This document shows positions 1 to 58,560 of a stretch of DNA of 58,560 nt, piece by piece (positions within the stretch are counted from its first letter, which is position 1; the number at the start of each line of letters is the position of its first letter). The DNA is from a virus, in IMG/VR virus record IMGVR_UViG_3300020179_000036, positions 1 to 58,560 of that record; one strand, 5' to 3'. A program made the translations under genes and the position numbers. The notes beneath the pieces were generated by a model, which worked only from the letters and a program-made list of their open reading frames with translations, was not told the DNA's origin and ran no database searches.

Positions 1-1
1 T

Positions 2-3000
2 CCTCCTGCGCCCCCTGCTCCCCCCACGCTTGTCCAGGCACCTGTGCCGGATGACGAATGGGCTCGTCGCTTTGCAGAGCAAATCCAAGCCAACCGTGCA
101 GCTATTGATGCCGGTGAGATGACTATTGACGATCTGCTGGCTAATAACATCCAGAAGATTGAGTCGCCCTCTGGTGCCACCACGTATCAACCTGTCCAGC
201 CACAGGCCATGGTTGAGGGCTACCGGTCTTGGAGCGACTTGGTAAGTCGGTCTGATGCCACCGGCATTCGGACAATGACTGACGAGCAGATTGCCAGTGA
301 TACAGCTGCATGGCTTGCAAGAAACAACTACAGCACCGAAGCAGTATTTGAAAACTTGAAGCGCCTGAGCGGCCCGTTGTCGGCCTACAAAGAAAACCTA
401 GTTGCCATGCGCTCAATGGCCTTGTTGGTTGACAGCACAAACCTGGAAGCAGGTGTTGCTGCCAACCGCTGGCTCAACAGCGTTGTGGACGAAGCTGCCG
501 ACATGGGCCAGTTGACTGCTGAGCTGGTGACTGCCGCGGCCAAGCAGGATCGTGCCAACCGTGCCTTTGAATCTGTTACTAGACCGTTGGGTCAGTTGCT
601 GCGTAGCACCCAAATACCACGGCCTGAGCCTGGCTCTGTTCCGTTTAAGGACGGCGACGCAGCTGCTGCTGTGGTCGATGTTGAGGTGGTGCAACCTGGT
701 AAGAGCATTGGCGCTGACTTTGAAAAAGAGCTGGCCAAGGACCAAGAAGAGCTGATTGCTGACACCATCGGCGCCAAGATCAGTCCCGAAACTCGTGAGG
801 CCATTGTCACTGGCCAATACGACAACCCCAAGGTGATTGAGGAGCTGCAAGCCCTAGCTCTCAACATGGCGCAAGGCGCCGTTACACCTGGCTTTAGCCA
901 AGGCTTTTATTCCAAGATGAACAAAAGCGTAGGCCTTGGAGCGGAAGGTCTAATGATGTACCGCTCCAGCCAGCTGTTGTCATCAGGCGTCACCTTGTGG
1001 GGCAACGTTATTAACAGCGCCCTGCGCACGGTGGAACTGCCGTTTACGCAAGCTGTAGGTGCACTGGTCACTGGCAACCCACAGCGGGCTAGCCGGTCGT
1101 TAATGATCTACGGCCAATACGTCAGCAATTTGGCTAACGCTTTCCGTATGGGCGTGGAGTCGTTCAAGGTAGGCCGCGGCCTCTTTGACCTAGACCGCAG
1201 CCAGGTGGACTTCTTGGACCGCTTGGCAAAGCAAGATGCCAATGCCGAACTTATTGATACTGCTGCTAAGGGCGAATGGAACCTAAACACCTTGCCTTGG
1301 GTGTCAGTGCAAGACAGAAACAACTGGGCCATAGCGCAAAGGCGACTGTGGCAAACCCTTAATCTCAGCAGCCGCTTGCAAGTATCTGTTGACTCTGCCT
1401 TCAAAACCATGGTGGGCCAGTCGTTTGAATACGTGCGCAACCTGCAACCTGGCCTTGATCACGCTGCCCGCCTAGGGCTTGTTAACAACAGCAAGGAGGC
1501 TTGGCGGTTTGCACAGGACTATGCGCAGGCTGCAGTAGATCGCCGCCTGCAAGACGTTGTGATCGACGGCAAAACCATTCTTGATGGCGTCATGGATAGC
1601 CCCCATGCGCAAACTGCGACTAGGTGGGCCACTTTTACCGACGACATCTGGGCAAGCATGGAGCCGCGCACTATGCAGCGGGGCATGGAAATTGCCGAAG
1701 CCAAGGGTTTTAGAGATGCAGAAGCTAAGGCTTACGCCGAGGAATATGTAAACAAGGGCCCTGTGGGGGTTTTTGGAGAGCGCGTTTCTGACGTTCCGTT
1801 CTTTGCACGTACTTTCAGCGTGATGCCAAAGCTTTGGCAGACAGGCCTGGACTCAAAAGCAGCCCCCTTGTTTGCCCTAATACAGCCCTTTAACCGCACT
1901 CCTGGAGACATTATTAAGTCGGCGGCTCGCAAGACGCCACTGGCTCCTTTGGTAGATACGTGGTGGCGAGATGTGTTTTCTGAGGATGCCATGACCCGTG
2001 ACCGGGCATATGGCGATGTAGCGACTGGTGCTGCTGCTATCGCTCTGCTAAGTATTGCTGCAACTCATGGCCGCATACAGCTCACGGGTGGTGGCCCTGT
2101 TAACCCAGACGCAAGGCGCAAGTGGCTAGAGCAAGAAGGTAAGCAGCCGTATTCTTTGCGGTTCCGCACAGGAACTGACGAGAACGGCAATCCAATCTTT
2201 ACCGATTGGATCAGCATGCGAACTTTAGAACCTTTCGCGTCTTTGTTTGGAGGCTTAGCTGACTACCAAGAACTTGCGAACAAAGTGAGCACGGAAGCCC
2301 GTGAGCGCATGGGCTCAGCAATAATTATTGATTTTATAACTGCAGTAGGCCTTGGCCAAGTAAATAAGTCGTACTTTCAGGGTGTTATGGAAATTTACGA
2401 AGCGGCCATGAGCGCGGGCGAAACTGACATTGGCCCCAACCGGAGGCACCCCACCGCCCGTTACCTTGAGCGCCTTGTAGCAAGTCTCCTGCCTGGCAGC
2501 AGCGCACTACGTGCTGGCCGTCGCCTTGCCGACCCTACTGCCCGAGAAGTCGAACCCAGCAACAACCCCAACTTGGCGATGCGGTTGTTTGAGGAAACCG
2601 CAAGCGAAATTAAAAACATGATCCCTGGGTGGTCTGAGTCCCTACCTCCCAAGCGCAACTGGATTACGGGAGATCCCGTTATCCTGAGCGGCGTGTGGGG
2701 CGATTCGTTCCTGCCAGCTGATCAACCGTGGCTTGCGTCGTTGCTGCAGCTAAGCCCTGCGTCGCCATTCCAGCTAAAGCGTGACCCTGGAGAAGCAGTG
2801 CTGCGAGAGATGGGTCAACTTGCTGGCCGCGGCGCTGGCTTTGTTGGGCCCAGGTCCACAGACTTTACTAATGGCGGAACAATTAAGGACAACCGCTTGA
2901 GCCCTGTTGAGTTTGAGCAGTACATCCTGGCCATCAGCCGTACACCCGATCAGTTCGGCAGAACGCTGCTGCAGGCACTGGATGAAGAAATAAAGAGCGA

Positions 3001-3244
3001 CCTGTACCAGCAGAACCCACAGGGCCAACCCAGTGAACGAGTACCAAGCCTGCGCGTTGCTGCTTTGAACACCGTGATCAGCAAGTACCTGGCGCTAGGC
3101 CGCGAGACCTTCCTTACAGGGCCTTACGGCGTGCGGCTAATGGAGAACAAGGACTACTCCGAAGGAGCTAACCGTGACGTCCAGTTTCGGCTTAAATACG
3201 GTCAAGAGATTGACCCACGGTCCTTCATAGAGGCTCTGCGCTGA
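2..3244 (+). CDS. Internal virion protein, gp16-like (phage B), 5' end outside window
   Basis: The reading frame is open to the left edge, where it reads through a Pro/Ala-rich linker, so the gene starts upstream and at least 1080 residues are visible. Its very large size, helix-rich and Ala/Gln-rich make-up, and place directly before the tail fibre match T7 gp16, the ejected core protein that helps DNA cross the cell envelope. It differs from the gp16-like product at 39873-43202, which sits at the same relative place before the second tail fibre. Some local resemblance remains in the stretch before the middle (a hydrophobic helical segment near residues 300-400). No muralytic motif is visible in this part. 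The stop overlaps the fibre start. Family assignment rests mainly on size and synteny. Confidence 0.75.
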   Translation, partial: PPAPPAPPTLVQAPVPDDEWARRFAEQIQANRAAIDAGEMTIDDLLANNIQKIESPSGATTYQPVQPQAMVEGYRSWSDLVSRSDATGIRTMTDEQIASDTAAWLARNNYSTEAVFENLKRLSGPLSAYKENLVAMRSMALLVDSTNLEAGVAANRWLNSVVDEAADMGQLTAELVTAAAKQDRANRAFESVTRPLGQLLRSTQIPRPEPGSVPFKDGDAAAAVVDVEVVQPGKSIGADFEKELAKDQEELIADTIGAKISPETREAIVTGQYDNPKVIEELQALALNMAQGAVTPGFSQGFYSKMNKSVGLGAEGLMMYRSSQLLSSGVTLWGNVINSALRTVELPFTQAVGALVTGNPQRASRSLMIYGQYVSNLANAFRMGVESFKVGRGLFDLDRSQVDFLDRLAKQDANAELIDTAAKGEWNLNTLPWVSVQDRNNWAIAQRRLWQTLNLSSRLQVSVDSAFKTMVGQSFEYVRNLQPGLDHAARLGLVNNSKEAWRFAQDYAQAAVDRRLQDVVIDGKTILDGVMDSPHAQTATRWATFTDDIWASMEPRTMQRGMEIAEAKGFRDAEAKAYAEEYVNKGPVGVFGERVSDVPFFARTFSVMPKLWQTGLDSKAAPLFALIQPFNRTPGDIIKSAARKTPLAPLVDTWWRDVFSEDAMTRDRAYGDVATGAAAIALLSIAATHGRIQLTGGGPVNPDARRKWLEQEGKQPYSLRFRTGTDENGNPIFTDWISMRTLEPFASLFGGLADYQELANKVSTEARERMGSAIIIDFITAVGLGQVNKSYFQGVMEIYEAAMSAGETDIGPNRRHPTARYLERLVASLLPGSSALRAGRRLADPTAREVEPSNNPNLAMRLFEETASEIKNMIPGWSESLPPKRNWITGDPVILSGVWGDSFLPADQPWLASLLQLSPASPFQLKRDPGEAVLREMGQLAGRGAGFVGPRSTDFTNGGTIKDNRLSPVEFEQYILAISRTPDQFGRTLLQALDEEIKSDLYQQNPQGQPSERVPSLRVAALNTVISKYLALGRETFLTGPYGVRLMENKDYSEGANRDVQFRLKYGQEIDPRSFIEALR

Positions 3245-4668
3245 TGGCTTACTCCTACGTCACCTACACGGGAAACGGCGCCACGACCCAGTTTGCGGTG
3301 CCGTTTGGATACATCCGTAAGGAACACATTGAAGTTTCTTTGAACGGGACGGTTACCGCAGCCTTCACCTGGGTTACCAACGCCACCATTCAAATGAACA
3401 CCGCTCCCGCCAACGCGGTAGTGGTCAAAATTTTACGGATCACCCCAGTCAACGCATCGCTAGTCAATTTCACTGACGGCAGCACGCCGGTTGCTAGCGA
3501 CTTCAACACGACTAACACGCAAGGCCTGTACACCAACCAGGAATTGCGGGACATATCGGACAGCACAAACGCCCTGTCAAGCCAAGCGGTAACGGCAGCG
3601 CAAAACGCGACGAACACAGCCAATAGTGCGTCAGCTTCTGCGGCATCTGCGGTTTCTACAGCTAACAACGCAAACAGCACAGCGCAATCAACTATTGCTA
3701 CAGCAAACACAGCTAGCGCAAACGCTGCGGCGGCAGTTAGCACAGCCAACAATGCATCAGCAGCTGCTGCAGCTGCAGTTAATACGGCTAACAATGCCTC
3801 TGCTGCAGTTGGAGCTGCAACTACAACTGCCAATAACGCAGCGGCTGCTGTGGCGGCAGCTACTTCTGCGGCAAACGGAGCTGTTAATACCGCAAACGCG
3901 GCCAATGCCACAGCAAATACAGCACTAGGCAACAGCCAAACAGCAATTACTACAGCCAACAACGCCTCCACTGCGGCAAGTAACGCAACGACTACCGCTA
4001 ACAACGCTTCTGCTACCGCTAACAACGCTTCTACAGCAGCAAATAACGCTGTTGGCACAGCAAACTCTGCAGCAGCTGCTGTAGCCAATGCACTTCTCTA
4101 TGACGTCGTTGCCAACGTAGCTGCAATACCAGCCAACCCTGCAAACAACAAAGCTGTTGAAGTAACAAACAGCTCAAACATTCAAGCATTTTCGCCACTT
4201 GCGGGACTGCCTGCAGGCTTTGTTGGAGCTAGTGGCCTGAGCGTGCGGATTGTTTATTCAACTGCAGGCGCGACGTGGAATTTTATTCAGTATTTCCCTA
4301 ACGATCCAGAAAACCGTTACTTAAAATTATCTGGCGGCACTTTGACTGGCGCTATTACTGGAACACAAACTGGCAACATTATTCCTTTTTATTTTAATAC
4401 TTACGCTGGACTGCCATCGGCATCTACTTACCACGGTGCCGTTGCTCACGCTCATGACACCGGAGGGTTGTACTACGCCCATGGCGGGCAATGGGTCCAA
4501 CTGGCGGTGGCTGGAGCTTCTGCAGGGGCAATTATTGAAAATCAACAAACGATCAATAGTAGCTACACCTTGTCAGCGGGCTACAATGGCTCATCAGTAG
4601 GACCTGTTACGGTAGCCGCTGGGGTTTCGGTGACAGTTCCCGCCAATGCCGTCTGGGCAATTCTCTAG
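3244..4668 (+). CDS. Tail fibre protein, copy 1
   Basis: 474 aa. Residues 1-110 resemble the T7 gp17 tail-binding domain (a YTGNG..T.F.VPF opening). Residues 115-280 are an Ala/Asn/Thr-rich heptad-like stalk of repeated TANNAS-type units, expected to form a trimeric coiled coil. The C-terminal part is a fibre domain with LKLSGGTLTGAITG, a motif common in phage fibres. The stop lies 2 bp before the adhesin gene, so fibre and DGR adhesin are probably made together. The N-terminal 160 residues differ from the second fibre (43245-44786), while the stalk and C-terminus are nearly identical. This suggests the anchor domain stays with each phage and the distal part moves as a module. Confidence 0.88.
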   Translation: MAYSYVTYTGNGATTQFAVPFGYIRKEHIEVSLNGTVTAAFTWVTNATIQMNTAPANAVVVKILRITPVNASLVNFTDGSTPVASDFNTTNTQGLYTNQELRDISDSTNALSSQAVTAAQNATNTANSASASAASAVSTANNANSTAQSTIATANTASANAAAAVSTANNASAAAAAAVNTANNASAAVGAATTTANNAAAAVAAATSAANGAVNTANAANATANTALGNSQTAITTANNASTAASNATTTANNASATANNASTAANNAVGTANSAAAAVANALLYDVVANVAAIPANPANNKAVEVTNSSNIQAFSPLAGLPAGFVGASGLSVRIVYSTAGATWNFIQYFPNDPENRYLKLSGGTLTGAITGTQTGNIIPFYFNTYAGLPSASTYHGAVAHAHDTGGLYYAHGGQWVQLAVAGASAGAIIENQQTINSSYTLSAGYNGSSVGPVTVAAGVSVTVPANAVWAIL

Positions 4669-4670
4669 CC

Positions 4671-5999
4671 ATGGCTTACGGATCGGTCAAAGTTGATTCC
4701 ATTGTGACTAGCACGCAGGTCATCAATACTGATGACTTGGTTGCTAAGACACGTACCGTCAGCCCCGGCACGGGTTTGACTGGCGGTGGCGATTTGTCTG
4801 CCAACCGCACCATCAGTGCTGATGTGGCAACGCAAGCTGAAGCCGAGGCCGGCGCGGCTGCAAACAAATTGATGACGCCGCAGCGCACAGCGCAGGCGAT
4901 TGCTTTGTTGTCGCCGGCTCCGGTGTTTGCCTCGCAGGCCGAAGCTGAAGCTGGCTCGGCATCCGACAAAGTGATGTCCCCGCTGCGCACAGCGCAGGCG
5001 ATTGCAGCTTTAAGTGGCGGCGCTGTCTACTACAACCGCAGACCTCCTCTGCATCGCGGCTCGCTGTTTTACAAGACGGCTGCAACCACAATCAGCGTGG
5101 TGGCCGGTGCTGTGCTTAACGGCAAGCTCTACGCCACGGCAACCGCTGTGACGATGCCTGCCAGCTTTACCAACAACAGCGACTACGCCATTTGGCAGCA
5201 CCCCAGCACTGGTGCTTTGGTGGCTGACGCCAACTACACAACAGCACCTGCTGGCGCCACTGGCGGCTCGATTGTTGGCGGCTTCCACTACGTCCCTAGC
5301 GGGCGGCCAACGGGTTTTAATAACACCTCCCCAACAGGTAGTGCCGAAATCCTGGAGTTCAGCATTTTTGATCTGACTTATCGCCCCAGCTGCCCAGACC
5401 CTCGCGGAATGGTTTGCATCAACGATGCGTTTTGGATTGACATCTATTTGGCAGGGGCCACCAGCTATGCCGGCAGCACGTTCTCTGCTGTCCCCAGCAG
5501 CAAGATCGGCCTGACCATTGCTGATGGCAGCAGCTACGCCCTGGTGCCCGCTCAGTACGGCGGCAACGGCAGCAGCAACTACGGCAGCTTTACCTGGTAC
5601 GAAGCCTCAGAAATGGCTGCCAGCTTTGGCAAGCGCCTGCCGTTCTATGCCGAGTTTGCAGCGGCTGCGTTTGGTGCTCCAGAGGCCGGCAGCCGTGGCT
5701 CTGACGCAGGCACGGTGCAGTGGGAGCGAATTAGCAAGTTTGGTTTGGCCCAGGCAACGGGCGTCATGTGGCAGTGGGGCGCAGACACCTCTGGAAACGG
5801 CTCTGGCGGCTCCTGGTCGGCCAACACTGAGGGTAGAGGCAGTGTGTATTCGACCGATGCCCGCGCCGTCCTCCTCGGGGGCTACTGGAACGACGGGGCC
5901 TACTCCGGGTCTCGTTACGCCGTCTGGGACACCGGTCCCTGGGCCTCCGCCAACGGCCTTGGGGCGCGTTTTGCGGCTGGGCACCTGGTACTTGGATAG
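4671..5999 (+). CDS. DGR target: variable tail-tip adhesin with C-type-lectin/FGE-like fold, copy 1
   Basis: 442 aa. Residues 1-120 carry two fibre-type repeats (QAEAEAGxAxxKxMxPxRTAQAIA, as in lambda-like side-tail fibres) that would attach it to the fibre. The C-terminal half resembles formylglycine-generating-enzyme/C-type-lectin proteins that DGRs use as targets (FGKRLPFYAEFAAAA, then WQWGAD, then the GGxW...GSR...GARFA ending). The last 45 residues include the variable repeat. Variable positions are surface-type residues (Y, D, G, V, T, A), all encoded where the template has AAC, AAT, ATC, GAG or ATT codons. The product should be the receptor-binding tip of the tail. The gene is identical to 44789-46117. 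Confidence 0.9.
   Translation: MAYGSVKVDSIVTSTQVINTDDLVAKTRTVSPGTGLTGGGDLSANRTISADVATQAEAEAGAAANKLMTPQRTAQAIALLSPAPVFASQAEAEAGSASDKVMSPLRTAQAIAALSGGAVYYNRRPPLHRGSLFYKTAATTISVVAGAVLNGKLYATATAVTMPASFTNNSDYAIWQHPSTGALVADANYTTAPAGATGGSIVGGFHYVPSGRPTGFNNTSPTGSAEILEFSIFDLTYRPSCPDPRGMVCINDAFWIDIYLAGATSYAGSTFSAVPSSKIGLTIADGSSYALVPAQYGGNGSSNYGSFTWYEASEMAASFGKRLPFYAEFAAAAFGAPEAGSRGSDAGTVQWERISKFGLAQATGVMWQWGADTSGNGSGGSWSANTEGRGSVYSTDARAVLLGGYWNDGAYSGSRYAVWDTGPWASANGLGARFAAGHLVLG
5863..5979 (+). repeat. DGR variable repeat (VR), copy 1
   Basis: 117 bp matching the template repeat at 6435-6551. I count 19 differences, all at template adenines; no C, G or T of the template is changed. The last 20 bp or so (GGGGCGCGTTTTGCGGCTG) contain no adenine and match exactly, as expected for the initiation-of-mutagenic-homology end. 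It lies in frame at the 3' end of the adhesin gene. Confidence 0.96.
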
Positions 6000-6001
6000 G
6001 A

Positions 6002-6015
6002 GGCGCGACAGCGCC
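6002..6015 (+). other. Small hairpin just after the VR, copy 1
   Basis: GGCGC-GACA-GCGCC, a 5-bp GC stem with a 4-nt loop, 22 bp after the VR and just after the adhesin stop. Bordetella phage BPP-1 has a stem-loop with a 4-nt loop downstream of its VR that helps target retrohoming. This one is shorter and further away. Repeated at 46120-46133. Confidence 0.5.
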
Positions 6016-6023
6016 GACTGCAA

Positions 6024-6419
6024 ATGACCAACAAGCGAGCCTCCGCAGATCCTTCTAAGGAGGCTCATGGCCTTTACATGGTGGAAAAATACGAGCGGGT
6101 CATTGACTACCTTTACCCACTTGCGCAGACAATTCCACGCAAGCACGGCACCTTTCGAGAGCTGCTAATTCGGCAGCTTTTTTTGGTGGCCGAGCACCTT
6201 AACGACGCCATCAAGGCCAACCAGCTTAGCCGCTGCTATGTACTCGACGGCAGCCTTGGCCAGCTCAGGCTGTTGCTGCGGTTCATGGTTCATCACAAGC
6301 GCAAGCTGATAACAGAGCACCAACTGGAAACCGCTCAGGCCCTAGCAGGCGAGGTGGGCTCCATGCTTGGCGGCTGGATCAAAAGACTGCAGGAACAGAA
6401 AAAAAGTGCAAAGCTGTAG
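6024..6419 (+). CDS. avd: DGR accessory variability determinant (Avd), copy 1
   Basis: 131 aa, helix-rich and basic, with the four-helix-bundle pattern of Avd/S23-like proteins (YERVIDYLYPLAQTIPRKH..., LLIRQLFLVAEHLNDAI, LLLRFMVHHK). Avd forms a pentamer that binds the reverse transcriptase and the template RNA and is needed for cDNA synthesis. It sits between the target gene and the template repeat, the usual DGR order. Identical to 46142-46537. Confidence 0.9.
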   Translation: MTNKRASADPSKEAHGLYMVEKYERVIDYLYPLAQTIPRKHGTFRELLIRQLFLVAEHLNDAIKANQLSRCYVLDGSLGQLRLLLRFMVHHKRKLITEHQLETAQALAGEVGSMLGGWIKRLQEQKKSAKL

Positions 6420-6434
6420 GCGGGCTTGATGGGA

Positions 6435-6551
6435 GCGCCGTCATCCTCGGGGGCAACTGGAACAACGAGGCCAACTCCGGGTCTCGTAACGCCAACTGGA
6501 ACAACAATCCCTGGAACTCCAACAACAACATTGGGGCGCGTTTTGCGGCTG
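6435..6551 (+). repeat. DGR template repeat (TR), copy 1
   Basis: 117-bp non-coding template between avd and the reverse transcriptase. In the frame of the target it holds 12 AAC codons and one AAT, the usual adenine-rich design that lets A-mutagenesis reach many amino acids without making stop codons. The 3' end matches the VR exactly. The RNA probably extends through 6552-6706, the spacer to the reverse transcriptase, which in known DGRs is needed for priming. Confidence 0.96.
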
Positions 6552-6706
6552 TGGCCACTGCTAAACACCACTTGGCTCTGCTGTTTCTCCGGGGCAGTAG
6601 GCCGGTGCCAACCAGGTGCCAGCCATCAAGTCCAGCTTCGGCAAACTCAGGGCCGAGTGGTGGCAATGGCAGGGAGTAGCTCGTCGAAACCTGCCGCTAC
6701 CTTCTA

Positions 6707-7681
6707 ATGGGCAAAAAATTTCGCAATCTCTACGAACAGATTTATCAGTGGGATAATTTGCTTGCAGCCTACGCAGAGGCAAAGCGCGGCAAAACTTACA
6801 GCAGTTCCTATTTACGTTTTAAGGAGTACTACCTAGCCAATTTGCGCCACCTTCAGTTGCGATTGATTGAAGGCGGCTGGAGACCCGATCCGCAGTTGGA
6901 GTTTGAAATTATTGATCCCAAGAAGCGAATGATTGCCTGCCAAAGTTTTCGTGATCGCGTGCTGCACCACGCCCTGATACAGGTGGTCGGGCCGATTCTT
7001 GACGCCGCGATGATGCCCCAGGTGTTTGCCTGCCGGGTCGGCTTGGGTACGCATCGCTGTGTCACCCGAATGCAGCAGTTGATGCGGCAGAACCCTGATG
7101 CGTGGCTGCTGCACGTGGACTTCAGCAAGTTCTTTCCCACCATTCCCCAAGACCTGCTACTGGCCCACTTGGGCAAGAAGCTCACCTGCCAGCGCACGTT
7201 GCTGTTAATTGAGCAGGTACTAAGCGTGCAGCCCACTGGCGTGCCGATTGGGGCGCTCACCAGTCAGACCTTTGCCAACTATTGGGGCGGCAGGCTGGAT
7301 CGTTTTATCGCATTTAAAGGCATTGGCAGTTTTGTGCGTTACATGGATGACGCGGCTGTGATTGTGAGCAGCAAAGCCGATGGACTGCAACTTAAAGATG
7401 AGATTTGCTCTTTTGTTGCCAACGAAATGGGGCAGCGGATTGGCAAGTGGAGTTTAGGCCCCGTGAATCGCGGCATCACCTTTTGCGGTTTTCGCATCCG
7501 CCGCAAGTACAAGCTGATCAAGCGACAGTCCATAATCCGCCAACGGCGCAAACTCAAGGTGCTGCTTAAGCACCAGGACTACGAAGGCTGGCGCCATTCG
7601 CAGATTGCTTGGATGGGCCACGTGCGCCATGGTGATGGACAGAATAGTCTTGTCCACCTAGGGCTTGCATTACCATGCTGA
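6707..7681 (+). CDS. DGR reverse transcriptase, copy 1
   Basis: 324 aa, a compact RT with no maturase or endonuclease domain, as usual for DGRs. The first catalytic Asp is in HVDFSKFFPTIP (D138), the active-site YMDD is at 212-215, and residues 181-187 read IGALTSQ, the [IVL]GxxxSQ motif that separates DGR RTs from retron and group II RTs (QGxxxSP). It would copy the TR RNA into cDNA with errors at adenines. Its 3' end overlaps the next gene by 7 bp. Identical to 46825-47799. Confidence 0.96.
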   Translation: MGKKFRNLYEQIYQWDNLLAAYAEAKRGKTYSSSYLRFKEYYLANLRHLQLRLIEGGWRPDPQLEFEIIDPKKRMIACQSFRDRVLHHALIQVVGPILDAAMMPQVFACRVGLGTHRCVTRMQQLMRQNPDAWLLHVDFSKFFPTIPQDLLLAHLGKKLTCQRTLLLIEQVLSVQPTGVPIGALTSQTFANYWGGRLDRFIAFKGIGSFVRYMDDAAVIVSSKADGLQLKDEICSFVANEMGQRIGKWSLGPVNRGITFCGFRIRRKYKLIKRQSIIRQRRKLKVLLKHQDYEGWRHSQIAWMGHVRHGDGQNSLVHLGLALPC

Positions 7682-7926
7682 TCGTCAACACCCCCTCCGA
7701 CTTGGCAGCTGCAGAAGTTGGCACCGAGCGGACGGCTTTTCTGAACAGCCTGCTGAATGACTACATCGTTTTTGATGACGCGGCCTATCCCGAAGGCTAT
7801 GACCGCAATCTGAAGGAAGGCGATGAAGGCTTTATTGCTCCCGTTATTCGCCAAGAATGGAACGCAGGCGCTGCTGCTGGCTGGGGTTTCGCCAGCCGAG
7901 AGCAGATCGAGGCATTGCTGAATTAA
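7675..7926 (+). CDS. Conserved small protein after the DGR reverse transcriptase (phage A)
   Basis: 83 aa, acidic, no recognised domain. A close homologue follows the second RT at 47793-48041. The N-terminal 60 residues are nearly identical and the ends differ, so the edge of the repeat falls inside this gene. Tight coupling to the RT suggests co-transcription, but it is not a known DGR component and may be a tail or virion protein. Confidence 0.75.
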   Translation: MLIVNTPSDLAAAEVGTERTAFLNSLLNDYIVFDDAAYPEGYDRNLKEGDEGFIAPVIRQEWNAGAAAGWGFASREQIEALLN

Positions 7927-8165
7927 TGGAAAAGCCGTTGTCGCTACTTGGTGCTGCAGTCGCAGTCCTTACTGCGATTGTCGGCACCACAGTGGCGATT
8001 GATTCGCGTTACGCCAAGTCTGCGGAAGTGCAACAGCAATTTTGCGAGGCACGGAAGCAGCAGCTGCGTGACCGAATCTTTGAACTTGACCTGAAGCCTG
8101 ACAAATCACCTTCGGACAAGGCGCTCAAGGAGTACCTCAAGCAGCAGCTAAGCGATGCCTGTTAA
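7926..8165 (+). CDS. Small membrane protein, possible lysis protein
   Basis: 79 aa. Residues 5-26 form a hydrophobic helix (LLGAAVAVLTAIVGTTVAI) and the rest is charged and helical. The start ATG overlaps the stop of the previous gene by one base. Phage B has no equivalent here. A position near an endolysin and a single N-terminal membrane span would fit a holin or spanin-like role, by inference only. Confidence 0.65.
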   Translation: MEKPLSLLGAAVAVLTAIVGTTVAIDSRYAKSAEVQQQFCEARKQQLRDRIFELDLKPDKSPSDKALKEYLKQQLSDAC

Positions 8166-8292
8166 GAGCAAGGCTGGTACAGCCAAGATCGAGCACGTAT
8201 CCCGTGCGGCCTACAAAAAGACCAGTATTGGCAACTCCGTCAGGACAAAGGCCAAGCCTGGGCATAAAAAAAGCAGGGGTCAGGGGCACTAA
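8155..8292 (+). CDS. Basic microprotein
   Basis: 45 aa, rich in Lys/Arg/Gly, ending KKSRGQGH. The start overlaps the previous gene. Phage B has a 44-aa counterpart at 48041-48175 that also opens with M-[PA]-VKSK and ends in a basic RGQGR. Conservation at the same place in two divergent phages supports a real gene. Function unknown. Confidence 0.65.
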   Translation: MPVKSKAGTAKIEHVSRAAYKKTSIGNSVRTKAKPGHKKSRGQGH

Positions 8293-8318
8293 GCCACCTA
8301 ACCACCTGCAGTGCTGCC

Positions 8319-8471
8319 TTATTTTTTCTTGGCTGTCTTAGCAGAATCCTTAAAGTCCTTAGCGCTTGGAGCGCCTTTGGACCCAGGTTTCCGCATCTGC
8401 TCACCAGAGCCAGAAGCGATGCGTTCACGCTTGGCGTGGATGTTGGCGTAAAGGCCTTTTTTAGAAGCCAT
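8319..8471 (-). CDS. Conserved Lys-rich small phage protein
   Basis: 50 aa (MASKKGLYANIHAKRERI..., ending SAKTAKKK). The equivalent at 48906-49061 is about 80% identical (GLYANI.AKRERI..GSGE.MRKPG.KGAP.AK.FKDSAKTAKKK). The family is widespread in podovirus genomes; its role is not known to me. The internal ATG is chosen because the phage B copy starts there. Confidence 0.8.
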   Translation of the reverse strand: MASKKGLYANIHAKRERIASGSGEQMRKPGSKGAPSAKDFKDSAKTAKKK

Positions 8472-8473
8472 GG

Positions 8474-8524
8474 TCAACACCCCTTTTTGCCGCCGCCCTT
8501 GCCGCCCTTGCTGCCTTTTTTCAT
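8474..8524 (-). CDS. Gly/Lys micro-ORF (16 aa)
   Basis: Encodes MKKGSKGGKGGGKKGC and stops 2 bp before the ATG of the Lys-rich protein at 8471. The same micro-ORF (MKKGGKGGKGGGKKGY) sits at the same place in phage B (49063-49113). The peptide is conserved while codons differ, which suggests translation; it may be a peptide or a translational leader. Confidence 0.5.
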   Translation of the reverse strand: MKKGSKGGKGGGKKGC

Positions 8525-8645
8525 AAGTTTGTAGCGTCAACAGTCCAAGGCTATCTGCGCTTTGCCGTAGCGCAAATCCAGTAATAGCAAGCGTTTGCGT
8601 AGGCATTGCGAATTGGTAGGCTGACGCTGTACGCAGAACTTGCTC

Positions 8646-8897
8646 GTGGTTGAGGTCGCTGCCGCGGTGTTAGGCGCCGCCATTACAGTCAGCGCCATGG
8701 GCGTAGGGGCCTTGGGGGCACGCGGCAGGGAGGGGAGGGACGCTCTGATTCGTTTGGCTTCCAGTGTGGACAACGTGGCAGAACGCCTTGAACAGTTGCA
8801 CGAGGACATCAGGAGTGACCGCAAGGAGTTCTTTTCTCGCCTAAACAATGTTGAGCAGCGTGTTGCTCGGCTTGAGGTGCCCGGCCCGCACATTTGA
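8646..8897 (+). CDS. Membrane plus coiled-coil small protein (holin or spanin-like)
   Basis: 83 aa from GTG. Residues 2-25 are hydrophobic (VEVAAAVLGAAITVSAMGVGAL), and the rest is a charged heptad-like helix (EGRDALIRLASSVDNVAERLEQLHEDI...). The phage B homologue at 48227-48472 also starts with GTG at this residue, which decides the start here. One membrane span followed by a coiled coil next to an endolysin would suit a class II holin or inner-membrane spanin; not proven. Confidence 0.7.
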   Translation: MVEVAAAVLGAAITVSAMGVGALGARGREGRDALIRLASSVDNVAERLEQLHEDIRSDRKEFFSRLNNVEQRVARLEVPGPHI

Positions 8898-8943
8898 CAC
8901 AGTTCTCCACGTGTGTAGCGTTAGGTGGTGAGATCCCTGCGCT

Positions 8944-9129
8944 ATGGATCGTTTCGGTCAGTACGTCGCCTTGGCGATTGCGGTGCATGGGTTGGCGCTT
9001 GTGATCGTCAACATCACGCCAACGCCTAAGGACGACGAGGCTCTCGATGCAATCCAGCGAGTGGTGGTGAAGTTGTATCGAGCAGTCGAGATCCTCGCAG
9101 GGATCGTCGGGCCATTGGCGAAAAGGTAA
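8944..9129 (+). CDS. Small single-span membrane protein
   Basis: 61 aa with one hydrophobic helix near residues 6-26 and an amphipathic C-terminus. It lies in the lysis region, so a holin is possible. Phage B has a 51-aa membrane protein in the corresponding cluster (48710-48865) but with little sequence likeness. Confidence 0.6.
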   Translation: MDRFGQYVALAIAVHGLALVIVNITPTPKDDEALDAIQRVVVKLYRAVEILAGIVGPLAKR

Positions 9130-9132
9130 GCG

Positions 9133-9360
9133 GTGCAACCCTTTGTCGCACGCCAAGAACTGGATTTTAGGCAGGAGGCGACAAAAAGGCTGCTGCAGGA
9201 GCTGCACGAGCAGAACGACATTGATGGGCTGATGAATGTGGCCCTGCTGCTGAACAGCTTGTGGCATCAACAAAGCGCGATTGCCCGGTGGTTTGCCAAC
9301 GAAGCGGCTGAAAACCTGGGTGAGGCCTGGCAGTCGCAGCGGCCTAAGGACGACATGTGA
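9133..9360 (+). CDS. Conserved helical small protein
   Basis: 75 aa from GTG. Homologous to 48469-48723 (shared WHQQSAIA.W.A.EAA.NL.EA). The 3' end overlaps the end of the convergent C39-type gene by 17 bp. Function unknown. Confidence 0.75.
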   Translation: MQPFVARQELDFRQEATKRLLQELHEQNDIDGLMNVALLLNSLWHQQSAIARWFANEAAENLGEAWQSQRPKDDM

Positions 9361-10060
9361 GATACCAGCCACCGGAACCACCCGGCATCCAGCGTGGGTT
9401 CCAGTTTTTGCGGCTGTAGACGATGCCAGCGCCCTTGGTGTTGGGGGTGTAGCCCCCACCCACCAACTGAGCCTCGCCGTTGGGATCGTTCTGGATCCAG
9501 GCGGCATCGGTGTAGCCGATCACCACAGACCAATGCCCACCGCCCGTAGGAGCGCCTACAGGGCCCTTGTGGAGCCAGCCAACAGCAACAGGCCTGCCAG
9601 CGTCAATCTCGCTTTCCAGGGCCTCTGAAGTGCCATTGGTGTGGAAGTCAGCCTTGAGCCCCAGTTTTCGCAACGCAGCCAGCTGTGCTTGAGCTGAGGT
9701 GCTGTCACCAAACGGCTGCCGAACAGCGTTGTAGGCGTCGTCATTGGAGATCTTGCCCCAATACATGGCAAGCATGGCGCAAGAGGAGGAGAAGCACTCC
9801 CGGTAGCCCTGGCCGCTCTTGTTATCGAGTTGGCTCTGCCACTTGACGTTTAGCGGGTTGCGGACAAGTGCTGCATGTTGCTGCACTGGCAAGCTCTTGT
9901 AGATCTGTGCCCACTCCGCTGATTCAGTCAGTAGGCACGGATCTACGGCCTTGATGTGCTCAGCGAGCTTGATCACACCTTTGATTTGGTGTGCCTGGCC
10001 TTTGAAGTTCTGCCAGAACTGCAGCCACCGCTCGTCAGTAAACTGAATTTCCTGGATCAT
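9344..10060 (-). CDS. C39-like cysteine peptidase, probable endolysin of phage A
   Basis: 238 aa. The C-terminal part matches the papain-like C39 peptidase fold: catalytic Cys in RECFSSSCAMLAMY (about C89), His in GGGHWSVVIGY and Asn/Asp in WIQNDPNG. Residues 1-75 are a helical region. Located where phage B carries a GH73 plus M15 endolysin (49326-50318), it is the best endolysin candidate of phage A. C39-type peptidases also process peptides, so cell-wall cleavage is inferred from context. The ATG at 10060 is preferred because an upstream extension would overlap the divergent gene at 10090. Confidence 0.75.
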   Translation of the reverse strand: MIQEIQFTDERWLQFWQNFKGQAHQIKGVIKLAEHIKAVDPCLLTESAEWAQIYKSLPVQQHAALVRNPLNVKWQSQLDNKSGQGYRECFSSSCAMLAMYWGKISNDDAYNAVRQPFGDSTSAQAQLAALRKLGLKADFHTNGTSEALESEIDAGRPVAVGWLHKGPVGAPTGGGHWSVVIGYTDAAWIQNDPNGEAQLVGGGYTPNTKGAGIVYSRKNWNPRWMPGGSGGWYLTCRP

Positions 10061-10089
10061 GGAGACCAAAGCTCTCCACCCATGTAACC

Positions 10090-10383
10090 GTGGCTGATCT
10101 CGCAAAGGAACTTGAGGAGCTGCACGCTTCCGTCATCCGTGAAGTTCGGGACCGCATCGACAAGGGCGGCTACGACGATGACGGCAATCTCAAGCCGACC
10201 AGCAACGATGACCTGCGGGTGGCCTTGCAGCTGCTGAAGCAAAACAGCATTACCGCCAATCTCTCCGAGAGCGACACTGCCAAGTTGCGCTCACAAATGG
10301 CCGGCAAACTAGACTTCTCAGCGCTGAAGAACAAGGTCAACGTGGTGCCAATAGTGCGGCCTGACGAGTCCGCTACCGCTTGA
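10090..10383 (+). CDS. Terminase small subunit (phage A), opposite to the large subunit
   Basis: 97 aa from GTG, helical N-terminus. It aligns with the phage B small subunit at 52258-52500 (LxxLHA..., KLDEG/DKGG, LRxxLKxNxI, small acidic C-terminus). It would bind DNA ends and hand them to the large subunit during packaging. Unusually, it lies on the plus strand and converges on the large subunit gene (11-bp overlap), while in phage B both are on the minus strand. The 29-bp gap to the divergent C39 gene leaves little room for a promoter. Confidence 0.7.
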   Translation: MADLAKELEELHASVIREVRDRIDKGGYDDDGNLKPTSNDDLRVALQLLKQNSITANLSESDTAKLRSQMAGKLDFSALKNKVNVVPIVRPDESATA

Positions 10384-12181
10384 CTCCACCAAATGCTCTG
10401 GCCTTGGGCTGTGGTCTCCACCCCATTGCCAGGGCATCAATGCTGGCGCCGGTTTCATCGAACCAGGCCTGGCGCATTAGCTCATCCATCTCGTCCTGGC
10501 GAGCTGCTTTGGCCTTTTCCTGGTCCTGGGCCGCGGCATCAATAAAAAACTTGACCCCCAGGGCTAGCGCATCAAGGCGATCATCAAACGTCAGTGAGCC
10601 CCGCTCAACGGTGATGCGGCTCATCTGGTACATCAATGAGCGCTGGTGGCCAGTTTCGGGGTCACGTTCAGCGTCGTGATAGTCCCTGCGGATCAGCTCG
10701 CTGCTGACCACCAGGCGGTGTTGCTGAACCAGCGGGGCGAGGGTGTCCACGATGCGGCGTTCCTTTTGCTGGCTGACGCGCACCTCCTCGATTGAGACCG
10801 GATGCACCTTGGCCATTGCCGGTGACAGCAGAGCGGTGAACATGCCATCGCCCATGTTGCTCTCAGCCACGCAGTAGCTGACCTGCCAGCGCTTGGCGCG
10901 GCTGGCCAGCATCGTCAGCACCTCCGGCTCATAACCCCGGGTGGTGCCCCCGGACTCAAGCAGGAAGAAATTGCCGTTCAGCTCAGCGATTACAGCCCAG
11001 GCCAGCTCATCACTGCCGCGGCCAGAGGGGTCAATCGCCAGCACGCAGCGCCAAGTTTCTTCCTGCGATACCCAGCCATTCACCACAGCTGGGCGGTGGT
11101 AGTAGCGGTCAGCGCCCAGGCCAACGCACAGCAGCTCCTGGATGCGGTTCTCCGGCGTGGCGGCCCACACCACCACCTCTGGCAGGGCCTTGCCATCAAG
11201 GTCCATCACCATCAGATCACCCAATCGAATGGGGTAGCGATCGAGGGTGCTGAGGCGGCAGTTCAGCTGGTACTGCAGCTGGACCGCAGCCCGGGTCATG
11301 CGGGTTTCGCGCTTTAGCAGCTCGTGGTGACCAAAGCGTTCGGGATCTGTTGGTTCCCCCGCCAGGGTTACGTTGCTCTGAACGGACTGAGCAATGCCGG
11401 GTGCCAAGTTGCCCTCGTAGCAATCCCACTCATCGGCATCGGTCGGATCAGGAAATCGAGCCGGCCAGAAGCGAATTGAGTAGTTCCGCTCGCGCACCAG
11501 TCGTAGGTACAGCGAGCTCTCGAGGTGGGGAGTACCCAGGTAGCGAATCTGTCTTGGAAATACCTGGCGTTGTCCGGCCTGGCTGTAGTCCCTAGGTGCG
11601 TTGGGGTCAAAGTCCGGTTCATCCGGCTTGATGATTGCCTCAAGCTCGGTCACCGCCTGGGCCAGGCGTTCCTGCTTTAGCGGTGTGATTGAGTTGTTAA
11701 GCGTCTCAATGTCGTCCGGCAGCGCCAGGGTGCAGCGCTTACCCGTGAGCGAGGGGGACAAAATCCCCACAGTGCGAACACTTGGGCTCTGGTCGATCAC
11801 AGCAGGGCCCACATCAAAGGCCTTGATGGATGAGCGGCCATCAGGCCTGGGCTCCAGGCAACGAAGAATGTCCACATCCCGGATGCAGCGGGCCATGAAC
11901 GTCGCCACCTCATCGGCTTTCTCAGCGGTAGCCGCTGGAATCAAGACTTTTTCGGTAAAGGGGTCATGACGCAGCCGCCAGAGGGCGTAGCTACCGGACT
12001 CAAAGCTCTTGCCCAACCCGCGGTAGGCCGTGGTGATGGAACGATCAGGACCGTTCTCGAGCCATTCAGCGACTTCCAACTGGCGGATGGTCGGCGTATC
12101 CGCCAGGTTCAGCTCCCGCAGCAGGTAGCAAAGGAAATGGGGGAAAGGCCCTAGTTCAGGTGGCAACGGTTCCCATTGCAT
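10373..12181 (-). CDS. Terminase large subunit (phage A)
   Basis: 602 aa, T7 gp19-like packaging motor. Walker A AYRGLGKS at residues 52-59, a Walker B-like LALPDDIE, and RNase-H-like nuclease acids in VLAIDPSGRGSDE and FDDRLDALALG. Homologous to 50528-52258. The ATG at 12181 is preferred because the aligned N-terminus (W.PLP..) starts there in both phages. Confidence 0.96.
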   Translation of the reverse strand: MQWEPLPPELGPFPHFLCYLLRELNLADTPTIRQLEVAEWLENGPDRSITTAYRGLGKSFESGSYALWRLRHDPFTEKVLIPAATAEKADEVATFMARCIRDVDILRCLEPRPDGRSSIKAFDVGPAVIDQSPSVRTVGILSPSLTGKRCTLALPDDIETLNNSITPLKQERLAQAVTELEAIIKPDEPDFDPNAPRDYSQAGQRQVFPRQIRYLGTPHLESSLYLRLVRERNYSIRFWPARFPDPTDADEWDCYEGNLAPGIAQSVQSNVTLAGEPTDPERFGHHELLKRETRMTRAAVQLQYQLNCRLSTLDRYPIRLGDLMVMDLDGKALPEVVVWAATPENRIQELLCVGLGADRYYHRPAVVNGWVSQEETWRCVLAIDPSGRGSDELAWAVIAELNGNFFLLESGGTTRGYEPEVLTMLASRAKRWQVSYCVAESNMGDGMFTALLSPAMAKVHPVSIEEVRVSQQKERRIVDTLAPLVQQHRLVVSSELIRRDYHDAERDPETGHQRSLMYQMSRITVERGSLTFDDRLDALALGVKFFIDAAAQDQEKAKAARQDEMDELMRQAWFDETGASIDALAMGWRPQPKARAFGGVKR

Positions 12182-12184
12182 CAA

Positions 12185-12222
12185 GAGAGCCCTCCCACAT
12201 CCAAGGACGCAGAAGGGCTCTC
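12185..12222 (-). other. Inverted repeat before the large terminase gene
   Basis: GAGAGCCCT at 12185-12193 pairs with AGGGCTCTC at 12214-12222, a 9-bp stem with a 20-nt loop, ending 3 bp upstream of the terminase start. There is no U-run, so translational control or RNA processing fits better than a terminator. Confidence 0.45.
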
Positions 12223-12292
12223 CCAACAACCACCACCAGACACAAGATCTGGCAGTGAGCTTCCCAGCACCACCTGGGTGAGCACGACAACT

Positions 12293-12523
12293 TTAGCCGC
12301 CAACAAAAGCCTCGTTCACTTCAGGAGTTTGCGGATCGTCGCCGAGGTATTCGCCTTTCTTGTTACGGGCACGTGCTTTTGAGGTGTCCTTCGTTGGGGC
12401 AGGACAAGCACCTCCACAAGGCGATGCCAGAGCAGCTTCAGCGGCTTCGACAACTTCAGTTGGAACATCAGATCCGTACTGCTGAAGACCAAGACGAATC
12501 CGCTCGTTATTGGAGAGATACAT
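12293..12523 (-). CDS. Hypothetical small protein
   Basis: 76 aa, hydrophilic, with a helical N-terminal third and a CGGAC pair of cysteines in the middle. No family recognised and no counterpart in phage B. It is read in the same direction as the terminase and the winged-helix gene beside it. Confidence 0.55.
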   Translation of the reverse strand: MYLSNNERIRLGLQQYGSDVPTEVVEAAEAALASPCGGACPAPTKDTSKARARNKKGEYLGDDPQTPEVNEAFVGG

Positions 12524-12565
12524 GAGTGGAGAGCAGATGACAGCAGGCTACCCAGAACGTTGTTG

Positions 12566-12940
12566 TCAATCCACTGTGTCCTCAAATTGTTGCCAAAGGT
12601 GGCCGCGGCGGCTTGGTCCACCAACAGAGGCCAGGAATGGATTAATCAGGAAGTAGGTCTCTCCAGTGCGTCGATCAACAATGCGTCGCACCAGGTTCTC
12701 CTTGCGCAGGCGGGTGATGGCGCTGACGGCTACAGGCAGCTTGACCTGCAGCCGTTCTGCAATGAATCGGGTGGAGACATGCGCACGACCGCTGCGCCAG
12801 TTGACGTAGTTGAGCAGCACCAAGAACACAGCAGCGTCCCTGAGCTCTAGCTTCCGCTCGCCCAATAGGGCGATAGTTGAATCGAGATCGCGCTGGTGGA
12901 CCATCACGAAGTTCTCGTCACCGTTTTCTCTAGGCTTCAT
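12566..12940 (-). CDS. Winged-helix protein resembling plasmid initiator RepL
   Basis: 124 aa. The core ELRDAAVFLVLLNYVNW, then VSTRFIAERLQVKLPVAVSAITRLRKENLVRRI, then a YFLINPFLASVGG ending has the helix-turn-helix, wing and INP-L layout of RepL-type plasmid replication initiators and related regulators. It is the first leftward gene of the divergent control region, with two ACACC/GGTGT operator-like sites 32-55 bp upstream, which suggests self-regulation. A longer form from 13048 is possible, but it would read through those sites. It could be a replication initiator or a repressor. Confidence 0.6.
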   Translation of the reverse strand: MKPRENGDENFVMVHQRDLDSTIALLGERKLELRDAAVFLVLLNYVNWRSGRAHVSTRFIAERLQVKLPVAVSAITRLRKENLVRRIVDRRTGETYFLINPFLASVGGPSRRGHLWQQFEDTVD

Positions 12941-12971
12941 GCAGTCAGTACGGCGTTGCTGACGGACCCAG

Positions 12972-12995
12972 ACACCTAGGTGTGACACCAGGTGT
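12972..12995. promoter_or_regulatory. Tandem operator-like palindromes
   Basis: ACACCTAGGTGT (perfect 12-bp palindrome, 12972-12983) and ACACC-A-GGTGT (12985-12995), one helical turn apart, just upstream of the winged-helix gene. The inner 10-mer CACCTAGGTG recurs exactly at 20301-20310 between RNA polymerase and SSB. Confidence 0.55.
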
Positions 12996-13048
12996 GCCAG
13001 CTTGCCCTCCCTGGATGCGACCCAGTGGGGGCAACGGGTCTTGACCAC

Positions 13049-13757
13049 CTCAGTTTAACCCTATAGCAACACAGGTGGAGAGCATCCCTTTTCGCCCAAT
13101 GCCTCCTCACCGGACCCTCTGATCTCTCTACTGGTGGAAAAAAGAAATCCACCCACACAACCCCGCCCCTGCGACAAATCCCGCACACACCCACACCCCC
13201 TCCCTCACGCACCTCCCTGCCATTCCGTGAAACCCCCTGACAGCTCGTGGGCACACCGCTGCTATTACCCCCCCTCTCCCGTTTTTGGGTCGCGTGATGT
13301 GATGGCGTCCCCTACCAGCGCACGCAGCGCAGCCCCCCTTAGGGGCCCTCGTGCGCCTCTGTAGGGCTTCGGGGGGCCCTGGGGGTGTCTCTGTGCAGAC
13401 GGGTCGGGGGAGGGGGCTTCCTGGGCCTCCTGGGGGCCAGTTGCAGCGGCAAGTGCTCGCAGCCCTGCAGCCGGTGCCGGTGATCGCTGGCAGGCCCTGG
13501 CGTTCTTGCGGACTGTGCATCCGATGGCACCGGCTGGGCCCAGGTGATGGCAGCTGCTGGCAAGTGCTGGAGAACTGGTAAGGCCTGGCCCGGGTCGCAG
13601 CGGGTGAGGCCAGGCCCTGACGGGTCGCAGCTTGTTTGTTAAAAATTGTTACAGATTGTGTGTGGTCCCCCCTGCTTAACTTCCACCCATGGAGAGAACC
13701 AGCTAGAACGTGGGCACTGCTCGCCACCTGTGGTGAGCATCAACAACCACCACCACC
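13049..13757. other. Divergent control region of phage A, no gene
   Basis: About 700 bp between leftward and rightward genes. GC-rich and G-skewed in the middle, with an inverted repeat GGTGGA/TCCACC at 13133-13153, a 9-bp stem GGCCTGGCC/GGCCAGGCC at 13582-13616, and a direct repeat CGGGTCGCAGC at 13591-13601 and 13621-13631 (30 bp apart), then an AT-rich stretch at 13632-13660. Reading frames on the minus strand here have no plausible composition. Promoters, an origin or the packaging end could lie here. Confidence 0.5.
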
Positions 13758-14732
13758 ATGACCACCACCACCACCAAGGCCCGCAAGGGCCGCAAGACTT
13801 ACGACGGCCCTACGGCTGAGGAGAAGCTCTGCAGCGAGCTAGTGGCTCTCCTTGAGCAAGGGGTGAACCCTTGGCGTCGGGACTGGGCCAGCAGCGGCCA
13901 ACAGGGCCAGCATCGCAACCTGCTCACCGGGGCCAGCTACCGGGGAAGCAACCCTGCAGTGCTTGAGATGTACTCAGCCTGTAGAGGTTTCACCTTGCCG
14001 CTGTGGCTGGGCTGCGCTCAGGCCAAGGCCCAGGGCTGGTTCCCGCGTAAGGGTTCGAAGGGCTGCTACGTGCTCAGGCCACAGCTCAACAAACGAGAGC
14101 TAGAGGATGACAACGGCCAACCACTGCTGCAGCCCGATGGCACGCGATCAGTGGCGGCCTGGGTGAGCTACAAACCGGCCTGCGTCTTTAACGTCGCCGA
14201 CCTGGTGGGCGGTGATGAAGCCAGCCAGGAGGTACTGCAGAACGCCATTGCCGCGGCCATGGCCGGGGCCGTGGTGAAGCCTGAACCTGAACGCCTGGCA
14301 GCTGCTGAGGCTGTGCTCGGGGCCTGGCCTGTCAGCACCACCTGGGCCGGTGATCGGGCTTTTTACAACTCCGGCGCTGATCAGATCACGATGCCCACCA
14401 GGGCCCAGTTCGGCACAGCTGCTGGCCTGTATGCCACCTGGGCCCATGAACAGGCCCACAGCACCGGACACAGCAGCCGGCTAGCCCGTGATCTATCTGG
14501 CGGGTTTGGCAGCCAGAAATACGCCAGGGAGGAACTGGTTGCAGAGCTCGCAGCCTTCCTGATCTGCAACCGCCTGCAGATCCCCTCAGCTGCAGAGAAC
14601 CACGCCGCCTACCTGGGCCACTGGGCCGGTGTGCTCAAGGAAGGCCACAAGGTGCTTTTCAAGGCCCTGAGCGATGCCACCAAGGCCGCCAACGCGATCT
14701 GCGGGCCGGAAGTGGTAGAGGCCGACGGCTGA
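13758..14732 (+). CDS. ArdC-like antirestriction protein
   Basis: 324 aa. Residues 15-115 match the ArdC N-terminal ssDNA-binding domain (LVALLEQGVNPWRRDW...NLLTGASYRGSNPAVL...GWFPRKGSKG). The C-terminal half is a zincin metallopeptidase with HEQAH at 230-234 and a downstream EELVAE supplying the third ligand. ArdC proteins, known from conjugative plasmids and some phages, protect incoming DNA from restriction. It is the first rightward early gene, as expected for an early defence. Its ATG follows a CA-rich leader (13741-13757) without a Shine-Dalgarno sequence. I see no homologue in phage B. Confidence 0.9.
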   Translation: MTTTTTKARKGRKTYDGPTAEEKLCSELVALLEQGVNPWRRDWASSGQQGQHRNLLTGASYRGSNPAVLEMYSACRGFTLPLWLGCAQAKAQGWFPRKGSKGCYVLRPQLNKRELEDDNGQPLLQPDGTRSVAAWVSYKPACVFNVADLVGGDEASQEVLQNAIAAAMAGAVVKPEPERLAAAEAVLGAWPVSTTWAGDRAFYNSGADQITMPTRAQFGTAAGLYATWAHEQAHSTGHSSRLARDLSGGFGSQKYAREELVAELAAFLICNRLQIPSAAENHAAYLGHWAGVLKEGHKVLFKALSDATKAANAICGPEVVEADG

Positions 14733-14825
14733 CGGCTGCACGGGGCCCTGCCTGCCACCTGCAGGTGGGCCCTCTGCAGCCCTCACCGGCTGCCCAACAA
14801 CAACCACCACCACCACAACTGAACA

Positions 14826-15026
14826 ATGCTCACTGAACTTGAGCTGCGCATGGCCACCTATGGCTTCGTGCGGCGTGTGATCCACCTGCTCACTGATGCC
14901 GGCTGGGGCATCGAAGCCAAGACGCTTCAGAACGACCTTGACAGGGCGACAGCAGATCTGCCGCACCTGCTGGCAGTGCGCGAGAGCGCTGAGCTACTGG
15001 CCGCCCAGCTGGAGGCTCAGCAATGA
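14826..15026 (+). CDS. Hypothetical early protein
   Basis: 66 aa, helical and acidic. Preceded by a CA-rich leader (14796-14817). The ATGA overlap with the next gene suggests coupled translation. No domain recognised. Confidence 0.55.
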   Translation: MLTELELRMATYGFVRRVIHLLTDAGWGIEAKTLQNDLDRATADLPHLLAVRESAELLAAQLEAQQ

Positions 15027-15205
15027 AACCAGCTGACATTGCCACCGGCGTGATCGCTATCTGGGCCCTGGGCGCTCTTGCTCTGCAGCAACCACAGCCA
15101 CAGCCCCGCAACCACCTGCGGCCAGCTGCAGCAACCCAACCGACCTTGACAGCGCCCCATCAACTCCCTGATCGGCGCACCCTCAGTCAATTCCCTGGCC
15201 CTTGA
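15023..15205 (+). CDS. Small membrane protein with LPDRRT...PGP end
   Basis: 60 aa. An N-terminal membrane helix (IATGVIAIWALGALAL), a Pro/Gln-rich linker, then LPDRRTLSQFPGP at the C-terminus. In phage B the helix resembles 54514-54639 (VVWSLGALAN) and the C-terminus matches 53879-54010 (LPDRRTVTEYPGP). Confidence 0.65.
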   Translation: MKPADIATGVIAIWALGALALQQPQPQPRNHLRPAAATQPTLTAPHQLPDRRTLSQFPGP

Positions 15206-15215
15206 GCTACCAACC

Positions 15216-15476
15216 ATGCCAACACTCACGAGAGAATGTCTGCACACCTGCAGATTCATGCTGAACCTCACCATCACTGCAGCAGAAGCCGAGCTGCTGG
15301 TTGCCTTGCTCAGACCGCGAGCACACCTTTTGCACGAGCTGCTGGAGGTGCAGATCCAAGCGTGCGAACCCGGTGATGACACCTGGGCCAACACCCAGCG
15401 CGATCTGCGGGTGGCCAACAAGGCCTTGATCAAGATGCGAAACCTCCAGCTGCAGTACGAGCAGGAGGCCAGGTGA
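15216..15476 (+). CDS. Hypothetical helical early protein
   Basis: 86 aa (72 if the second Met at 15258 is used). Leu/Glu-rich helical segments, no domain recognised. The last 4 bp overlap the next gene. Confidence 0.5.
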   Translation: MPTLTRECLHTCRFMLNLTITAAEAELLVALLRPRAHLLHELLEVQIQACEPGDDTWANTQRDLRVANKALIKMRNLQLQYEQEAR

Positions 15477-15886
15477 GCAACATCACAGACACGGCCCGCT
15501 TTCTTGGCGCCTTGCGGCAGAAGAACCGCGTGGTGCCGCTTGAAACCGCCGAGACCTTGCTGCTGATTGCAGCTGGCATTGACAACGTGCCAGATCTGCA
15601 ACGAGCAATGAGTGACAGCGACGGCAAGCTCCTGCCTGCGGCAACTGTCAGCAGGCTGATTGCTTTGCTGCGTGGCAAGGCCCGCTACCACCAGGGGAGT
15701 TGGGTGGAGAGCCCTTATTCCCTGCTGGATGTAAGGCCGCACCCACACCGCCGCGGCCACCAGCTGCAGCTGAGTGCGGTTGGGCAGCAGCTCATCAGCT
15801 CCTATTTTGGGGAGTACGTTTGCACTACTTCCCTAGTAGTCTCACCATCCACCTGCGAGGAAGAAACCCTGTGTCCGTCAAGCTGA
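15473..15886 (+). CDS. Winged-helix-like regulator
   Basis: 137 aa from GTG. The segment AATVSRLIALLRGKARYHQ...SPYSLLDVRPHPHRRGHQLQLSAVGQQLI follows the recognition helix, wing and terminal helix of MarR-type proteins, and matches the layout of the next gene (STVSRTVHALGE...EGRRFVIQLSAKGKALV). The last 30 residues look unlike the rest. A hairpin at 15824-15840 lies inside its end. Confidence 0.5.
   Translation: MSNITDTARFLGALRQKNRVVPLETAETLLLIAAGIDNVPDLQRAMSDSDGKLLPAATVSRLIALLRGKARYHQGSWVESPYSLLDVRPHPHRRGHQLQLSAVGQQLISSYFGEYVCTTSLVVSPSTCEEETLCPSS
15824..15840 (+). other. Hairpin near the end of the winged-helix gene
   Basis: ACTACT-TCCCT-AGTAGT, a perfect 6-bp stem with a 5-nt loop. It may be a regulatory site for the downstream MarR-like gene. 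Confidence 0.3.
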
Positions 15887-15986
15887 TTGCTTCTCTGGAA
15901 GTGCCTATTGGTGAGGCGTGGAAAGGGTTTTCCCTATACCTTGAGATGATTGGTGCAAAACACGCAATCATTCTCCACAGGTGCCA

Positions 15987-16000
15987 GACTCCTAGGAGTC
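15987..16000. promoter_or_regulatory. Operator-like palindrome before the MarR-like gene
   Basis: GACTCCTAGGAGTC, a perfect 14-bp palindrome 17-30 bp upstream of the start at 16017. It shares the CCTAGG core with the sites at 12972 and 20301. Stretch 15887-16016 is otherwise without a gene. Confidence 0.45.
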
Positions 16001-16016
16001 GTCGTCGCCACGGCCC

Positions 16017-16334
16017 ATGGATTTACGTCAGCTGGGGAACGCTCTGGCTGCTTTTTCCATTCTCAGCCCAACGTCGTTCCCGCTTCACCATGCGGAGGTC
16101 TTCCTGGTGGTCGCTCGCCGGGGGCAAGCAACTTATCGGGAGCTGGAGGAAGCTTTGAACCTTTCCAACAGCACAGTGTCCCGGACCGTCCATGCCTTGG
16201 GCGAGGTCCACCGCAAGGGATACGACGGCCATGCCCTGGTTGAAGTCGTCCGCGATCCCGATGAGGGCCGCCGCTTTGTCATTCAGTTGAGCGCCAAGGG
16301 CAAGGCCCTGGTCCGTCAACTGGAGGGCCTCTGA
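16017..16334 (+). CDS. MarR-like winged-helix regulator
   Basis: 105 aa. Helix-turn-helix in ATYRELEEALNLSNSTVSRTVHALGE, a wing in LVEVVRDPDEGRRFVIQLS and a closing helix AKGKALVRQLEGL. It lies directly before the integrase, so it may control lysogeny. The palindrome at 15987-16000 is a likely binding site. Confidence 0.75.
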   Translation: MDLRQLGNALAAFSILSPTSFPLHHAEVFLVVARRGQATYRELEEALNLSNSTVSRTVHALGEVHRKGYDGHALVEVVRDPDEGRRFVIQLSAKGKALVRQLEGL

Positions 16335-16369
16335 GCTCTCACACAACAACCACCACCACCTACAAACCA

Positions 16370-17368
16370 ATGGCAGGCACCGTCCGTAAGGCCTCTGACG
16401 GCAGCTGGATTGCCGACGTCACCGTCAACGGTGTGCGTCGCACTGGCAAATGCAAAAGCCGATCAGAAGCCCTGGCCCGCAAGCGAGAACTGCTCGAGCT
16501 GCTGCTGCAGCGCGATGCCAAGCCCCTTGCAGCCCCTCCGTACACCCTTAAAGAAGCCCGAGCTCTGTCCCTGCGCATCCGCTGGGCAGGCACCGCCTAC
16601 GAGCGCACAGCAGCGATCTACAGCCGCGAGGCCGTGGACTATTTCGGTGAGTTCTTCCCGGCCAACGAGATCACAGCTGCCTCTGTTGACACCTGGCGGC
16701 AGAAGCTGCTGTCCAAGGGCAACCGCCCCAGCACGGTCAACCGCAAGGTGTCAGCCATCAGGGCCATGCTCGCTGATGCCCACCTGCACGGGCACCTGCA
16801 GGAAATACCGCGGATGCCCCAGCAGCTGCGCCTGGTCAACACCAAAGACCGGGTGATCAGCGATGAGGAGCGCGATCGCTTCTGTCTGTACTTCAGGCAG
16901 GTGGGCGAGCCCGCCGCGGCCGACGTGCTGGTGTTCCTGCTTGAGACCGCCTGCCGGTGGGGTGAGGCCGAGCGGGTGAGGGGTCAGGACGTTGATCTGG
17001 TGAAGGGTCGCGTCACCTTCTGGGCCACCAAGAACGGCAAGCCCCGCTCTGTGCCGTTGACCCGCCGTGCCATTGAGGCCCTGGAGCCGCACCTGCCGGC
17101 CGTGCCCAGCCATCGAGTGTGGCCCTACAAGTACACCCGCTATCAGCACCTGTTCAACCTGGCTAAGGGTGCCCTGGGCCTGGCCAATGACAGGGCCCTG
17201 TCTATTCACACCACGCGCCACACCTGCGCCAGCAAGCTGGCCAGCAAGGGCATCCCGCTGCACCAGCTGATGACCTTCGGAGGATGGACAAGCCTGGCCT
17301 CAGTGCAGCGCTACCTGCACCTGCACACCGACGCCCTGGCCGCCTGCGTCAGCGCACTGGAGAGCTGA
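16370..17368 (+). CDS. Tyrosine recombinase (integrase) of phage A
   Basis: 332 aa. An N-terminal arm-binding domain (residues 1-50), a core-binding SAM-like domain (about 65-155) and a catalytic domain with R196, K221 or K224, H280, R283 (HTTRHT), W306 in place of the second His, and nucleophile Y315. It would insert the phage at a host attachment site. It shares only general likeness with the phage B integrase, so the two phages probably use different sites. The ATG follows a CA-rich leader (16341-16360). Confidence 0.95.
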   Translation: MAGTVRKASDGSWIADVTVNGVRRTGKCKSRSEALARKRELLELLLQRDAKPLAAPPYTLKEARALSLRIRWAGTAYERTAAIYSREAVDYFGEFFPANEITAASVDTWRQKLLSKGNRPSTVNRKVSAIRAMLADAHLHGHLQEIPRMPQQLRLVNTKDRVISDEERDRFCLYFRQVGEPAAADVLVFLLETACRWGEAERVRGQDVDLVKGRVTFWATKNGKPRSVPLTRRAIEALEPHLPAVPSHRVWPYKYTRYQHLFNLAKGALGLANDRALSIHTTRHTCASKLASKGIPLHQLMTFGGWTSLASVQRYLHLHTDALAACVSALES

Positions 17369-17369
17369 G

Positions 17370-17585
17370 ATGACTGAGCTGTTCTTGATGGCCCAGCTGG
17401 CCGCTCCTGCCTGCGGCTGGAATTACGGGGCCCAGATCACACCGGACAACAGCTACGTGCTGGGCTGCTCAGTGCCCAATACTTCAGGCGATTACGGAAC
17501 CGTGCTACGCATGGATCCGTTCACGCCTGGCGGGATTCGCACCGAGTCAGCTGCACCTGCACCGTTGCCTGTCTTCACACCTTGA
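17370..17585 (+). CDS. Hypothetical protein after the integrase
   Basis: 71 aa, Pro/Gly/Thr-rich, no domain recognised. It starts 1 bp after the integrase stop. Low complexity at the C-terminus makes it uncertain. Confidence 0.4.
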   Translation: MTELFLMAQLAAPACGWNYGAQITPDNSYVLGCSVPNTSGDYGTVLRMDPFTPGGIRTESAAPAPLPVFTP

Positions 17586-17706
17586 TGGCTTTGCTGTGGA
17601 TGCGTCCACCGGCCTGAAAAATCTGCCGATGCGTTTGGCAGAGATGCTTGAAGCAGACCCATTGGCAGACCCCCTAAATCCCCGAGATGCCTTATGGTGA
17701 CTGGGC

Positions 17707-17766
17707 GGGGGTCTAGCTATCTGGTGAAAGCAGCGGACTCATAATCCGCTGCAAGACCATCCACCC
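17707..17766 (+). other. tRNA-like element (CAT anticodon) without a T arm, candidate attP of phage A
   Basis: The run TAGCTATCTGGTGAAAGCA forms a D arm and GCGGA-CTCATAA-TCCGC a perfect anticodon arm, with the loop used by elongator Met and Ile2 tRNAs. GGTCT at 17710-17714 pairs with AGACC at 17754-17758, closing both arms. No T arm or 3' CCA follows. Since it lies after an integrase, where phage B has a tRNA-Leu fragment, it may be an attachment site or a decayed tRNA. The rest of 17586-17861 holds nothing else I recognise. Confidence 0.45.
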
Positions 17767-17861
17767 CTGCAGAGCAGTCGTGTTTCCTGTCTGCTGCTAG
17801 GCGTTAGACAGTTCTGCATAGGTGGGGTGGAATTGGTGCCGAAAGCACCCGTAACTGCCGA

Positions 17862-20273
17862 TTGAAACCCAAAAATCCCGCGTCCACCCCTGTGGACAAA
17901 CTGCAGAAGCAGAGGGAGGAACGGGAACAAGAACGCGCAAAGTGGGATGCAATCAATCAACGGGCCCGGCTTCGTGAGTTAGTTCGAGAGAGCGTCACGG
18001 AATACGGAACGGCCCTGTTCACCGATAACGCTGAGCGGGTGACGATTGCCCTTGGCCTACTGCTCGAGGAGCTGCTTGCTAATCCATCAAAACCAGGGCC
18101 GTACTTCAGCGCCTGGCCCCTGCTGTTGATGGTCACGAATCGAGGGCCCAGAACATTGGCAGCCATTGCGATTGGCGTGGTCTTGGATCACATCAGCCAG
18201 CGCCCAAGCGAACGCAAGCTGGCCGGTGCCATCGGCCGGGCTCTGCAGGACGAGCTCAAGGCCGGCCGCATTGAGCAGCTCAGCCCTGACTTGCTGCGCC
18301 TGATCCGCAAGCGCAAGGGCAACCGGGCCCTCAGCTCTAAGCAGGTGCTTGATCAGCTGCGCCTAGACGTCAACGGCTGGGCCACTGCCGAGCGCACCCA
18401 AGTGGGTGGCCTGCTGCTGCAGGTGATTACCGCAAACAGCAACCTGATCCGGGTCGAGACCGGCATCCGCAACGGCCGCAGCCGCAAGACGGTGGTGGCC
18501 ACCGACGAGGCCCTGGCAGTGATCAAAGCCAACCCGCCGCGGCCCTTGCCTGCTCGCCGGCTGCCAATGCTGGTACCGCCCAGGCCCTGGTCGGGCATGT
18601 ACGGCGGCGGCCATCTCAACAACGACGACCCCCTGGTGCGCAGCCGGGCGGGTTACGACCTCAGCCACCTGACCCCTGAGGCCATGGCCCCGCTGGTCAA
18701 GGTGGTCAACGCCCTGCAGCAGCAGGAGCTACGCATCGACCCCGAAATGGTGCAGCTGCAGCGCTGCGCCTGGGATCACAACATCCGCGGCTTGTTCCCG
18801 GTCACCCGTGACCCACTGCCGGAGCCGCCTAAACCGCAGGAACTGGTGGGCAGCGAGGAGTACCGCTGCTGGCTGAGGCAGAAGGCCGCGGCCCAATACG
18901 ACCGCAATCAAAACGCCCTGCAGCGCCGGCGCATTGAAGAGACCATCCGCCAGTGCGAGGAGGTAGCGGGCCAGCCGATCTGGTTTGCCTACTGCCTGGA
19001 CTTCCGCTACCGGATCTACAGCAGCAACCGCTATGCCACCCACCAGGGCCCGGACTGGGAGAAGGCGGCCATCAACTTCACCGCTGCTGAACAGTGCAGC
19101 GTTGAGGCCTTTGAGTGGATGCTCAAGGCCGCGGCCGGCCACTACGGCGTGGCCAAGAACTGGCGTGACCGTCTGAGCTGGGGGCAAGAGCACCTGCCGC
19201 AGATCTGCGCAGTGGCTGAGGCTCCGCTGGATCGACTCGAGCTGTGGCGAGATGCCAAAGATCCCTGGCAGTACCTGCAGATCTGCCGCGCCATTGCCCA
19301 GCAGGTGGCTGATACCAACAGCAGCTGCAGCGTGCCCGTCCGGTTCGATCAGACCTGCAGCGGCATTGGCATTGCGGCAGCACTGATGCGTGACCGGCGC
19401 CTGGCACGGCTCACCAACATCAACGGCAAGATCCGCAAGGACATTTACGGCCACGTCGCTGAGGAAGTGCTGCGCCTGCTGCGGCTGGACCTCAGCAACG
19501 GCACCCCATCAGAGGTGCGCATGGCCGAGCTGTGGCTGAAGTTTGGCATCGGCCGCAGCCTGACCAAGGGGCCGGTGATGACCACCATCTATGGCGCCCA
19601 GTTCTTAAGCATCGTCGATGGGCTGGTGGCAGCCCTTGAGGAACGCAAGGCCGGGCTGCGGGTGTCCGAGTGGGAGCTCGCTTACCTAGCGCCTGCCCGC
19701 TACCTAGCCCGCAAGATCAGCCTGCTGCTGGGCAGTGAGCTTAAGAGCTGCCTTGAACTGCAGACCTGGCTGCGCAATGCCTCCAAGAAGGCACTGGCTA
19801 ATGGCAGCCAGCTGGAGTGGACAAATCCCCTTGGGGTGCCGATGCGGTTGGGTGATCAGCTGGACCCACGCACCACCGTTACGAGTTTGGCCCACGGCAA
19901 GCGGCGGTGGCAGGCCTGGAACAATCACGCCGACAACGGTGAGCTTTCAGCCCTCAGCACCAACCGAGCGGTGACCGCCAACGTCGTGCATCACCTTGAC
20001 GCTGCACTGTGTCACATCATGGTCTCCATGGGTAGCGCACACAGCATCCCGCTCCTAACAAATCACGACTGCTTCGCGACAATTCCAAGCCAAGCTGGCT
20101 GGCTGCACCACACCCTGCACGATCAGCTTAGGGTGCTGTACGCCACGGACTGGTTGGACGAGATGAGCCAGCAAATCCGTTCTGCTGCAAGGCTTAGTAA
20201 CATTAAGCGCCCGCCAACTGTTGGCGATCTGTGCCCGGGCGAGATCGGCAGCAACCCACACTGCTTCTCATAA
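17862..20273 (+). CDS. T7-like single-subunit RNA polymerase (phage A)
   Basis: 803 aa from TTG; no better start is in frame, since a stop lies about 60 bp upstream. Catalytic elements of the T7 family are present: D496 in FDQTCSGIG (T7 D537), K569 and Y577 in RSLTKGPVMTTIYG (T7 K631 and Y639, same spacing) and D736 in NHDCFATIP (T7 D812). The protein is about 80 residues shorter than the T7 enzyme. It would transcribe the middle and late genes from phage promoters; I could not identify those promoters. Confidence 0.96.
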   Translation: MKPKNPASTPVDKLQKQREEREQERAKWDAINQRARLRELVRESVTEYGTALFTDNAERVTIALGLLLEELLANPSKPGPYFSAWPLLLMVTNRGPRTLAAIAIGVVLDHISQRPSERKLAGAIGRALQDELKAGRIEQLSPDLLRLIRKRKGNRALSSKQVLDQLRLDVNGWATAERTQVGGLLLQVITANSNLIRVETGIRNGRSRKTVVATDEALAVIKANPPRPLPARRLPMLVPPRPWSGMYGGGHLNNDDPLVRSRAGYDLSHLTPEAMAPLVKVVNALQQQELRIDPEMVQLQRCAWDHNIRGLFPVTRDPLPEPPKPQELVGSEEYRCWLRQKAAAQYDRNQNALQRRRIEETIRQCEEVAGQPIWFAYCLDFRYRIYSSNRYATHQGPDWEKAAINFTAAEQCSVEAFEWMLKAAAGHYGVAKNWRDRLSWGQEHLPQICAVAEAPLDRLELWRDAKDPWQYLQICRAIAQQVADTNSSCSVPVRFDQTCSGIGIAAALMRDRRLARLTNINGKIRKDIYGHVAEEVLRLLRLDLSNGTPSEVRMAELWLKFGIGRSLTKGPVMTTIYGAQFLSIVDGLVAALEERKAGLRVSEWELAYLAPARYLARKISLLLGSELKSCLELQTWLRNASKKALANGSQLEWTNPLGVPMRLGDQLDPRTTVTSLAHGKRRWQAWNNHADNGELSALSTNRAVTANVVHHLDAALCHIMVSMGSAHSIPLLTNHDCFATIPSQAGWLHHTLHDQLRVLYATDWLDEMSQQIRSAARLSNIKRPPTVGDLCPGEIGSNPHCFS

Positions 20274-20275
20274 GA

Positions 20276-20310
20276 CACACCTAGGCGTGTTGCGGACCTG
20301 CACCTAGGTG
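20276..20310. promoter_or_regulatory. Operator-like sites between RNA polymerase and SSB
   Basis: CACCTAGGTG at 20301-20310 is a perfect palindrome identical to the core at 12973-12982. A near-palindrome with the same CCTAGG core and one mismatched pair lies at 20275-20290. The two are about 25 bp apart. Confidence 0.5.
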
Positions 20311-20346
20311 GATACGGTGCTGCTGCACTCCACCTGTAGCGAGCAA

Positions 20347-21009
20347 ATGCCGCGACGCGCAACACTCATCACCCCCGTAGGTGAGGCTGCCTGGGCCAAG
20401 ATCCTGGGCGAACCCGCTGAGCCGTTTGATGGCGACGGTCCCCGGGCCTGGTCCGTCAACCTGCTGCTGGACCCCAACGATCCGAGCACCGTCGAGTTCA
20501 TCGAGAAACTCGAGGCCGAGTTTGCTGAGCTTCATGGCAGCGGCAAGATCAAATACAGCGCCAACGCTTGGCCTTTCGGTGAAGACACCACCAAGGACGA
20601 GCAAGGCCGCAAGGTGCCGACCGGCAAGATGCGCTTCAACTTCAAGCGCAAAGAGACTACCGCCCGTGGCGATGTGAAGTTGCCGCCTGTGGTGACTGAC
20701 TCCAAGCTCAACCCTTGGCCCGCGGCCAAGCTGATCGGCAACGGCAGCAAGATTCGCGTTGCCTTCCAGCCGTGGGGATGGGACACCCCAACCGGCAAAG
20801 GCATGAGCCTTGAGCTTATGCAGGTGCAGGTGTTGGATCACGTTGCTTACGAAAGTGCTGAAGACGCCCCGGTGTTTGAGAAGACCGACGGCTTTGTGTT
20901 GGAAGCAGAGGAGACCCCGGTGTTTGAGCGCGAGCCCGAACTGGCCGTGCTCAGCCCGAGCCAGCGGCTGCGCAAAAGCCAGGAGGTTCCTGATGAGATT
21001 CCTTTCTGA
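20347..21009 (+). CDS. Single-stranded DNA-binding protein, gp2.5-like
   Basis: 220 aa. The N-terminal TPVGEAAWAKILGEP...WSVNLLLDP and the central OB-fold-like region match cyanophage gp2.5-type SSBs. The C-terminus (EVPDEIPF) is acidic with a final Phe, the tail that T7 gp2.5 uses to contact replication partners. It sits after the RNA polymerase as in T7. ATG 20347 is preferred over GTG 20308, since the conserved part begins there. Confidence 0.88.
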   Translation: MPRRATLITPVGEAAWAKILGEPAEPFDGDGPRAWSVNLLLDPNDPSTVEFIEKLEAEFAELHGSGKIKYSANAWPFGEDTTKDEQGRKVPTGKMRFNFKRKETTARGDVKLPPVVTDSKLNPWPAAKLIGNGSKIRVAFQPWGWDTPTGKGMSLELMQVQVLDHVAYESAEDAPVFEKTDGFVLEAEETPVFEREPELAVLSPSQRLRKSQEVPDEIPF

Positions 21010-21401
21010 TGGGATTGCGCACCGCCGATTTCGTACTGCCCGTTCCGCTGCAACCCAAGTCAAGGCCACGCTTTACTTTGAAAGGCAGGGCTTACAAGGA
21101 CAGCAAATACAGGGAGTGGACGGAATCCGTTCGCTCAATTCTTGGCGAGTGGTGGACCCTGCCACCGCTCGAAAAAGGACAAGTGGTGGCTTTGCACTTG
21201 ACCTTTTTTGGCCCGGGGACTTCGGACCTGGACAACTTGGCTGGTGCCGTGATGGATGCCGGCACGGGAATTGTGTGGTCGGACGACAAGGTGACCGTGT
21301 TGCAACGCATCGAAGCTCAGTGGCTGAAAAAGCCCATGAACGCACAGGCCATTTATCTCAAGGTGATTTGGAATGAAAACACCGTTCCCGCTGCGGCGTG
21401 A
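21009..21401 (+). CDS. RusA-like Holliday junction resolvase
   Basis: 130 aa. RusA-family signature: PVPLQPKSRPRFT, then DLDNLAGAVMDAG and VWSDDKVT, giving the acidic active-site residues. It stands where T7 has endonuclease I (gp3) and would resolve branched DNA during replication and packaging. Its ATG overlaps the SSB stop by one base. Confidence 0.9.
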   Translation: MGLRTADFVLPVPLQPKSRPRFTLKGRAYKDSKYREWTESVRSILGEWWTLPPLEKGQVVALHLTFFGPGTSDLDNLAGAVMDAGTGIVWSDDKVTVLQRIEAQWLKKPMNAQAIYLKVIWNENTVPAAA

Positions 21402-21579
21402 GCAGTCGTGCATCAACTGCTTTTACGCCTGTGGCGACAAAGAGGTTGGCGTCCTGTTGTCTTGCCGGCGCAATCCACCTGTTGTTTTCAACACAGGTTC
21501 CTACACGAGAGGCTGCTGGCCGTTTGTTAAGGGGTACGAATGGTGTGGCGAGTGGGCGCCGGAGGAGGTGGTGGCATGA
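21373..21579 (+). CDS. Cys-rich small phage protein
   Basis: 68 aa with [16 protein letters not shown] and WCGEWAP, four to five Cys likely binding zinc. The pattern (CxxC...CRxxPP...WCGEW) is common in phage accessory proteins. Overlaps the RusA gene by 29 bp. Confidence 0.7.
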
Positions 21580-22145
21580 AGTGTCCCAAATGCGGTCACG
21601 ACAAGAACCGGGTTGTTGAAACCCGGGCCATGCCTGACGGCGACCGCCGCATCCGGCAATGCCAAAGCTGCGGCAAGACCTTCCAAACCATGGAACGGAT
21701 TTGCGTTTTTATTGGCCGCGCTGCTGGCTACGTCGAGATGGCACCGCCCGTCCCAACGCTGGCCGTTGTGCCCGAACAGCCAAAAAAAGTAGCCAAGCCT
21801 GCTGCTGGTTTTGTCGCTCATTTGAACGACGCTGCCTTGGCTGCGGTGATGGCCGACGCTCAGCCATTTCTTGTGCAGTGGTGGAACGAAAGCCGCCGCT
21901 CAAAACACAAGGGCAACGCCACTTGGACCGAGGCGGCATGGCAAGCAAGCGTTCAGCGCGTTGCTGCCCTGCCTCTATGGCAGCAGCAGCTATTGGCTCA
22001 GGCCGGTGTTGAACACGGCTGGCAGGCGCTCAAGCCTGAGTACCTGAAAGAGGAGCTGGCCAAGCCGCAGGCCAGCGGCAGACCGATGCCCAAAGACCCG
22101 GCGATGCTTGCCGCCCTTGAGCAATGGCCCAGCCAAACCGCCTGA
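21576..22145 (+). CDS. NrdR-like zinc ribbon protein
   Basis: 189 aa. Residues 1-40 form a zinc ribbon (CPKCG...[26 protein letters not shown]) very like the N-terminus of NrdR, the repressor of ribonucleotide reductase genes, but the ATP-cone of NrdR is missing. Residues 60-189 are an unrecognised helical domain. It may bind DNA or RNA. ATG 21576 is preferred because the zinc ribbon begins there. Confidence 0.65.
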
Positions 22146-22660
22146 CACCAGAGACGTTCTTGGCGGTCGCCGAAATGATCGCAGCCCACCTGCGCATTAA
22201 AGAAGCCGACCGCTGGAGCCCTCACATTTGCCGCCTGAAGTTTCACAGTTTCACCTCTGAGTTCCCGGAGATCAACGAACCGCAGTTCATGTGGGCCGCT
22301 GAGCAGTGGATTCAAAGCCTGAAGCCTGACGTCTTCAAGCGTTATCCCACTTGGAAAGAATTGATGGCACCGCTGTATCGCAGTGAAAACGGCCTGGCCA
22401 ACAGGAGCTGGGGCTACAAGCCTGAGCTGCCTGGCTTTTGCCAGCCCACACAACCGCAGCTGGCAATGCTGCCCGCCGAGCCTTACAGCCTGGCGGCAGC
22501 ACCAGACCCACACAACGCTGATGCCTATGTGCCATTCACCTGCACCGAGCATCCGCTGTTGCCGCCTGCTGTGGATGAAAGGCCTGGCCTGACGCCTGAG
22601 CGTTGGGCCGACTACCTCAAATGGGTCAACCAAGAAGAGGCTCGCGTTGATGCCAGCTGA
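22124..22660 (+). CDS. Hypothetical protein in the replication region
   Basis: 178 aa. A helical N-terminal domain with many aromatic residues, then a Pro-rich linker. It overlaps the zinc-ribbon gene by 22 bp. It occupies the place where T7-like phages carry primase-helicase and DNA polymerase, but I see no motif of either. Confidence 0.6.
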
Positions 22661-22860
22661 TGCAACCACTCTTCAGCCACACCGAGCTCAGGGGAATCCT
22701 CGAGCACGGACTGCTGACTGGCAAATGGTCAGTGCTGCAGTTCAACAAGAAAGCCCGTGATGCGGTGCTGCCCAGCAAGCAGTTCCTTGAAGACCACCCA
22801 GAGTTTCAAGACATGGAACTCCGGGACATGGAGGCCTTCCGCAGGCACCACTACCCATGA
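22660..22860 (+). CDS. Hypothetical small protein
   Basis: 66 aa, charged, joined by TGATG and ATGA overlaps to both neighbours, so translation is probably coupled. No domain recognised. Confidence 0.6.
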   Translation: MQPLFSHTELRGILEHGLLTGKWSVLQFNKKARDAVLPSKQFLEDHPEFQDMELRDMEAFRRHHYP

Positions 22861-23087
22861 CCTGGAAGCAGTACAGCAAAGGCCAAGAGGTTCGCTTCCG
22901 TGCCCTTGGCGGTTGGGTTAAGGGCCACATCACCGAGACCTATCACGACTCAGTTTCTGTTGTCTTCACTCGAGGCGCACAGGAACGCAACATTCGTGTT
23001 TATGACCTACGCAACATTCAGCCATGTCCACCAAGCAACAAGAAGAACCAATCGACGTCTCAAGAGCCTCCGTTGTTCGGATGTTGA
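22857..23087 (+). CDS. Small beta-rich protein, KOW/SH3-like
   Basis: 76 aa. The stretch YSKGQEVRFRALGGWVKGHITETYHDSVSVVF...RVYDLRNIQP has the look of a small SH3-like barrel. The last 20 residues overlap the next gene. Function unknown. Confidence 0.55.
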   Translation: MTWKQYSKGQEVRFRALGGWVKGHITETYHDSVSVVFTRGAQERNIRVYDLRNIQPCPPSNKKNQSTSQEPPLFGC

Positions 23088-23197
23088 ATTACGCCAAGCG
23101 TTATCACGAGGAGGCTGTTGAACACAGCTATCCGCAGGTTTGGTGGGAGGGCTACATCCGTGCCTGTGAACAGATCCTTGACATGGAGAACGAGTGA
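23024..23197 (+). CDS. Hypothetical small protein
   Basis: 57 aa, acidic and helical (VVRMLNYAKRYHEEAVE...QVWWEGYIRACEQILDMENE). Overlaps both neighbours, the downstream one by ATGA-type coupling. Confidence 0.55.
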   Translation: MSTKQQEEPIDVSRASVVRMLNYAKRYHEEAVEHSYPQVWWEGYIRACEQILDMENE

Positions 23198-23424
23198 TGA
23201 GCTGGATGGTCCCCAGTCGCCTGCCGCAAGAAGGCCCTGAGCCGATCCTTGGCCCTGGCATTAGCCATCCCAAGCCCAGGGAGGCAACACGCATGTTCTT
23301 TCTCGAGGTGAAACGCCCGGGTTACAAAACCATGCGTGTCACCAAGCCCGCGCCGACCCTGGCCAAGGCAATTAAGTATTGCCAGAACATCTGGCCTGAT
23401 TCCACCGTCACACCCGTCAAATGA
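23197..23424 (+). CDS. Conserved small protein
   Basis: 75 aa. The C-terminal half (TMRVTKPAPTLAKAIKYCQNIWPDST) aligns with phage B 56212-56466 (VMRTTILAKNNSQALKFSKNRYPNAT). A conserved small fold of unknown role. Confidence 0.65.
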   Translation: MSWMVPSRLPQEGPEPILGPGISHPKPREATRMFFLEVKRPGYKTMRVTKPAPTLAKAIKYCQNIWPDSTVTPVK

Positions 23425-23627
23425 ACTTGCTAGAGGATTGCCTCTCAATCCAATACGCCTTGGGTGAGTACGGCATTGACGACAGGCGCCGCATGAAAGA
23501 AGTGATCCGCGAGATCGCCAACATCATCCGCACCTGGGCACCAGACCCAGGGCAAGCACGCATTTGTCATCTTGCAATCAATGAGGTGGCTGACCGCATG
23601 ATTCGCGAAATTACGGAAACGCCATGA
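23421..23627 (+). CDS. Conserved small protein with IRTWAPDxGQARICHLAINEVADR
   Basis: 68 aa. The central block IRTWAP...QARICHLA and INEVADR is almost identical to the product of phage B 55835-56056, although flanking sequence differs. Such strong local conservation suggests a functional site. Role unknown. Confidence 0.7.
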   Translation: MNLLEDCLSIQYALGEYGIDDRRRMKEVIREIANIIRTWAPDPGQARICHLAINEVADRMIREITETP

Positions 23628-23713
23628 ACAAAGGCACAGGCATCATGCTTGCCGGCTGCATCTTCAGCGCAGTGGCTATCGGCATCCTCTACATCGCCAC
23701 CATCCACTCATGA
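23624..23713 (+). CDS. 29-aa membrane microprotein
   Basis: MNKGTG, then one hydrophobic helix to the end. Linked by ATGA overlaps to the genes on both sides, which supports translation. Role unknown. Confidence 0.5.
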   Translation: MNKGTGIMLAGCIFSAVAIGILYIATIHS

Positions 23714-24450
23714 AGGCTCTAATCGACACGGAGTATTACCTCTTTACTGCAGCATCTGCCTGCCAGTACGAGGCTGAGTGGGCCCCTGATGTGTGGACCT
23801 ACTTCTGCCGGCATGACGATGCCAAGGAAGTCTTCCAAGAGCAGCTGGGTGCCTTTCGCGAGTTGCTGCCAGATCACGAGCAGGTGCTGGTTTTTGGCAG
23901 CTCCCTCTCCTTTCGCTACGGGGTGTGGCCGCAGTACAAAAGCAACCGCAAGAAGTACCGCAAGCCAGCTGGCTACCGGAAGCTGATCGAATGGGTCCAT
24001 CACTCGGGCCCCGCCCGTGGCTGGCGCACCGTCGAGCTACCTGACATTGAGGGCGACGACGTGCTTGGCGTGCTCTACAAACCCGGCGACGTGATAGTAA
24101 GCGTGGACAAGGACATGCTTACCCTGCCTGGGCTGCACCTGCGGGACGGCCAGATCCTAGAGATGAACCGCCTGGAGGCTGATCGCAACTTTTACCAGCA
24201 GGTGTTGACCGGAGACGTCAGCGACAACTACCCAGGCTGCCCTGGCTATGGCCCGGTCACTGCAGAAAAAGCATTGGCTGGTTGCTCAACAGAGGTGGAG
24301 ATGTGGAATGAAGTTTTGGCCGCCTACAAAAAGAAAGGCTTTGGTGAGGCCTATGCCAAGACGCAAGCCCGTTGTGCTCGTATCCTTCGGGCTGGTGAGT
24401 ACGACTTGGAGGCCGGCACTCCCCTGTTGTGGAGGCCGCCGGTAGGCTGA
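23710..24450 (+). CDS. 5'-3' exonuclease, gp6-like
   Basis: 246 aa. FEN/PIN-type nuclease: LIDTEYYLFTAA at the start, VFGSSLSFRYGVWPQYKSNRKKYRKP, the acidic LPDIEGDDVLGVLY and SVDKDMLTLPG, and a helix-hairpin-helix-like DVSDNYPGCPGYGPVTAEKAL. In T7 this enzyme removes RNA primers and degrades host DNA. It precedes the virion genes, as in T7. Confidence 0.9.
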   Translation: MKALIDTEYYLFTAASACQYEAEWAPDVWTYFCRHDDAKEVFQEQLGAFRELLPDHEQVLVFGSSLSFRYGVWPQYKSNRKKYRKPAGYRKLIEWVHHSGPARGWRTVELPDIEGDDVLGVLYKPGDVIVSVDKDMLTLPGLHLRDGQILEMNRLEADRNFYQQVLTGDVSDNYPGCPGYGPVTAEKALAGCSTEVEMWNEVLAAYKKKGFGEAYAKTQARCARILRAGEYDLEAGTPLLWRPPVG

Positions 24451-24452
24451 GT

Positions 24453-24656
24453 TTGATCTGCATACCTGCAGTGCTTCAACCAATCGTCACTGAAGAGTTG
24501 CTTGTCAAGTTGCGGGAAGTGTTTCCTGCAGCTGTCAGCCGTTTCTTGTCGCACCGCGATCTGGACGTTCTGATCGGTCAACAGGAAGTGATGGCCTACC
24601 TGGAGAAGCTGCTGGAAGAGCAGAAGTCTGATCCGCTCAATCTGGAGGAGCTCTGA
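24453..24656 (+). CDS. Small conserved phage protein
   Basis: 67 aa from TTG (a GTG at 24471 would give 61 aa). VTEELLVKLREVFP and VLIGQQEVMAYLEKLL resemble small proteins found before the virion genes of many podoviruses. Start uncertain. Its stop overlaps the next ATG. Confidence 0.55.
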   Translation: MICIPAVLQPIVTEELLVKLREVFPAAVSRFLSHRDLDVLIGQQEVMAYLEKLLEEQKSDPLNLEEL

Positions 24657-25060
24657 TGTGCTTCGGTGGTGGCGGTGGTGGCGCCGTAATCACGATGCCC
24701 GACACCGGGGCTTACGACCGTATGGCCCAGGCGCAGATTGATGCCATGCAGTCCAACCAGGACGGTGCCATCAAGCTGAAACAGCTTGAACTCAATCAAG
24801 CCTTGAACAGCGAGCAGCAGGTGCTGACCGAGCTGCGCGACTTCAAGACGCAGCGGGCCAATGAAACCAGCGCCAACGCCGCTCGCATGGCTGCGCTGAT
24901 TGGGGCACCCCCTCCAGATAAGGCAGCTCAGGCTCCAGTCATTGGATCCGACCGGGCGCAAATGGCAAAGCCCATGGGCAAGCGCGGCCTGCGCATTGAT
25001 CGGGTTACACCCACCAGCTCAGGCGCTGGCATCGGCCTAAACATCACCACAGGAGTCTGA
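24656..25060 (+). CDS. gp6.7/gp7.3-like virion protein, paralogue 1
   Basis: 134 aa. Begins MCFGGGGGG and ends SSGAGIGLNITTGV, with an Ala/Gln-rich helix between. As I recall, T7 gp6.7 begins MCFSPK and T7 gp7.3 ends in SSGGGINI. Both are small virion proteins encoded just before or around the portal gene, the same location as here. First of three tandem genes with this plan. Confidence 0.6.
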   Translation: MCFGGGGGGAVITMPDTGAYDRMAQAQIDAMQSNQDGAIKLKQLELNQALNSEQQVLTELRDFKTQRANETSANAARMAALIGAPPPDKAAQAPVIGSDRAQMAKPMGKRGLRIDRVTPTSSGAGIGLNITTGV

Positions 25061-25062
25061 CC

Positions 25063-25491
25063 ATGTGCTTTGGATCTGCCCCTCAAGCCCCTGAGGTCCG
25101 CTACGTGGGGCCCAGCCAAGCGGACATTGATGCCAACAACGCCAAGCTGGAGAAGTACCGGCAGGACTCGCTGACCCAGCAGCAGCAGTTCGCGTCAGCG
25201 CTGCAAAAGCAGATTGACGATGCCAACGCTTCGGCTTCTGCCAAGCGCAAAGAGCTGGAATACCAGATGGGGCAGAAGCAGCGGGAGATGGCTGCCCAAA
25301 TGTCAGGTGCTGCAGCAGCCGCTGCTGCGCAACAGCAGGCGGCCTATGCCGTTACCACTACCCAGACCGAACCTGTTGCCGCCCAGACCACATCCGCACC
25401 CAAGAAGAAGGACAAGATCAAGGGCACTCTCAAGATTGCCCCTGGTGCCACAGCCATGAGCGAAGGCTCTGGCATCAACATCGGAGTGTGA
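25063..25491 (+). CDS. gp6.7/gp7.3-like virion protein, paralogue 2
   Basis: 142 aa. MCFGSAPQAPEV at the start, a long Gln/Ala-rich coiled coil in the middle, a Lys-rich segment (KKKDKIKGTLKIAP) and a GSGINIGV end. Two base pairs separate it from paralogue 1. Confidence 0.6.
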   Translation: MCFGSAPQAPEVRYVGPSQADIDANNAKLEKYRQDSLTQQQQFASALQKQIDDANASASAKRKELEYQMGQKQREMAAQMSGAAAAAAAQQQAAYAVTTTQTEPVAAQTTSAPKKKDKIKGTLKIAPGATAMSEGSGINIGV

Positions 25492-25494
25492 GCC

Positions 25495-25974
25495 ATGTGC
25501 GTTGGAGGAGGCAACAACAGGCATCACGAGGAAGAAGCCAAGCGCCGGCAATGGGCCGCTGATCGCGCCGCTGAAGAGCAGCGTCAACGCATTGCCGAAC
25601 AGGAGCGGCAAATGCAGGCAGCTGTTGCTGACCAGCAGGCGGAGATGGTGCGTTTGCAAGCCCTGCAGGCTGAGGCTGAAACCAAGCAGCGTCAGACCGT
25701 TGACGCCCTAAGGGTCCAGGAGTCCGAACAGCTGGCACAGCTGCAGGCACAGCAGGCACAGCAAAACGCAGAGATCCTAAAAATGCGCGATGCGACCAGC
25801 ACCGTGTCTGCATCGCTGCGGGTGCTGGCCAATGCACCGCAGACCAAGGCGCCCACGGCACAGCAGACCAGGATTGCATCAGCGCCTGCTGCCCGCACCA
25901 CCAGCCCCACATCTCAACTGCGGATCGGTTCATCCGGCCGCGGCTCTGGTGTTGGAGTAAATCTCGGAGGCTGA
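25495..25974 (+). CDS. gp6.7/gp7.3-like virion protein, paralogue 3
   Basis: 159 aa. MCVGGGNN start, a strongly predicted Glu/Gln/Ala/Arg-rich coiled coil over residues 12-100, and a GSGVGVNLGG end. It is followed after one base by the portal gene. Confidence 0.6.
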   Translation: MCVGGGNNRHHEEEAKRRQWAADRAAEEQRQRIAEQERQMQAAVADQQAEMVRLQALQAEAETKQRQTVDALRVQESEQLAQLQAQQAQQNAEILKMRDATSTVSASLRVLANAPQTKAPTAQQTRIASAPAARTTSPTSQLRIGSSGRGSGVGVNLGG

Positions 25975-25975
25975 C

Positions 25976-27625
25976 ATGAGTTGCACAAAGCGTTACCGCA
26001 GTCTTGAAGGCGACAGGAACTACTACCTCGAGCGAGCACGAGCAGCGGCTCGCCTGACCCTGCCGTACTTGGTGCCCCTCAACGACGAGTACACCCCCAA
26101 CCAAACCGAAAGTTTTCCGTTGCCCTGGAACGGCATCGGTGCCCGTGGTGTTCACAACATCACCAGCCGCCTAAGCCTGGCGCTGCTGCCACCCACGGAA
26201 ACGTTCTTTCGCTTCACGATTGACGAGATCGAGATGGCCAAGAACGAGCAGCAGCTCATGGCTGCCGGGGCCACCCCTGAAGAACTGGGCAAGTCAAAGA
26301 GCGAGTTCGACCTGGCCCTGGCCCGGCTTGAGCGGGCGGTACTGCGCAGCATTGAAGCCAGCAACGACCGTGTTGCTGTTCACGAGATGCTGCTGCATCT
26401 GATCGTGGGCGGTAACGCCCTGATGTACGTCAGCGAGAAGGGGCTGCGCTGCTTCCACCTCAACCGCTACGTGCTCAGGCGCGACCCCATGGGCAACCCT
26501 TTAGAGGCGATTGTCTGCGAGGAGCTGGCCAACGACAGTCTGCCTGAGAAGGTGCGTCAGCTGGTTGAGGAAGAAGACGGCGAGAGCGCAGGGATCATCG
26601 AGGCCGAAGACGATTACACCCCTGAGTACGAGCGCACCGTCAAGCTCTACACCCACGTGGAGTGGGAAGGCGAAAAGGTCAGCTGGTATCAGGAGGTCAA
26701 GGACAAGGAAATTCCTGGCACCCGGGGCAAAGCCTCGATCTCGGAATCACCCTGGCTGGCCCTGCGGATGTACCGCATTGATGGCCATGACTATTCGCCT
26801 GGCTATGTCGAGGCGGCCTGCATGGCTGACCTGCAAACAGCTGAGGCCCTAAGCCAGGCCATTGCAGAGGGCTCGCTGGTGTCGGCCCAGGTCAAGCACT
26901 TGGTCAAGCCCAGCGGTGTTGCCAATCCCAAGAAGCTGGCCGAGGCGCCCAATGGTGCTTACCTGCCCGGCAACCCTGATGACGTCACCACCATCACGGT
27001 GGGCAAGGCGCAGGACTTGAGCGTGGCCATGCAGGGCCTGGCCCGGATCGAGGCACGCCTGGCGCAAGCCTTCATGCTGGCCGACATGCGTGATGCCGAG
27101 CGCGTCACAGCAGAGGAAGTGCGGCTGCAAGCGCTGCAGCTTGAGAACTCCCTGGGTTCAATCTACGCGATCTTAACCACCGAATTTCAGCAGCCCTATG
27201 TGGCACGAAAGCTGGCGCTGCTGGTGCGCAAGGGCAAGCTGCCCAAGCTGCCGGATGAGCTGGTCAAACCTGTTGTGAGCGTTGGCTTGTCGGCTGTTGG
27301 CCGCGGCAACGACCTCGAGAAGACCGCTCGCTTTATGCAGATCCTGCAACAGTCGATCGGGCCTGAAGGGATCACGACTTACGTGATGCCATCGGAGCTG
27401 ATCCGCCGGCTGGCTGCCTCGATGGGCATGGACATCATTGGCTTGGTCAAGACCGATGAGCAGCTGGCTGCAGAGCAGCAAGCCCAGCAGCAGATGGCCA
27501 TGGCGCAGCAAATGATGGCCAGCGGCATGGCTGATCCACAAAAGCTCGCTAACGCCGCGGCCACCGCCCAGCAGATGGCAGCACCGCCACCTGCCGAACA
27601 ACCACCAACTGAACAACCAGCATGA
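25976..27625 (+). CDS. Portal protein (head-tail connector, gp8-like)
   Basis: 549 aa. T7 gp8-type portal: RYRSLEGDRNYYLERARAAARLTLPYL at the start, NITSRLSLALLPP..FF, ADMRDAERVTAEEVR, then a Gln/Ala/Met-rich C-terminus that lines the channel crown in this family. Forms the dodecameric DNA gate of the capsid. Overlaps the scaffold gene by 4 bp. Confidence 0.95.
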   Translation: MSCTKRYRSLEGDRNYYLERARAAARLTLPYLVPLNDEYTPNQTESFPLPWNGIGARGVHNITSRLSLALLPPTETFFRFTIDEIEMAKNEQQLMAAGATPEELGKSKSEFDLALARLERAVLRSIEASNDRVAVHEMLLHLIVGGNALMYVSEKGLRCFHLNRYVLRRDPMGNPLEAIVCEELANDSLPEKVRQLVEEEDGESAGIIEAEDDYTPEYERTVKLYTHVEWEGEKVSWYQEVKDKEIPGTRGKASISESPWLALRMYRIDGHDYSPGYVEAACMADLQTAEALSQAIAEGSLVSAQVKHLVKPSGVANPKKLAEAPNGAYLPGNPDDVTTITVGKAQDLSVAMQGLARIEARLAQAFMLADMRDAERVTAEEVRLQALQLENSLGSIYAILTTEFQQPYVARKLALLVRKGKLPKLPDELVKPVVSVGLSAVGRGNDLEKTARFMQILQQSIGPEGITTYVMPSELIRRLAASMGMDIIGLVKTDEQLAAEQQAQQQMAMAQQMMASGMADPQKLANAAATAQQMAAPPPAEQPPTEQPA

Positions 27626-28488
27626 CCACCACCCCTGAAACCCGAGAGGAGCTGCAGTCCATGGTTGGCCCCGGCCAACAGGACGTGTTCGACCAGTTCC
27701 TCGAGGAGATCGAGCAGCAGCAGGCAGACATTGATGCAGCTGAACAGCAACAGGACGAAGAAGAGAAACTGCTAGCCGGCAAGTTCAAGTCCACCGAAGA
27801 CTTGGAGAAGGCCTATCTCGAAGCCCAGAAGCTGATCAGTCAGCGCGGGCAGAAGACGGCTGAGCCTGAGACCCCTGCACCACTGAGCCGTGAGCAGGCC
27901 GCTGAGCATTACGGCGAGTTCATTGCCAGCGCTGCTGATGAAGAGGGCATCGACCTTGGCGCTTGGGATGCAGCCGTCCGCCGGGGCCAAGACACCAAGG
28001 CGCTGCGGGACAAGTTGGCCGCCAAGACCGGCATCCCGGTGCAGCTGATTGAGCAGTACGAGCAGTCCTACCGCCCGCAACCTGCTGCATCAGAGCCAGC
28101 CGATAGCGGCTTGACCGAGGCTGACGTGACGGAGCTCAAGGCCCTAGTCGGTGGCGACCAAGAGTTTCAGCGGCTAAGCCAGTGGGCTGCAGCCAACATG
28201 AGAGCCGACGAGCTGGCGGACTACAACGCAGCGGTGGACAGCGGCAACAAGGCTGCTGTGCGCCTGGCGCTGCGGGCCATGCAAGTGCGTGCTGCAGCTG
28301 GCCAGGACTCTGGTGAACCTGAGTTGCTGGGCGGCGGGAAGCCAACCAAAGCAGAGGTGTTTGAGAGCCAGCAGCAGGCGATTGAAGCCATGCGCAAAAC
28401 CAACAGCAAAGGCCAACGGCTTTACAACGTCGATCCCAAATACAAGGCTTGGTACGAAAAAACCCTTGCACGATCCACTTTTGCGTAA
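27622..28488 (+). CDS. Scaffold (capsid assembly) protein, gp9-like
   Basis: 288 aa, very acidic and helical, Gln/Glu-rich (EEIEQQQADIDAAEQQQDEEEK), with a C-terminal segment (YNVDPKYKAWYEKTLARSTFA) like the capsid-binding end of T7-type scaffolds. Lies between portal and capsid genes, as in T7. Confidence 0.9.
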   Translation: MTTTPETREELQSMVGPGQQDVFDQFLEEIEQQQADIDAAEQQQDEEEKLLAGKFKSTEDLEKAYLEAQKLISQRGQKTAEPETPAPLSREQAAEHYGEFIASAADEEGIDLGAWDAAVRRGQDTKALRDKLAAKTGIPVQLIEQYEQSYRPQPAASEPADSGLTEADVTELKALVGGDQEFQRLSQWAAANMRADELADYNAAVDSGNKAAVRLALRAMQVRAAAGQDSGEPELLGGGKPTKAEVFESQQQAIEAMRKTNSKGQRLYNVDPKYKAWYEKTLARSTFA

Positions 28489-28597
28489 CAATGGGCGCAT
28501 GAGTTGATCTGCACTGGTGGAGCAGATTGGGCCTCCCGAGGGAGACACCCCATCCCTGTAAAGCAATAGGCGGAGGCTCGCAACCCAATTAAGGCCA
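28489..28597 (+). promoter_or_regulatory. Leader of the capsid gene
   Basis: 109 bp without a gene before the capsid start. It holds an imperfect inverted repeat (GGGCCTCCC...GGGAGACACCCC) and a GGCGGAGG stretch about 27 bp before the ATG. In T7 a strong phage promoter lies at this place; I cannot define one here. Confidence 0.3.
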
Positions 28598-29605
28598 ATG
28601 GCCAACGCAAACCTCGACCGTCTCGGTCAAATCCAGGGCGCAGGTGATACCTCCGCTCTGTTCCTGAAGCTCGGCATGACCGAGCTGCTTGACGCCTTTG
28701 ATCGCGCTTGCGTGTTCAAGGGCAAGATCAAGGAGCGCAACATTAAAGGCGGCAAATCTGCAGCTTTCCAGGTCTCAGGCAAGGCCGAAGCGGCCTATCA
28801 CACTCCGGGGACACCAATCCTCGGCGCCACAAACTCTCCTGGTGACCGCAACGAGCGCATCATCAACCTTGATGGTCTGCTGATCGCCGATGAGGTGATC
28901 TATGACCTTGACGAGCTGATGAATTATGTGGACATCCGCCAGGATGTGACGCACCAGTTGGGTGCGGCTCTTGCACGCGAATGGGACAAGCGCTGTGCGC
29001 GTGTCTTGTACGCGGCTGCCAAGACCAGCACTGAGCCCCTGGCCAAAGCCGGCAACGCCGGTCGCATTGGTCAAAGCCAGACCCTATCTGCTGGTTACGC
29101 CGCTGCTTCTGCTAACGCCAAGGGCGATGAGCTGGTCGCAAAGATCAGCGCCATCAAGGTGGCCATGCAGAAGAAGGACGTACCCACTGAGGATCTGCTC
29201 TGTGTGGTTGGCCCTGACGAGTACGACTTCCTGCTGGATTCCACTCGCGCCATCAACGCGGACTTCAATGGCGCCAGCGGTGAAAACGGTTCCTTTGCGC
29301 AAGGCCGAGTGTTGCGCGTGAAAGGTGTCCCCGTGATCATGTCGAACCACATCACTCAGGCTGCCTACACCAACAGCGCCAACGACAAGAACGCTGCCTA
29401 CCAGCAGGATCTGTCAAAAAACAAGGCTATCGTGTTCCACCGCGATGCCATTGGTGTGCTGACCCTGCGCAGCCCCGGCCTGCAAATCACCCCCCAGGGC
29501 GGTGACTTCAACATCATGTACCAAGCCACTCTGATGGTTGCCCGCATGGCAATCGGCATGAGCGTGCTGCGTGCTGAGTGTGCAGGCGTGATTGAGCTCC
29601 CCTAA
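28598..29605 (+). CDS. Major capsid protein, gp10-like
   Basis: 335 aa, T7-type HK97-fold capsid: LFLKLGMTELLDAFDRACVFKGK, IKGGKSAAFQVSGKA, TPGTPILG, IINLDGLLIADEVIYDLDELMNYVDIR. Followed by hairpins and a terminator, as after T7 gene 10. Confidence 0.96.
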   Translation: MANANLDRLGQIQGAGDTSALFLKLGMTELLDAFDRACVFKGKIKERNIKGGKSAAFQVSGKAEAAYHTPGTPILGATNSPGDRNERIINLDGLLIADEVIYDLDELMNYVDIRQDVTHQLGAALAREWDKRCARVLYAAAKTSTEPLAKAGNAGRIGQSQTLSAGYAAASANAKGDELVAKISAIKVAMQKKDVPTEDLLCVVGPDEYDFLLDSTRAINADFNGASGENGSFAQGRVLRVKGVPVIMSNHITQAAYTNSANDKNAAYQQDLSKNKAIVFHRDAIGVLTLRSPGLQITPQGGDFNIMYQATLMVARMAIGMSVLRAECAGVIELP

Positions 29606-29616
29606 CTTTTGTTAGG
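29601..29616 (+). other. Hairpin over the capsid stop codon
   Basis: CCTAAC-TTTT-GTTAGG, a perfect 6-bp stem that contains the TAA stop of the capsid gene, 11 bp before the terminator stem. Confidence 0.5.
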
Positions 29617-29627
29617 TGAGTGTCTCG

Positions 29628-29659
29628 AGCCCCCTGCCACGCCGTCAGGGGGCTTTTTT
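29628..29659 (+). terminator. Rho-independent-type terminator after the capsid gene
   Basis: AGCCCCCTG (29628-29636) pairs with CAGGGGGCT (29646-29654), a 9-bp GC-rich stem with a 9-nt loop, followed by a T run to 29659. It would limit read-through from capsid to tail genes, like the T7 terminator after gene 10. Confidence 0.85.
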
Positions 29660-29702
29660 GTGCCCACCGATAACATGAGTCCAACACCCATGCAGAGTAT
29701 CG

Positions 29703-30362
29703 ATGGGCCTTGCCAATCAGGCCTTGACGCCAGGCCGGACAACGCTGCTGGAGGCGGTCAACATTTGTCTGCAGAACATCGGCGAGCAGCCGGTGAACAG
29801 CCTTGAGAACCAACAAGTGGTGGAAGCCACCATGGCTGAGCGCACCATCCTTGAGTTCCACAAGGAAGGGCAGACCAGGGGGTGGAGCTGGAACACAGAG
29901 CTGGCTTACGAGTTTGCCAAGAACAACGCAACCAACCAGATCACAGTTCCAGCCAACATCGTTACCTGGGCCACGGATGCTTACGAATGGGCAGGGCGGT
30001 TCCAACTGCGGGGCCAAAAGGTCTACGACAAGGAGAAGCACACCTACACCCTGGGTGCTGACATCACCAACCTGAAGGCTGATGTGGTTTGGCTGCTGCC
30101 GTGGGACGAGTGCCCTGAAGCGTTTAACCGTTGGATTACGATCCGCTCGGCACGAGTCTTTAGCGATCGGGTGCTAAGCAGCGACTCGATCTTCAAGTAC
30201 ACCGCTGTTGATGAGCAGGCTGCGCTGGTGGAGCTGCAGCGCGTTGAGCTTGAGCAGACACAAGCCAACAGCCTGACGGGTGGCCCTGGTCTACGGCCGT
30301 TCCCCACCTACTCCCCTGGCCTTGGCTTGCTGGGTCGGAACCGGGGGTATCTGCGTGGCTAA
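29703..30362 (+). CDS. Tail tubular protein A, gp11-like
   Basis: 219 aa. TLLEAVNICLQNIGEQPVNSLEN, ILEFHKEGQTRGWSWNTE and the ARVFSDRVL...F segment are typical of gp11 adaptors, which form the ring between portal and nozzle. Overlaps gp12 by 8 bp. Confidence 0.94.
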   Translation: MGLANQALTPGRTTLLEAVNICLQNIGEQPVNSLENQQVVEATMAERTILEFHKEGQTRGWSWNTELAYEFAKNNATNQITVPANIVTWATDAYEWAGRFQLRGQKVYDKEKHTYTLGADITNLKADVVWLLPWDECPEAFNRWITIRSARVFSDRVLSSDSIFKYTAVDEQAALVELQRVELEQTQANSLTGGPGLRPFPTYSPGLGLLGRNRGYLRG

Positions 30363-32862
30363 CCTCGTCAGCTCCACCATCCCCAACCTGATTCAGGGGA
30401 TCTCGCAGCAGCCCGATGCGCAGCGAGATCCATCACAAGGGGAGCTGCAAATCAATGCTGTGAGCTCCTTGGCCGAGGGGCTGAGGAAGCGCGAGGGCAC
30501 GCAGTCCATTGCCAAGGTGAGCAACACCAGCTTTGGCGACGTCTATTTCCACAGCATCCTGCGCGATTCATCCGAGCAATACCTGGTGGTGATCAGCAGC
30601 ACGGCAATCCGTGTGTTTGATCTGGCTGGTAACGAGAAGACCGTCACACCTAATGCAGGAGCCTATAGCTACCTGTCAACGGTGACTAACGCCAAGAACG
30701 ACATTCGCGCCGCTTCGATTGCTGATTACACCTTTGTAAGCAACGTCAAGAAAACGCCGGCCATGAGCGCTGCGCTGGCCCCGGCTGCCGCCAGGCCTGC
30801 AACGCATGAAGCGCTGGTGTGGGTCAAAGCTGCCAACTACGGCCAGACCTACAAGGTCAACGTGAACGGTACGCAGGTTCAGGTGCAGACCGCTGTGGCG
30901 CCTGTGATCGTCACCGGCGGAGCCACAATCGAGAACCGGATCAGCACAGAAGACATTGCTAGCAGCTTTCAGTCAGCGCTGAGTGGCGTGTCTGGCGTCT
31001 CGATTACGCGCAAGGGCAGCGTGCTGCATTTCACCAGCAGCAACGCGATCACGATTGCGGCATCAGACGCCCGGGCCAATGCGGACATAACGGCCATTAC
31101 CAGTTCGGTGCAGGCTTTTACTGAGCTTCCGACCATTGCTCCCCAGGGCTATCAGGTCGAGATCGTTGGCGACCCAGGCAACAAGTTCGACGGCTTCTAC
31201 GTGGAGTTTGTGCCCCGCGATGGGGCCGGCACCTTTGGTGAAGGCAGCTGGCAGGAGACCGTCAGCCCAGGCGTTGAGTACCAGATTGACGCCACGACCA
31301 TGCCTCACCTGTTGGTGCGTCTGCCTAATGGGACGTTCTGGTTTGGCCCGGCCAATGGCAGCACTCAGAGCGGCGTGCAGATTCCTAGCTGGGGCAAGCG
31401 AGGTGCTGGTGATTACGAGACGGCGCCTGACCCCAGCTTCATTGGCAACCCCATCCAAGACGTCTTCATCTACAAGAACCGGCTTGGCTTCTTGGCTGAT
31501 GAGAACGTCATCCTGAGCCGCGCACGAGACTTTTTTGAGTTCTTCCCGGAGACGGTCACGGCTGTTCTCGACAGCGATCCGATTGACCTGACGGGCAGCA
31601 ACAACCGGGTGTCGGTGCTGCGTTACGCCATCCCGTACCAAGACGAGCTAATCATCTTTTCGGATCAGATCCAGTTCCGCTTCAACGCAGCCGAAACCGT
31701 GCTGACGCCAAACACGGCACAGATTACGGTGCTGACCCAGTACGAGATCGACCCCAACTGCCGGCCAATCCCGGTGCAGGGGACGATCATCTTCTGCCAA
31801 GCCAACGGGCAGTGGAGCCAGTTTCGGGAGTTCAGCGTCCGCGGTGCGGGCACTGCACTGGTGGCTGATGCCTCTGACCTGAGCGGTTACGTCAACAGCT
31901 ACGTGCCCTCTGAGGTCTTCAAGCTGACGGCCAACGACACCGGCAACTGCTGGTTCGCGCTGTCAGGCAAGGCCGGCTACCAGAAGCGCCTGTACGCCTA
32001 CAAATACTTCTACCGCAACAGCGGCGGTGGAGCTGAGCGGGCGCAGAGCAGCTGGAGCCACTGGCAGCTCAGCGGGGCCGACAAGATCCTCAATGCGCTG
32101 TGCGTGCAGGAGACCGTCTACCTGCTGGTGGAGTACGGCACTGAGGTTTGGCTGGAGAAGATCTCAGCAGCAGACCGCACGGCTGACGTGCTGCCCAACC
32201 CGTACCAGCTGCTGCTGGATCGGCGGGTCACAACAACCATGGCAACGCCAGCAGCAATTCGGGTGGCGGCTGGCACCTACAACGCCACGACCAACATCAC
32301 CACCTGGACATTGCCGTACACGGTTAAGGCCAAGACCCAGGCCTGGAGCGACTTCTCAAGCACCAGCAATGGGGGCGTGCTGCTGGGTGAGGCCAATAGC
32401 GGCACAACGATTACGGCCCGGGGGAACTGGTCAACACAGCCAATCGTGTTTGGCGAGGTCTTTGAGTTCCTCTATCGCTTCACGCGGTTCAAGCTCTACA
32501 AGGAAGTGGGTGGCGGCAAGGCGGCTGCCAACAGCGAGCGCACCCAGGTGCGTCACGCCAAGCTCCGGTATCACGACACCCATTACTTCGAGGCCTGGGT
32601 CACGGCCGAGCGGCGCGATCCAGCGGTCTACACCTTCGATGGGACGGTGCTGGCAGCCCGGGCATCACAGATTGGCAATGCCTTGAACAACAGCCCTGAT
32701 TTGGCAACGCCTCGTTATTTCGAGGGGGTGTTCCAAATCCCAATCGCCAGCCGCGGCGAGAACTGCATCGTCGAGCTGCGCAATAGCACCGCCAACCCAT
32801 GCAAGTTCAGCACTTGCGAATGGGTTGGCCTGGTTACCAGCCAAGCAAGGAGCCTCCAATGA
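30355..32862 (+). CDS. Tail tubular protein B (nozzle), gp12-like
   Basis: 835 aa from GTG. The N-terminus SSTIPNLIQGISQQPDAQR is the hallmark of gp12, and FIYKNRLGFLADENVILSRARDFFEFFP...DPIDL is also conserved. It forms the tail nozzle onto which fibres attach. The GTG at 30355 is chosen because the conserved N-terminus begins there. Confidence 0.95.
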   Translation: MANLVSSTIPNLIQGISQQPDAQRDPSQGELQINAVSSLAEGLRKREGTQSIAKVSNTSFGDVYFHSILRDSSEQYLVVISSTAIRVFDLAGNEKTVTPNAGAYSYLSTVTNAKNDIRAASIADYTFVSNVKKTPAMSAALAPAAARPATHEALVWVKAANYGQTYKVNVNGTQVQVQTAVAPVIVTGGATIENRISTEDIASSFQSALSGVSGVSITRKGSVLHFTSSNAITIAASDARANADITAITSSVQAFTELPTIAPQGYQVEIVGDPGNKFDGFYVEFVPRDGAGTFGEGSWQETVSPGVEYQIDATTMPHLLVRLPNGTFWFGPANGSTQSGVQIPSWGKRGAGDYETAPDPSFIGNPIQDVFIYKNRLGFLADENVILSRARDFFEFFPETVTAVLDSDPIDLTGSNNRVSVLRYAIPYQDELIIFSDQIQFRFNAAETVLTPNTAQITVLTQYEIDPNCRPIPVQGTIIFCQANGQWSQFREFSVRGAGTALVADASDLSGYVNSYVPSEVFKLTANDTGNCWFALSGKAGYQKRLYAYKYFYRNSGGGAERAQSSWSHWQLSGADKILNALCVQETVYLLVEYGTEVWLEKISAADRTADVLPNPYQLLLDRRVTTTMATPAAIRVAAGTYNATTNITTWTLPYTVKAKTQAWSDFSSTSNGGVLLGEANSGTTITARGNWSTQPIVFGEVFEFLYRFTRFKLYKEVGGGKAAANSERTQVRHAKLRYHDTHYFEAWVTAERRDPAVYTFDGTVLAARASQIGNALNNSPDLATPRYFEGVFQIPIASRGENCIVELRNSTANPCKFSTCEWVGLVTSQARSLQ

Positions 32863-33302
32863 ATTGGTCTGATCCCACGCCTGCACGTGTGCAAAACATT
32901 GCGAAGATGGTTCGGTATCAAGACCAGCTAGAGGTGTTTTATAGCCACGGTTTGACAGGGGAAGACGCGGTTTATCAGAGCTGGCAAAACAGTCAGATCT
33001 GCCGTTGCATAGATGGAGATGACGGGCAAGCCGTGGGTATCTGTGGCGTTACTGGATCTTTGATCTGGTTGCTTGGCACGGATGACCTGCTGGCTAGCAA
33101 AAGTCATCGCCAGCAATTCCTGCGCGGTGGTCGCAAGTGGGTTGATGGCTTGACGCAGACCCACAAATACTTAGAGAACTGGGCGCTGTGGTCTAACCAG
33201 GCATCGCTGCGGTGGCTGAAGCATTTGGGATTCACGATTGACACCCCTGCCCCGATGGGCCGCAGCGCTCAGCTGTTCGCGCACTTCTGGAGGGCCGCCT
33301 AA
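32859..33302 (+). CDS. Internal virion protein A-like (gp13, GNAT-like fold)
   Basis: 147 aa. GICGVTGSLIWLLGTDDL...RQFLRGGRKWVDGL...LENWALWSNQASLRWLKHLGFTID follows the acetyltransferase-like pattern of T7 gp13 relatives. Order gp12-gp13-gp14 is that of T7. Role probably in virion assembly. Overlaps its neighbours by 4 bp and 1 bp. Confidence 0.75.
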   Translation: MNWSDPTPARVQNIAKMVRYQDQLEVFYSHGLTGEDAVYQSWQNSQICRCIDGDDGQAVGICGVTGSLIWLLGTDDLLASKSHRQQFLRGGRKWVDGLTQTHKYLENWALWSNQASLRWLKHLGFTIDTPAPMGRSAQLFAHFWRAA

Positions 33303-34180
33303 TGCCACTCCCTTTGCTGCCGATTGCGCTTGGCGCCGCTCAGGCTGGTCTGGGCATCGCTCAGGCTGGTCTGGGCTATCAGGCCCAGCAACAGGACTAC
33401 GCCAACCAGACAGCGTTCCAGGACGCCAACAATCAATTCGCCCAATGGCAAGCGGGCTTTAACGCTCGCGTGCAAGACAGCAACGCTCAATACAAGTATT
33501 GGGCGGATACGGTCAACTACAACCAGCAGCTGTCTTATACCCACTCGCTGCGGAACCTTGAGCTGATGCGCTCAATCCGCCAGGCGGAAGTGGTTGCAGA
33601 CAACCGTGCAGCCTCTGGCGCTGCTTTTGTGCGGGACAGCGAGGCCACGACACAGGCGTACCAAGAGGCCTCGATGCAAGAGGCAGTGGCGCTGCAGCAG
33701 TACCAATGGCGGGCGCTGCAGGGCCGGGCGTCAGTGCAGGCCATGACCCAGGAGGGTCGCAGTGTCGATCGCTTAATCAACGATTACGCCCGCCAGGCAG
33801 GTGACTACCAGACGCTGCAGGAGATCAACCAGCGCACTCGCAGCCGCCAGTACACCCGCGAGCAAGCCGGGCAGGTTGCCCAGTATTTAAGCCGCTGGAA
33901 CAGCCAGCAGTTCTACGAAGAGCAGCCGTACATCGACCCTGTGGCGCCGTTCGCGCCGCTGCCAACGCTGATCACTCCGCCGCCGCCAACCATGCGTGGC
34001 GGGGCGCCGAGCAGTGCAGCCGCGGCATTGAACATCGGCAGCGCAGTGCTTGGCGGCATCAGCACAGGAATGAGCTTTGCCGGTCAACTTAAGGCGTTAA
34101 AGACTCCATCAAGCGCAACTGGTCCGGGAACTGTTTCGCTTAATCGCTTTAACCAAGCAGCCGCTAACTACAGCAGTTAA
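33302..34180 (+). CDS. Internal virion protein B, gp14-like
   Basis: 292 aa. Gln/Ala-rich, with an N-terminal hydrophobic segment (LLPIALGAAQAGLGIAQAGLGY) and a long helical middle, as in gp14 proteins that form the outer-membrane pore during ejection. Assigned by order and composition. Confidence 0.8.
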   Translation: MPLPLLPIALGAAQAGLGIAQAGLGYQAQQQDYANQTAFQDANNQFAQWQAGFNARVQDSNAQYKYWADTVNYNQQLSYTHSLRNLELMRSIRQAEVVADNRAASGAAFVRDSEATTQAYQEASMQEAVALQQYQWRALQGRASVQAMTQEGRSVDRLINDYARQAGDYQTLQEINQRTRSRQYTREQAGQVAQYLSRWNSQQFYEEQPYIDPVAPFAPLPTLITPPPPTMRGGAPSSAAAALNIGSAVLGGISTGMSFAGQLKALKTPSSATGPGTVSLNRFNQAAANYSS

Positions 34181-34183
34181 TCC

Positions 34184-36997
34184 ATGGCAGACCGTCTTCT
34201 TCCCTTTGGTCAGATCACGCCGGTAGCGCGGCCCATCGGTGCGTTCGTCCAGGCTGCCGACAAGAACATTGCCGGGCCTGCCAAGCCAGCAATGCTTGGC
34301 ACCCCGGATGGGGTCAGCACCCTGCAGATGGGCAGTGGCGGCAGCGTTCAGGGGTACAACCAGTACCAGCAGCTGGCGACTGCTCTTAGCCCGTTCGCCG
34401 AAACGTTGGTGCAGGCAGGCTCCCAGGGCTACCTCTCCTACGCCAAGGGCAAGATCGAGCAGGGCTATTACGACCAGCTCACCCAGCTCAAAAATCAACA
34501 GGCCAAGGCCACGCTGAGCCTGCAAGTGCAGCAGGAGCAAGGCGCTGCCAACGCTGCTGCGCAGATCAACCAGCTGCAGAAAGTTGATCCAGTGGCTTCA
34601 CAGCTGCTGCAGGACTCCAACCCCTGGAGCCTGGTGGGCCGGCGCCGTGCCATGGCTCAAATGGCTGCCGCAGAGGTCGATGACGCTCTGCTTAATGACC
34701 TGGCAATCAACGCTGGCGTTCGAGCTGGCCTGGCGCCTGGCAGTGGTGAGCTGGTCAAGCAGAAGGCCGCCATCACCAATCAGGTCATGGCCTCCTATGG
34801 CCTGTCGGGCGATGAGCTTGAGAGCCAGTTCTACGTCGTGCCTGCCATCAACAAGGCATGGGAGACGTACACCGAGCAGCACCGCAAGCTGTGGAACGAA
34901 GAAACAGCTCGCACCACCACTGAAGCCACGGGTGGCGCAGTCAACGGAGCGCTGGCTCAGATCCTCAAAAAAGGCGTGTCGATGGCTGATGGTTCATTCA
35001 TCACCCGTAGCGATCCACGCTTTGACGCCTTAGCCGGTCTGGTGCTGACCACTCAGATCGACCAAGGCCTGCGGCTGCTGGCTGGCGACAAGAAGAAAGA
35101 AGCAATGCAAACGGTCTACGGGAACCTTGCATTGCTTAGCCGCGACCCTGCAGTGGAAAGCATTGTTCGCGAGATCCGCGTCGGCAATCCTAATGACCCG
35201 CTGGATAAGCGGCCGCGATTTATTGATGCCAACCCAGTGCAGCTGCTGGAGATGCAGAACAAGGGTCTGCAGCTGACGACTCAGAAGTTTGAGCTGCAGC
35301 AGAAGGACAAGGGCCAGCAGATGGACGCTTTCTATTACGGCAAAGATGGCCCTGGTTACCCGGGTGTTGTTGTCGATTCTGAGGATTATCAACAGCGGAT
35401 GGTTAGGGCTAAGAATTACGGCCTGAGCATTGGCTATCTCGACGTTGATAATTACCTAGGGGACAAGGCAACGCAGTCGCAAGGCTTTGCCAGAGCTGCG
35501 TTCAGCATGACTGCTGAAGAACGTGCAGCTGCTGAGAGCTGGGTAGACAACCTTTCGCCTGATGCCCTTTCGCCAAAGAACATCGGCGGTGTTCTTGCGC
35601 AGGCTGATGCCTATGCCATGCGCGAAGGAACGCGTGAGGCTCGTGATCAGCTGCGCCAAAAGCTGCACACGCGCATCAGAGAAAGAGAAAAGTTGTTCAA
35701 CGACATGCCCGAAGGCCTGTTCGGGCAGATTAAGACCGAGATCAAGCAGGACATGGGGCTTGGCCCGATCAAGTCCCTAGATCCCAAAGGCGAGGCCATG
35801 TCGCTGCTGCTGCAGCCAGGCATGACTGTCGGCGGCGCCATGAGCGCAGCGCCCAACAAGCTGGCGGCCTTTGCCATTGATCTTGAGAATCTCTACGTCC
35901 GCCAGGTGATGGCGGGCATGAACGCATGGCGCAAGGACAACCCTGGCGTGGGCCGAATCCCCCCGTCAGCTCAGAACGTCATTGTGAGCCAAGCGGTTGC
36001 CACGGCACGCAAGTCTCCTGAGTACGCCCGGATCTACAGCCAGGCAACGGGGATGAACCCTGGCGAGGTGGGTCAAGGCACCGTTGGCACTGGCCCCAAG
36101 CAAGGCAGCAAACCTGGTCCTGACGTCCGCGGCGTTGACCGCAGCAAGGCCGGCAGCATCCCTGACTCGACCATCAAGGCCTACCAAGCACGGCCGGTGA
36201 TGAGCAAGCCGTGGCTGCACTCAGAGCTGCAGAACCTCAACAACGGCAAGCCTGTCAGCCCTGAGCTCTACAACCTGGCCCGTCGCGCCAACACATCCAC
36301 GACCCGTTATCTGCTCGAGCAGATGACTCGGTTCTATCCCGACCTTGATCAGGACGGGACTGTTACCAAATACCTGCAGCAGCAGCTGATCAGAGAGCGG
36401 CAGGGCAAGACCGTTTCGAGCGCCAACTACAGCAGCTTGGGGCTGGGCATGGTGCCGACTGGATACAACAGCTTCTCGCCAGGCAGCTGGCTGATGCAGA
36501 TGATCATGCCGCCAGCTGCAGCTGCCACGTTGCCGCCTCAGTACAGCGGCGGTGGCAGCCAACCGTATGTAGCCACGGGGCCTACAAGCAAGGGCAGTGG
36601 CGGTCCTGGTTGGGACAAGGTTGTCGCCATGGCTCGCGCCAACGGGGCCAAGTTCCCAGAGCTGGTAGCAGCGCAGTGGGCACTTGAGTCGGACTGGGGA
36701 CGATCCACCAGCGGCCGCAACAACTACTTCGGTCAAAAAGGTTCAGGCACACGCCGCAACACGTGGGAGGTGGTTGGTGGCCAACGGGTCAACACCACAG
36801 CCAGCTTTATGGACTTTGCAAGTCCAAATGAGAGCGTCAGCTACCTGGTAAACAAGTGGTATCAGGGCAGCAACGGGGCAAACAAGGCCAAAACCGTTGA
36901 AGAAGCAGCGCGAATCCTGAAGCAGCGGGGATACGCCACTGATCCCAACTACGTGAACAAGTTGCTGCAAATCATCCGTAGCAACAGGAGGCCCTAA
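34184..36997 (+). CDS. Internal virion protein C, gp15-like, with C-terminal glucosaminidase-like domain
   Basis: 937 aa. Residues 1-790 are the long helical core protein. Residues 805-937 are a lysozyme-like GH73 glucosaminidase domain (KFPELVAAQWALESDWGRS, N..FGQKG, TTASFMDFASPNESVSYLVNKW, RGYATDPNYVNKLLQII), with the probable catalytic Glu in ALES. It resembles the first domain of the phage B endolysin (49326-50318). In T7 the wall-cutting activity sits in gp16 instead. It would open the peptidoglycan locally during DNA ejection. Confidence 0.85.
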   Translation: MADRLLPFGQITPVARPIGAFVQAADKNIAGPAKPAMLGTPDGVSTLQMGSGGSVQGYNQYQQLATALSPFAETLVQAGSQGYLSYAKGKIEQGYYDQLTQLKNQQAKATLSLQVQQEQGAANAAAQINQLQKVDPVASQLLQDSNPWSLVGRRRAMAQMAAAEVDDALLNDLAINAGVRAGLAPGSGELVKQKAAITNQVMASYGLSGDELESQFYVVPAINKAWETYTEQHRKLWNEETARTTTEATGGAVNGALAQILKKGVSMADGSFITRSDPRFDALAGLVLTTQIDQGLRLLAGDKKKEAMQTVYGNLALLSRDPAVESIVREIRVGNPNDPLDKRPRFIDANPVQLLEMQNKGLQLTTQKFELQQKDKGQQMDAFYYGKDGPGYPGVVVDSEDYQQRMVRAKNYGLSIGYLDVDNYLGDKATQSQGFARAAFSMTAEERAAAESWVDNLSPDALSPKNIGGVLAQADAYAMREGTREARDQLRQKLHTRIREREKLFNDMPEGLFGQIKTEIKQDMGLGPIKSLDPKGEAMSLLLQPGMTVGGAMSAAPNKLAAFAIDLENLYVRQVMAGMNAWRKDNPGVGRIPPSAQNVIVSQAVATARKSPEYARIYSQATGMNPGEVGQGTVGTGPKQGSKPGPDVRGVDRSKAGSIPDSTIKAYQARPVMSKPWLHSELQNLNNGKPVSPELYNLARRANTSTTRYLLEQMTRFYPDLDQDGTVTKYLQQQLIRERQGKTVSSANYSSLGLGMVPTGYNSFSPGSWLMQMIMPPAAAATLPPQYSGGGSQPYVATGPTSKGSGGPGWDKVVAMARANGAKFPELVAAQWALESDWGRSTSGRNNYFGQKGSGTRRNTWEVVGGQRVNTTASFMDFASPNESVSYLVNKWYQGSNGANKAKTVEEAARILKQRGYATDPNYVNKLLQIIRSNRRP

Positions 36998-37000
36998 TCC

Positions 37001-39880
37001 ATGCCCAAGTTCAATCTGGCCCCTCTGTCTGATGACCTTAACCCGGTGTTTCCGCCGGCCTCACCGCCCAAGGCAACGCGGGCGCAGATGAATCAATCGC
37101 TGGAGAACCGGCTGGGCCCGCTTAGGCCGTTGGGCCAGCTGATGAACACCCTGGCGTCGCCTGACACCAAGGCAGGCATCGTCACGGGGCCAATCAATGC
37201 GGTCAGCAAGTTGACCAATGCCTTAGGCGATCTGATCCAGCGCAAGCCAATCGACACCAAGGACGCTTTCCAGATCACCCCTGCGCAAACCCGTGCCGTC
37301 AACCCATTCCGTATGGGTTACGGCAGCGAGGTCACCCCTGCTGATGAAGCGGGCCTGCAGGTGGGTGGAGTGATCGGCGCCGAAATGCTGGGTGCCGTCA
37401 CAGGCACGGCCATTGTCAACCGTATCAAGCAAACAGGTACTGCTATCCGTGCAGCGCAAGCGCTGAAGGCGACCCCGGCAGTGCGGCGTCTTGCCGTTGC
37501 TCAGTCGGTCAACCCTGCACTGCGCACCGGCCTTGGGTTGGCCAAGAACGCTGGCGAGGCGGTCACGGCCACTGCACTAGCAGCGCCATTTATTGATCAG
37601 GACCAGGGCAATCTCAGCAACCTGGGCGACAACTTGATTTTTGATCCCACCGACACCAAAGGCGTTCCGTTGATACGTGGAGTTCGGCCGGGCGAAACAG
37701 GCTTCCGACTTCCTGGACGCGCAGAAGAGACCGACAACTATTTCCAAAAGCTGGGCAAAGGCTTGATTGTTGAGGGGCTTGCTCTGCCTCTGTCGGTGAT
37801 TGGCCTGGGCTCCTTGGCCGGGCCCACCCGCCGCTTGATGGCTGGCAATGGCATCCAGGCCTTAGACGAGCTGGCTCAAACAGAGCTGGCGCCGTACATG
37901 CCCAAGGCAATGGCGGGCCCTGCTTTGCCCCCGGCTGCTGAACAAGGGCAGCTGCCCCCCTGGCAGGGCGGTGGGGCCTTGGTGCCCGCAGAACCTGCAG
38001 GGCAACTGGTGCCGCATGGCTCAGCCATTGAGCGCCAGCTGGACGAGTCCACGATGATCCGGCAAGTCAGCCAGCAACGTGACTGGCTGCAGCAGCAGGG
38101 CCTGGTTGAGCAGGGCGAGCTGGGTCAGCTCGAGCTAAACGTGGGTCAAGCCGTTGATCCTGAAATCCGGCTGCAGATTCGCCAGCTGCAAACCCAGCGC
38201 GGCCAGCTGGTGAAAGCCATGCAGGACACGCCTGATCAGCTGGATCAAATCGAGGCCCAGCTGGTTGAGGTCGATAAACAGATCGCTGATCTCAACCTGA
38301 CCAGCACCACTGATGAGTTCCTGGCCCCACGCTCGGGGGTGCAGGGGGAGTTTGACCTGGCGGACCCCCGGCCAGAGATCGACACCTACCTGGCTTACCT
38401 GGACGAGCTGGACGACCAGCAGCTGCGGCAGGTTCACAGCCGCGTCTACCGCCAGGCAGGGCAAGAGCGCAACGCACAAGAGCTCGGTCAATCCCAGGCC
38501 CAGATCCAAACCATCAACGACCGCATTGCTGAAATTCAGTCCCGTGCTGATGACGGCAACCTCACCCCGACCGGGGCCAAGCGGCTGCTGAGTCGGGCGC
38601 AGAAAGAGCTGGATGCAGCTCAGCTAAAAGTCACCTCCCTGCAAGCGCGGTCACGTGTGCCTGAGACCTTGGTGGGCGATCAGCTGGAGATGGCCCTGCC
38701 GCAACAGCTGGGGCTGAACCTGGCTGATGAAATCCAGCTGCCTCCGTTCCGTGATCTGGCCGCCACCGCCAGTGAGTACGGCTACCGGACGCCTGATGAC
38801 TACCGCAATGCCCTGCAGGGCTGGAACCGTGACCAGCTGCGCCGGCTGGCAATGCCGGACTCAAGCCCAGAGGTGGCCGCCCTAGTCAAAGCCCGCACGG
38901 GCCGCCGGGTGTGGAACGCCAAGAAGCAGGACATTGTTGATGCCCTGGTGGAGATCAGCCAGCGCCGCGGGCGTTACCTGCCGCCTGAGCCGCCAACGCC
39001 TGAGCAAGGTGCCCTGCAGTTGACCACCAACCCAGCTGGTGGCGACGCCCCGCTGCTGGATGTGCCGGCAAACCTGGATGTGCCTGGCATCAGCCGGACC
39101 CTTGATGCCGATGGCAATGAGGTGATCGTGCCGATGGTGAACTACCAGGCACGCGGCATCGACGCTGAGACCCGCACTCGGCTCAAGCGGGAAATCCTGC
39201 AGCGAGCCATTGATAACGGCGAGGTGCAAGCGCCGGTGTCACCACTGCCCAAGCGGCCTGAGGGCCCTGAGTTCTTCCAGCAAGGACAGTTCATTGACGA
39301 TCTTTTGGCTGATGAAAGCGGCCAGCTGCCGATGCAGTTTCTGAATGACCAACTGCCGATCTACAAGGCTGGCGGCAAGAACGCTGACTCACTCATTGAC
39401 GAGATGCGCTTGCGGTACGAGTACCAAGTGATGGATGCTGAAGCGCAGCGTGTGCAGCGTCAGGCATGGCTGGCCGATCGCGGCTGGGACACCATGACTT
39501 GGGAAGAAAAGAAGAAGCTGGGCATCCTCGGGGAGGGGTTTTATGCCCTGCAACGCACTGAGTTTGCTGGTGCTGTTGATCGTGTCCGTGATGCAACGCC
39601 GCAATTCAACCCTGAGCTAACGCCAACGCCACCACGCAAGGCCAACACTTACGAGTGGACGCCTGAAGGCACGGCAATGAAAGAGCCTGCCAAAGCGCCT
39701 GAAACACCCACTCAAGCCCCGGCGAGCAAGCGTCAGGCAACAGCTGAAGCAGCATCCGCGCGGGCCAAAGCAAGGCAGCTGAAAGTGCAGCAGCAGAGGG
39801 CTGCGATGCAAGGCAAAGAGCTGGACAATGAGATTGCAAAACTTGAGCGCAAGATTGCGGAGGGCAGCTGCAATGGCTGA
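37001..39880 (+). CDS. Internal virion protein D, first part of a split gp16-like protein
   Basis: 959 aa. A helical protein with hydrophobic stretches near residues 120-200 and 250-280 and a Gln/Leu-rich coiled coil at 330-560. The C-terminus is Lys/Ala/Gln-rich (KARQLKVQQQRAAMQGKELDNEIAKLERKI). It overlaps 39873-43202 by 8 bp, so together they take the place of one T7 gp16 (1318 aa) but total about 2070 residues. No catalytic motif seen. Confidence 0.75.
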   Translation: MPKFNLAPLSDDLNPVFPPASPPKATRAQMNQSLENRLGPLRPLGQLMNTLASPDTKAGIVTGPINAVSKLTNALGDLIQRKPIDTKDAFQITPAQTRAVNPFRMGYGSEVTPADEAGLQVGGVIGAEMLGAVTGTAIVNRIKQTGTAIRAAQALKATPAVRRLAVAQSVNPALRTGLGLAKNAGEAVTATALAAPFIDQDQGNLSNLGDNLIFDPTDTKGVPLIRGVRPGETGFRLPGRAEETDNYFQKLGKGLIVEGLALPLSVIGLGSLAGPTRRLMAGNGIQALDELAQTELAPYMPKAMAGPALPPAAEQGQLPPWQGGGALVPAEPAGQLVPHGSAIERQLDESTMIRQVSQQRDWLQQQGLVEQGELGQLELNVGQAVDPEIRLQIRQLQTQRGQLVKAMQDTPDQLDQIEAQLVEVDKQIADLNLTSTTDEFLAPRSGVQGEFDLADPRPEIDTYLAYLDELDDQQLRQVHSRVYRQAGQERNAQELGQSQAQIQTINDRIAEIQSRADDGNLTPTGAKRLLSRAQKELDAAQLKVTSLQARSRVPETLVGDQLEMALPQQLGLNLADEIQLPPFRDLAATASEYGYRTPDDYRNALQGWNRDQLRRLAMPDSSPEVAALVKARTGRRVWNAKKQDIVDALVEISQRRGRYLPPEPPTPEQGALQLTTNPAGGDAPLLDVPANLDVPGISRTLDADGNEVIVPMVNYQARGIDAETRTRLKREILQRAIDNGEVQAPVSPLPKRPEGPEFFQQGQFIDDLLADESGQLPMQFLNDQLPIYKAGGKNADSLIDEMRLRYEYQVMDAEAQRVQRQAWLADRGWDTMTWEEKKKLGILGEGFYALQRTEFAGAVDRVRDATPQFNPELTPTPPRKANTYEWTPEGTAMKEPAKAPETPTQAPASKRQATAEAASARAKARQLKVQQQRAAMQGKELDNEIAKLERKIAEGSCNG

Positions 39881-42800
39881 TTGCTTTGATCTAGAGAAGC
39901 AGCTGCAAACTCTTCGCGAGCAGAAGGCCGCCAATGAAGCGGTGCAGCGTCGGCTGGCTGGTGAACTGAATCAAGCAGTTGCCAATCAGCTCGAGCCAAA
40001 GCCGGTTCGCTTCAGGATGCTTTCAGGCGACAAGCTCGAGATCAACCCACAAAGGTTCTGGAACCAGGTTGAACGCGATGCGTTGGCCATGGATGAGGAG
40101 GCGATTGGCCAAGCCGTCCGCGCTGGATTTGAGAAGCAAGCCAGGCCGATTGGTAGCAAAGGCCTGAACATCAACTACGCCCAGCTGCCCTTTGGCGAAG
40201 AGAACCTAGGCAAGCTGCTCGAGGTGTTGGCGCTTAAGCGCAATGCCAGCGAGAAGGGCGTTGAGCTGAGGCGGCCTTACACCGCAGGTGTTGCCGACGC
40301 TCAGTTCCGCCTGGTGGCCATGGCCTATGGCGCAGAGCCTGGGGCACTATTTGACGCCATGAAACGCAAGCTGGCGGGCATTGATGAGCTGCCGGTCAAC
40401 GCTTACATCGTCAACCGCGTGAAGATGGATGCGGTCCGCTCCTACGCGGATGCGCTGGATGAGGCTTCTGAGCTGATGAAGCTCGGCGCTTTGGACGATG
40501 CGGCCAAGACCAGCCTGGCCAACATCGCTCAATGGGCTCATGCGTTTGAGCAGTTTGACAACCAGGTGTCACGCAAGATCGCTCAAGCGCTACGCACCCG
40601 GCAGTTTGGCGACTGGGCGAACGAAAACATTTTCATAAAGTTCGACAAGGACGTCAGCCTTCTCACGCTTGATGAAATCAAAGCTGGCAGTTTGCTGGCC
40701 CAGGTAGAAGACGCGATTGCATCGGGCGACCCCCTTAAGCTAAAGCGCCTGGCCACAGCCAAGCGGCTTGACGAGCTGGCCGGGCGTTCACTCAACGAGC
40801 CCAACTTCATGACCCAGGTGCGGGTCTTGAACACCTACCGCAAGGACAACCTGTTTAGCGGTGTAGCCACCTGGCTGGTGCGCAACCCGACGTCGATCCT
40901 GGTCAGCGCCAACTACGGCCTGGAGGACATTGCAGAAGGCGCTCTGAAGTTCGGCATCAAGGCTGAGCTGGGCGCCATGGGCCATGCCTTCCGCTCGGTG
41001 CAGCAGGGCATGAGCACAGCTTGGTTAAACGCCTGGGACAACTTTGCCTATGGCAAGAAGACCTTTGACGTGAACAACTACGCCGAGCTGTCGGACGACA
41101 TTCTTGAGCAGACCAAGAACACGGTGAATCGAGATCTCAATGATGCTTGGGAACTATTTACCAGCCCGAGCTACCACTTCAAAACGGCGGGAACTGGGAC
41201 GGTAGTAACGTTCATGAACCTGATGAACTTGGGCTTCCGCAAGCTGCTGGGGGCGGGGGTTGAGCAGTTGACCGGCACCAGCGCTGGCTACACCCCGTCA
41301 TTCCGCCTGCTGAACGGTGGCGATGAGGTGATCAGGAAGATGAGCTTTGACTGGAAGGTCAACCATGAGGCCTGGCTGCGAGCTGCCAAAGAAGCCGAGG
41401 GTGTCGTGGAGCAAGGCGGCCAGCGGGCAGATCGCAACTGGATTCGTCAGCGGGCTGATCAGCTGGCCGAGAAGGCTGTCTTCAGTGGCCTAATGACCGA
41501 TGACGAGTTGGCCAAGCTGCGCCTACGAGAGCTTGGTGCCACAGCCGGCGACATGGACAACGAGGAGCTGCGGCTCCTGATGTTCAACAACCTGCACGGC
41601 ACACCCAATGCAGCCGATGAGCTGGGCAAATTGGGTGTTGAGCGGGGCAACCAGGTCACCTTTACTCAGGCCCTGGACGACCGTTTTACCCAAGGCGTGC
41701 AGTTGATGCGCAGCAACCCGTTGGTCGGGTGGGTCATGCCTGTGTGGCGAGTGCCGGCCAACGGCATGAAGTGGATGTTTGGCCACGACATGTACGTCCA
41801 AATCCCCAAGCAGCTTTATCTCGAGCTCAAGAACGCCTTGGGTGATGGCGGCTATGCGCGGCCTGGCAGCGACTCCTTTGGCAAGTTTTGGGAAGCCGGT
41901 GCCGTTGACTCGGATCTTCTGGCCAAAAGCAGGGCCTCGTTCCTATCTTCTTTAGCCCTGGCCAGCACCACACAGTTGCTGTGGGAGGCGGGCATCTTCA
42001 GCGACGGCGGGCCAACAAAAGAGGAGGACAGGGATCGTTTGGGCCCCACCTTTAGGCCGTACTCTTTCTCGCTGACCTATGGCGCCAATGAAGCCGTTAG
42101 CAAAATGTCTGGTGGATCAATCGATTTAATTGATCTGATGGGTCTGCAGGCAGACCTGCTGCGTGCACGACACGAAGGCCGAGTGGACAACAACAGCTTC
42201 ACTACACACATGGGGGGCATTGTTCATGCTTACGCTCGCATGGTTATGAACAAGGCATCTTTGACAGGTATTTCCTCCATAATCAATGCTTTAGTAAGGG
42301 CTGGCCGCGGCGGTGACGTGGACTGGGCTGGTGAGCTGGGCAAGCAGATGAACGGCATCCTGCCGCTTTCTGGCCTATTCACCTCCGCGTCCAGGGGCTT
42401 CAACGATCCCAATGAAACGGTTGCCAAGCGGCGTGAGCTCACCCCAGCCGAATACCAAGCACTAAAGCAAGACCCCAACTGGGAAATCTTTAGCAACATT
42501 GCCAGCCGGATCTTCAAGGACTACCCGATCCTTGGTCAGCTGGTGCCTCCTCAGCGGGAAGACAGAGATTGGCTGGGCGATCGGATCGAGCGGCCGCTGG
42601 GCCTGTCAGTGGACGAGACCATTCCCTTCATGCCGGTAATTGTGCCCAAGAGCCCGCTGCGAGATTGGTTGGCTCAGCACGGCCTGGGCATGAAGCCTCG
42701 CCCCGAGGGCCGCGTTTCAGAAGGCCTGCCGGTGCCGACCAACATGACCAAGCCGCAAGAGGCCACCTACAGGGAGGCAATGCGCACCATTCCTGGAGCG

Positions 42801-43202
42801 ATCCCTGCAGCAGCTGTGCTCGGTGCTGGCAATGCCACGATTAACGTGGGCACTGCGGTGTTCTCTGTTGACAGCTACGTGCAGGGACGGACGCTTAAGC
42901 AAGCGCTGGACAAGCTGCGTCAGGATCCTGAATACAACCTAGAGCTCAACAGCCCTGGTGGCCCCAGTCTGGTCACCCAGCCCGGGAAAGCCTTGAGCGA
43001 CAGAAGAGGTAGCGTGAATGATCCTCGCGGTGTCTACAAGGTGTTTGATGCGGTTGTCACCTACTACGACAAGCTCGGACTTCAAGAAATGGTCCGTCAA
43101 CACCCTGAGTTTCAGGAGATGGCATTGGCCAACTTGCGTGCCCGCAACGGCAATGTTCGAGCTCGTCTTGAAGCCAGCCCGCTAGGCCTTGGCCGGAAGT
43201 AG
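39873..43202 (+). CDS. Internal virion protein D, second part of a split gp16-like protein (phage A)
   Basis: 1109 aa. An N-terminal coiled coil, an Ala/Leu-rich middle with a hydrophobic segment (NPTSILVSANYGLEDIAEGALKFG), and a C-terminus with repeated NDP/Pro-rich turns. It lies directly before the tail fibre, as does the phage B gene at 2-3244. The ATG at 39873 overlaps the previous gene by 8 bp and is preferred to the upstream GTG-type start. Confidence 0.78.
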   Translation: MADCFDLEKQLQTLREQKAANEAVQRRLAGELNQAVANQLEPKPVRFRMLSGDKLEINPQRFWNQVERDALAMDEEAIGQAVRAGFEKQARPIGSKGLNINYAQLPFGEENLGKLLEVLALKRNASEKGVELRRPYTAGVADAQFRLVAMAYGAEPGALFDAMKRKLAGIDELPVNAYIVNRVKMDAVRSYADALDEASELMKLGALDDAAKTSLANIAQWAHAFEQFDNQVSRKIAQALRTRQFGDWANENIFIKFDKDVSLLTLDEIKAGSLLAQVEDAIASGDPLKLKRLATAKRLDELAGRSLNEPNFMTQVRVLNTYRKDNLFSGVATWLVRNPTSILVSANYGLEDIAEGALKFGIKAELGAMGHAFRSVQQGMSTAWLNAWDNFAYGKKTFDVNNYAELSDDILEQTKNTVNRDLNDAWELFTSPSYHFKTAGTGTVVTFMNLMNLGFRKLLGAGVEQLTGTSAGYTPSFRLLNGGDEVIRKMSFDWKVNHEAWLRAAKEAEGVVEQGGQRADRNWIRQRADQLAEKAVFSGLMTDDELAKLRLRELGATAGDMDNEELRLLMFNNLHGTPNAADELGKLGVERGNQVTFTQALDDRFTQGVQLMRSNPLVGWVMPVWRVPANGMKWMFGHDMYVQIPKQLYLELKNALGDGGYARPGSDSFGKFWEAGAVDSDLLAKSRASFLSSLALASTTQLLWEAGIFSDGGPTKEEDRDRLGPTFRPYSFSLTYGANEAVSKMSGGSIDLIDLMGLQADLLRARHEGRVDNNSFTTHMGGIVHAYARMVMNKASLTGISSIINALVRAGRGGDVDWAGELGKQMNGILPLSGLFTSASRGFNDPNETVAKRRELTPAEYQALKQDPNWEIFSNIASRIFKDYPILGQLVPPQREDRDWLGDRIERPLGLSVDETIPFMPVIVPKSPLRDWLAQHGLGMKPRPEGRVSEGLPVPTNMTKPQEATYREAMRTIPGAIPAAAVLGAGNATINVGTAVFSVDSYVQGRTLKQALDKLRQDPEYNLELNSPGGPSLVTQPGKALSDRRGSVNDPRGVYKVFDAVVTYYDKLGLQEMVRQHPEFQEMALANLRARNGNVRARLEASPLGLGRK

Positions 43203-43244
43203 CCAAGCCAATAACATGAGGACTGCACAGGTGCAGACCTGCTC

Positions 43245-44786
43245 GTGGCACTTTCTTACGCCCAGTACGCCGGCAACGGGTCCACGACGACCTTCTCGGT
43301 CCCGTTTCCGTACATCCTGAAAGCTCACGTCAAGCTCTACACCGGATACAACATCCTCACTGGTGCTTACACGTCGCAGCTGGTTGACGGCACGAATTAC
43401 AACTGGACGAGCGGCACGCAAATCCAGGTAACTGCTGCACCGGCAAATGGTGTCACGCTCACGGTACTGCGTGATACGCCGGATGCAGCGCAGTTGGTGC
43501 CCTGGCAAGACGGCTCCAACCTGACCGCTGCCGACCTCAATAACGCCGACCTGCAGAACCTGTACGTCGTCCAGGAGCAGCAGGACCGTAACGACTCGGG
43601 CGCTGCTGCAGCTGTGGCGGCGCAGACTGCAGCGAGTACGGCAACGGCCGCGGCGACGGCAGCCACAACTGCGGCCAATACCGCCAACGCAACGGCGGCA
43701 GCCGCGACAACTGCGGCCGCCAACGCCACGACTGCCGCCAACGCCAGTACGGCCGCATCGACGCAGGCGATTGCCGACAGCCAGACAGCGCTGACTCAAA
43801 GCGCACAGGCCGTCTCAACGGCGAACACCGCCTCTAGCAACGCTGCGGCGGCAGTTAGCACAGCCAACAATGCATCAGCAGCTGCAGCAGCTGCAGTTAA
43901 TACGGCTAACAATGCCTCTGCTGCAGTTGGAGCTGCAACTACAACTGCCAATAACGCAGCGGCTGCTGTGGCGGCAGCTACTTCTGCGGCAAACGGGGCT
44001 GTCAATACCGCAAACGCGGCCAATGCCACAGCAAATACAGCACTAGGCAACAGCCAAACAGCAATTACTACAGCCAACAACGCCTCTACTGCGGCAAGTA
44101 ACGCAACGACTACCGCTAACAACGCTTCTGCTACCGCTAACAACGCTTCTACAGCAGCAAATAACGCTGTTGGCACAGCAAACGCTGCAGCAGCAGCTGT
44201 AGCTAATGCACTTCTCTATGACGTTGTTGCCAACGTAGCTGCAATACCAGCCAACCCTGCAAACAACAAAGCTGTTGAAGTAACAAACAGCACAAACATT
44301 CAAGCATTTTCGCCACTTGCGGGACTGCCTGCGGGCTTTGTTGGAGCTAGTGGCCTGAGCGTGCGGATTGTTTATTCAGCTGCAGGCGCGACGTGGAATT
44401 TTATTCAGTATTTCCCCAACGATCCAGAAAGCCGTTACTTGAAATTATCTGGCGGCACTTTGACTGGCGCTATTACTGGAACACAAACTGGCAACATTAT
44501 TCCTTTTTATTTTGATACTTACGCTGGACTGCCATCGGCATCTACTTACCACGGTGCCGTTGCTCACGCTCATGACACCGGAGGGTTGTACTACGCCCAT
44601 GGCGGGCAATGGGTCCAACTGGCGGTGGCTGGAGCTTCTGCAGGGGCAATTATTGAAAATCAACAAACGATCAATAGTAGCTACACCTTGTCAGCGGGCT
44701 ACAATGGCTCATCAGTAGGACCTGTTACGGTAGCCGCTGGGGTTTCGGTGACAGTTCCCGCCAATGCCGTCTGGGCAATTCTCTAG
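43245..44786 (+). CDS. Tail fibre protein, copy 2
   Basis: 513 aa from GTG. Residues 1-110 are a gp17-like tail-binding domain (YAGNGSTTTFSVPFPYILKAHV) different in sequence from that of copy 1. Residues 120-320 are an Ala/Thr/Asn stalk, about 39 residues longer in total than copy 1. From about residue 199 on it is nearly identical to copy 1, differing at only a few residues (for example FYFDTYAG against FYFNTYAG). Confidence 0.9.
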   Translation: MALSYAQYAGNGSTTTFSVPFPYILKAHVKLYTGYNILTGAYTSQLVDGTNYNWTSGTQIQVTAAPANGVTLTVLRDTPDAAQLVPWQDGSNLTAADLNNADLQNLYVVQEQQDRNDSGAAAAVAAQTAASTATAAATAATTAANTANATAAAATTAAANATTAANASTAASTQAIADSQTALTQSAQAVSTANTASSNAAAAVSTANNASAAAAAAVNTANNASAAVGAATTTANNAAAAVAAATSAANGAVNTANAANATANTALGNSQTAITTANNASTAASNATTTANNASATANNASTAANNAVGTANAAAAAVANALLYDVVANVAAIPANPANNKAVEVTNSTNIQAFSPLAGLPAGFVGASGLSVRIVYSAAGATWNFIQYFPNDPESRYLKLSGGTLTGAITGTQTGNIIPFYFDTYAGLPSASTYHGAVAHAHDTGGLYYAHGGQWVQLAVAGASAGAIIENQQTINSSYTLSAGYNGSSVGPVTVAAGVSVTVPANAVWAIL

Positions 44787-44788
44787 CC

Positions 44789-46117
44789 ATGGCTTACGGA
44801 TCGGTCAAAGTTGATTCCATTGTGACTAGCACGCAGGTCATCAATACTGATGACTTGGTTGCTAAGACACGTACCGTCAGCCCCGGCACGGGTTTGACTG
44901 GCGGTGGCGATTTGTCTGCCAACCGCACCATCAGTGCTGATGTGGCAACGCAAGCTGAAGCCGAGGCCGGCGCGGCTGCAAACAAATTGATGACGCCGCA
45001 GCGCACAGCGCAGGCGATTGCTTTGTTGTCGCCGGCTCCGGTGTTTGCCTCGCAGGCCGAAGCTGAAGCTGGCTCGGCATCCGACAAAGTGATGTCCCCG
45101 CTGCGCACAGCGCAGGCGATTGCAGCTTTAAGTGGCGGCGCTGTCTACTACAACCGCAGACCTCCTCTGCATCGCGGCTCGCTGTTTTACAAGACGGCTG
45201 CAACCACAATCAGCGTGGTGGCCGGTGCTGTGCTTAACGGCAAGCTCTACGCCACGGCAACCGCTGTGACGATGCCTGCCAGCTTTACCAACAACAGCGA
45301 CTACGCCATTTGGCAGCACCCCAGCACTGGTGCTTTGGTGGCTGACGCCAACTACACAACAGCACCTGCTGGCGCCACTGGCGGCTCGATTGTTGGCGGC
45401 TTCCACTACGTCCCTAGCGGGCGGCCAACGGGTTTTAATAACACCTCCCCAACAGGTAGTGCCGAAATCCTGGAGTTCAGCATTTTTGATCTGACTTATC
45501 GCCCCAGCTGCCCAGACCCTCGCGGAATGGTTTGCATCAACGATGCGTTTTGGATTGACATCTATTTGGCAGGGGCCACCAGCTATGCCGGCAGCACGTT
45601 CTCTGCTGTCCCCAGCAGCAAGATCGGCCTGACCATTGCTGATGGCAGCAGCTACGCCCTGGTGCCCGCTCAGTACGGCGGCAACGGCAGCAGCAACTAC
45701 GGCAGCTTTACCTGGTACGAAGCCTCAGAAATGGCTGCCAGCTTTGGCAAGCGCCTGCCGTTCTATGCCGAGTTTGCAGCGGCTGCGTTTGGTGCTCCAG
45801 AGGCCGGCAGCCGTGGCTCTGACGCAGGCACGGTGCAGTGGGAGCGAATTAGCAAGTTTGGTTTGGCCCAGGCAACGGGCGTCATGTGGCAGTGGGGCGC
45901 AGACACCTCTGGAAACGGCTCTGGCGGCTCCTGGTCGGCCAACACTGAGGGTAGAGGCAGTGTGTATTCGACCGATGCCCGCGCCGTCCTCCTCGGGGGC
46001 TACTGGAACGACGGGGCCTACTCCGGGTCTCGTTACGCCGTCTGGGACACCGGTCCCTGGGCCTCCGCCAACGGCCTTGGGGCGCGTTTTGCGGCTGGGC
46101 ACCTGGTACTTGGATAG
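44789..46117 (+). CDS. DGR target: variable tail-tip adhesin, copy 2
   Basis: 442 aa, identical in sequence to the product of 4671-5999, including every residue of the variable region. Fibre-type repeats at the N-terminus and a C-type-lectin/FGE-like C-terminus. Starts 2 bp after the second tail fibre. Confidence 0.9.
   Translation: MAYGSVKVDSIVTSTQVINTDDLVAKTRTVSPGTGLTGGGDLSANRTISADVATQAEAEAGAAANKLMTPQRTAQAIALLSPAPVFASQAEAEAGSASDKVMSPLRTAQAIAALSGGAVYYNRRPPLHRGSLFYKTAATTISVVAGAVLNGKLYATATAVTMPASFTNNSDYAIWQHPSTGALVADANYTTAPAGATGGSIVGGFHYVPSGRPTGFNNTSPTGSAEILEFSIFDLTYRPSCPDPRGMVCINDAFWIDIYLAGATSYAGSTFSAVPSSKIGLTIADGSSYALVPAQYGGNGSSNYGSFTWYEASEMAASFGKRLPFYAEFAAAAFGAPEAGSRGSDAGTVQWERISKFGLAQATGVMWQWGADTSGNGSGGSWSANTEGRGSVYSTDARAVLLGGYWNDGAYSGSRYAVWDTGPWASANGLGARFAAGHLVLG
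45981..46097 (+). repeat. DGR variable repeat (VR), copy 2
   Basis: 117 bp, identical to the VR at 5863-5979, with the same 19 adenine-linked differences from the TR at 46553-46669. Independent diversification of two DGRs would not give this. Confidence 0.96.
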
Positions 46118-46119
46118 GA

Positions 46120-46133
46120 GGCGCGACAGCGCC
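46120..46133 (+). other. Small hairpin just after the VR, copy 2
   Basis: Same GGCGC-GACA-GCGCC hairpin as at 6002-6015, just after the adhesin stop. Confidence 0.5.
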
Positions 46134-46141
46134 GACTGCAA

Positions 46142-46537
46142 ATGACCAACAAGCGAGCCTCCGCAGATCCTTCTAAGGAGGCTCATGGCCTTTACATGGT
46201 GGAAAAATACGAGCGGGTCATTGACTACCTTTACCCACTTGCGCAGACAATTCCACGCAAGCACGGCACCTTTCGAGAGCTGCTAATTCGGCAGCTTTTT
46301 TTGGTGGCCGAGCACCTTAACGACGCCATCAAGGCCAACCAGCTTAGCCGCTGCTATGTACTCGACGGCAGCCTTGGCCAGCTCAGGCTGTTGCTGCGGT
46401 TCATGGTTCATCACAAGCGCAAGCTGATAACAGAGCACCAACTGGAAACCGCTCAGGCCCTAGCAGGCGAGGTGGGCTCCATGCTTGGCGGCTGGATCAA
46501 AAGACTGCAGGAACAGAAAAAAAGTGCAAAGCTGTAG
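46142..46537 (+). CDS. avd: DGR accessory variability determinant (Avd), copy 2
   Basis: 131 aa, identical to 6024-6419. Basic four-helix-bundle Avd between target gene and template repeat. Confidence 0.9.
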   Translation: MTNKRASADPSKEAHGLYMVEKYERVIDYLYPLAQTIPRKHGTFRELLIRQLFLVAEHLNDAIKANQLSRCYVLDGSLGQLRLLLRFMVHHKRKLITEHQLETAQALAGEVGSMLGGWIKRLQEQKKSAKL

Positions 46538-46552
46538 GCGGGCTTGATGGGA

Positions 46553-46669
46553 GCGCCGTCATCCTCGGGGGCAACTGGAACAACGAGGCCAACTCCGGGT
46601 CTCGTAACGCCAACTGGAACAACAATCCCTGGAACTCCAACAACAACATTGGGGCGCGTTTTGCGGCTG
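46553..46669 (+). repeat. DGR template repeat (TR), copy 2
   Basis: 117 bp, identical to 6435-6551. Non-coding, AAC-rich. The spacer to the reverse transcriptase (46670-46824) is probably part of the template RNA. Confidence 0.96.
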
Positions 46670-46824
46670 TGGCCACTGCTAAACACCACTTGGCTCTGCT
46701 GTTTCTCCGGGGCAGTAGGCCGGTGCCAACCAGGTGCCAGCCATCAAGTCCAGCTTCGGCAAACTCAGGGCCGAGTGGTGGCAATGGCAGGGAGTAGCTC
46801 GTCGAAACCTGCCGCTACCTTCTA

Positions 46825-47799
46825 ATGGGCAAAAAATTTCGCAATCTCTACGAACAGATTTATCAGTGGGATAATTTGCTTGCAGCCTACGCAGAGGCAA
46901 AGCGCGGCAAAACTTACAGCAGTTCCTATTTACGTTTTAAGGAGTACTACCTAGCCAATTTGCGCCACCTTCAGTTGCGATTGATTGAAGGCGGCTGGAG
47001 ACCCGATCCGCAGTTGGAGTTTGAAATTATTGATCCCAAGAAGCGAATGATTGCCTGCCAAAGTTTTCGTGATCGCGTGCTGCACCACGCCCTGATACAG
47101 GTGGTCGGGCCGATTCTTGACGCCGCGATGATGCCCCAGGTGTTTGCCTGCCGGGTCGGCTTGGGTACGCATCGCTGTGTCACCCGAATGCAGCAGTTGA
47201 TGCGGCAGAACCCTGATGCGTGGCTGCTGCACGTGGACTTCAGCAAGTTCTTTCCCACCATTCCCCAAGACCTGCTACTGGCCCACTTGGGCAAGAAGCT
47301 CACCTGCCAGCGCACGTTGCTGTTAATTGAGCAGGTACTAAGCGTGCAGCCCACTGGCGTGCCGATTGGGGCGCTCACCAGTCAGACCTTTGCCAACTAT
47401 TGGGGCGGCAGGCTGGATCGTTTTATCGCATTTAAAGGCATTGGCAGTTTTGTGCGTTACATGGATGACGCGGCTGTGATTGTGAGCAGCAAAGCCGATG
47501 GACTGCAACTTAAAGATGAGATTTGCTCTTTTGTTGCCAACGAAATGGGGCAGCGGATTGGCAAGTGGAGTTTAGGCCCCGTGAATCGCGGCATCACCTT
47601 TTGCGGTTTTCGCATCCGCCGCAAGTACAAGCTGATCAAGCGACAGTCCATAATCCGCCAACGGCGCAAACTCAAGGTGCTGCTTAAGCACCAGGACTAC
47701 GAAGGCTGGCGCCATTCGCAGATTGCTTGGATGGGCCACGTGCGCCATGGTGATGGACAGAATAGTCTTGTCCACCTAGGGCTTGCATTACCATGCTGA
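46825..47799 (+). CDS. DGR reverse transcriptase, copy 2
   Basis: 324 aa, identical to 6707-7681, with YMDD at 212-215 and the DGR-type IGALTSQ at 181-187. Overlaps the next gene by 7 bp. Confidence 0.96.
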   Translation: MGKKFRNLYEQIYQWDNLLAAYAEAKRGKTYSSSYLRFKEYYLANLRHLQLRLIEGGWRPDPQLEFEIIDPKKRMIACQSFRDRVLHHALIQVVGPILDAAMMPQVFACRVGLGTHRCVTRMQQLMRQNPDAWLLHVDFSKFFPTIPQDLLLAHLGKKLTCQRTLLLIEQVLSVQPTGVPIGALTSQTFANYWGGRLDRFIAFKGIGSFVRYMDDAAVIVSSKADGLQLKDEICSFVANEMGQRIGKWSLGPVNRGITFCGFRIRRKYKLIKRQSIIRQRRKLKVLLKHQDYEGWRHSQIAWMGHVRHGDGQNSLVHLGLALPC

Positions 47800-48041
47800 T
47801 CGTCAACACCCCCTCCGACTTGGCAGCTGCAGAAGTCGGCACTGAGCGGACGGCTTTTCTGAACAGCCTGCTGAATGACTACATCGTTTTTGATGACGCG
47901 GCCTATCCCGAAGGCTATGACCGCAATCTGAAGGAAGGCGATGAGGGCTACATTGCTCCCGTTATTCGCCAAGAATGGAACGCAGGCGCTGCTGCTGGCT
48001 GGGGATTTACCAGTCGTGCGCAAATTGAAGAGCTGCTGTAA
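47793..48041 (+). CDS. Conserved small protein after the DGR reverse transcriptase (phage B)
   Basis: 82 aa, homologue of 7675-7926 with changes mainly near the C-terminus (GFTSRAQIEELL against GFASREQIEALLN). The identical core of the repeat ends inside this gene. Function unknown. Confidence 0.75.
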   Translation: MLIVNTPSDLAAAEVGTERTAFLNSLLNDYIVFDDAAYPEGYDRNLKEGDEGYIAPVIRQEWNAGAAAGWGFTSRAQIEELL

Positions 48042-48175
48042 TGGCTGTCAAATCAAAAACTGCGCTAGGGCGAATCGAGTTCAAACCCGGCAAACCCAAG
48101 CGCACCCGTCAAGGGCAGGGGCAACACTCCCTGCCTAGTCACGGACGCAAGAAACTGCGCGGTCAGGGCCGCTAA
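48041..48175 (+). CDS. Basic microprotein (phage B)
   Basis: 44 aa, Lys/Arg/Gly/Gln-rich, beginning MAVKSK and ending KKLRGQGR. Counterpart of 8155-8292. Its ATG overlaps the stop of the previous gene by one base. Confidence 0.65.
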   Translation: MAVKSKTALGRIEFKPGKPKRTRQGQGQHSLPSHGRKKLRGQGR

Positions 48176-48226
48176 AGCGGGTCTGGACAGTCCGCGATAC
48201 GCTTTGGCTGAACAGGAACAAGACCA

Positions 48227-48472
48227 GTGATCGAAGTAGCGGCGGCGGTTGCGGGTGCAGTGATCACCGTGGGCGCTATGAGCATGGGGTCCATGGGTGC
48301 CCGTAACCGCGAAGGCCGAGACGCTCTGATTCGTTTGGCTGCCAGTGTGGACAACGTGGCAGCACGCCTTGAGCAGTTGCACGTGGACATGAAGTCCGAC
48401 CGCAAGGAAACTTTCTCTCGCCTTAACAACCTTGAGCAGCGGGTGGCACGGCTTGAGGTGCCGCACCAGTGA
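48227..48472 (+). CDS. Membrane plus coiled-coil small protein (phage B)
   Basis: 81 aa from GTG with AGGAA 9 bp upstream. One hydrophobic helix (VAAAVAGAVITVGAM) and a charged coiled coil nearly identical to that of 8646-8897 (DALIRLAASVDNVAARLEQL). Holin or spanin-like role possible. Confidence 0.72.
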   Translation: MIEVAAAVAGAVITVGAMSMGSMGARNREGRDALIRLAASVDNVAARLEQLHVDMKSDRKETFSRLNNLEQRVARLEVPHQ

Positions 48473-48723
48473 ACCTGACGGAGATGCCATTGGAGCTGGC
48501 TCTCCGCAAAGAGGCGACACAACGGCTACTGCAGTCGTTCTACGAAGAGCAAGAGTGGGACAAGCTGATGGAAGCGGCTGAGATCCTCAATGCTGCCTGG
48601 CATCAGCAATCGGCTATTGCCAAATGGCTAGCCAAGGAAGCCGCGGATAACCTGGCAGAGGCCTACACGGCCTTCCGCGGTACAACAACACACAACAAAG
48701 GAGTTTCAGATGGAAGGGATTGA
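48469..48723 (+). CDS. Conserved helical small protein (phage B)
   Basis: 84 aa from GTG, homologue of 9133-9360 (AAWHQQSAIAKWLAKEAADNLAEAY). Overlaps the previous gene by 4 bp and the next by 14 bp. Confidence 0.72.
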   Translation: MNLTEMPLELALRKEATQRLLQSFYEEQEWDKLMEAAEILNAAWHQQSAIAKWLAKEAADNLAEAYTAFRGTTTHNKGVSDGRD

Positions 48724-48865
48724 TGCAGTGCTCAACAGCCCAGCCACATGGATTGTGGTAGCTGCGGCTAGTGAGCTAATTGGCATGAGCCGCCTGAAGA
48801 GCAACAGCATTATCCAGCTGGTGTTCCAGGGTTTGCAGCTGCTGCGCAGAAGCCGAGGGCGCTAG
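48710..48865 (+). CDS. Small membrane protein in the lysis cluster
   Basis: 51 aa, with a good AAAGGAG ribosome binding site 8 bp before the ATG. One hydrophobic stretch (WIVVAAASELIGM) and a basic C-terminus (LLRRSRGR). Possible holin. Confidence 0.6.
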   Translation: MEGIDAVLNSPATWIVVAAASELIGMSRLKSNSIIQLVFQGLQLLRRSRGR

Positions 48866-48905
48866 GCGGGCGGCACAGCCGCCCTTTTCCTGCGCGTTGC
48901 CAGGG

Positions 48906-49061
48906 CTACTTCTTTTTCTTGGCGGTTTTAGCTGAATCCTTAAAAGCCTTGGCAGTAGGGGCACCCTTCTGACCAGGCTTTCTCATGGTTTCGCCTGAAC
49001 CTGCCTTGATGCGCTCACGCTTGGCGTTGATGTTGGCGTAGAGCCCTTTTTTAGGTGCCAT
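48906..49061 (-). CDS. Conserved Lys-rich small phage protein (phage B)
   Basis: 51 aa, close homologue of 8319-8471 (MAPKKGLYANINAKRERI..., SAKTAKKKK end). Same strand and place relative to the lysis genes. Confidence 0.8.
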   Translation of the reverse strand: MAPKKGLYANINAKRERIKAGSGETMRKPGQKGAPTAKAFKDSAKTAKKKK

Positions 49062-49062
49062 A

Positions 49063-49113
49063 TCAGTAGCCCTTCTTCCCGCCGCCTTTGCCGCCTTTGC
49101 CGCCTTTTTTCAT
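49063..49113 (-). CDS. Gly/Lys micro-ORF (phage B)
   Basis: Encodes MKKGGKGGKGGGKKGY. Same place and nearly the same peptide as 8474-8524; one base separates its stop from the ATG of the Lys-rich protein. Confidence 0.5.
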   Translation of the reverse strand: MKKGGKGGKGGGKKGY

Positions 49114-49137
49114 GGTGTTGCTCCGGGTAGTTACAGC

Positions 49138-49326
49138 TTAGTCAAAATCGCGCAAGTGGTACTGCCCCGCAATAGCACCGTCTTTTTGCACCGGGTACAA
49201 CGTGGATCCGCCGTTGGTTTCATAGGCCATGGTGAGCCATTGATGGAGGAACGGCTCCTGGTCCTTGTGCTGTTCCACAAGGGCAACAAGCTTGGCCAAT
49301 TCAGGCCGCGGCAGCAGTCGTTTCAT
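49138..49326 (-). CDS. Hypothetical small protein after the endolysin
   Basis: 62 aa (MKRLLPRPELAKLVALVEQHK...). Its ATG overlaps the endolysin stop by one base, so the two are probably translated together. No family recognised. Confidence 0.6.
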   Translation of the reverse strand: MKRLLPRPELAKLVALVEQHKDQEPFLHQWLTMAYETNGGSTLYPVQKDGAIAGQYHLRDFD

Positions 49327-50318
49327 TAGTAATCCCAGCGAATACGGGGCCGCCCAGGGCGGATGCCGATGTGGACAAAGCCTTTGGGTGCGCCGTAGCC
49401 CAAGGAAAACGGGTAGTGCTTGTCCAGCCACCGTTGAAGCTCAAGCACTGACATGCCATCCAGGTAGAAATCAATGGCGCCTGTGTCTGGTACGTCGTAG
49501 AGGTGCTCTGAGCGGGTGGCACCACCAACCTGGGCGTTGATCTTGGGTGGTCGATAGCCGGAAGTAATGATTGCCGGCTTACCAAAGTGATCACGGGCTT
49601 TTTGGACAAATTGCGCAAGCACTACAGCGGTATCGCACTGGTACTGGGCCTTGAAACGTCGGACCTCAGAGTGAAGGGCTAGCTCTCCGTAGGTGATGTT
49701 GGGGGTGAGCTTGTAGGAAAACGGAGTAGACGGCGTGAACTTTGGTGTTTGGACAGCAGGCGACCCGTGCTCATCCATCAGCCGGATAAGTTTTTCGGCG
49801 TAGGTCGGATCTGTGGCGTAACCCTCGCTGACTAACCGCTTGGCTGCGGCATTACGCGTCCAAGCGTGGTTAACGCCATGGAAATTTTTGAAGTCCTTGT
49901 ACCAACGGTCGACCAGGTACTGAACGCAGGTGGCCAGGTCAGGGAAGTTGATAAAGCCAGCGGTGATGGTGACCCACTTGCCGTTAATAAACTCCTTGGT
50001 TTTAGCGTCAGTGCCAGGGCCTTTTAGGCCAAAGGCGTTCCAGGTGCCGGAGAAGTGCTTGCCCCAGCCGGATTCAAGGGCCCACTGAGCGGCTACCAGC
50101 TCGGGGTACTTGGCACCCGCCCGGCGAGCAAGGATGGATACGTCATCCCAAGTGTTCCCCAGAGGCGTCTCCTTGGGCCTAGGAGCCGCTCTATAGACCT
50201 CAGCGAACTCAGATAGCTGATCGGGGGTCAACAGGCCTTGTAGGGCGTTCCAGGCCGCTATCTGATGGGGTAGCTCCTTGTAGTGCTTAGCCGCGTCAGT
50301 CAGCTTGATGCTTGCCAT
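49326..50318 (-). CDS. Two-domain endolysin: GH73-like glucosaminidase plus M15 peptidase (phage B)
   Basis: 330 aa. Residues 62-195 are a GH73-like domain (AKYPELVAAQWALESGWGKH, N.FGLKG, ITAGFINFPDLATCVQYLVDRWY, EGYATDPTYAEKLIRLM). Residues 215-330 are an M15-type DD-peptidase: SGYRPPKIN, the zinc ligands His in RSEHLYD and Asp in GAIDFYLDG, and His in KGFVHIGIR. It would cut both glycan and peptide of the wall at lysis. The first domain is close to the C-terminal domain of the gp15-like protein of phage A. Confidence 0.92.
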   Translation of the reverse strand: MASIKLTDAAKHYKELPHQIAAWNALQGLLTPDQLSEFAEVYRAAPRPKETPLGNTWDDVSILARRAGAKYPELVAAQWALESGWGKHFSGTWNAFGLKGPGTDAKTKEFINGKWVTITAGFINFPDLATCVQYLVDRWYKDFKNFHGVNHAWTRNAAAKRLVSEGYATDPTYAEKLIRLMDEHGSPAVQTPKFTPSTPFSYKLTPNITYGELALHSEVRRFKAQYQCDTAVVLAQFVQKARDHFGKPAIITSGYRPPKINAQVGGATRSEHLYDVPDTGAIDFYLDGMSVLELQRWLDKHYPFSLGYGAPKGFVHIGIRPGRPRIRWDY

Positions 50319-50556
50319 GGGTCAGCACAGGGTCTTTAGGGAAGATTTGGACGTTGGAAACCTTGAACGGCAACCGTTCCCAGACATCGTGCTGGATAGC
50401 GACGTCCCAGGCCATCTCCTCACTGGGTGCCATGACGATGGTTTGGAAGGATCCGCGCTCCTTGTGGCCGTTAACGCCAATAAACACGCCTGGCAGACGG
50501 ATCACGTAAGCCTTTAGCTGCAGCGGCTCATCTTCGCAGGGAGATCCATGAGCCAT
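50296..50556 (-). CDS. Hypothetical protein between endolysin and terminase
   Basis: 86 aa. YVIRLPGVFIGVNGHKERGSFQTIVMAPSEEMAWDVAIQHDVWERLPFKVSNVQIFP looks like a small alpha/beta fold. Overlaps the terminase end by 29 bp and the endolysin start by 23 bp. Not recognised. Confidence 0.6.
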   Translation of the reverse strand: MAHGSPCEDEPLQLKAYVIRLPGVFIGVNGHKERGSFQTIVMAPSEEMAWDVAIQHDVWERLPFKVSNVQIFPKDPVLTHGKHQAD

Positions 50557-52258
50557 TTGCAGGAGCCTTTGGAAGATCCTTAAGAGGGACACCAAGCAAA
50601 TGGGCGTCAAGGGCTCCTTCTATGTTGCCCATGAAAGCTTCAAGCTCCAAATCCCACAGCTCAGCTTTACGTTCTTTGATTGCCCGGTCCTCGTCGATAG
50701 CAAGGCTTTCGTTCCAGTACTCAACAGCACCTGCCACGGCATCCAGGCGGTCATCGTGCTGCAGGCAGCCTCTATCCACCGTGATGTGGGTGAGCTGGTG
50801 GAAGAGCTGGTAGCTAAGGCGCCGTTCAATGGCGTCGTCCTCCCGTCCCTTGGCATCGCTTTCGACGACTGAGCGGTTGACGATGAGCCGGTGCTGGTTC
50901 ATGACGGGCTCAAGGGCGTTAATGATCCGCCGCTCCTTTTGCACGTTCGACCTGACGGGTTCGATGGTGCAGGGGTGATGGATCTGCAGGTAGGGCTTAA
51001 GCAAGTTCTCAAGCATGCCTTGGCCAAACTGGTCTTCCAGGAGGATGAGGTTGACCTTGCGGCGCTTAGCGGCCTGTGCCAGGCCTTCCAGCACCTGATC
51101 GGTGTAGCCATCCTTGTAAGCACCGACCTCTAGCAGGAACAAGCTGCCGTTGAGGTGAGCGACGATGGCGTATGCGGTTTCGTCCTGACCGCGACCTGAG
51201 GGGTCAATGAACATGACGCAGCCCTGGAAGGGCAACCAATCGCCATGGATAAAGGCAGGACGGTGGTAGAAGTCACCGCTGAAGCCAACGGCTGGCAGGT
51301 CAGTGATGCGGTATTCAGCCCCACCGGACCACACCAGCTTTTCTGGGGCATGGTCTGACACCTCCAACACGATCAGGTCACTGAGGCGCAACGGAAAGCG
51401 CATCAGGTCCGACAGGGTGGTGTCTAGTTGGAACTGCAGGGCAAAGGCTGATCGTCCGTAGCTGGTCTCCCGTTCCAGGAGGTCCATCTCAGAGAACCGC
51501 CGCGGGTCTGTTGGCTTACCGACCAGGGCCTTATCCGCTTCCAGGATCACTGGTGCCAGGACTTCGCCGTACTTCTCTGGCTTTTCGGGGTAACGAGCGG
51601 GCCATGTACGGGCAGTGAACCCCCGTAGCTGCAGCTTGTTGTACAGGCTCTCCTCGGTCTGGGGTGTGCCCAGGAACATGACGTCCCCACCGGGCTTGAG
51701 GATGGCCTGGAACTCACCAACAGCAGCCAGCAGCTTCTCCCGCATGCCAACAGTCCAGCTGGTGTTAGGGGTCTCTACGTCATCAGGAAGGATCAGGTCA
51801 GCACGACTACCGGTGAGCTGACCAAAGATGCCAACTGACTTCAACGACGGTGACTGATCAGGGAAAGCAGGCCGTACATCAAACCGATTACTAGCTGCCC
51901 GTTGTTCATCACGGTCTGGTTCCAGGCATTGCAACAGGGGCATCTCCCGAATCAGGCGGATGCAGAACATGGCGAAGTCATCAGCCCGTGTCTTAGAGGC
52001 CGACACCACCATGATTTTTTTCTGTGGGTCGTTGCGCAGTAGCCATAGGGCATAGGCCGCGGCCATCCATGACTTACCCACACCCCGAAAGGCCTGGATC
52101 ACCCGACGACTGGGGCCCTCTTGCATGTACCCAGCTATGTCCAACTGGATGGGTGTGGGATCTGGTAGCTGCAGATGTCGCCACACCACCACCAGGAAAT
52201 ACCGAAAGTCGCTGCTGAACGGTTCCGGGAGTGGTTGCCAATTGGTCTTGGTGGCCAT
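50528..52258 (-). CDS. Terminase large subunit (phage B)
   Basis: 576 aa, T7 gp19-like. Walker A AFRGVGKS at 56-63, Walker B-like LILPDDVE, nuclease acids in MFIDPSGRGQDE and HDDRLDAVAG. Homologous along its length to 10373-12181. Overlaps the small subunit by one base. Confidence 0.96.
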   Translation of the reverse strand: MATKTNWQPLPEPFSSDFRYFLVVVWRHLQLPDPTPIQLDIAGYMQEGPSRRVIQAFRGVGKSWMAAAYALWLLRNDPQKKIMVVSASKTRADDFAMFCIRLIREMPLLQCLEPDRDEQRAASNRFDVRPAFPDQSPSLKSVGIFGQLTGSRADLILPDDVETPNTSWTVGMREKLLAAVGEFQAILKPGGDVMFLGTPQTEESLYNKLQLRGFTARTWPARYPEKPEKYGEVLAPVILEADKALVGKPTDPRRFSEMDLLERETSYGRSAFALQFQLDTTLSDLMRFPLRLSDLIVLEVSDHAPEKLVWSGGAEYRITDLPAVGFSGDFYHRPAFIHGDWLPFQGCVMFIDPSGRGQDETAYAIVAHLNGSLFLLEVGAYKDGYTDQVLEGLAQAAKRRKVNLILLEDQFGQGMLENLLKPYLQIHHPCTIEPVRSNVQKERRIINALEPVMNQHRLIVNRSVVESDAKGREDDAIERRLSYQLFHQLTHITVDRGCLQHDDRLDAVAGAVEYWNESLAIDEDRAIKERKAELWDLELEAFMGNIEGALDAHLLGVPLKDLPKAPANGSWISLRR

Positions 52259-52500
52259 CAGGCCGATTTACGACGTGGTGCCATGTGCACCACCTTGTCC
52301 AGATCCGGCAGGGATGACACCAGGTCACCAAATGGCGTGCCCTCTACTGGCTGAGCACTGATCTGGTTGTCTTTCAGGAACTGCCGCAGGACATTCAGCT
52401 CACTACCCGTGATGGTGCCTTCATCCAGCTTCTCCTTCAGGTGCATGGCCAAACCGGCATGCAGGTCAGCTAGCTGCTCGTTGATGTCATTGCGGGCCAT
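52258..52500 (-). CDS. Terminase small subunit (phage B)
   Basis: 80 aa with GGAGG 6 bp before the ATG. Helical N-terminus (INEQLADLHAGLAMHLKEKLDEG) and basic end (APRRKSA). It is directly upstream of the large subunit on the same strand, the usual arrangement. Homologue of 10090-10383. Confidence 0.8.
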   Translation of the reverse strand: MARNDINEQLADLHAGLAMHLKEKLDEGTITGSELNVLRQFLKDNQISAQPVEGTPFGDLVSSLPDLDKVVHMAPRRKSA

Positions 52501-53376
52501 AGGGGCCTCCTGCTGTCTCCTTTGGGTTTGTGGAGAGGAGAGCGACCACCCTCCTCCCTGTTCAGCAGTGCCCACCACAGGCACCCCATCACCCTAGCCC
52601 CATCACCCCCATACCTGCCAACTGGGGACCAGAACACATGTACTGCGCAATAATGAATAGGGGGAAATAGGGGCAATAGGGGAAGGGGGGGTAAGGGGGG
52701 GTAGGGGTAACCATAGTTAACTATGGTTCACCATGGTTATAGGTGCAGCTCTGCTGCACCGGCTGGATCTACTCCCGTAGGGCTCTAACCCCTCTGAACT
52801 ATAGATACAAGGAGTACTAAGTATTAGGTCCTTAGTACTTCCTAATATCCAATACATAGTTCACTTAGGTACACCTAAGTACCCTATACAACCTAAGTTG
52901 TACTTAGTTAAACCCTATTCAACTTCTGGTCGTCCAGGTTCGCTTTTTTGCTCCGAAAATGTGAGGGGCTTACGCGTACACCCCTGGCCGCAATCACCCC
53001 CCGTAGGGGCCCTGCCGGCAATTTGTGGCAAGGGGTGGGGGGGTACATTGCAACAACAGCCGCAACAGCAGGCCCTAACCCATTGGCACAATTGGGATCC
53101 CAGGGGACTACATAACCCTAGGGGCAGGCAGGGGGGGGGTCCGCAGACTGCAGCAGGGCGGCAGCTGCGGGCCTGCGTGTTTGTTGTTTGCCGCCCAACA
53201 CCAAGGAAACACCAAGGCAAGACCAAGGAGCACCGGGGCAACGCAGGTCCGAAACGGTGCGCCCCTAGCGGTAGTGGCTAGGATGGGGGAACAGCGGGCG
53301 GCCTTGAGCTGACCGCTGCCCACCACACCGCCGCCGCTCCGGCCCACCAGGGCCGGTAGGTGAGCGGATCCTGCAC
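52501..53376. other. Palindrome-rich control region of phage B, no gene
   Basis: About 880 bp between leftward and rightward genes. A G-rich run (52660-52707) leads into an AT-rich stretch with many perfect inverted repeats: 52709-52728 (20-bp palindrome centred on GTTAAC), 52742-52760 (GGTGCAGC-TCT-GCTGCACC), 52813-52839 (AGTACTAAG/CTTAGTACT), 52863-52880 (ACTTAGGT-AC-ACCTAAGT), 52887-52902 (TACAAC-CTAA-GTTGTA). The half-site ACCTAAG recurs. This could be an origin, an operator cluster, or both. Confidence 0.6.
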
Positions 53377-53538
53377 ATGGACAACATGGAGATCACAGAA
53401 CGCAGCTCGAAAGCCGAGCTGATCTCATCTGCTTGTGAGCTGGTCGACAGCCAGGCACGGCAGGTTGAGACCTTGCAACAGCAGCAGATGGCCCTGCTAA
53501 CCCTTCTGGGGCTAGCTGTCGCCTTGCTGCTGTTGTGA
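53377..53538 (+). CDS. Tail-anchored membrane microprotein
   Basis: 53 aa. A charged N-terminus with Gln-rich helix, then LLTLLGLAVALLLL running to the last residue, a C-terminal membrane anchor. First rightward gene of phage B. No strong ribosome binding site. Confidence 0.55.
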   Translation: MDNMEITERSSKAELISSACELVDSQARQVETLQQQQMALLTLLGLAVALLLL

Positions 53539-53611
53539 CCGCTTGACGGCATCACGGGGCCCTCCGGGGCCCTCTGCTGCCCTCAGCAGCACACCCACCA
53601 CAACGCACACC

Positions 53612-53875
53612 ATGACAACCACAGCAACAGCCACCGAGGCAATCGAGGCCCTGGCTGATTGGTCCACTAACTGCGAACACCCCACCCCGTTTGCTTTGTT
53701 CTTGGACTTGATCGGCTGGAGTGAAGACAACTACGGGGAAAGGATCTGCACAGACAAGCAGCCCAACATGGGCTACATCGAGGCCAGCAAGCTGGCCACA
53801 GCCCTTGAGGCATGGTCAGACAGACCCCGAGAGGTTGAGGCCGCAGTGGCCGACATCATCGACAAGGAAGCCTGA
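53612..53875 (+). CDS. Conserved small cyanophage-type protein
   Basis: 87 aa. The core NCEHPTPFALFLDLIGWSEDNYGE...YIEASKLATALEAW looks conserved and globular, with no family I can name. The start follows a CA-rich leader and the protein begins MTTTATATEA, like other first genes here. Confidence 0.65.
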   Translation: MTTTATATEAIEALADWSTNCEHPTPFALFLDLIGWSEDNYGERICTDKQPNMGYIEASKLATALEAWSDRPREVEAAVADIIDKEA

Positions 53876-53878
53876 TCC

Positions 53879-54010
53879 ATGCGCTACCTACCCGCAACGT
53901 TCGCCCTGGTCGCCTCTGCGGTGGCCTGGGCGGTCATCCTCCAAGACCTGGCCGCACCCAGGTACACCCTGCCGGACCGTCGCACCGTGACGGAGTACCC
54001 GGGCCCCTGA
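53879..54010 (+). CDS. Small membrane protein with LPDRRT...PGP end (phage B)
   Basis: 43 aa. One N-terminal membrane helix (FALVASAVAWAVIL) and the end LPDRRTVTEYPGP, matching LPDRRTLSQFPGP in 15023-15205. Too short to show by length alone, but the shared end supports it. Confidence 0.6.
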   Translation: MRYLPATFALVASAVAWAVILQDLAAPRYTLPDRRTVTEYPGP

Positions 54011-54074
54011 TCCCATCACTGAGGCCCTTGTGGGCCTCTCTGCTGGGTTCACCAGCACCACCCACCACACACCC

Positions 54075-54296
54075 ATGGCAGACCTATCAGACCTGGCGCA
54101 GCTATCCGTGCGCCTGCATCAGCTACATGAGGCCCATGAACGACTGACCCGGCAGCTCAGCAGGGACGGCGCCAGCCGTCAGCTGCTGCAGATCAACGGG
54201 CAGATCGGGGCTATCCGTGCCGACATACGCCAGTGCCAACGGACCTATCAACGTCTGGCCGCGGAGCTGTCGGAACGGGATTGCAACAAACCGTGA
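54075..54296 (+). CDS. Small coiled-coil protein
   Basis: 73 aa, helical with heptads (LHQLHEAHERLTRQL...INGQIGAIRADIRQCQRTYQRLAAEL). ATG 54075 follows a CA-rich leader. Function unknown. Confidence 0.6.
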   Translation: MADLSDLAQLSVRLHQLHEAHERLTRQLSRDGASRQLLQINGQIGAIRADIRQCQRTYQRLAAELSERDCNKP

Positions 54297-54353
54297 ACAG
54301 CAGCGGCCTATGGGCAGGTAAAGCGGCATGCTCTGCCCGGTCCGCCACGCACC

Positions 54354-54533
54354 TTGCAGCAACCGCACCGCCTTCTTCTTGAGGCATCTCTTCGTCTGTT
54401 TGCTGACGGCCATTGCTGTCTGGCCGCCGACATCCGGCAGCTAGCCAAGCGGTGGACACCAGAGGAGGACCGGGAGCTGTGTGGCCGCGCACGCAGTGTG
54501 CTTGAGGACCTGGATGAGCAAGAGCATTTCTGA
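54354..54533 (+). CDS. Possible small protein (TTG start)
   Basis: 59 aa ending in an acidic helix (RWTPEEDRELCGRARSVLEDLDEQEHF). There is no ATG or GTG in the frame, so the start is weak. The composition is gene-like and it overlaps the next gene by 20 bp. Confidence 0.35.
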   Translation: MQQPHRLLLEASLRLFADGHCCLAADIRQLAKRWTPEEDRELCGRARSVLEDLDEQEHF

Positions 54534-54639
54534 TCTGTGCACATGGGCCATCGTCGTCTGGTCCCTCGGTGCACTAGCCAATCAACTCGGCCCCAACATC
54601 CCGCAACTTCAAAAGCCTTATGAAAACCGAACCCACTGA
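54514..54639 (+). CDS. Small membrane protein
   Basis: 41 aa with one membrane helix (WAIVVWSLGALANQLG). The helix resembles that of 15023-15205 in phage A (IAIWALGALALQQ). The end overlaps the next gene by 20 bp. Confidence 0.5.
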   Translation: MSKSISDLCTWAIVVWSLGALANQLGPNIPQLQKPYENRTH

Positions 54640-54775
54640 CACGCAACTGATCCAGCTCTATCGGGATTGGTGGCAGGACAGCTACTGCGTGGTGCCCAAC
54701 GCACAGAACGCAACCATTGCCGCGGCCTTTGCACGCCATGTGTTGGCCACGTACCAGGACAAGGCAGATGACTGA
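54620..54775 (+). CDS. Hypothetical small protein
   Basis: 51 aa (MKTEPTDTQLIQLYRDWWQDSY...FARHVLATYQDKADD), helical. It overlaps the next gene by 8 bp. Resembles the short helical proteins often found in tandem in phage early regions. Confidence 0.55.
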   Translation: MKTEPTDTQLIQLYRDWWQDSYCVVPNAQNATIAAAFARHVLATYQDKADD

Positions 54776-54932
54776 TCCACATGCAGTCACACCACCACTT
54801 GAACTGGTAAAGGAATGGTGGCGGGATGCCCAGGCATCAAGCGACCCAGAGCTTGTCTACTGGGTCAACGACGTAGCAACCCGTGCTGCACGCTGGGGTG
54901 CCAGACAAATGGAGAGCAAACCCAATGGTTGA
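54768..54932 (+). CDS. Hypothetical small protein
   Basis: 54 aa. LELVKEWWRDAQASSDPELVYWVNDVATRAARWGARQ matches a small family frequent in phages (WW near the start, ATRAAxWGA near the end). Role unknown. Confidence 0.6.
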   Translation: MTDPHAVTPPLELVKEWWRDAQASSDPELVYWVNDVATRAARWGARQMESKPNG

Positions 54933-55290
54933 CCTCTCTGATTTGCCGCTGTTTGACCTAGCAGTGGCACGCAGCGCACGAGACACCGGCATCCAGCTGG
55001 TGTTGGAGCGTGCGGGCAACGTGTTTGTTGACCGTGCCTGTGTGCTGGTCGAGTCGTTGCATGCAGGTGAGACGTTGCTGGCTGAGCAATGGCGCAAAAC
55101 CTGCGTTGAGCACGGCGTGCAGCCGCACCATCCCAATGCATGGGGCGGCCTGACTCGTGCATTGGTCAGCCGGGGCATCATCTGCCCGACTGGTCAATTC
55201 AGCCAAGCCACAGCTACTAAAAACCATGGACATCGCTACGAACTTTGGCATGTACGGCACACCACTACCCACAACACCGTCGATGAGTGA
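54925..55290 (+). CDS. Phage protein with RAWGG/NAWGGLTRAL motif
   Basis: 121 aa. DLAVARSARDTGIQLVLERAGNVFVDRA...HPNAWGGLTRALVSRGIICPTGQFSQATATKNHGHRYELW resembles phage proteins of unknown function that read nAWGa-hrraxrxGlIxxtG and look like small nucleic-acid-binding domains. Overlaps neighbours on both sides. Confidence 0.6.
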   Translation: MVDLSDLPLFDLAVARSARDTGIQLVLERAGNVFVDRACVLVESLHAGETLLAEQWRKTCVEHGVQPHHPNAWGGLTRALVSRGIICPTGQFSQATATKNHGHRYELWHVRHTTTHNTVDE

Positions 55291-55573
55291 CACGCACGCA
55301 ATGGCAGTGCTGCGCAGCGAGCTGCTGACTGCCATGTACCACGCATTCCCAACTTCGCTTGACCGCGCTGCGCTGATGGACAAGTGCAGGAGCAGGTTCC
55401 TGACAAGGGATCAGACCTGGTTTGTCGATGCTGTCAATGAACAGCTGGGCATCTTGCAACACGCTGGTCTGGTGCGTACTGCAGCAGGTGGCTTCACGGT
55501 CACTGAACGTGGCAGGCAGGACAGGCAGCAGGCAGCACGTTTTCTTAATCAACCACCAAAGGACGCTGTATGA
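55226..55573 (+). CDS. Winged-helix-like protein (phage B)
   Basis: 115 aa. SLDRAALMDKCRSRFLTRDQTWFVDAVNEQLGILQHAGLVRTAAGGFTVTERGRQ has helix-turn-helix and wing features. It overlaps the previous gene by 65 bp if ATG 55226 is used; an ATG at 55284 would nearly remove the overlap. Confidence 0.55.
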   Translation: MDIATNFGMYGTPLPTTPSMSDTHAMAVLRSELLTAMYHAFPTSLDRAALMDKCRSRFLTRDQTWFVDAVNEQLGILQHAGLVRTAAGGFTVTERGRQDRQQAARFLNQPPKDAV

Positions 55574-55851
55574 ACAGCATCACAGAGTTGTTGACTGAAC
55601 GCGGCAAGCGGTACGGGGAGTTCTTTGGCCACGCAGAGGTAACGATGCAGCTGAAGAGCGCGATCCGTAGCTTCTGTGCTGACAGGGATCGCAGGCTGAA
55701 GTGCGATCAAGAGGAGGCGTTGGACATGATCTGCCACAAAATTGGACGGATCCTGAACGGCGACCCGGATTACGTGGACAGCTGGGACGACATCGCCGGC
55801 TACGCCACGCTTGTCGCTGACCGCTTACGTCGCAATGCAAACCCCTTCTGA
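55570..55851 (+). CDS. DUF6378-like protein
   Basis: 93 aa. RGKRYGEFFGHAEVTMQLKSAIRSF...EEALDMICHKIGRILNGDPDYVDSWDDIAGYATLVADRL is the pattern of a phage domain family I know as DUF6378, distantly like MazG-type helical proteins. Substrate unknown. ATGA overlap with the previous gene. Confidence 0.75.
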   Translation: MNSITELLTERGKRYGEFFGHAEVTMQLKSAIRSFCADRDRRLKCDQEEALDMICHKIGRILNGDPDYVDSWDDIAGYATLVADRLRRNANPF

Positions 55852-56056
55852 TCCGTTGTGCACCAAACTGATGAAGGCTTACTGGGAAGACCGGCATGCC
55901 TTGATCGACGGCCACCCTCGCATGGCTGCTGTCATGCAAGAGATGGCTGCTGTAATCAGGACCTGGGCACCTGACGAAGGGCAAGCACGCATATGTCACC
56001 TGGCCATCAACGAGGTGGCTGACCGCCTGGTGCGTGAATCCAACCACACCCATTGA
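55835..56056 (+). CDS. Conserved small protein with IRTWAPDxGQARICHLAINEVADR (phage B)
   Basis: 73 aa, homologue of 23421-23627. The block around IRTWAPDEGQARICHLA is nearly unchanged between the phages. Overlaps the previous gene by 17 bp. Confidence 0.68.
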   Translation: MQTPSDPLCTKLMKAYWEDRHALIDGHPRMAAVMQEMAAVIRTWAPDEGQARICHLAINEVADRLVRESNHTH

Positions 56057-56059
56057 CCT

Positions 56060-56218
56060 ATGACTTACCAACCGGAATGGCGCCAAGAGGACGAGGCTCG
56101 CACAAATCGCCTTGAGCGCCTGTATTTCCTTGACGGACGCAAGCACCTGCCTGATGGGCACCCACTCAAGGGCACCTACACAGGGCTACACGTCAAGTAC
56201 CAGGACAGGGGATGGTAA
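56060..56218 (+). CDS. Hypothetical small protein
   Basis: 52 aa, charged (MTYQPEWRQEDEARTNRLERLYFLDGR...VKYQDRGW). Overlaps the next gene by 7 bp. Confidence 0.55.
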   Translation: MTYQPEWRQEDEARTNRLERLYFLDGRKHLPDGHPLKGTYTGLHVKYQDRGW

Positions 56219-56466
56219 AGCCCATCAAAGAGATCCTGTCCGCTATTGAGTGGGCAAGGGAAGAGACCCTGCCTGTCCTGGGTGAAGGCATCAGCAGGAC
56301 GTCGGAGCGCGGAGCAAAGCTCTGGTCTGTCGACGTTATGTTCCCGGGCAACCGAGTGATGCGCACCACAATCCTGGCAAAGAACAACAGCCAGGCCCTT
56401 AAATTTTCCAAAAATCGTTACCCCAATGCAACCCACTTCAAGTTCAATGGACGAGCTACCCGCTGA
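56212..56466 (+). CDS. Conserved small protein (phage B)
   Basis: 84 aa, homologue of 23197-23424 in its second half. A small alpha/beta pattern (LWSVDVMFPGNRVMRTTILAKNNSQALKFSKNRYP). Confidence 0.65.
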   Translation: MVKPIKEILSAIEWAREETLPVLGEGISRTSERGAKLWSVDVMFPGNRVMRTTILAKNNSQALKFSKNRYPNATHFKFNGRATR

Positions 56467-56764
56467 GAATGTCTACTTGCTGACAGATGTAGAACCCTGC
56501 AAGCAAGATGCCAATGAAAAAGGCCAAGTGTTGTACTACAGCCTATCTGTCGGATGGCATGTTGCTTATTACGCAAGGTCGCACATGCCCGATGTGACCC
56601 ACTGGACTTACCTTCCAGAATGCCCGCCAGCACAGGAGAGTCCGGCGGAAAGGTTAGACCGATCCTTTGACAAATGGGTCAGTCGGACATTTCCCAAGGC
56701 TGAGCCTGCGGCAAGGGCGTTACTGCGCCTGGGCTACGAGGCTGGTTACCAGGCTGACGAATAA
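56447..56764 (+). CDS. DUF551-like protein
   Basis: 105 aa. GWHVAYYARSHMPDVTHWTYLPECPP matches the VTHWMPLP region of the DUF551 family, common in phages. An upstream ATG at 56426 is possible but would overlap the previous gene more. Confidence 0.6.
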   Translation: MDELPAENVYLLTDVEPCKQDANEKGQVLYYSLSVGWHVAYYARSHMPDVTHWTYLPECPPAQESPAERLDRSFDKWVSRTFPKAEPAARALLRLGYEAGYQADE

Positions 56765-56766
56765 GT

Positions 56767-56782
56767 TTGTACAACTGTACAA
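56767..56782. promoter_or_regulatory. Operator-like inverted repeat before the phage B integrase
   Basis: TTGTACA-AC-TGTACAA, a perfect 7-bp inverted repeat, which also reads as a direct repeat of TGTACAAC. A third TGTAC lies near 56849. It sits 20 bp upstream of the predicted -35 box. Confidence 0.6.
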
Positions 56783-56801
56783 CTTTTTTCCCCAAGTCCC
56801 T

Positions 56802-56830
56802 TTGTCAACCAGTTATTTTATGGGCACAAT
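56802..56830 (+). promoter_or_regulatory. Sigma-70-type promoter for the phage B integrase
   Basis: TTGTCA and CACAAT with a 17-bp spacer, matching the -35 and -10 consensus at 5 of 6 and 4 of 6 positions. The region 56765-56917 has no gene. A short palindrome, CCGT-AC-ACGG (56835-56844), overlaps the expected start site. Confidence 0.5.
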
Positions 56831-56917
56831 ATTGCCGTACACGGTAAATGTACAGGCAAGGCACAGGATTATTTGCTGACTAAAAAACTTTGAAACACAA
56901 AGAGAGGAGTAATTGCA

Positions 56918-58021
56918 ATGTCAGGCAAAAGGGACGGCATCCGTCAGCGCGGCAACAGCTGGTTGGTGGATGTCCAAGTCAACGGCAAGCGGCGCACAGC
57001 CACTTGCCACACCTATGACGAGGCACGGATTAAACGGCTTCAGCTTGAAGCCGATATGCGCAGCGGGGTAGCAAAGCAACAGCAAGCTGACCCTGCCTGC
57101 TGGACTTTACGCATGGCACTGAACACTTCAATGGCAGTGCGCTGGACTAACAGCAAGAACGAAACCAAGGCCAAGGCTACGGCTGAGGAGGCGCTTGAGT
57201 TCTTTGGCGATGACCGTGGGCTTGACACGATCAAGACCGCTGACGTCGACCAGTACGTGGCGCACCTCAAGAACAAGGCAAAGAACGGACCAGCCACCAT
57301 CAACCGCAAGCTGGCTGCGCTGTCTGCCCTGTTCACCGACGCAATGGAACGGGAGGGGTGCACCAGGCGCCCTCGCATCATCCGCCAGCCGGAGCCGACG
57401 CACCGCATCCGCTACCTGGCAGTTGACGAGGAGATGATGGCGCTGTCCCTGCTGCAGCAGTGGCAACAGCCCACCATCAAGGAGACAGTCATTACCCTGA
57501 TCGACACCGGCATGCGGGTTGGTGAGCTGCTCAAGCTGTCAGTGCGGGATGTTGACCTGAATGAAAACATCATCAGCATCTGGCAGAACAAGGGCGACTT
57601 GCCCCGCTCTGTCCCCATGACTGATCGTGTTCGGCAGATCATTGAGGCACGCTGCGAACGCAGCCGTGGCTTGGTGTTCTTTGACCTGAACCGAGAGGTG
57701 CTGCGGTACTACTGGGATCGCGTGCGTTCAGCGATGGACTTGGACGACGACGATCAGTTTGTGCCGCACGCCTTACGTCACACCTGTGCAACCAGGCTGG
57801 TGCAGGCAGGCGTCAGCCTGTTTGTGGTGCAAAAGCTGCTGGGCCACAGCACCATCACCGTCACTCAAAAGTACGCACACCTTGCGCAGTCCAACCTGCG
57901 GGAAGCCATTGACGTACTACAAGGGAAAGTGGTCCCCGCCTCGCAACCTGTTGCGGAGATTCGCAACATTGTTGCGGAGCTGGATGCAAGCAAGAGGCAT
58001 GCCACATCCGTAAATGCTTGA
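56918..58021 (+). CDS. Tyrosine recombinase (integrase) of phage B
   Basis: 367 aa, with a strong AGAGGAG ribosome binding site. Arm-binding N-terminus (GIRQRGNSWLVDVQVNGKRRTATC), core-binding domain (about 65-155) and catalytic residues R200, K225, H284, R287, H310 and Y319 (HALRHT...LLGHSTITVTQKY). The attachment site follows 6 bp after the stop, as in P-SSP7. The target is probably the host tRNA-Leu(UAA) gene. Confidence 0.96.
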   Translation: MSGKRDGIRQRGNSWLVDVQVNGKRRTATCHTYDEARIKRLQLEADMRSGVAKQQQADPACWTLRMALNTSMAVRWTNSKNETKAKATAEEALEFFGDDRGLDTIKTADVDQYVAHLKNKAKNGPATINRKLAALSALFTDAMEREGCTRRPRIIRQPEPTHRIRYLAVDEEMMALSLLQQWQQPTIKETVITLIDTGMRVGELLKLSVRDVDLNENIISIWQNKGDLPRSVPMTDRVRQIIEARCERSRGLVFFDLNREVLRYYWDRVRSAMDLDDDDQFVPHALRHTCATRLVQAGVSLFVVQKLLGHSTITVTQKYAHLAQSNLREAIDVLQGKVVPASQPVAEIRNIVAELDASKRHATSVNA

Positions 58022-58027
58022 TTTGTT

Positions 58028-58080
58028 TGGTGCCCGGGGCGGGAGTCGAACCCGCATGGCATATGCCTAGGGATTTTAAG
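58028..58080 (-). other. attP: 3' half of a tRNA-Leu(UAA) gene
   Basis: Read on the minus strand it gives the anticodon loop CTTAAAA, the 3' anticodon stem TCCCT, a long variable arm (AGGCATATGCC), a perfect T arm (GCGGG-TTCGACT-CCCGC), acceptor half CCCGGGC and CACCA. The 5' half of the tRNA is absent. Such a piece next to an integrase is the classic attP that restores the host tRNA after integration; P-SSP7 carries a 42-bp match to tRNA-Leu in this place. Confidence 0.88.
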
Positions 58081-58135
58081 ACGGACTTAATCCCTGCCCC
58101 CGGCGCTGAACGCAACTCCATGAAACACAAAGACA

Positions 58136-58560
58136 ATGGATGCGTTGCAGCACCAGGTTTCTCAGTCCCAGCCACCCATTTGTTGCAGGACTAACGCCGA
58201 TCAGCTGGCCCTTGAAGCTGAGATGTTTCAGCTGGGGGCTGACCGGCAGGAGCTGATCACCAACATGCGGCGTGCTGCCCGCATGGAGTCCCTTTCCAAG
58301 TACGGGGAGGTGCTCACGGTGGTAGGCATCGACAAGGTGGTAGGCGTCTTGGCCCACCACCGACGCCAGCTAGAGCGTGGCAAGGCAGGTCGTACCTACG
58401 CCTACCTGAACCCCTTGCGGCAGATCACCCCCAAACGGGCAGCCGCAGTAGGTGTGCGGGTGGTGCTGGATCAGATCACCCACACCACCAAGCTGCATGC
58501 CCTGGCCTACCACCTGGCCGACATGCTGTGGATGGAGACCATGCTGGCCCGGGCTACCAC
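58136..58560 (+). CDS. T7-like RNA polymerase (phage B), 3' end outside window
   Basis: First 141 residues only. LALEAEMFQLGADRQELITNMRRAARMES...GKAGRTYAYLNPLRQITPKRAAAVGVRVVLDQIT matches the N-terminal domain of single-subunit phage RNA polymerases (T7: LALEHESYEMGEARF...). Position right after integrase and attP mirrors phage A. The N-terminus differs from that of 17862-20273, another sign that the two phages are distinct. Confidence 0.85.
   Translation, partial: MDALQHQVSQSQPPICCRTNADQLALEAEMFQLGADRQELITNMRRAARMESLSKYGEVLTVVGIDKVVGVLAHHRRQLERGKAGRTYAYLNPLRQITPKRAAAVGVRVVLDQITHTTKLHALAYHLADMLWMETMLARAT

Follow-up and report, generated by a model that had tools for sequence, protein, structure and literature searches.

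Components of the cassette

We analyzed a stretch of viral DNA of 58,560 nucleotides, hereafter the window, and confirmed that it carries a complete and genuine diversity-generating retroelement (DGR) of the Bordetella phage BPP-1 type at positions 4671-7681. Its parts are arranged in the order Mtd-like target with the variable repeat (VR), hairpin, Avd, template repeat (TR), Phage_DGR RNA (Rfam), and reverse transcriptase (RT). A first-pass annotation had described target, VR, Avd, TR, and RT as present and intact, and we found all five where it had placed them. The features of this first copy are the following.

4671-5999, + strand: DGR target, Mtd-like receptor-binding protein (PF21916 mtd_2nd, phrog_11262)
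5863-5979, + strand: variable repeat VR
6002-6015, no strand assigned: hairpin/cruciform GGCGC-GACA-GCGCC, 22 bp after VR
6024-6419, + strand: Avd accessory protein (PF22296 above cut-off, phrog_3206, PDB 4dwl)
6435-6551, + strand: template repeat TR
6575-6701, + strand: Phage_DGR RNA RF03022, segment between TR and RT
6707-7681, + strand: DGR reverse transcriptase (phrog_1423, PF00078, YMDD)
7675-7926, + strand: 83-aa ORF overlapping the RT stop, which goes with the module and delimits it on the right

The target, Avd, and RT each match solved structures by sequence. Residues 132-441 of the target align to the BPP-1 Mtd structures 1yu0-1yu4, and VR covers approximately residues 398-436 of its 442 residues, i.e. 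the C-terminal C-type-lectin part. In line with the earlier view of a DGR aimed at the tail tip, the target is an Mtd-type receptor-binding protein of the tail. The RT has the catalytic YMDD motif and matches phrog_1423 with an E of 2e-87; its best solved match, over the full length and at 39% identity, is the RT of BPP-1 (Brt, PDB 8ub7). The RNA segment scores 65.4 bits in both cassette copies (gathering score of 50). The hairpin following VR is present in 35 out of 35 relatives, with one covarying pair (G-C to C-G), and the same hairpin is absent after TR. Its stem has 5 Watson-Crick pairs here and 6-7 bp in a few relatives, and its loop is GACA here and GNNA across the relatives. The published norm for DGR hairpins is a GRNA loop on a stem of 7-10 bp, at 4-34 bp from VR (PMC3240598).

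VR and TR are 117 bp long and differ at 19 positions. As the first-pass annotation had counted, every one of these is a template adenine (TR has 29 adenines in 117 positions), and the probability of adenine-only mismatches arising by chance is C(29,19)/C(117,19) = 5.8e-15. The reported exact match of the 3' ends also holds, the final 21 bp being identical. All TR adenines lie at the first or second position of their codons, and VR has 14 altered codons, mostly AAC. That the pair is an ordinary diverged repeat, with no DGR involved, has a negligible probability: nothing favors it except that repeats exist, and it is refuted by the 19/19 adenine-only mismatches (p ~6e-15) and by the adjoining DGR-type RT, Avd, and Rfam DGR RNA.

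The same bias is seen across the relatives. In 35 of them the template adenines were changed in 524 of 922 cases, versus 40 of 3,100 for the other bases (517 of 909 versus 26 of 2,996 when the degenerate cassette L030 is left out). The identity at adenine columns among 32 relatives is 34% (0.34) for VR versus 88% (0.88) for TR. Two cassettes from one metagenome, L017 and L018, have 3,006 bp in common with 12 substitutions, 8 of them within VR (binomial 2e-9 for this clustering). All 8 are at TR adenines, and the two TRs are identical. This would represent a recent adenine-only change of VR, indirectly pointing to activity in these relatives.

These data also bear on whether the cassette is a relic of past hypermutation, now inactive in the two phages of the window (P1 and P2, see below). 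Decay does occur: the Synechococcus phages S-CBS1 and S-CBS3 retain the target, the hairpin, the tail of the RT, and the 83-aa ORF, having lost avd, TR, and most of the RT, and the TR of L030 is adenine-poor. However, the ORFs, RT motifs, TR, RNA, and hairpin are all intact in the window, TR is conserved across relatives while the adenine columns of VR are scrambled, and the VR changes between L017 and L018 are recent and restricted to adenines. We regard a relic as unlikely, and the DGR appears to be of a working type, with biochemical activity and receptor binding predicted by analogy. If it works like BPP-1, RT and Avd would bind an RNA that carries TR and, downstream of it, the RF03022 segment, and copying into cDNA would insert random bases wherever the template has an adenine. 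The hairpin directly after VR and the identical 3' end would guide this cDNA to the C-type-lectin end of the Mtd-like target, where it would take the place of VR. Up to ~15 surface residues of the receptor-binding protein, mostly encoded by AAC Asn codons, could be altered in this way.

Composition of the window

The whole cassette recurs 40,118 bp away, at 44789-47799, a second copy that the first-pass annotation had missed. The core of the duplicated sequence, hereafter R, is 3,322 bp long, 100% identical, and in the same orientation. The window is made of two cyanobacterial phages, P1 and P2, joined at the cassette, with P2 to the left of copy 1 and P1 to its right.

1-4396, no strand assigned: left part of P2, 3' part of a giant internal virion protein gene and fibre
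3244-4668, + strand: T7-type tail fibre of P2 (N-terminal PF03906)
4397-7718, + strand: repeat R, copy 1 (3,322 bp, 100% identical to 44515-47836)
7719-47836, no strand assigned: phage P1, one full circular genome unit (40,118 bp, taken with copy 2 of R; colinear with S-SRP02, G003, and G010)
10373-12229, - strand: T7-like terminase large subunit of P1 (91% to S-SRP02; PF22530)
16370-17368, + strand: integrase of P1
17862-20273, + strand: T7-like single-subunit RNA polymerase of P1 (phrog_414; 65% to S-SRP02)
43245-44786, + strand: T7-type tail fibre of P1
44515-47836, + strand: repeat R, copy 2
44789-46117, + strand: DGR target, copy 2
45981-46097, + strand: VR, copy 2 (identical to copy 1)
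46142-46537, + strand: Avd, copy 2
46553-46669, + strand: TR, copy 2 (identical to copy 1)
46693-46819, + strand: Phage_DGR RNA RF03022, copy 2
46825-47799, + strand: DGR reverse transcriptase, copy 2
47837-58560, no strand assigned: right part of P2, with endolysin, terminase (50528-52258, - strand), and integrase (56918-58021, + strand)

P1 has the features of a T7-like phage (Autographiviridae, S-SRP02 lineage), with its RNA polymerase, terminase, and portal, capsid, and tail-tube order. P2 has a terminase and a fibre of T7 type, the C-terminal part of the latter (from 3721 on) being 98% like the P1 fibre; its own RNA polymerase gene is not within the window. The first-pass annotation had assigned the cassette to one T7-like, integrase-carrying phage. 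The T7-like character with an RNA polymerase and the integrase stand, and the phages are kin of a Synechococcus podovirus, but the window is not one genome.

Two terminases (~43% identical), two integrases, and two tail fibres are present in the window, and the sister genomes G003, G005, G007, and G010 (~41-44 kb) have one of each. Positions 9344-44786 are circularly colinear with G003, G010, and S-SRP02, and the window ends are not. In the relative L146 both window ends are contiguous, with 3.5 kb between them and without a DGR; it is thus unlikely that the ends come from two different phages, since L146 carries both in order. A single natural phage of ~58 kb that duplicated its cassette would account for copies identical over 3,322 bp in the same orientation. 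Yet terminase, tail fibre, and integrase are also double and of diverged types, the sisters have single sets, P1 is colinear with its relatives, and L146 links the ends without the middle. We therefore rejected this reading, to which we give hardly any credence.

The window could also be a real molecule, in which circular P1 recombined into the P2 genome or prophage at the DGR (Campbell-type). The layout P2-R-P1-R-P2 is precisely what homologous recombination between identical stretches of 3.3 kb would produce, and the two phages, both with integrases, could be co-resident. However, an assembler gives the same layout if P1 is circular, P2 linear, and R common to both. An independent P1 contig (G019), 100% identical to window positions 7607-44641, ends 127 bp inside R on one side and 112 bp inside on the other, and a stop at 127 bp is what a graph with k=127 is expected to give at a repeat that it does not resolve. 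In addition, the left part of P2 matches another contig of the same dataset at 100%, and the layout is seen in no sister genome. We consider a real cointegrate improbable, somewhat more so than a relic cassette. As both ends of the independent P1 contig lie within the cassette, an artefact of assembly at the shared repeat is the most likely origin of the join: the complete 40.1 kb genome of P1 would have been joined into P2 by an assembler passing twice through R. The identity of the R copies, VR included, may then stem from assembly and is of no use for dating a transfer; we rejected the identical VRs as biological evidence, since the assembler would force this identity.

The cassette in P2 rests on the two flank junctions of this contig. 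No DGR was found in P2-type contigs independent of this record, the nearest relatives of P2 lack the cassette, and the P2-type relatives L079 and L104 have a diverged Mtd and no RT in their sequenced parts. The integrases of P1 and P2 hint at a temperate life. A search of sequenced bacterial genomes for an RT relative or a prophage copy as a link to the host gave none; the host of both phages is presumably a picocyanobacterium. Taken together, we think it very probable that P1 and P2 share near-identically an exchanged BPP-1-like DGR and that the window is P1 joined into P2.

The cassette as a probable travelling module

A single scan of IMG/VR revealed 44 related cassettes, in T7-like and siphovirus backbones; an exact 30-mer of the window RT had no match in IMG/VR. 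The module spans ~2.9 kb, from approximately residue 120 of the target through the hairpin, Avd, TR, RNA, and RT to the 83-aa ORF. Its edges are sharp, near 5030 and at 7890-7929. The same module was found in T7-like, lambda-J-type, and S-CBS-type backbones, and the RT tree is not sorted by backbone type. Considering its presence in unrelated phage types, the cassette seems to circulate as a complete, ready-to-use module for host range, and sequence comparison gives clear evidence for its exchange among phages. Very probably it is exchanged in one piece, recombining within the target gene on one side and downstream of the RT on the other. We lean slightly towards the view that the Mtd-DGR cassette travels among picocyanophages as a host-range module, swapped whole through recombination within the target gene by phages of unrelated build that meet in one host, and that P1 and P2 were caught just after such a swap. 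If so, a whole phage guild would hold one evolvable receptor-binding system in common. The occurrence of one module in both podovirus and siphovirus backbones shows that targeted hypermutation of receptor binding is itself shared horizontally.

These results are also a warning that a shared cassette can lead a metagenome assembly to merge two phages, so that virus catalogues may list genomes as too long and too rich in genes. Tropism switching could be studied in ecologically major hosts by way of DGR phages that have cultured picocyanobacterial relatives, with the decayed cassette of the isolates S-CBS1 and S-CBS3 as a cultured entry point.

Comparison with known systems

According to the first-pass annotation, DGRs are not known from T7-like cyanophage-type genomes with an RNA polymerase of their own. 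In the open-access literature on DGRs in T7-like phages, Autographiviridae, and cyanophages we likewise found no description of the present group; the 44 IMG/VR cassettes indicate that such elements are nevertheless not rare. Among isolates, the closest to P1 is the Synechococcus phage S-SRP02 (MW822601, PMC8790148), of 42.1 kb and circularly colinear (identities of 91% for the terminase, 65% for the RNA polymerase, and 80% for the integrase). It lacks DGR, Mtd, Avd, and RT, and other receptor-region genes occupy that place. The terminase of P2 is 76% identical to that of the Prochlorococcus phage P-SCSP1 group, which is absent among the RT, Avd, and Mtd matches listed. The Synechococcus siphoviruses S-CBS1 and S-CBS3, of a different phage type, have an Mtd 60% and 81% identical, respectively, over the module part, the same hairpin, and the same 83-aa ORF. 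Their avd, TR, and RT except its last ~35 residues are deleted, leaving the target frozen.

A transplanted BPP-1-like DGR of 2.9 kb has been described in a kappa-type prophage of Vibrio cholerae HE-09 (PMC3521204). It has the module size and content found here, and is fused inside the target gene to the tail gene of another phage (PMC3521204). Whereas this is one prophage-prophage case, the present module occurs in at least three backbones and is nearly identical in two phages from a single sample. The Bordetella phage BPP-1 (mtd-avd-TR-brt, tropism-switching) has the same gene order, parts, Rfam RNA, and hairpin after VR; besides the RT (39%), the identities are 45% for Avd and 41% for the C-terminal part of Mtd. 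Its hairpin stem has 8 bp versus 5 bp here (6-7 bp in few relatives), and the loop is GNNA across the present relatives, not only GRNA. Unlike in BPP-1, the carrier is a relative of T7-like cyanophages with its own RNA polymerase, and the target is fused to a different N-terminal adaptor.

The retroelement and its template adenines

The cassette at 4671-7681 is the diversity-generating retroelement (DGR) that the first-pass annotation had placed there, and its ORFs are open over the whole of their length.

Components of the first cassette copy, in window coordinates
4671-5999, target ORF, open
5863-5979, VR, 117 bp, aligned to TR
6002-6015, hairpin GGCGC-GACA-GCGCC, 22 bp after VR
6024-6419, Avd, open, aligns with structure 4dwl
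6435-6551, TR, 117 bp
6575-6701, phage DGR RNA in the TR-RT interval, Rfam match
6707-7681, RT, open, aligns with structure 8ub7

Mtd structures of BPP-1, the Bordetella phage with the reference DGR, align with target residues 132-441, and the nearest RT in the phage collection is that of BPP-1 (39% identity). The 117-bp alignment confirms the earlier count of 19 VR/TR mismatches, all at template adenines (TR has 29); the chance probability of adenine-only mismatches is about 6e-15. Every TR adenine falls on the first or second base of a codon; the changes affect 14 codons, for the most part AAC. Both the earlier observation and its reading as a DGR were right.

One scan with the RT retrieved 44 relatives, 75-91% identical. 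Across 35 complete VR/TR pairs, VR differs from TR at 524 of 922 template adenines, against 40 of 3,100 other bases. Identity in the adenine columns of 32 relatives is 0.34 for VR and 0.88 for TR. The best natural experiment on VR change in the family is provided by L017 and L018, contigs from one metagenome (IMG dataset 3300049043) that differ by 12 substitutions over 3,006 shared bp: eight are in VR, all eight at TR adenines, and the TRs are identical. Non-adenine VR/TR differences are rare, and among 34 relatives (L030 left out) 18 of 26 are T to G, mainly before C, which may reflect selection or a mutation bias of lesser strength beside the one at adenines. The relative L030 (9173-9289 and 9731-9847) has a TR with only 13 adenines, and most of its VR/TR differences are at non-adenines; its DGR seems to be failing.

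In 35 of 35 relatives a hairpin lies 22 bp after VR, its stem 5 bp or longer and its loop 4 nt; none of these relatives has a comparable one after TR. The fourth stem pair swaps between G-C and C-G among relatives, with no case of broken pairing. Target recognition in BPP-1 requires a hairpin of this kind; relative to published DGR hairpins, which have stems of 7-10 bp and GRNA loops (PMC3240598), the Watson-Crick stem here is shorter (5 bp) and the loop looser (GNNA). In most kin the stem (window 6000-6017) is flanked by GA on both strands, possibly as tandem G-A pairs, and three relatives (L021, L024, L046) have Watson-Crick pairs in their place.

Two phages in the window

The window is a contig from IMG/VR. 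Rfam matches for the phage DGR RNA number two in the window, and self-comparison places a second whole-cassette copy 40,118 bp downstream (99.2% identity over 4,209 bp). Differences are confined to the flanks: across the core (4397-7718 against 44515-47836), which takes in VR and TR, all 3,322 bp agree. The earlier reading of a single phage is wrong: the window comprises two, with the cassette present twice; T7-type terminases, T7-type tail fibres, and integrases likewise come in twos, the members of each pair having diverged.

Two IMG/VR relatives, G003 and G010, and an isolate, Synechococcus phage S-SRP02, are circularly colinear with the stretch 9344-44786 (terminase 91-92%, portal 82-85%, capsid 86-91% identity). 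The window ends are not colinear with these genomes, and their identities are 41-43% for the terminase and about 29% for the integrase. Since the middle is colinear and the ends are not, 7719-47836 is one complete genome of 40.1 kb, P1. The IMG/VR relatives G003, G005, G007, and G010 (41-44 kb) carry one DGR, terminase, integrase, and full RNA polymerase apiece; the G003 polymerase is partly repeated because the two termini of that contig share a 1,545-bp overlap at 95%. P1 also encodes an ArdC-like anti-restriction protein (phrog_7245, 13758-14732); G003 and G010 have it at about 76% identity, and it was not found in S-SRP02.

The independent contig L146 matches both window ends, in order, at 91-92%, with a gap between them of just 3.5 kb that encodes a single 1,044-aa tail fibre and no DGR. 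Both ends therefore come from one type of phage, P2; the Prochlorococcus P-SCSP1 group is the nearest to its terminase.

The contig G019 (IMGVR_UViG_3300021376_000156, 37,035 bp) matches window 7607-44641 at 100% identity and ends inside the identical core, 127 bp in at one side and 112 bp at the other; L153, from the same dataset, is 100% identical to window 1-1536. This pattern looks like an unresolved repeat common to two genomes, and 127 is a frequently used largest k-mer size. If P1 is circular, P2 linear, and the 3,322-bp repeat common to both, the assembly graph contains exactly such a path. Given the contig pattern and the graph path, the join is most likely computational, with a small probability that the window is a real recombinant molecule. 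In either case, the flank junctions imply that P2 has a cassette near-identical to that of P1, and assembly may be the reason why the two copies are exactly identical, down to the VR. The cassettes of L017 and L018 are 99.6% identical with right flanks diverging beyond, so here again two phages from one sample have a cassette in common.

Mobility and decay of the module

The nucleotide match between the window and most relatives starts around 5024-5050, within the target gene past the N-terminal adaptor, and stops around 7890-7929, at the end of an 83-aa ORF. The same module is found in S-SRP02-like and other T7-like phages, lambda-J-type siphoviruses, and S-CBS3-like siphoviruses. Backbone type changes 6 times on the RT tree, where many deep forks lack resolution, versus 7.1 with shuffled labels, so the cassette hardly follows the phage backbone.

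The cultured Synechococcus siphoviruses S-CBS1 and S-CBS3 keep the target, the hairpin, the last ~35 RT residues, and the 83-aa ORF. Both have lost avd, TR, and the remainder of RT in a deletion whose junction is the same in the two phages. Judged from these remnants, the region, annotated as mtd only, is a decayed DGR cassette.

Decayed cassette stretches
8972-9367, S-CBS3 (L048)
8671-9066, S-CBS1 (L049)

In the P2-type contigs L079 (5136-6436) and L104 (4099-5399), an Mtd 62% identical is directly followed by the 83-aa ORF, without Avd or RT; here too the cassette may have been lost, or the module may comprise the target only. In two Escherichia phage T7 records (LR745707, LR745708), the tail fibre gene 17 has a ~42% match to the C-terminal part of Mtd and looks like an engineered fibre-Mtd fusion.

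Proposed working and known systems

By analogy with BPP-1, RT and Avd would copy the TR RNA with random bases opposite adenines, and the cDNA would be written into VR beside the hairpin. The Mtd-like protein, whose gene lies right after the T7-type fibre gene, would then show the cell an altered lectin surface. We infer a picocyanobacterial host from S-SRP02 (Synechococcus SR-C1), S-CBS1, and S-CBS3. When bacterial genomes were scanned, no prophage carrying the RT of the cassette turned up.

In the open-access papers searched, we met no account of a DGR from this phage group. Systems of this kind, and their passage between phages, are already known: a precedent for transfer is Vibrio cholerae HE-09, in which a 2.9 kb DGR unit has become fused to part of a kappa-type prophage (PMC3521204), and Roux et al. 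conclude that transfer of DGRs is frequent (PMC8144416). The case is of interest because the cassette is evidently shared among cyanophages and has a decayed copy in cultured isolates.
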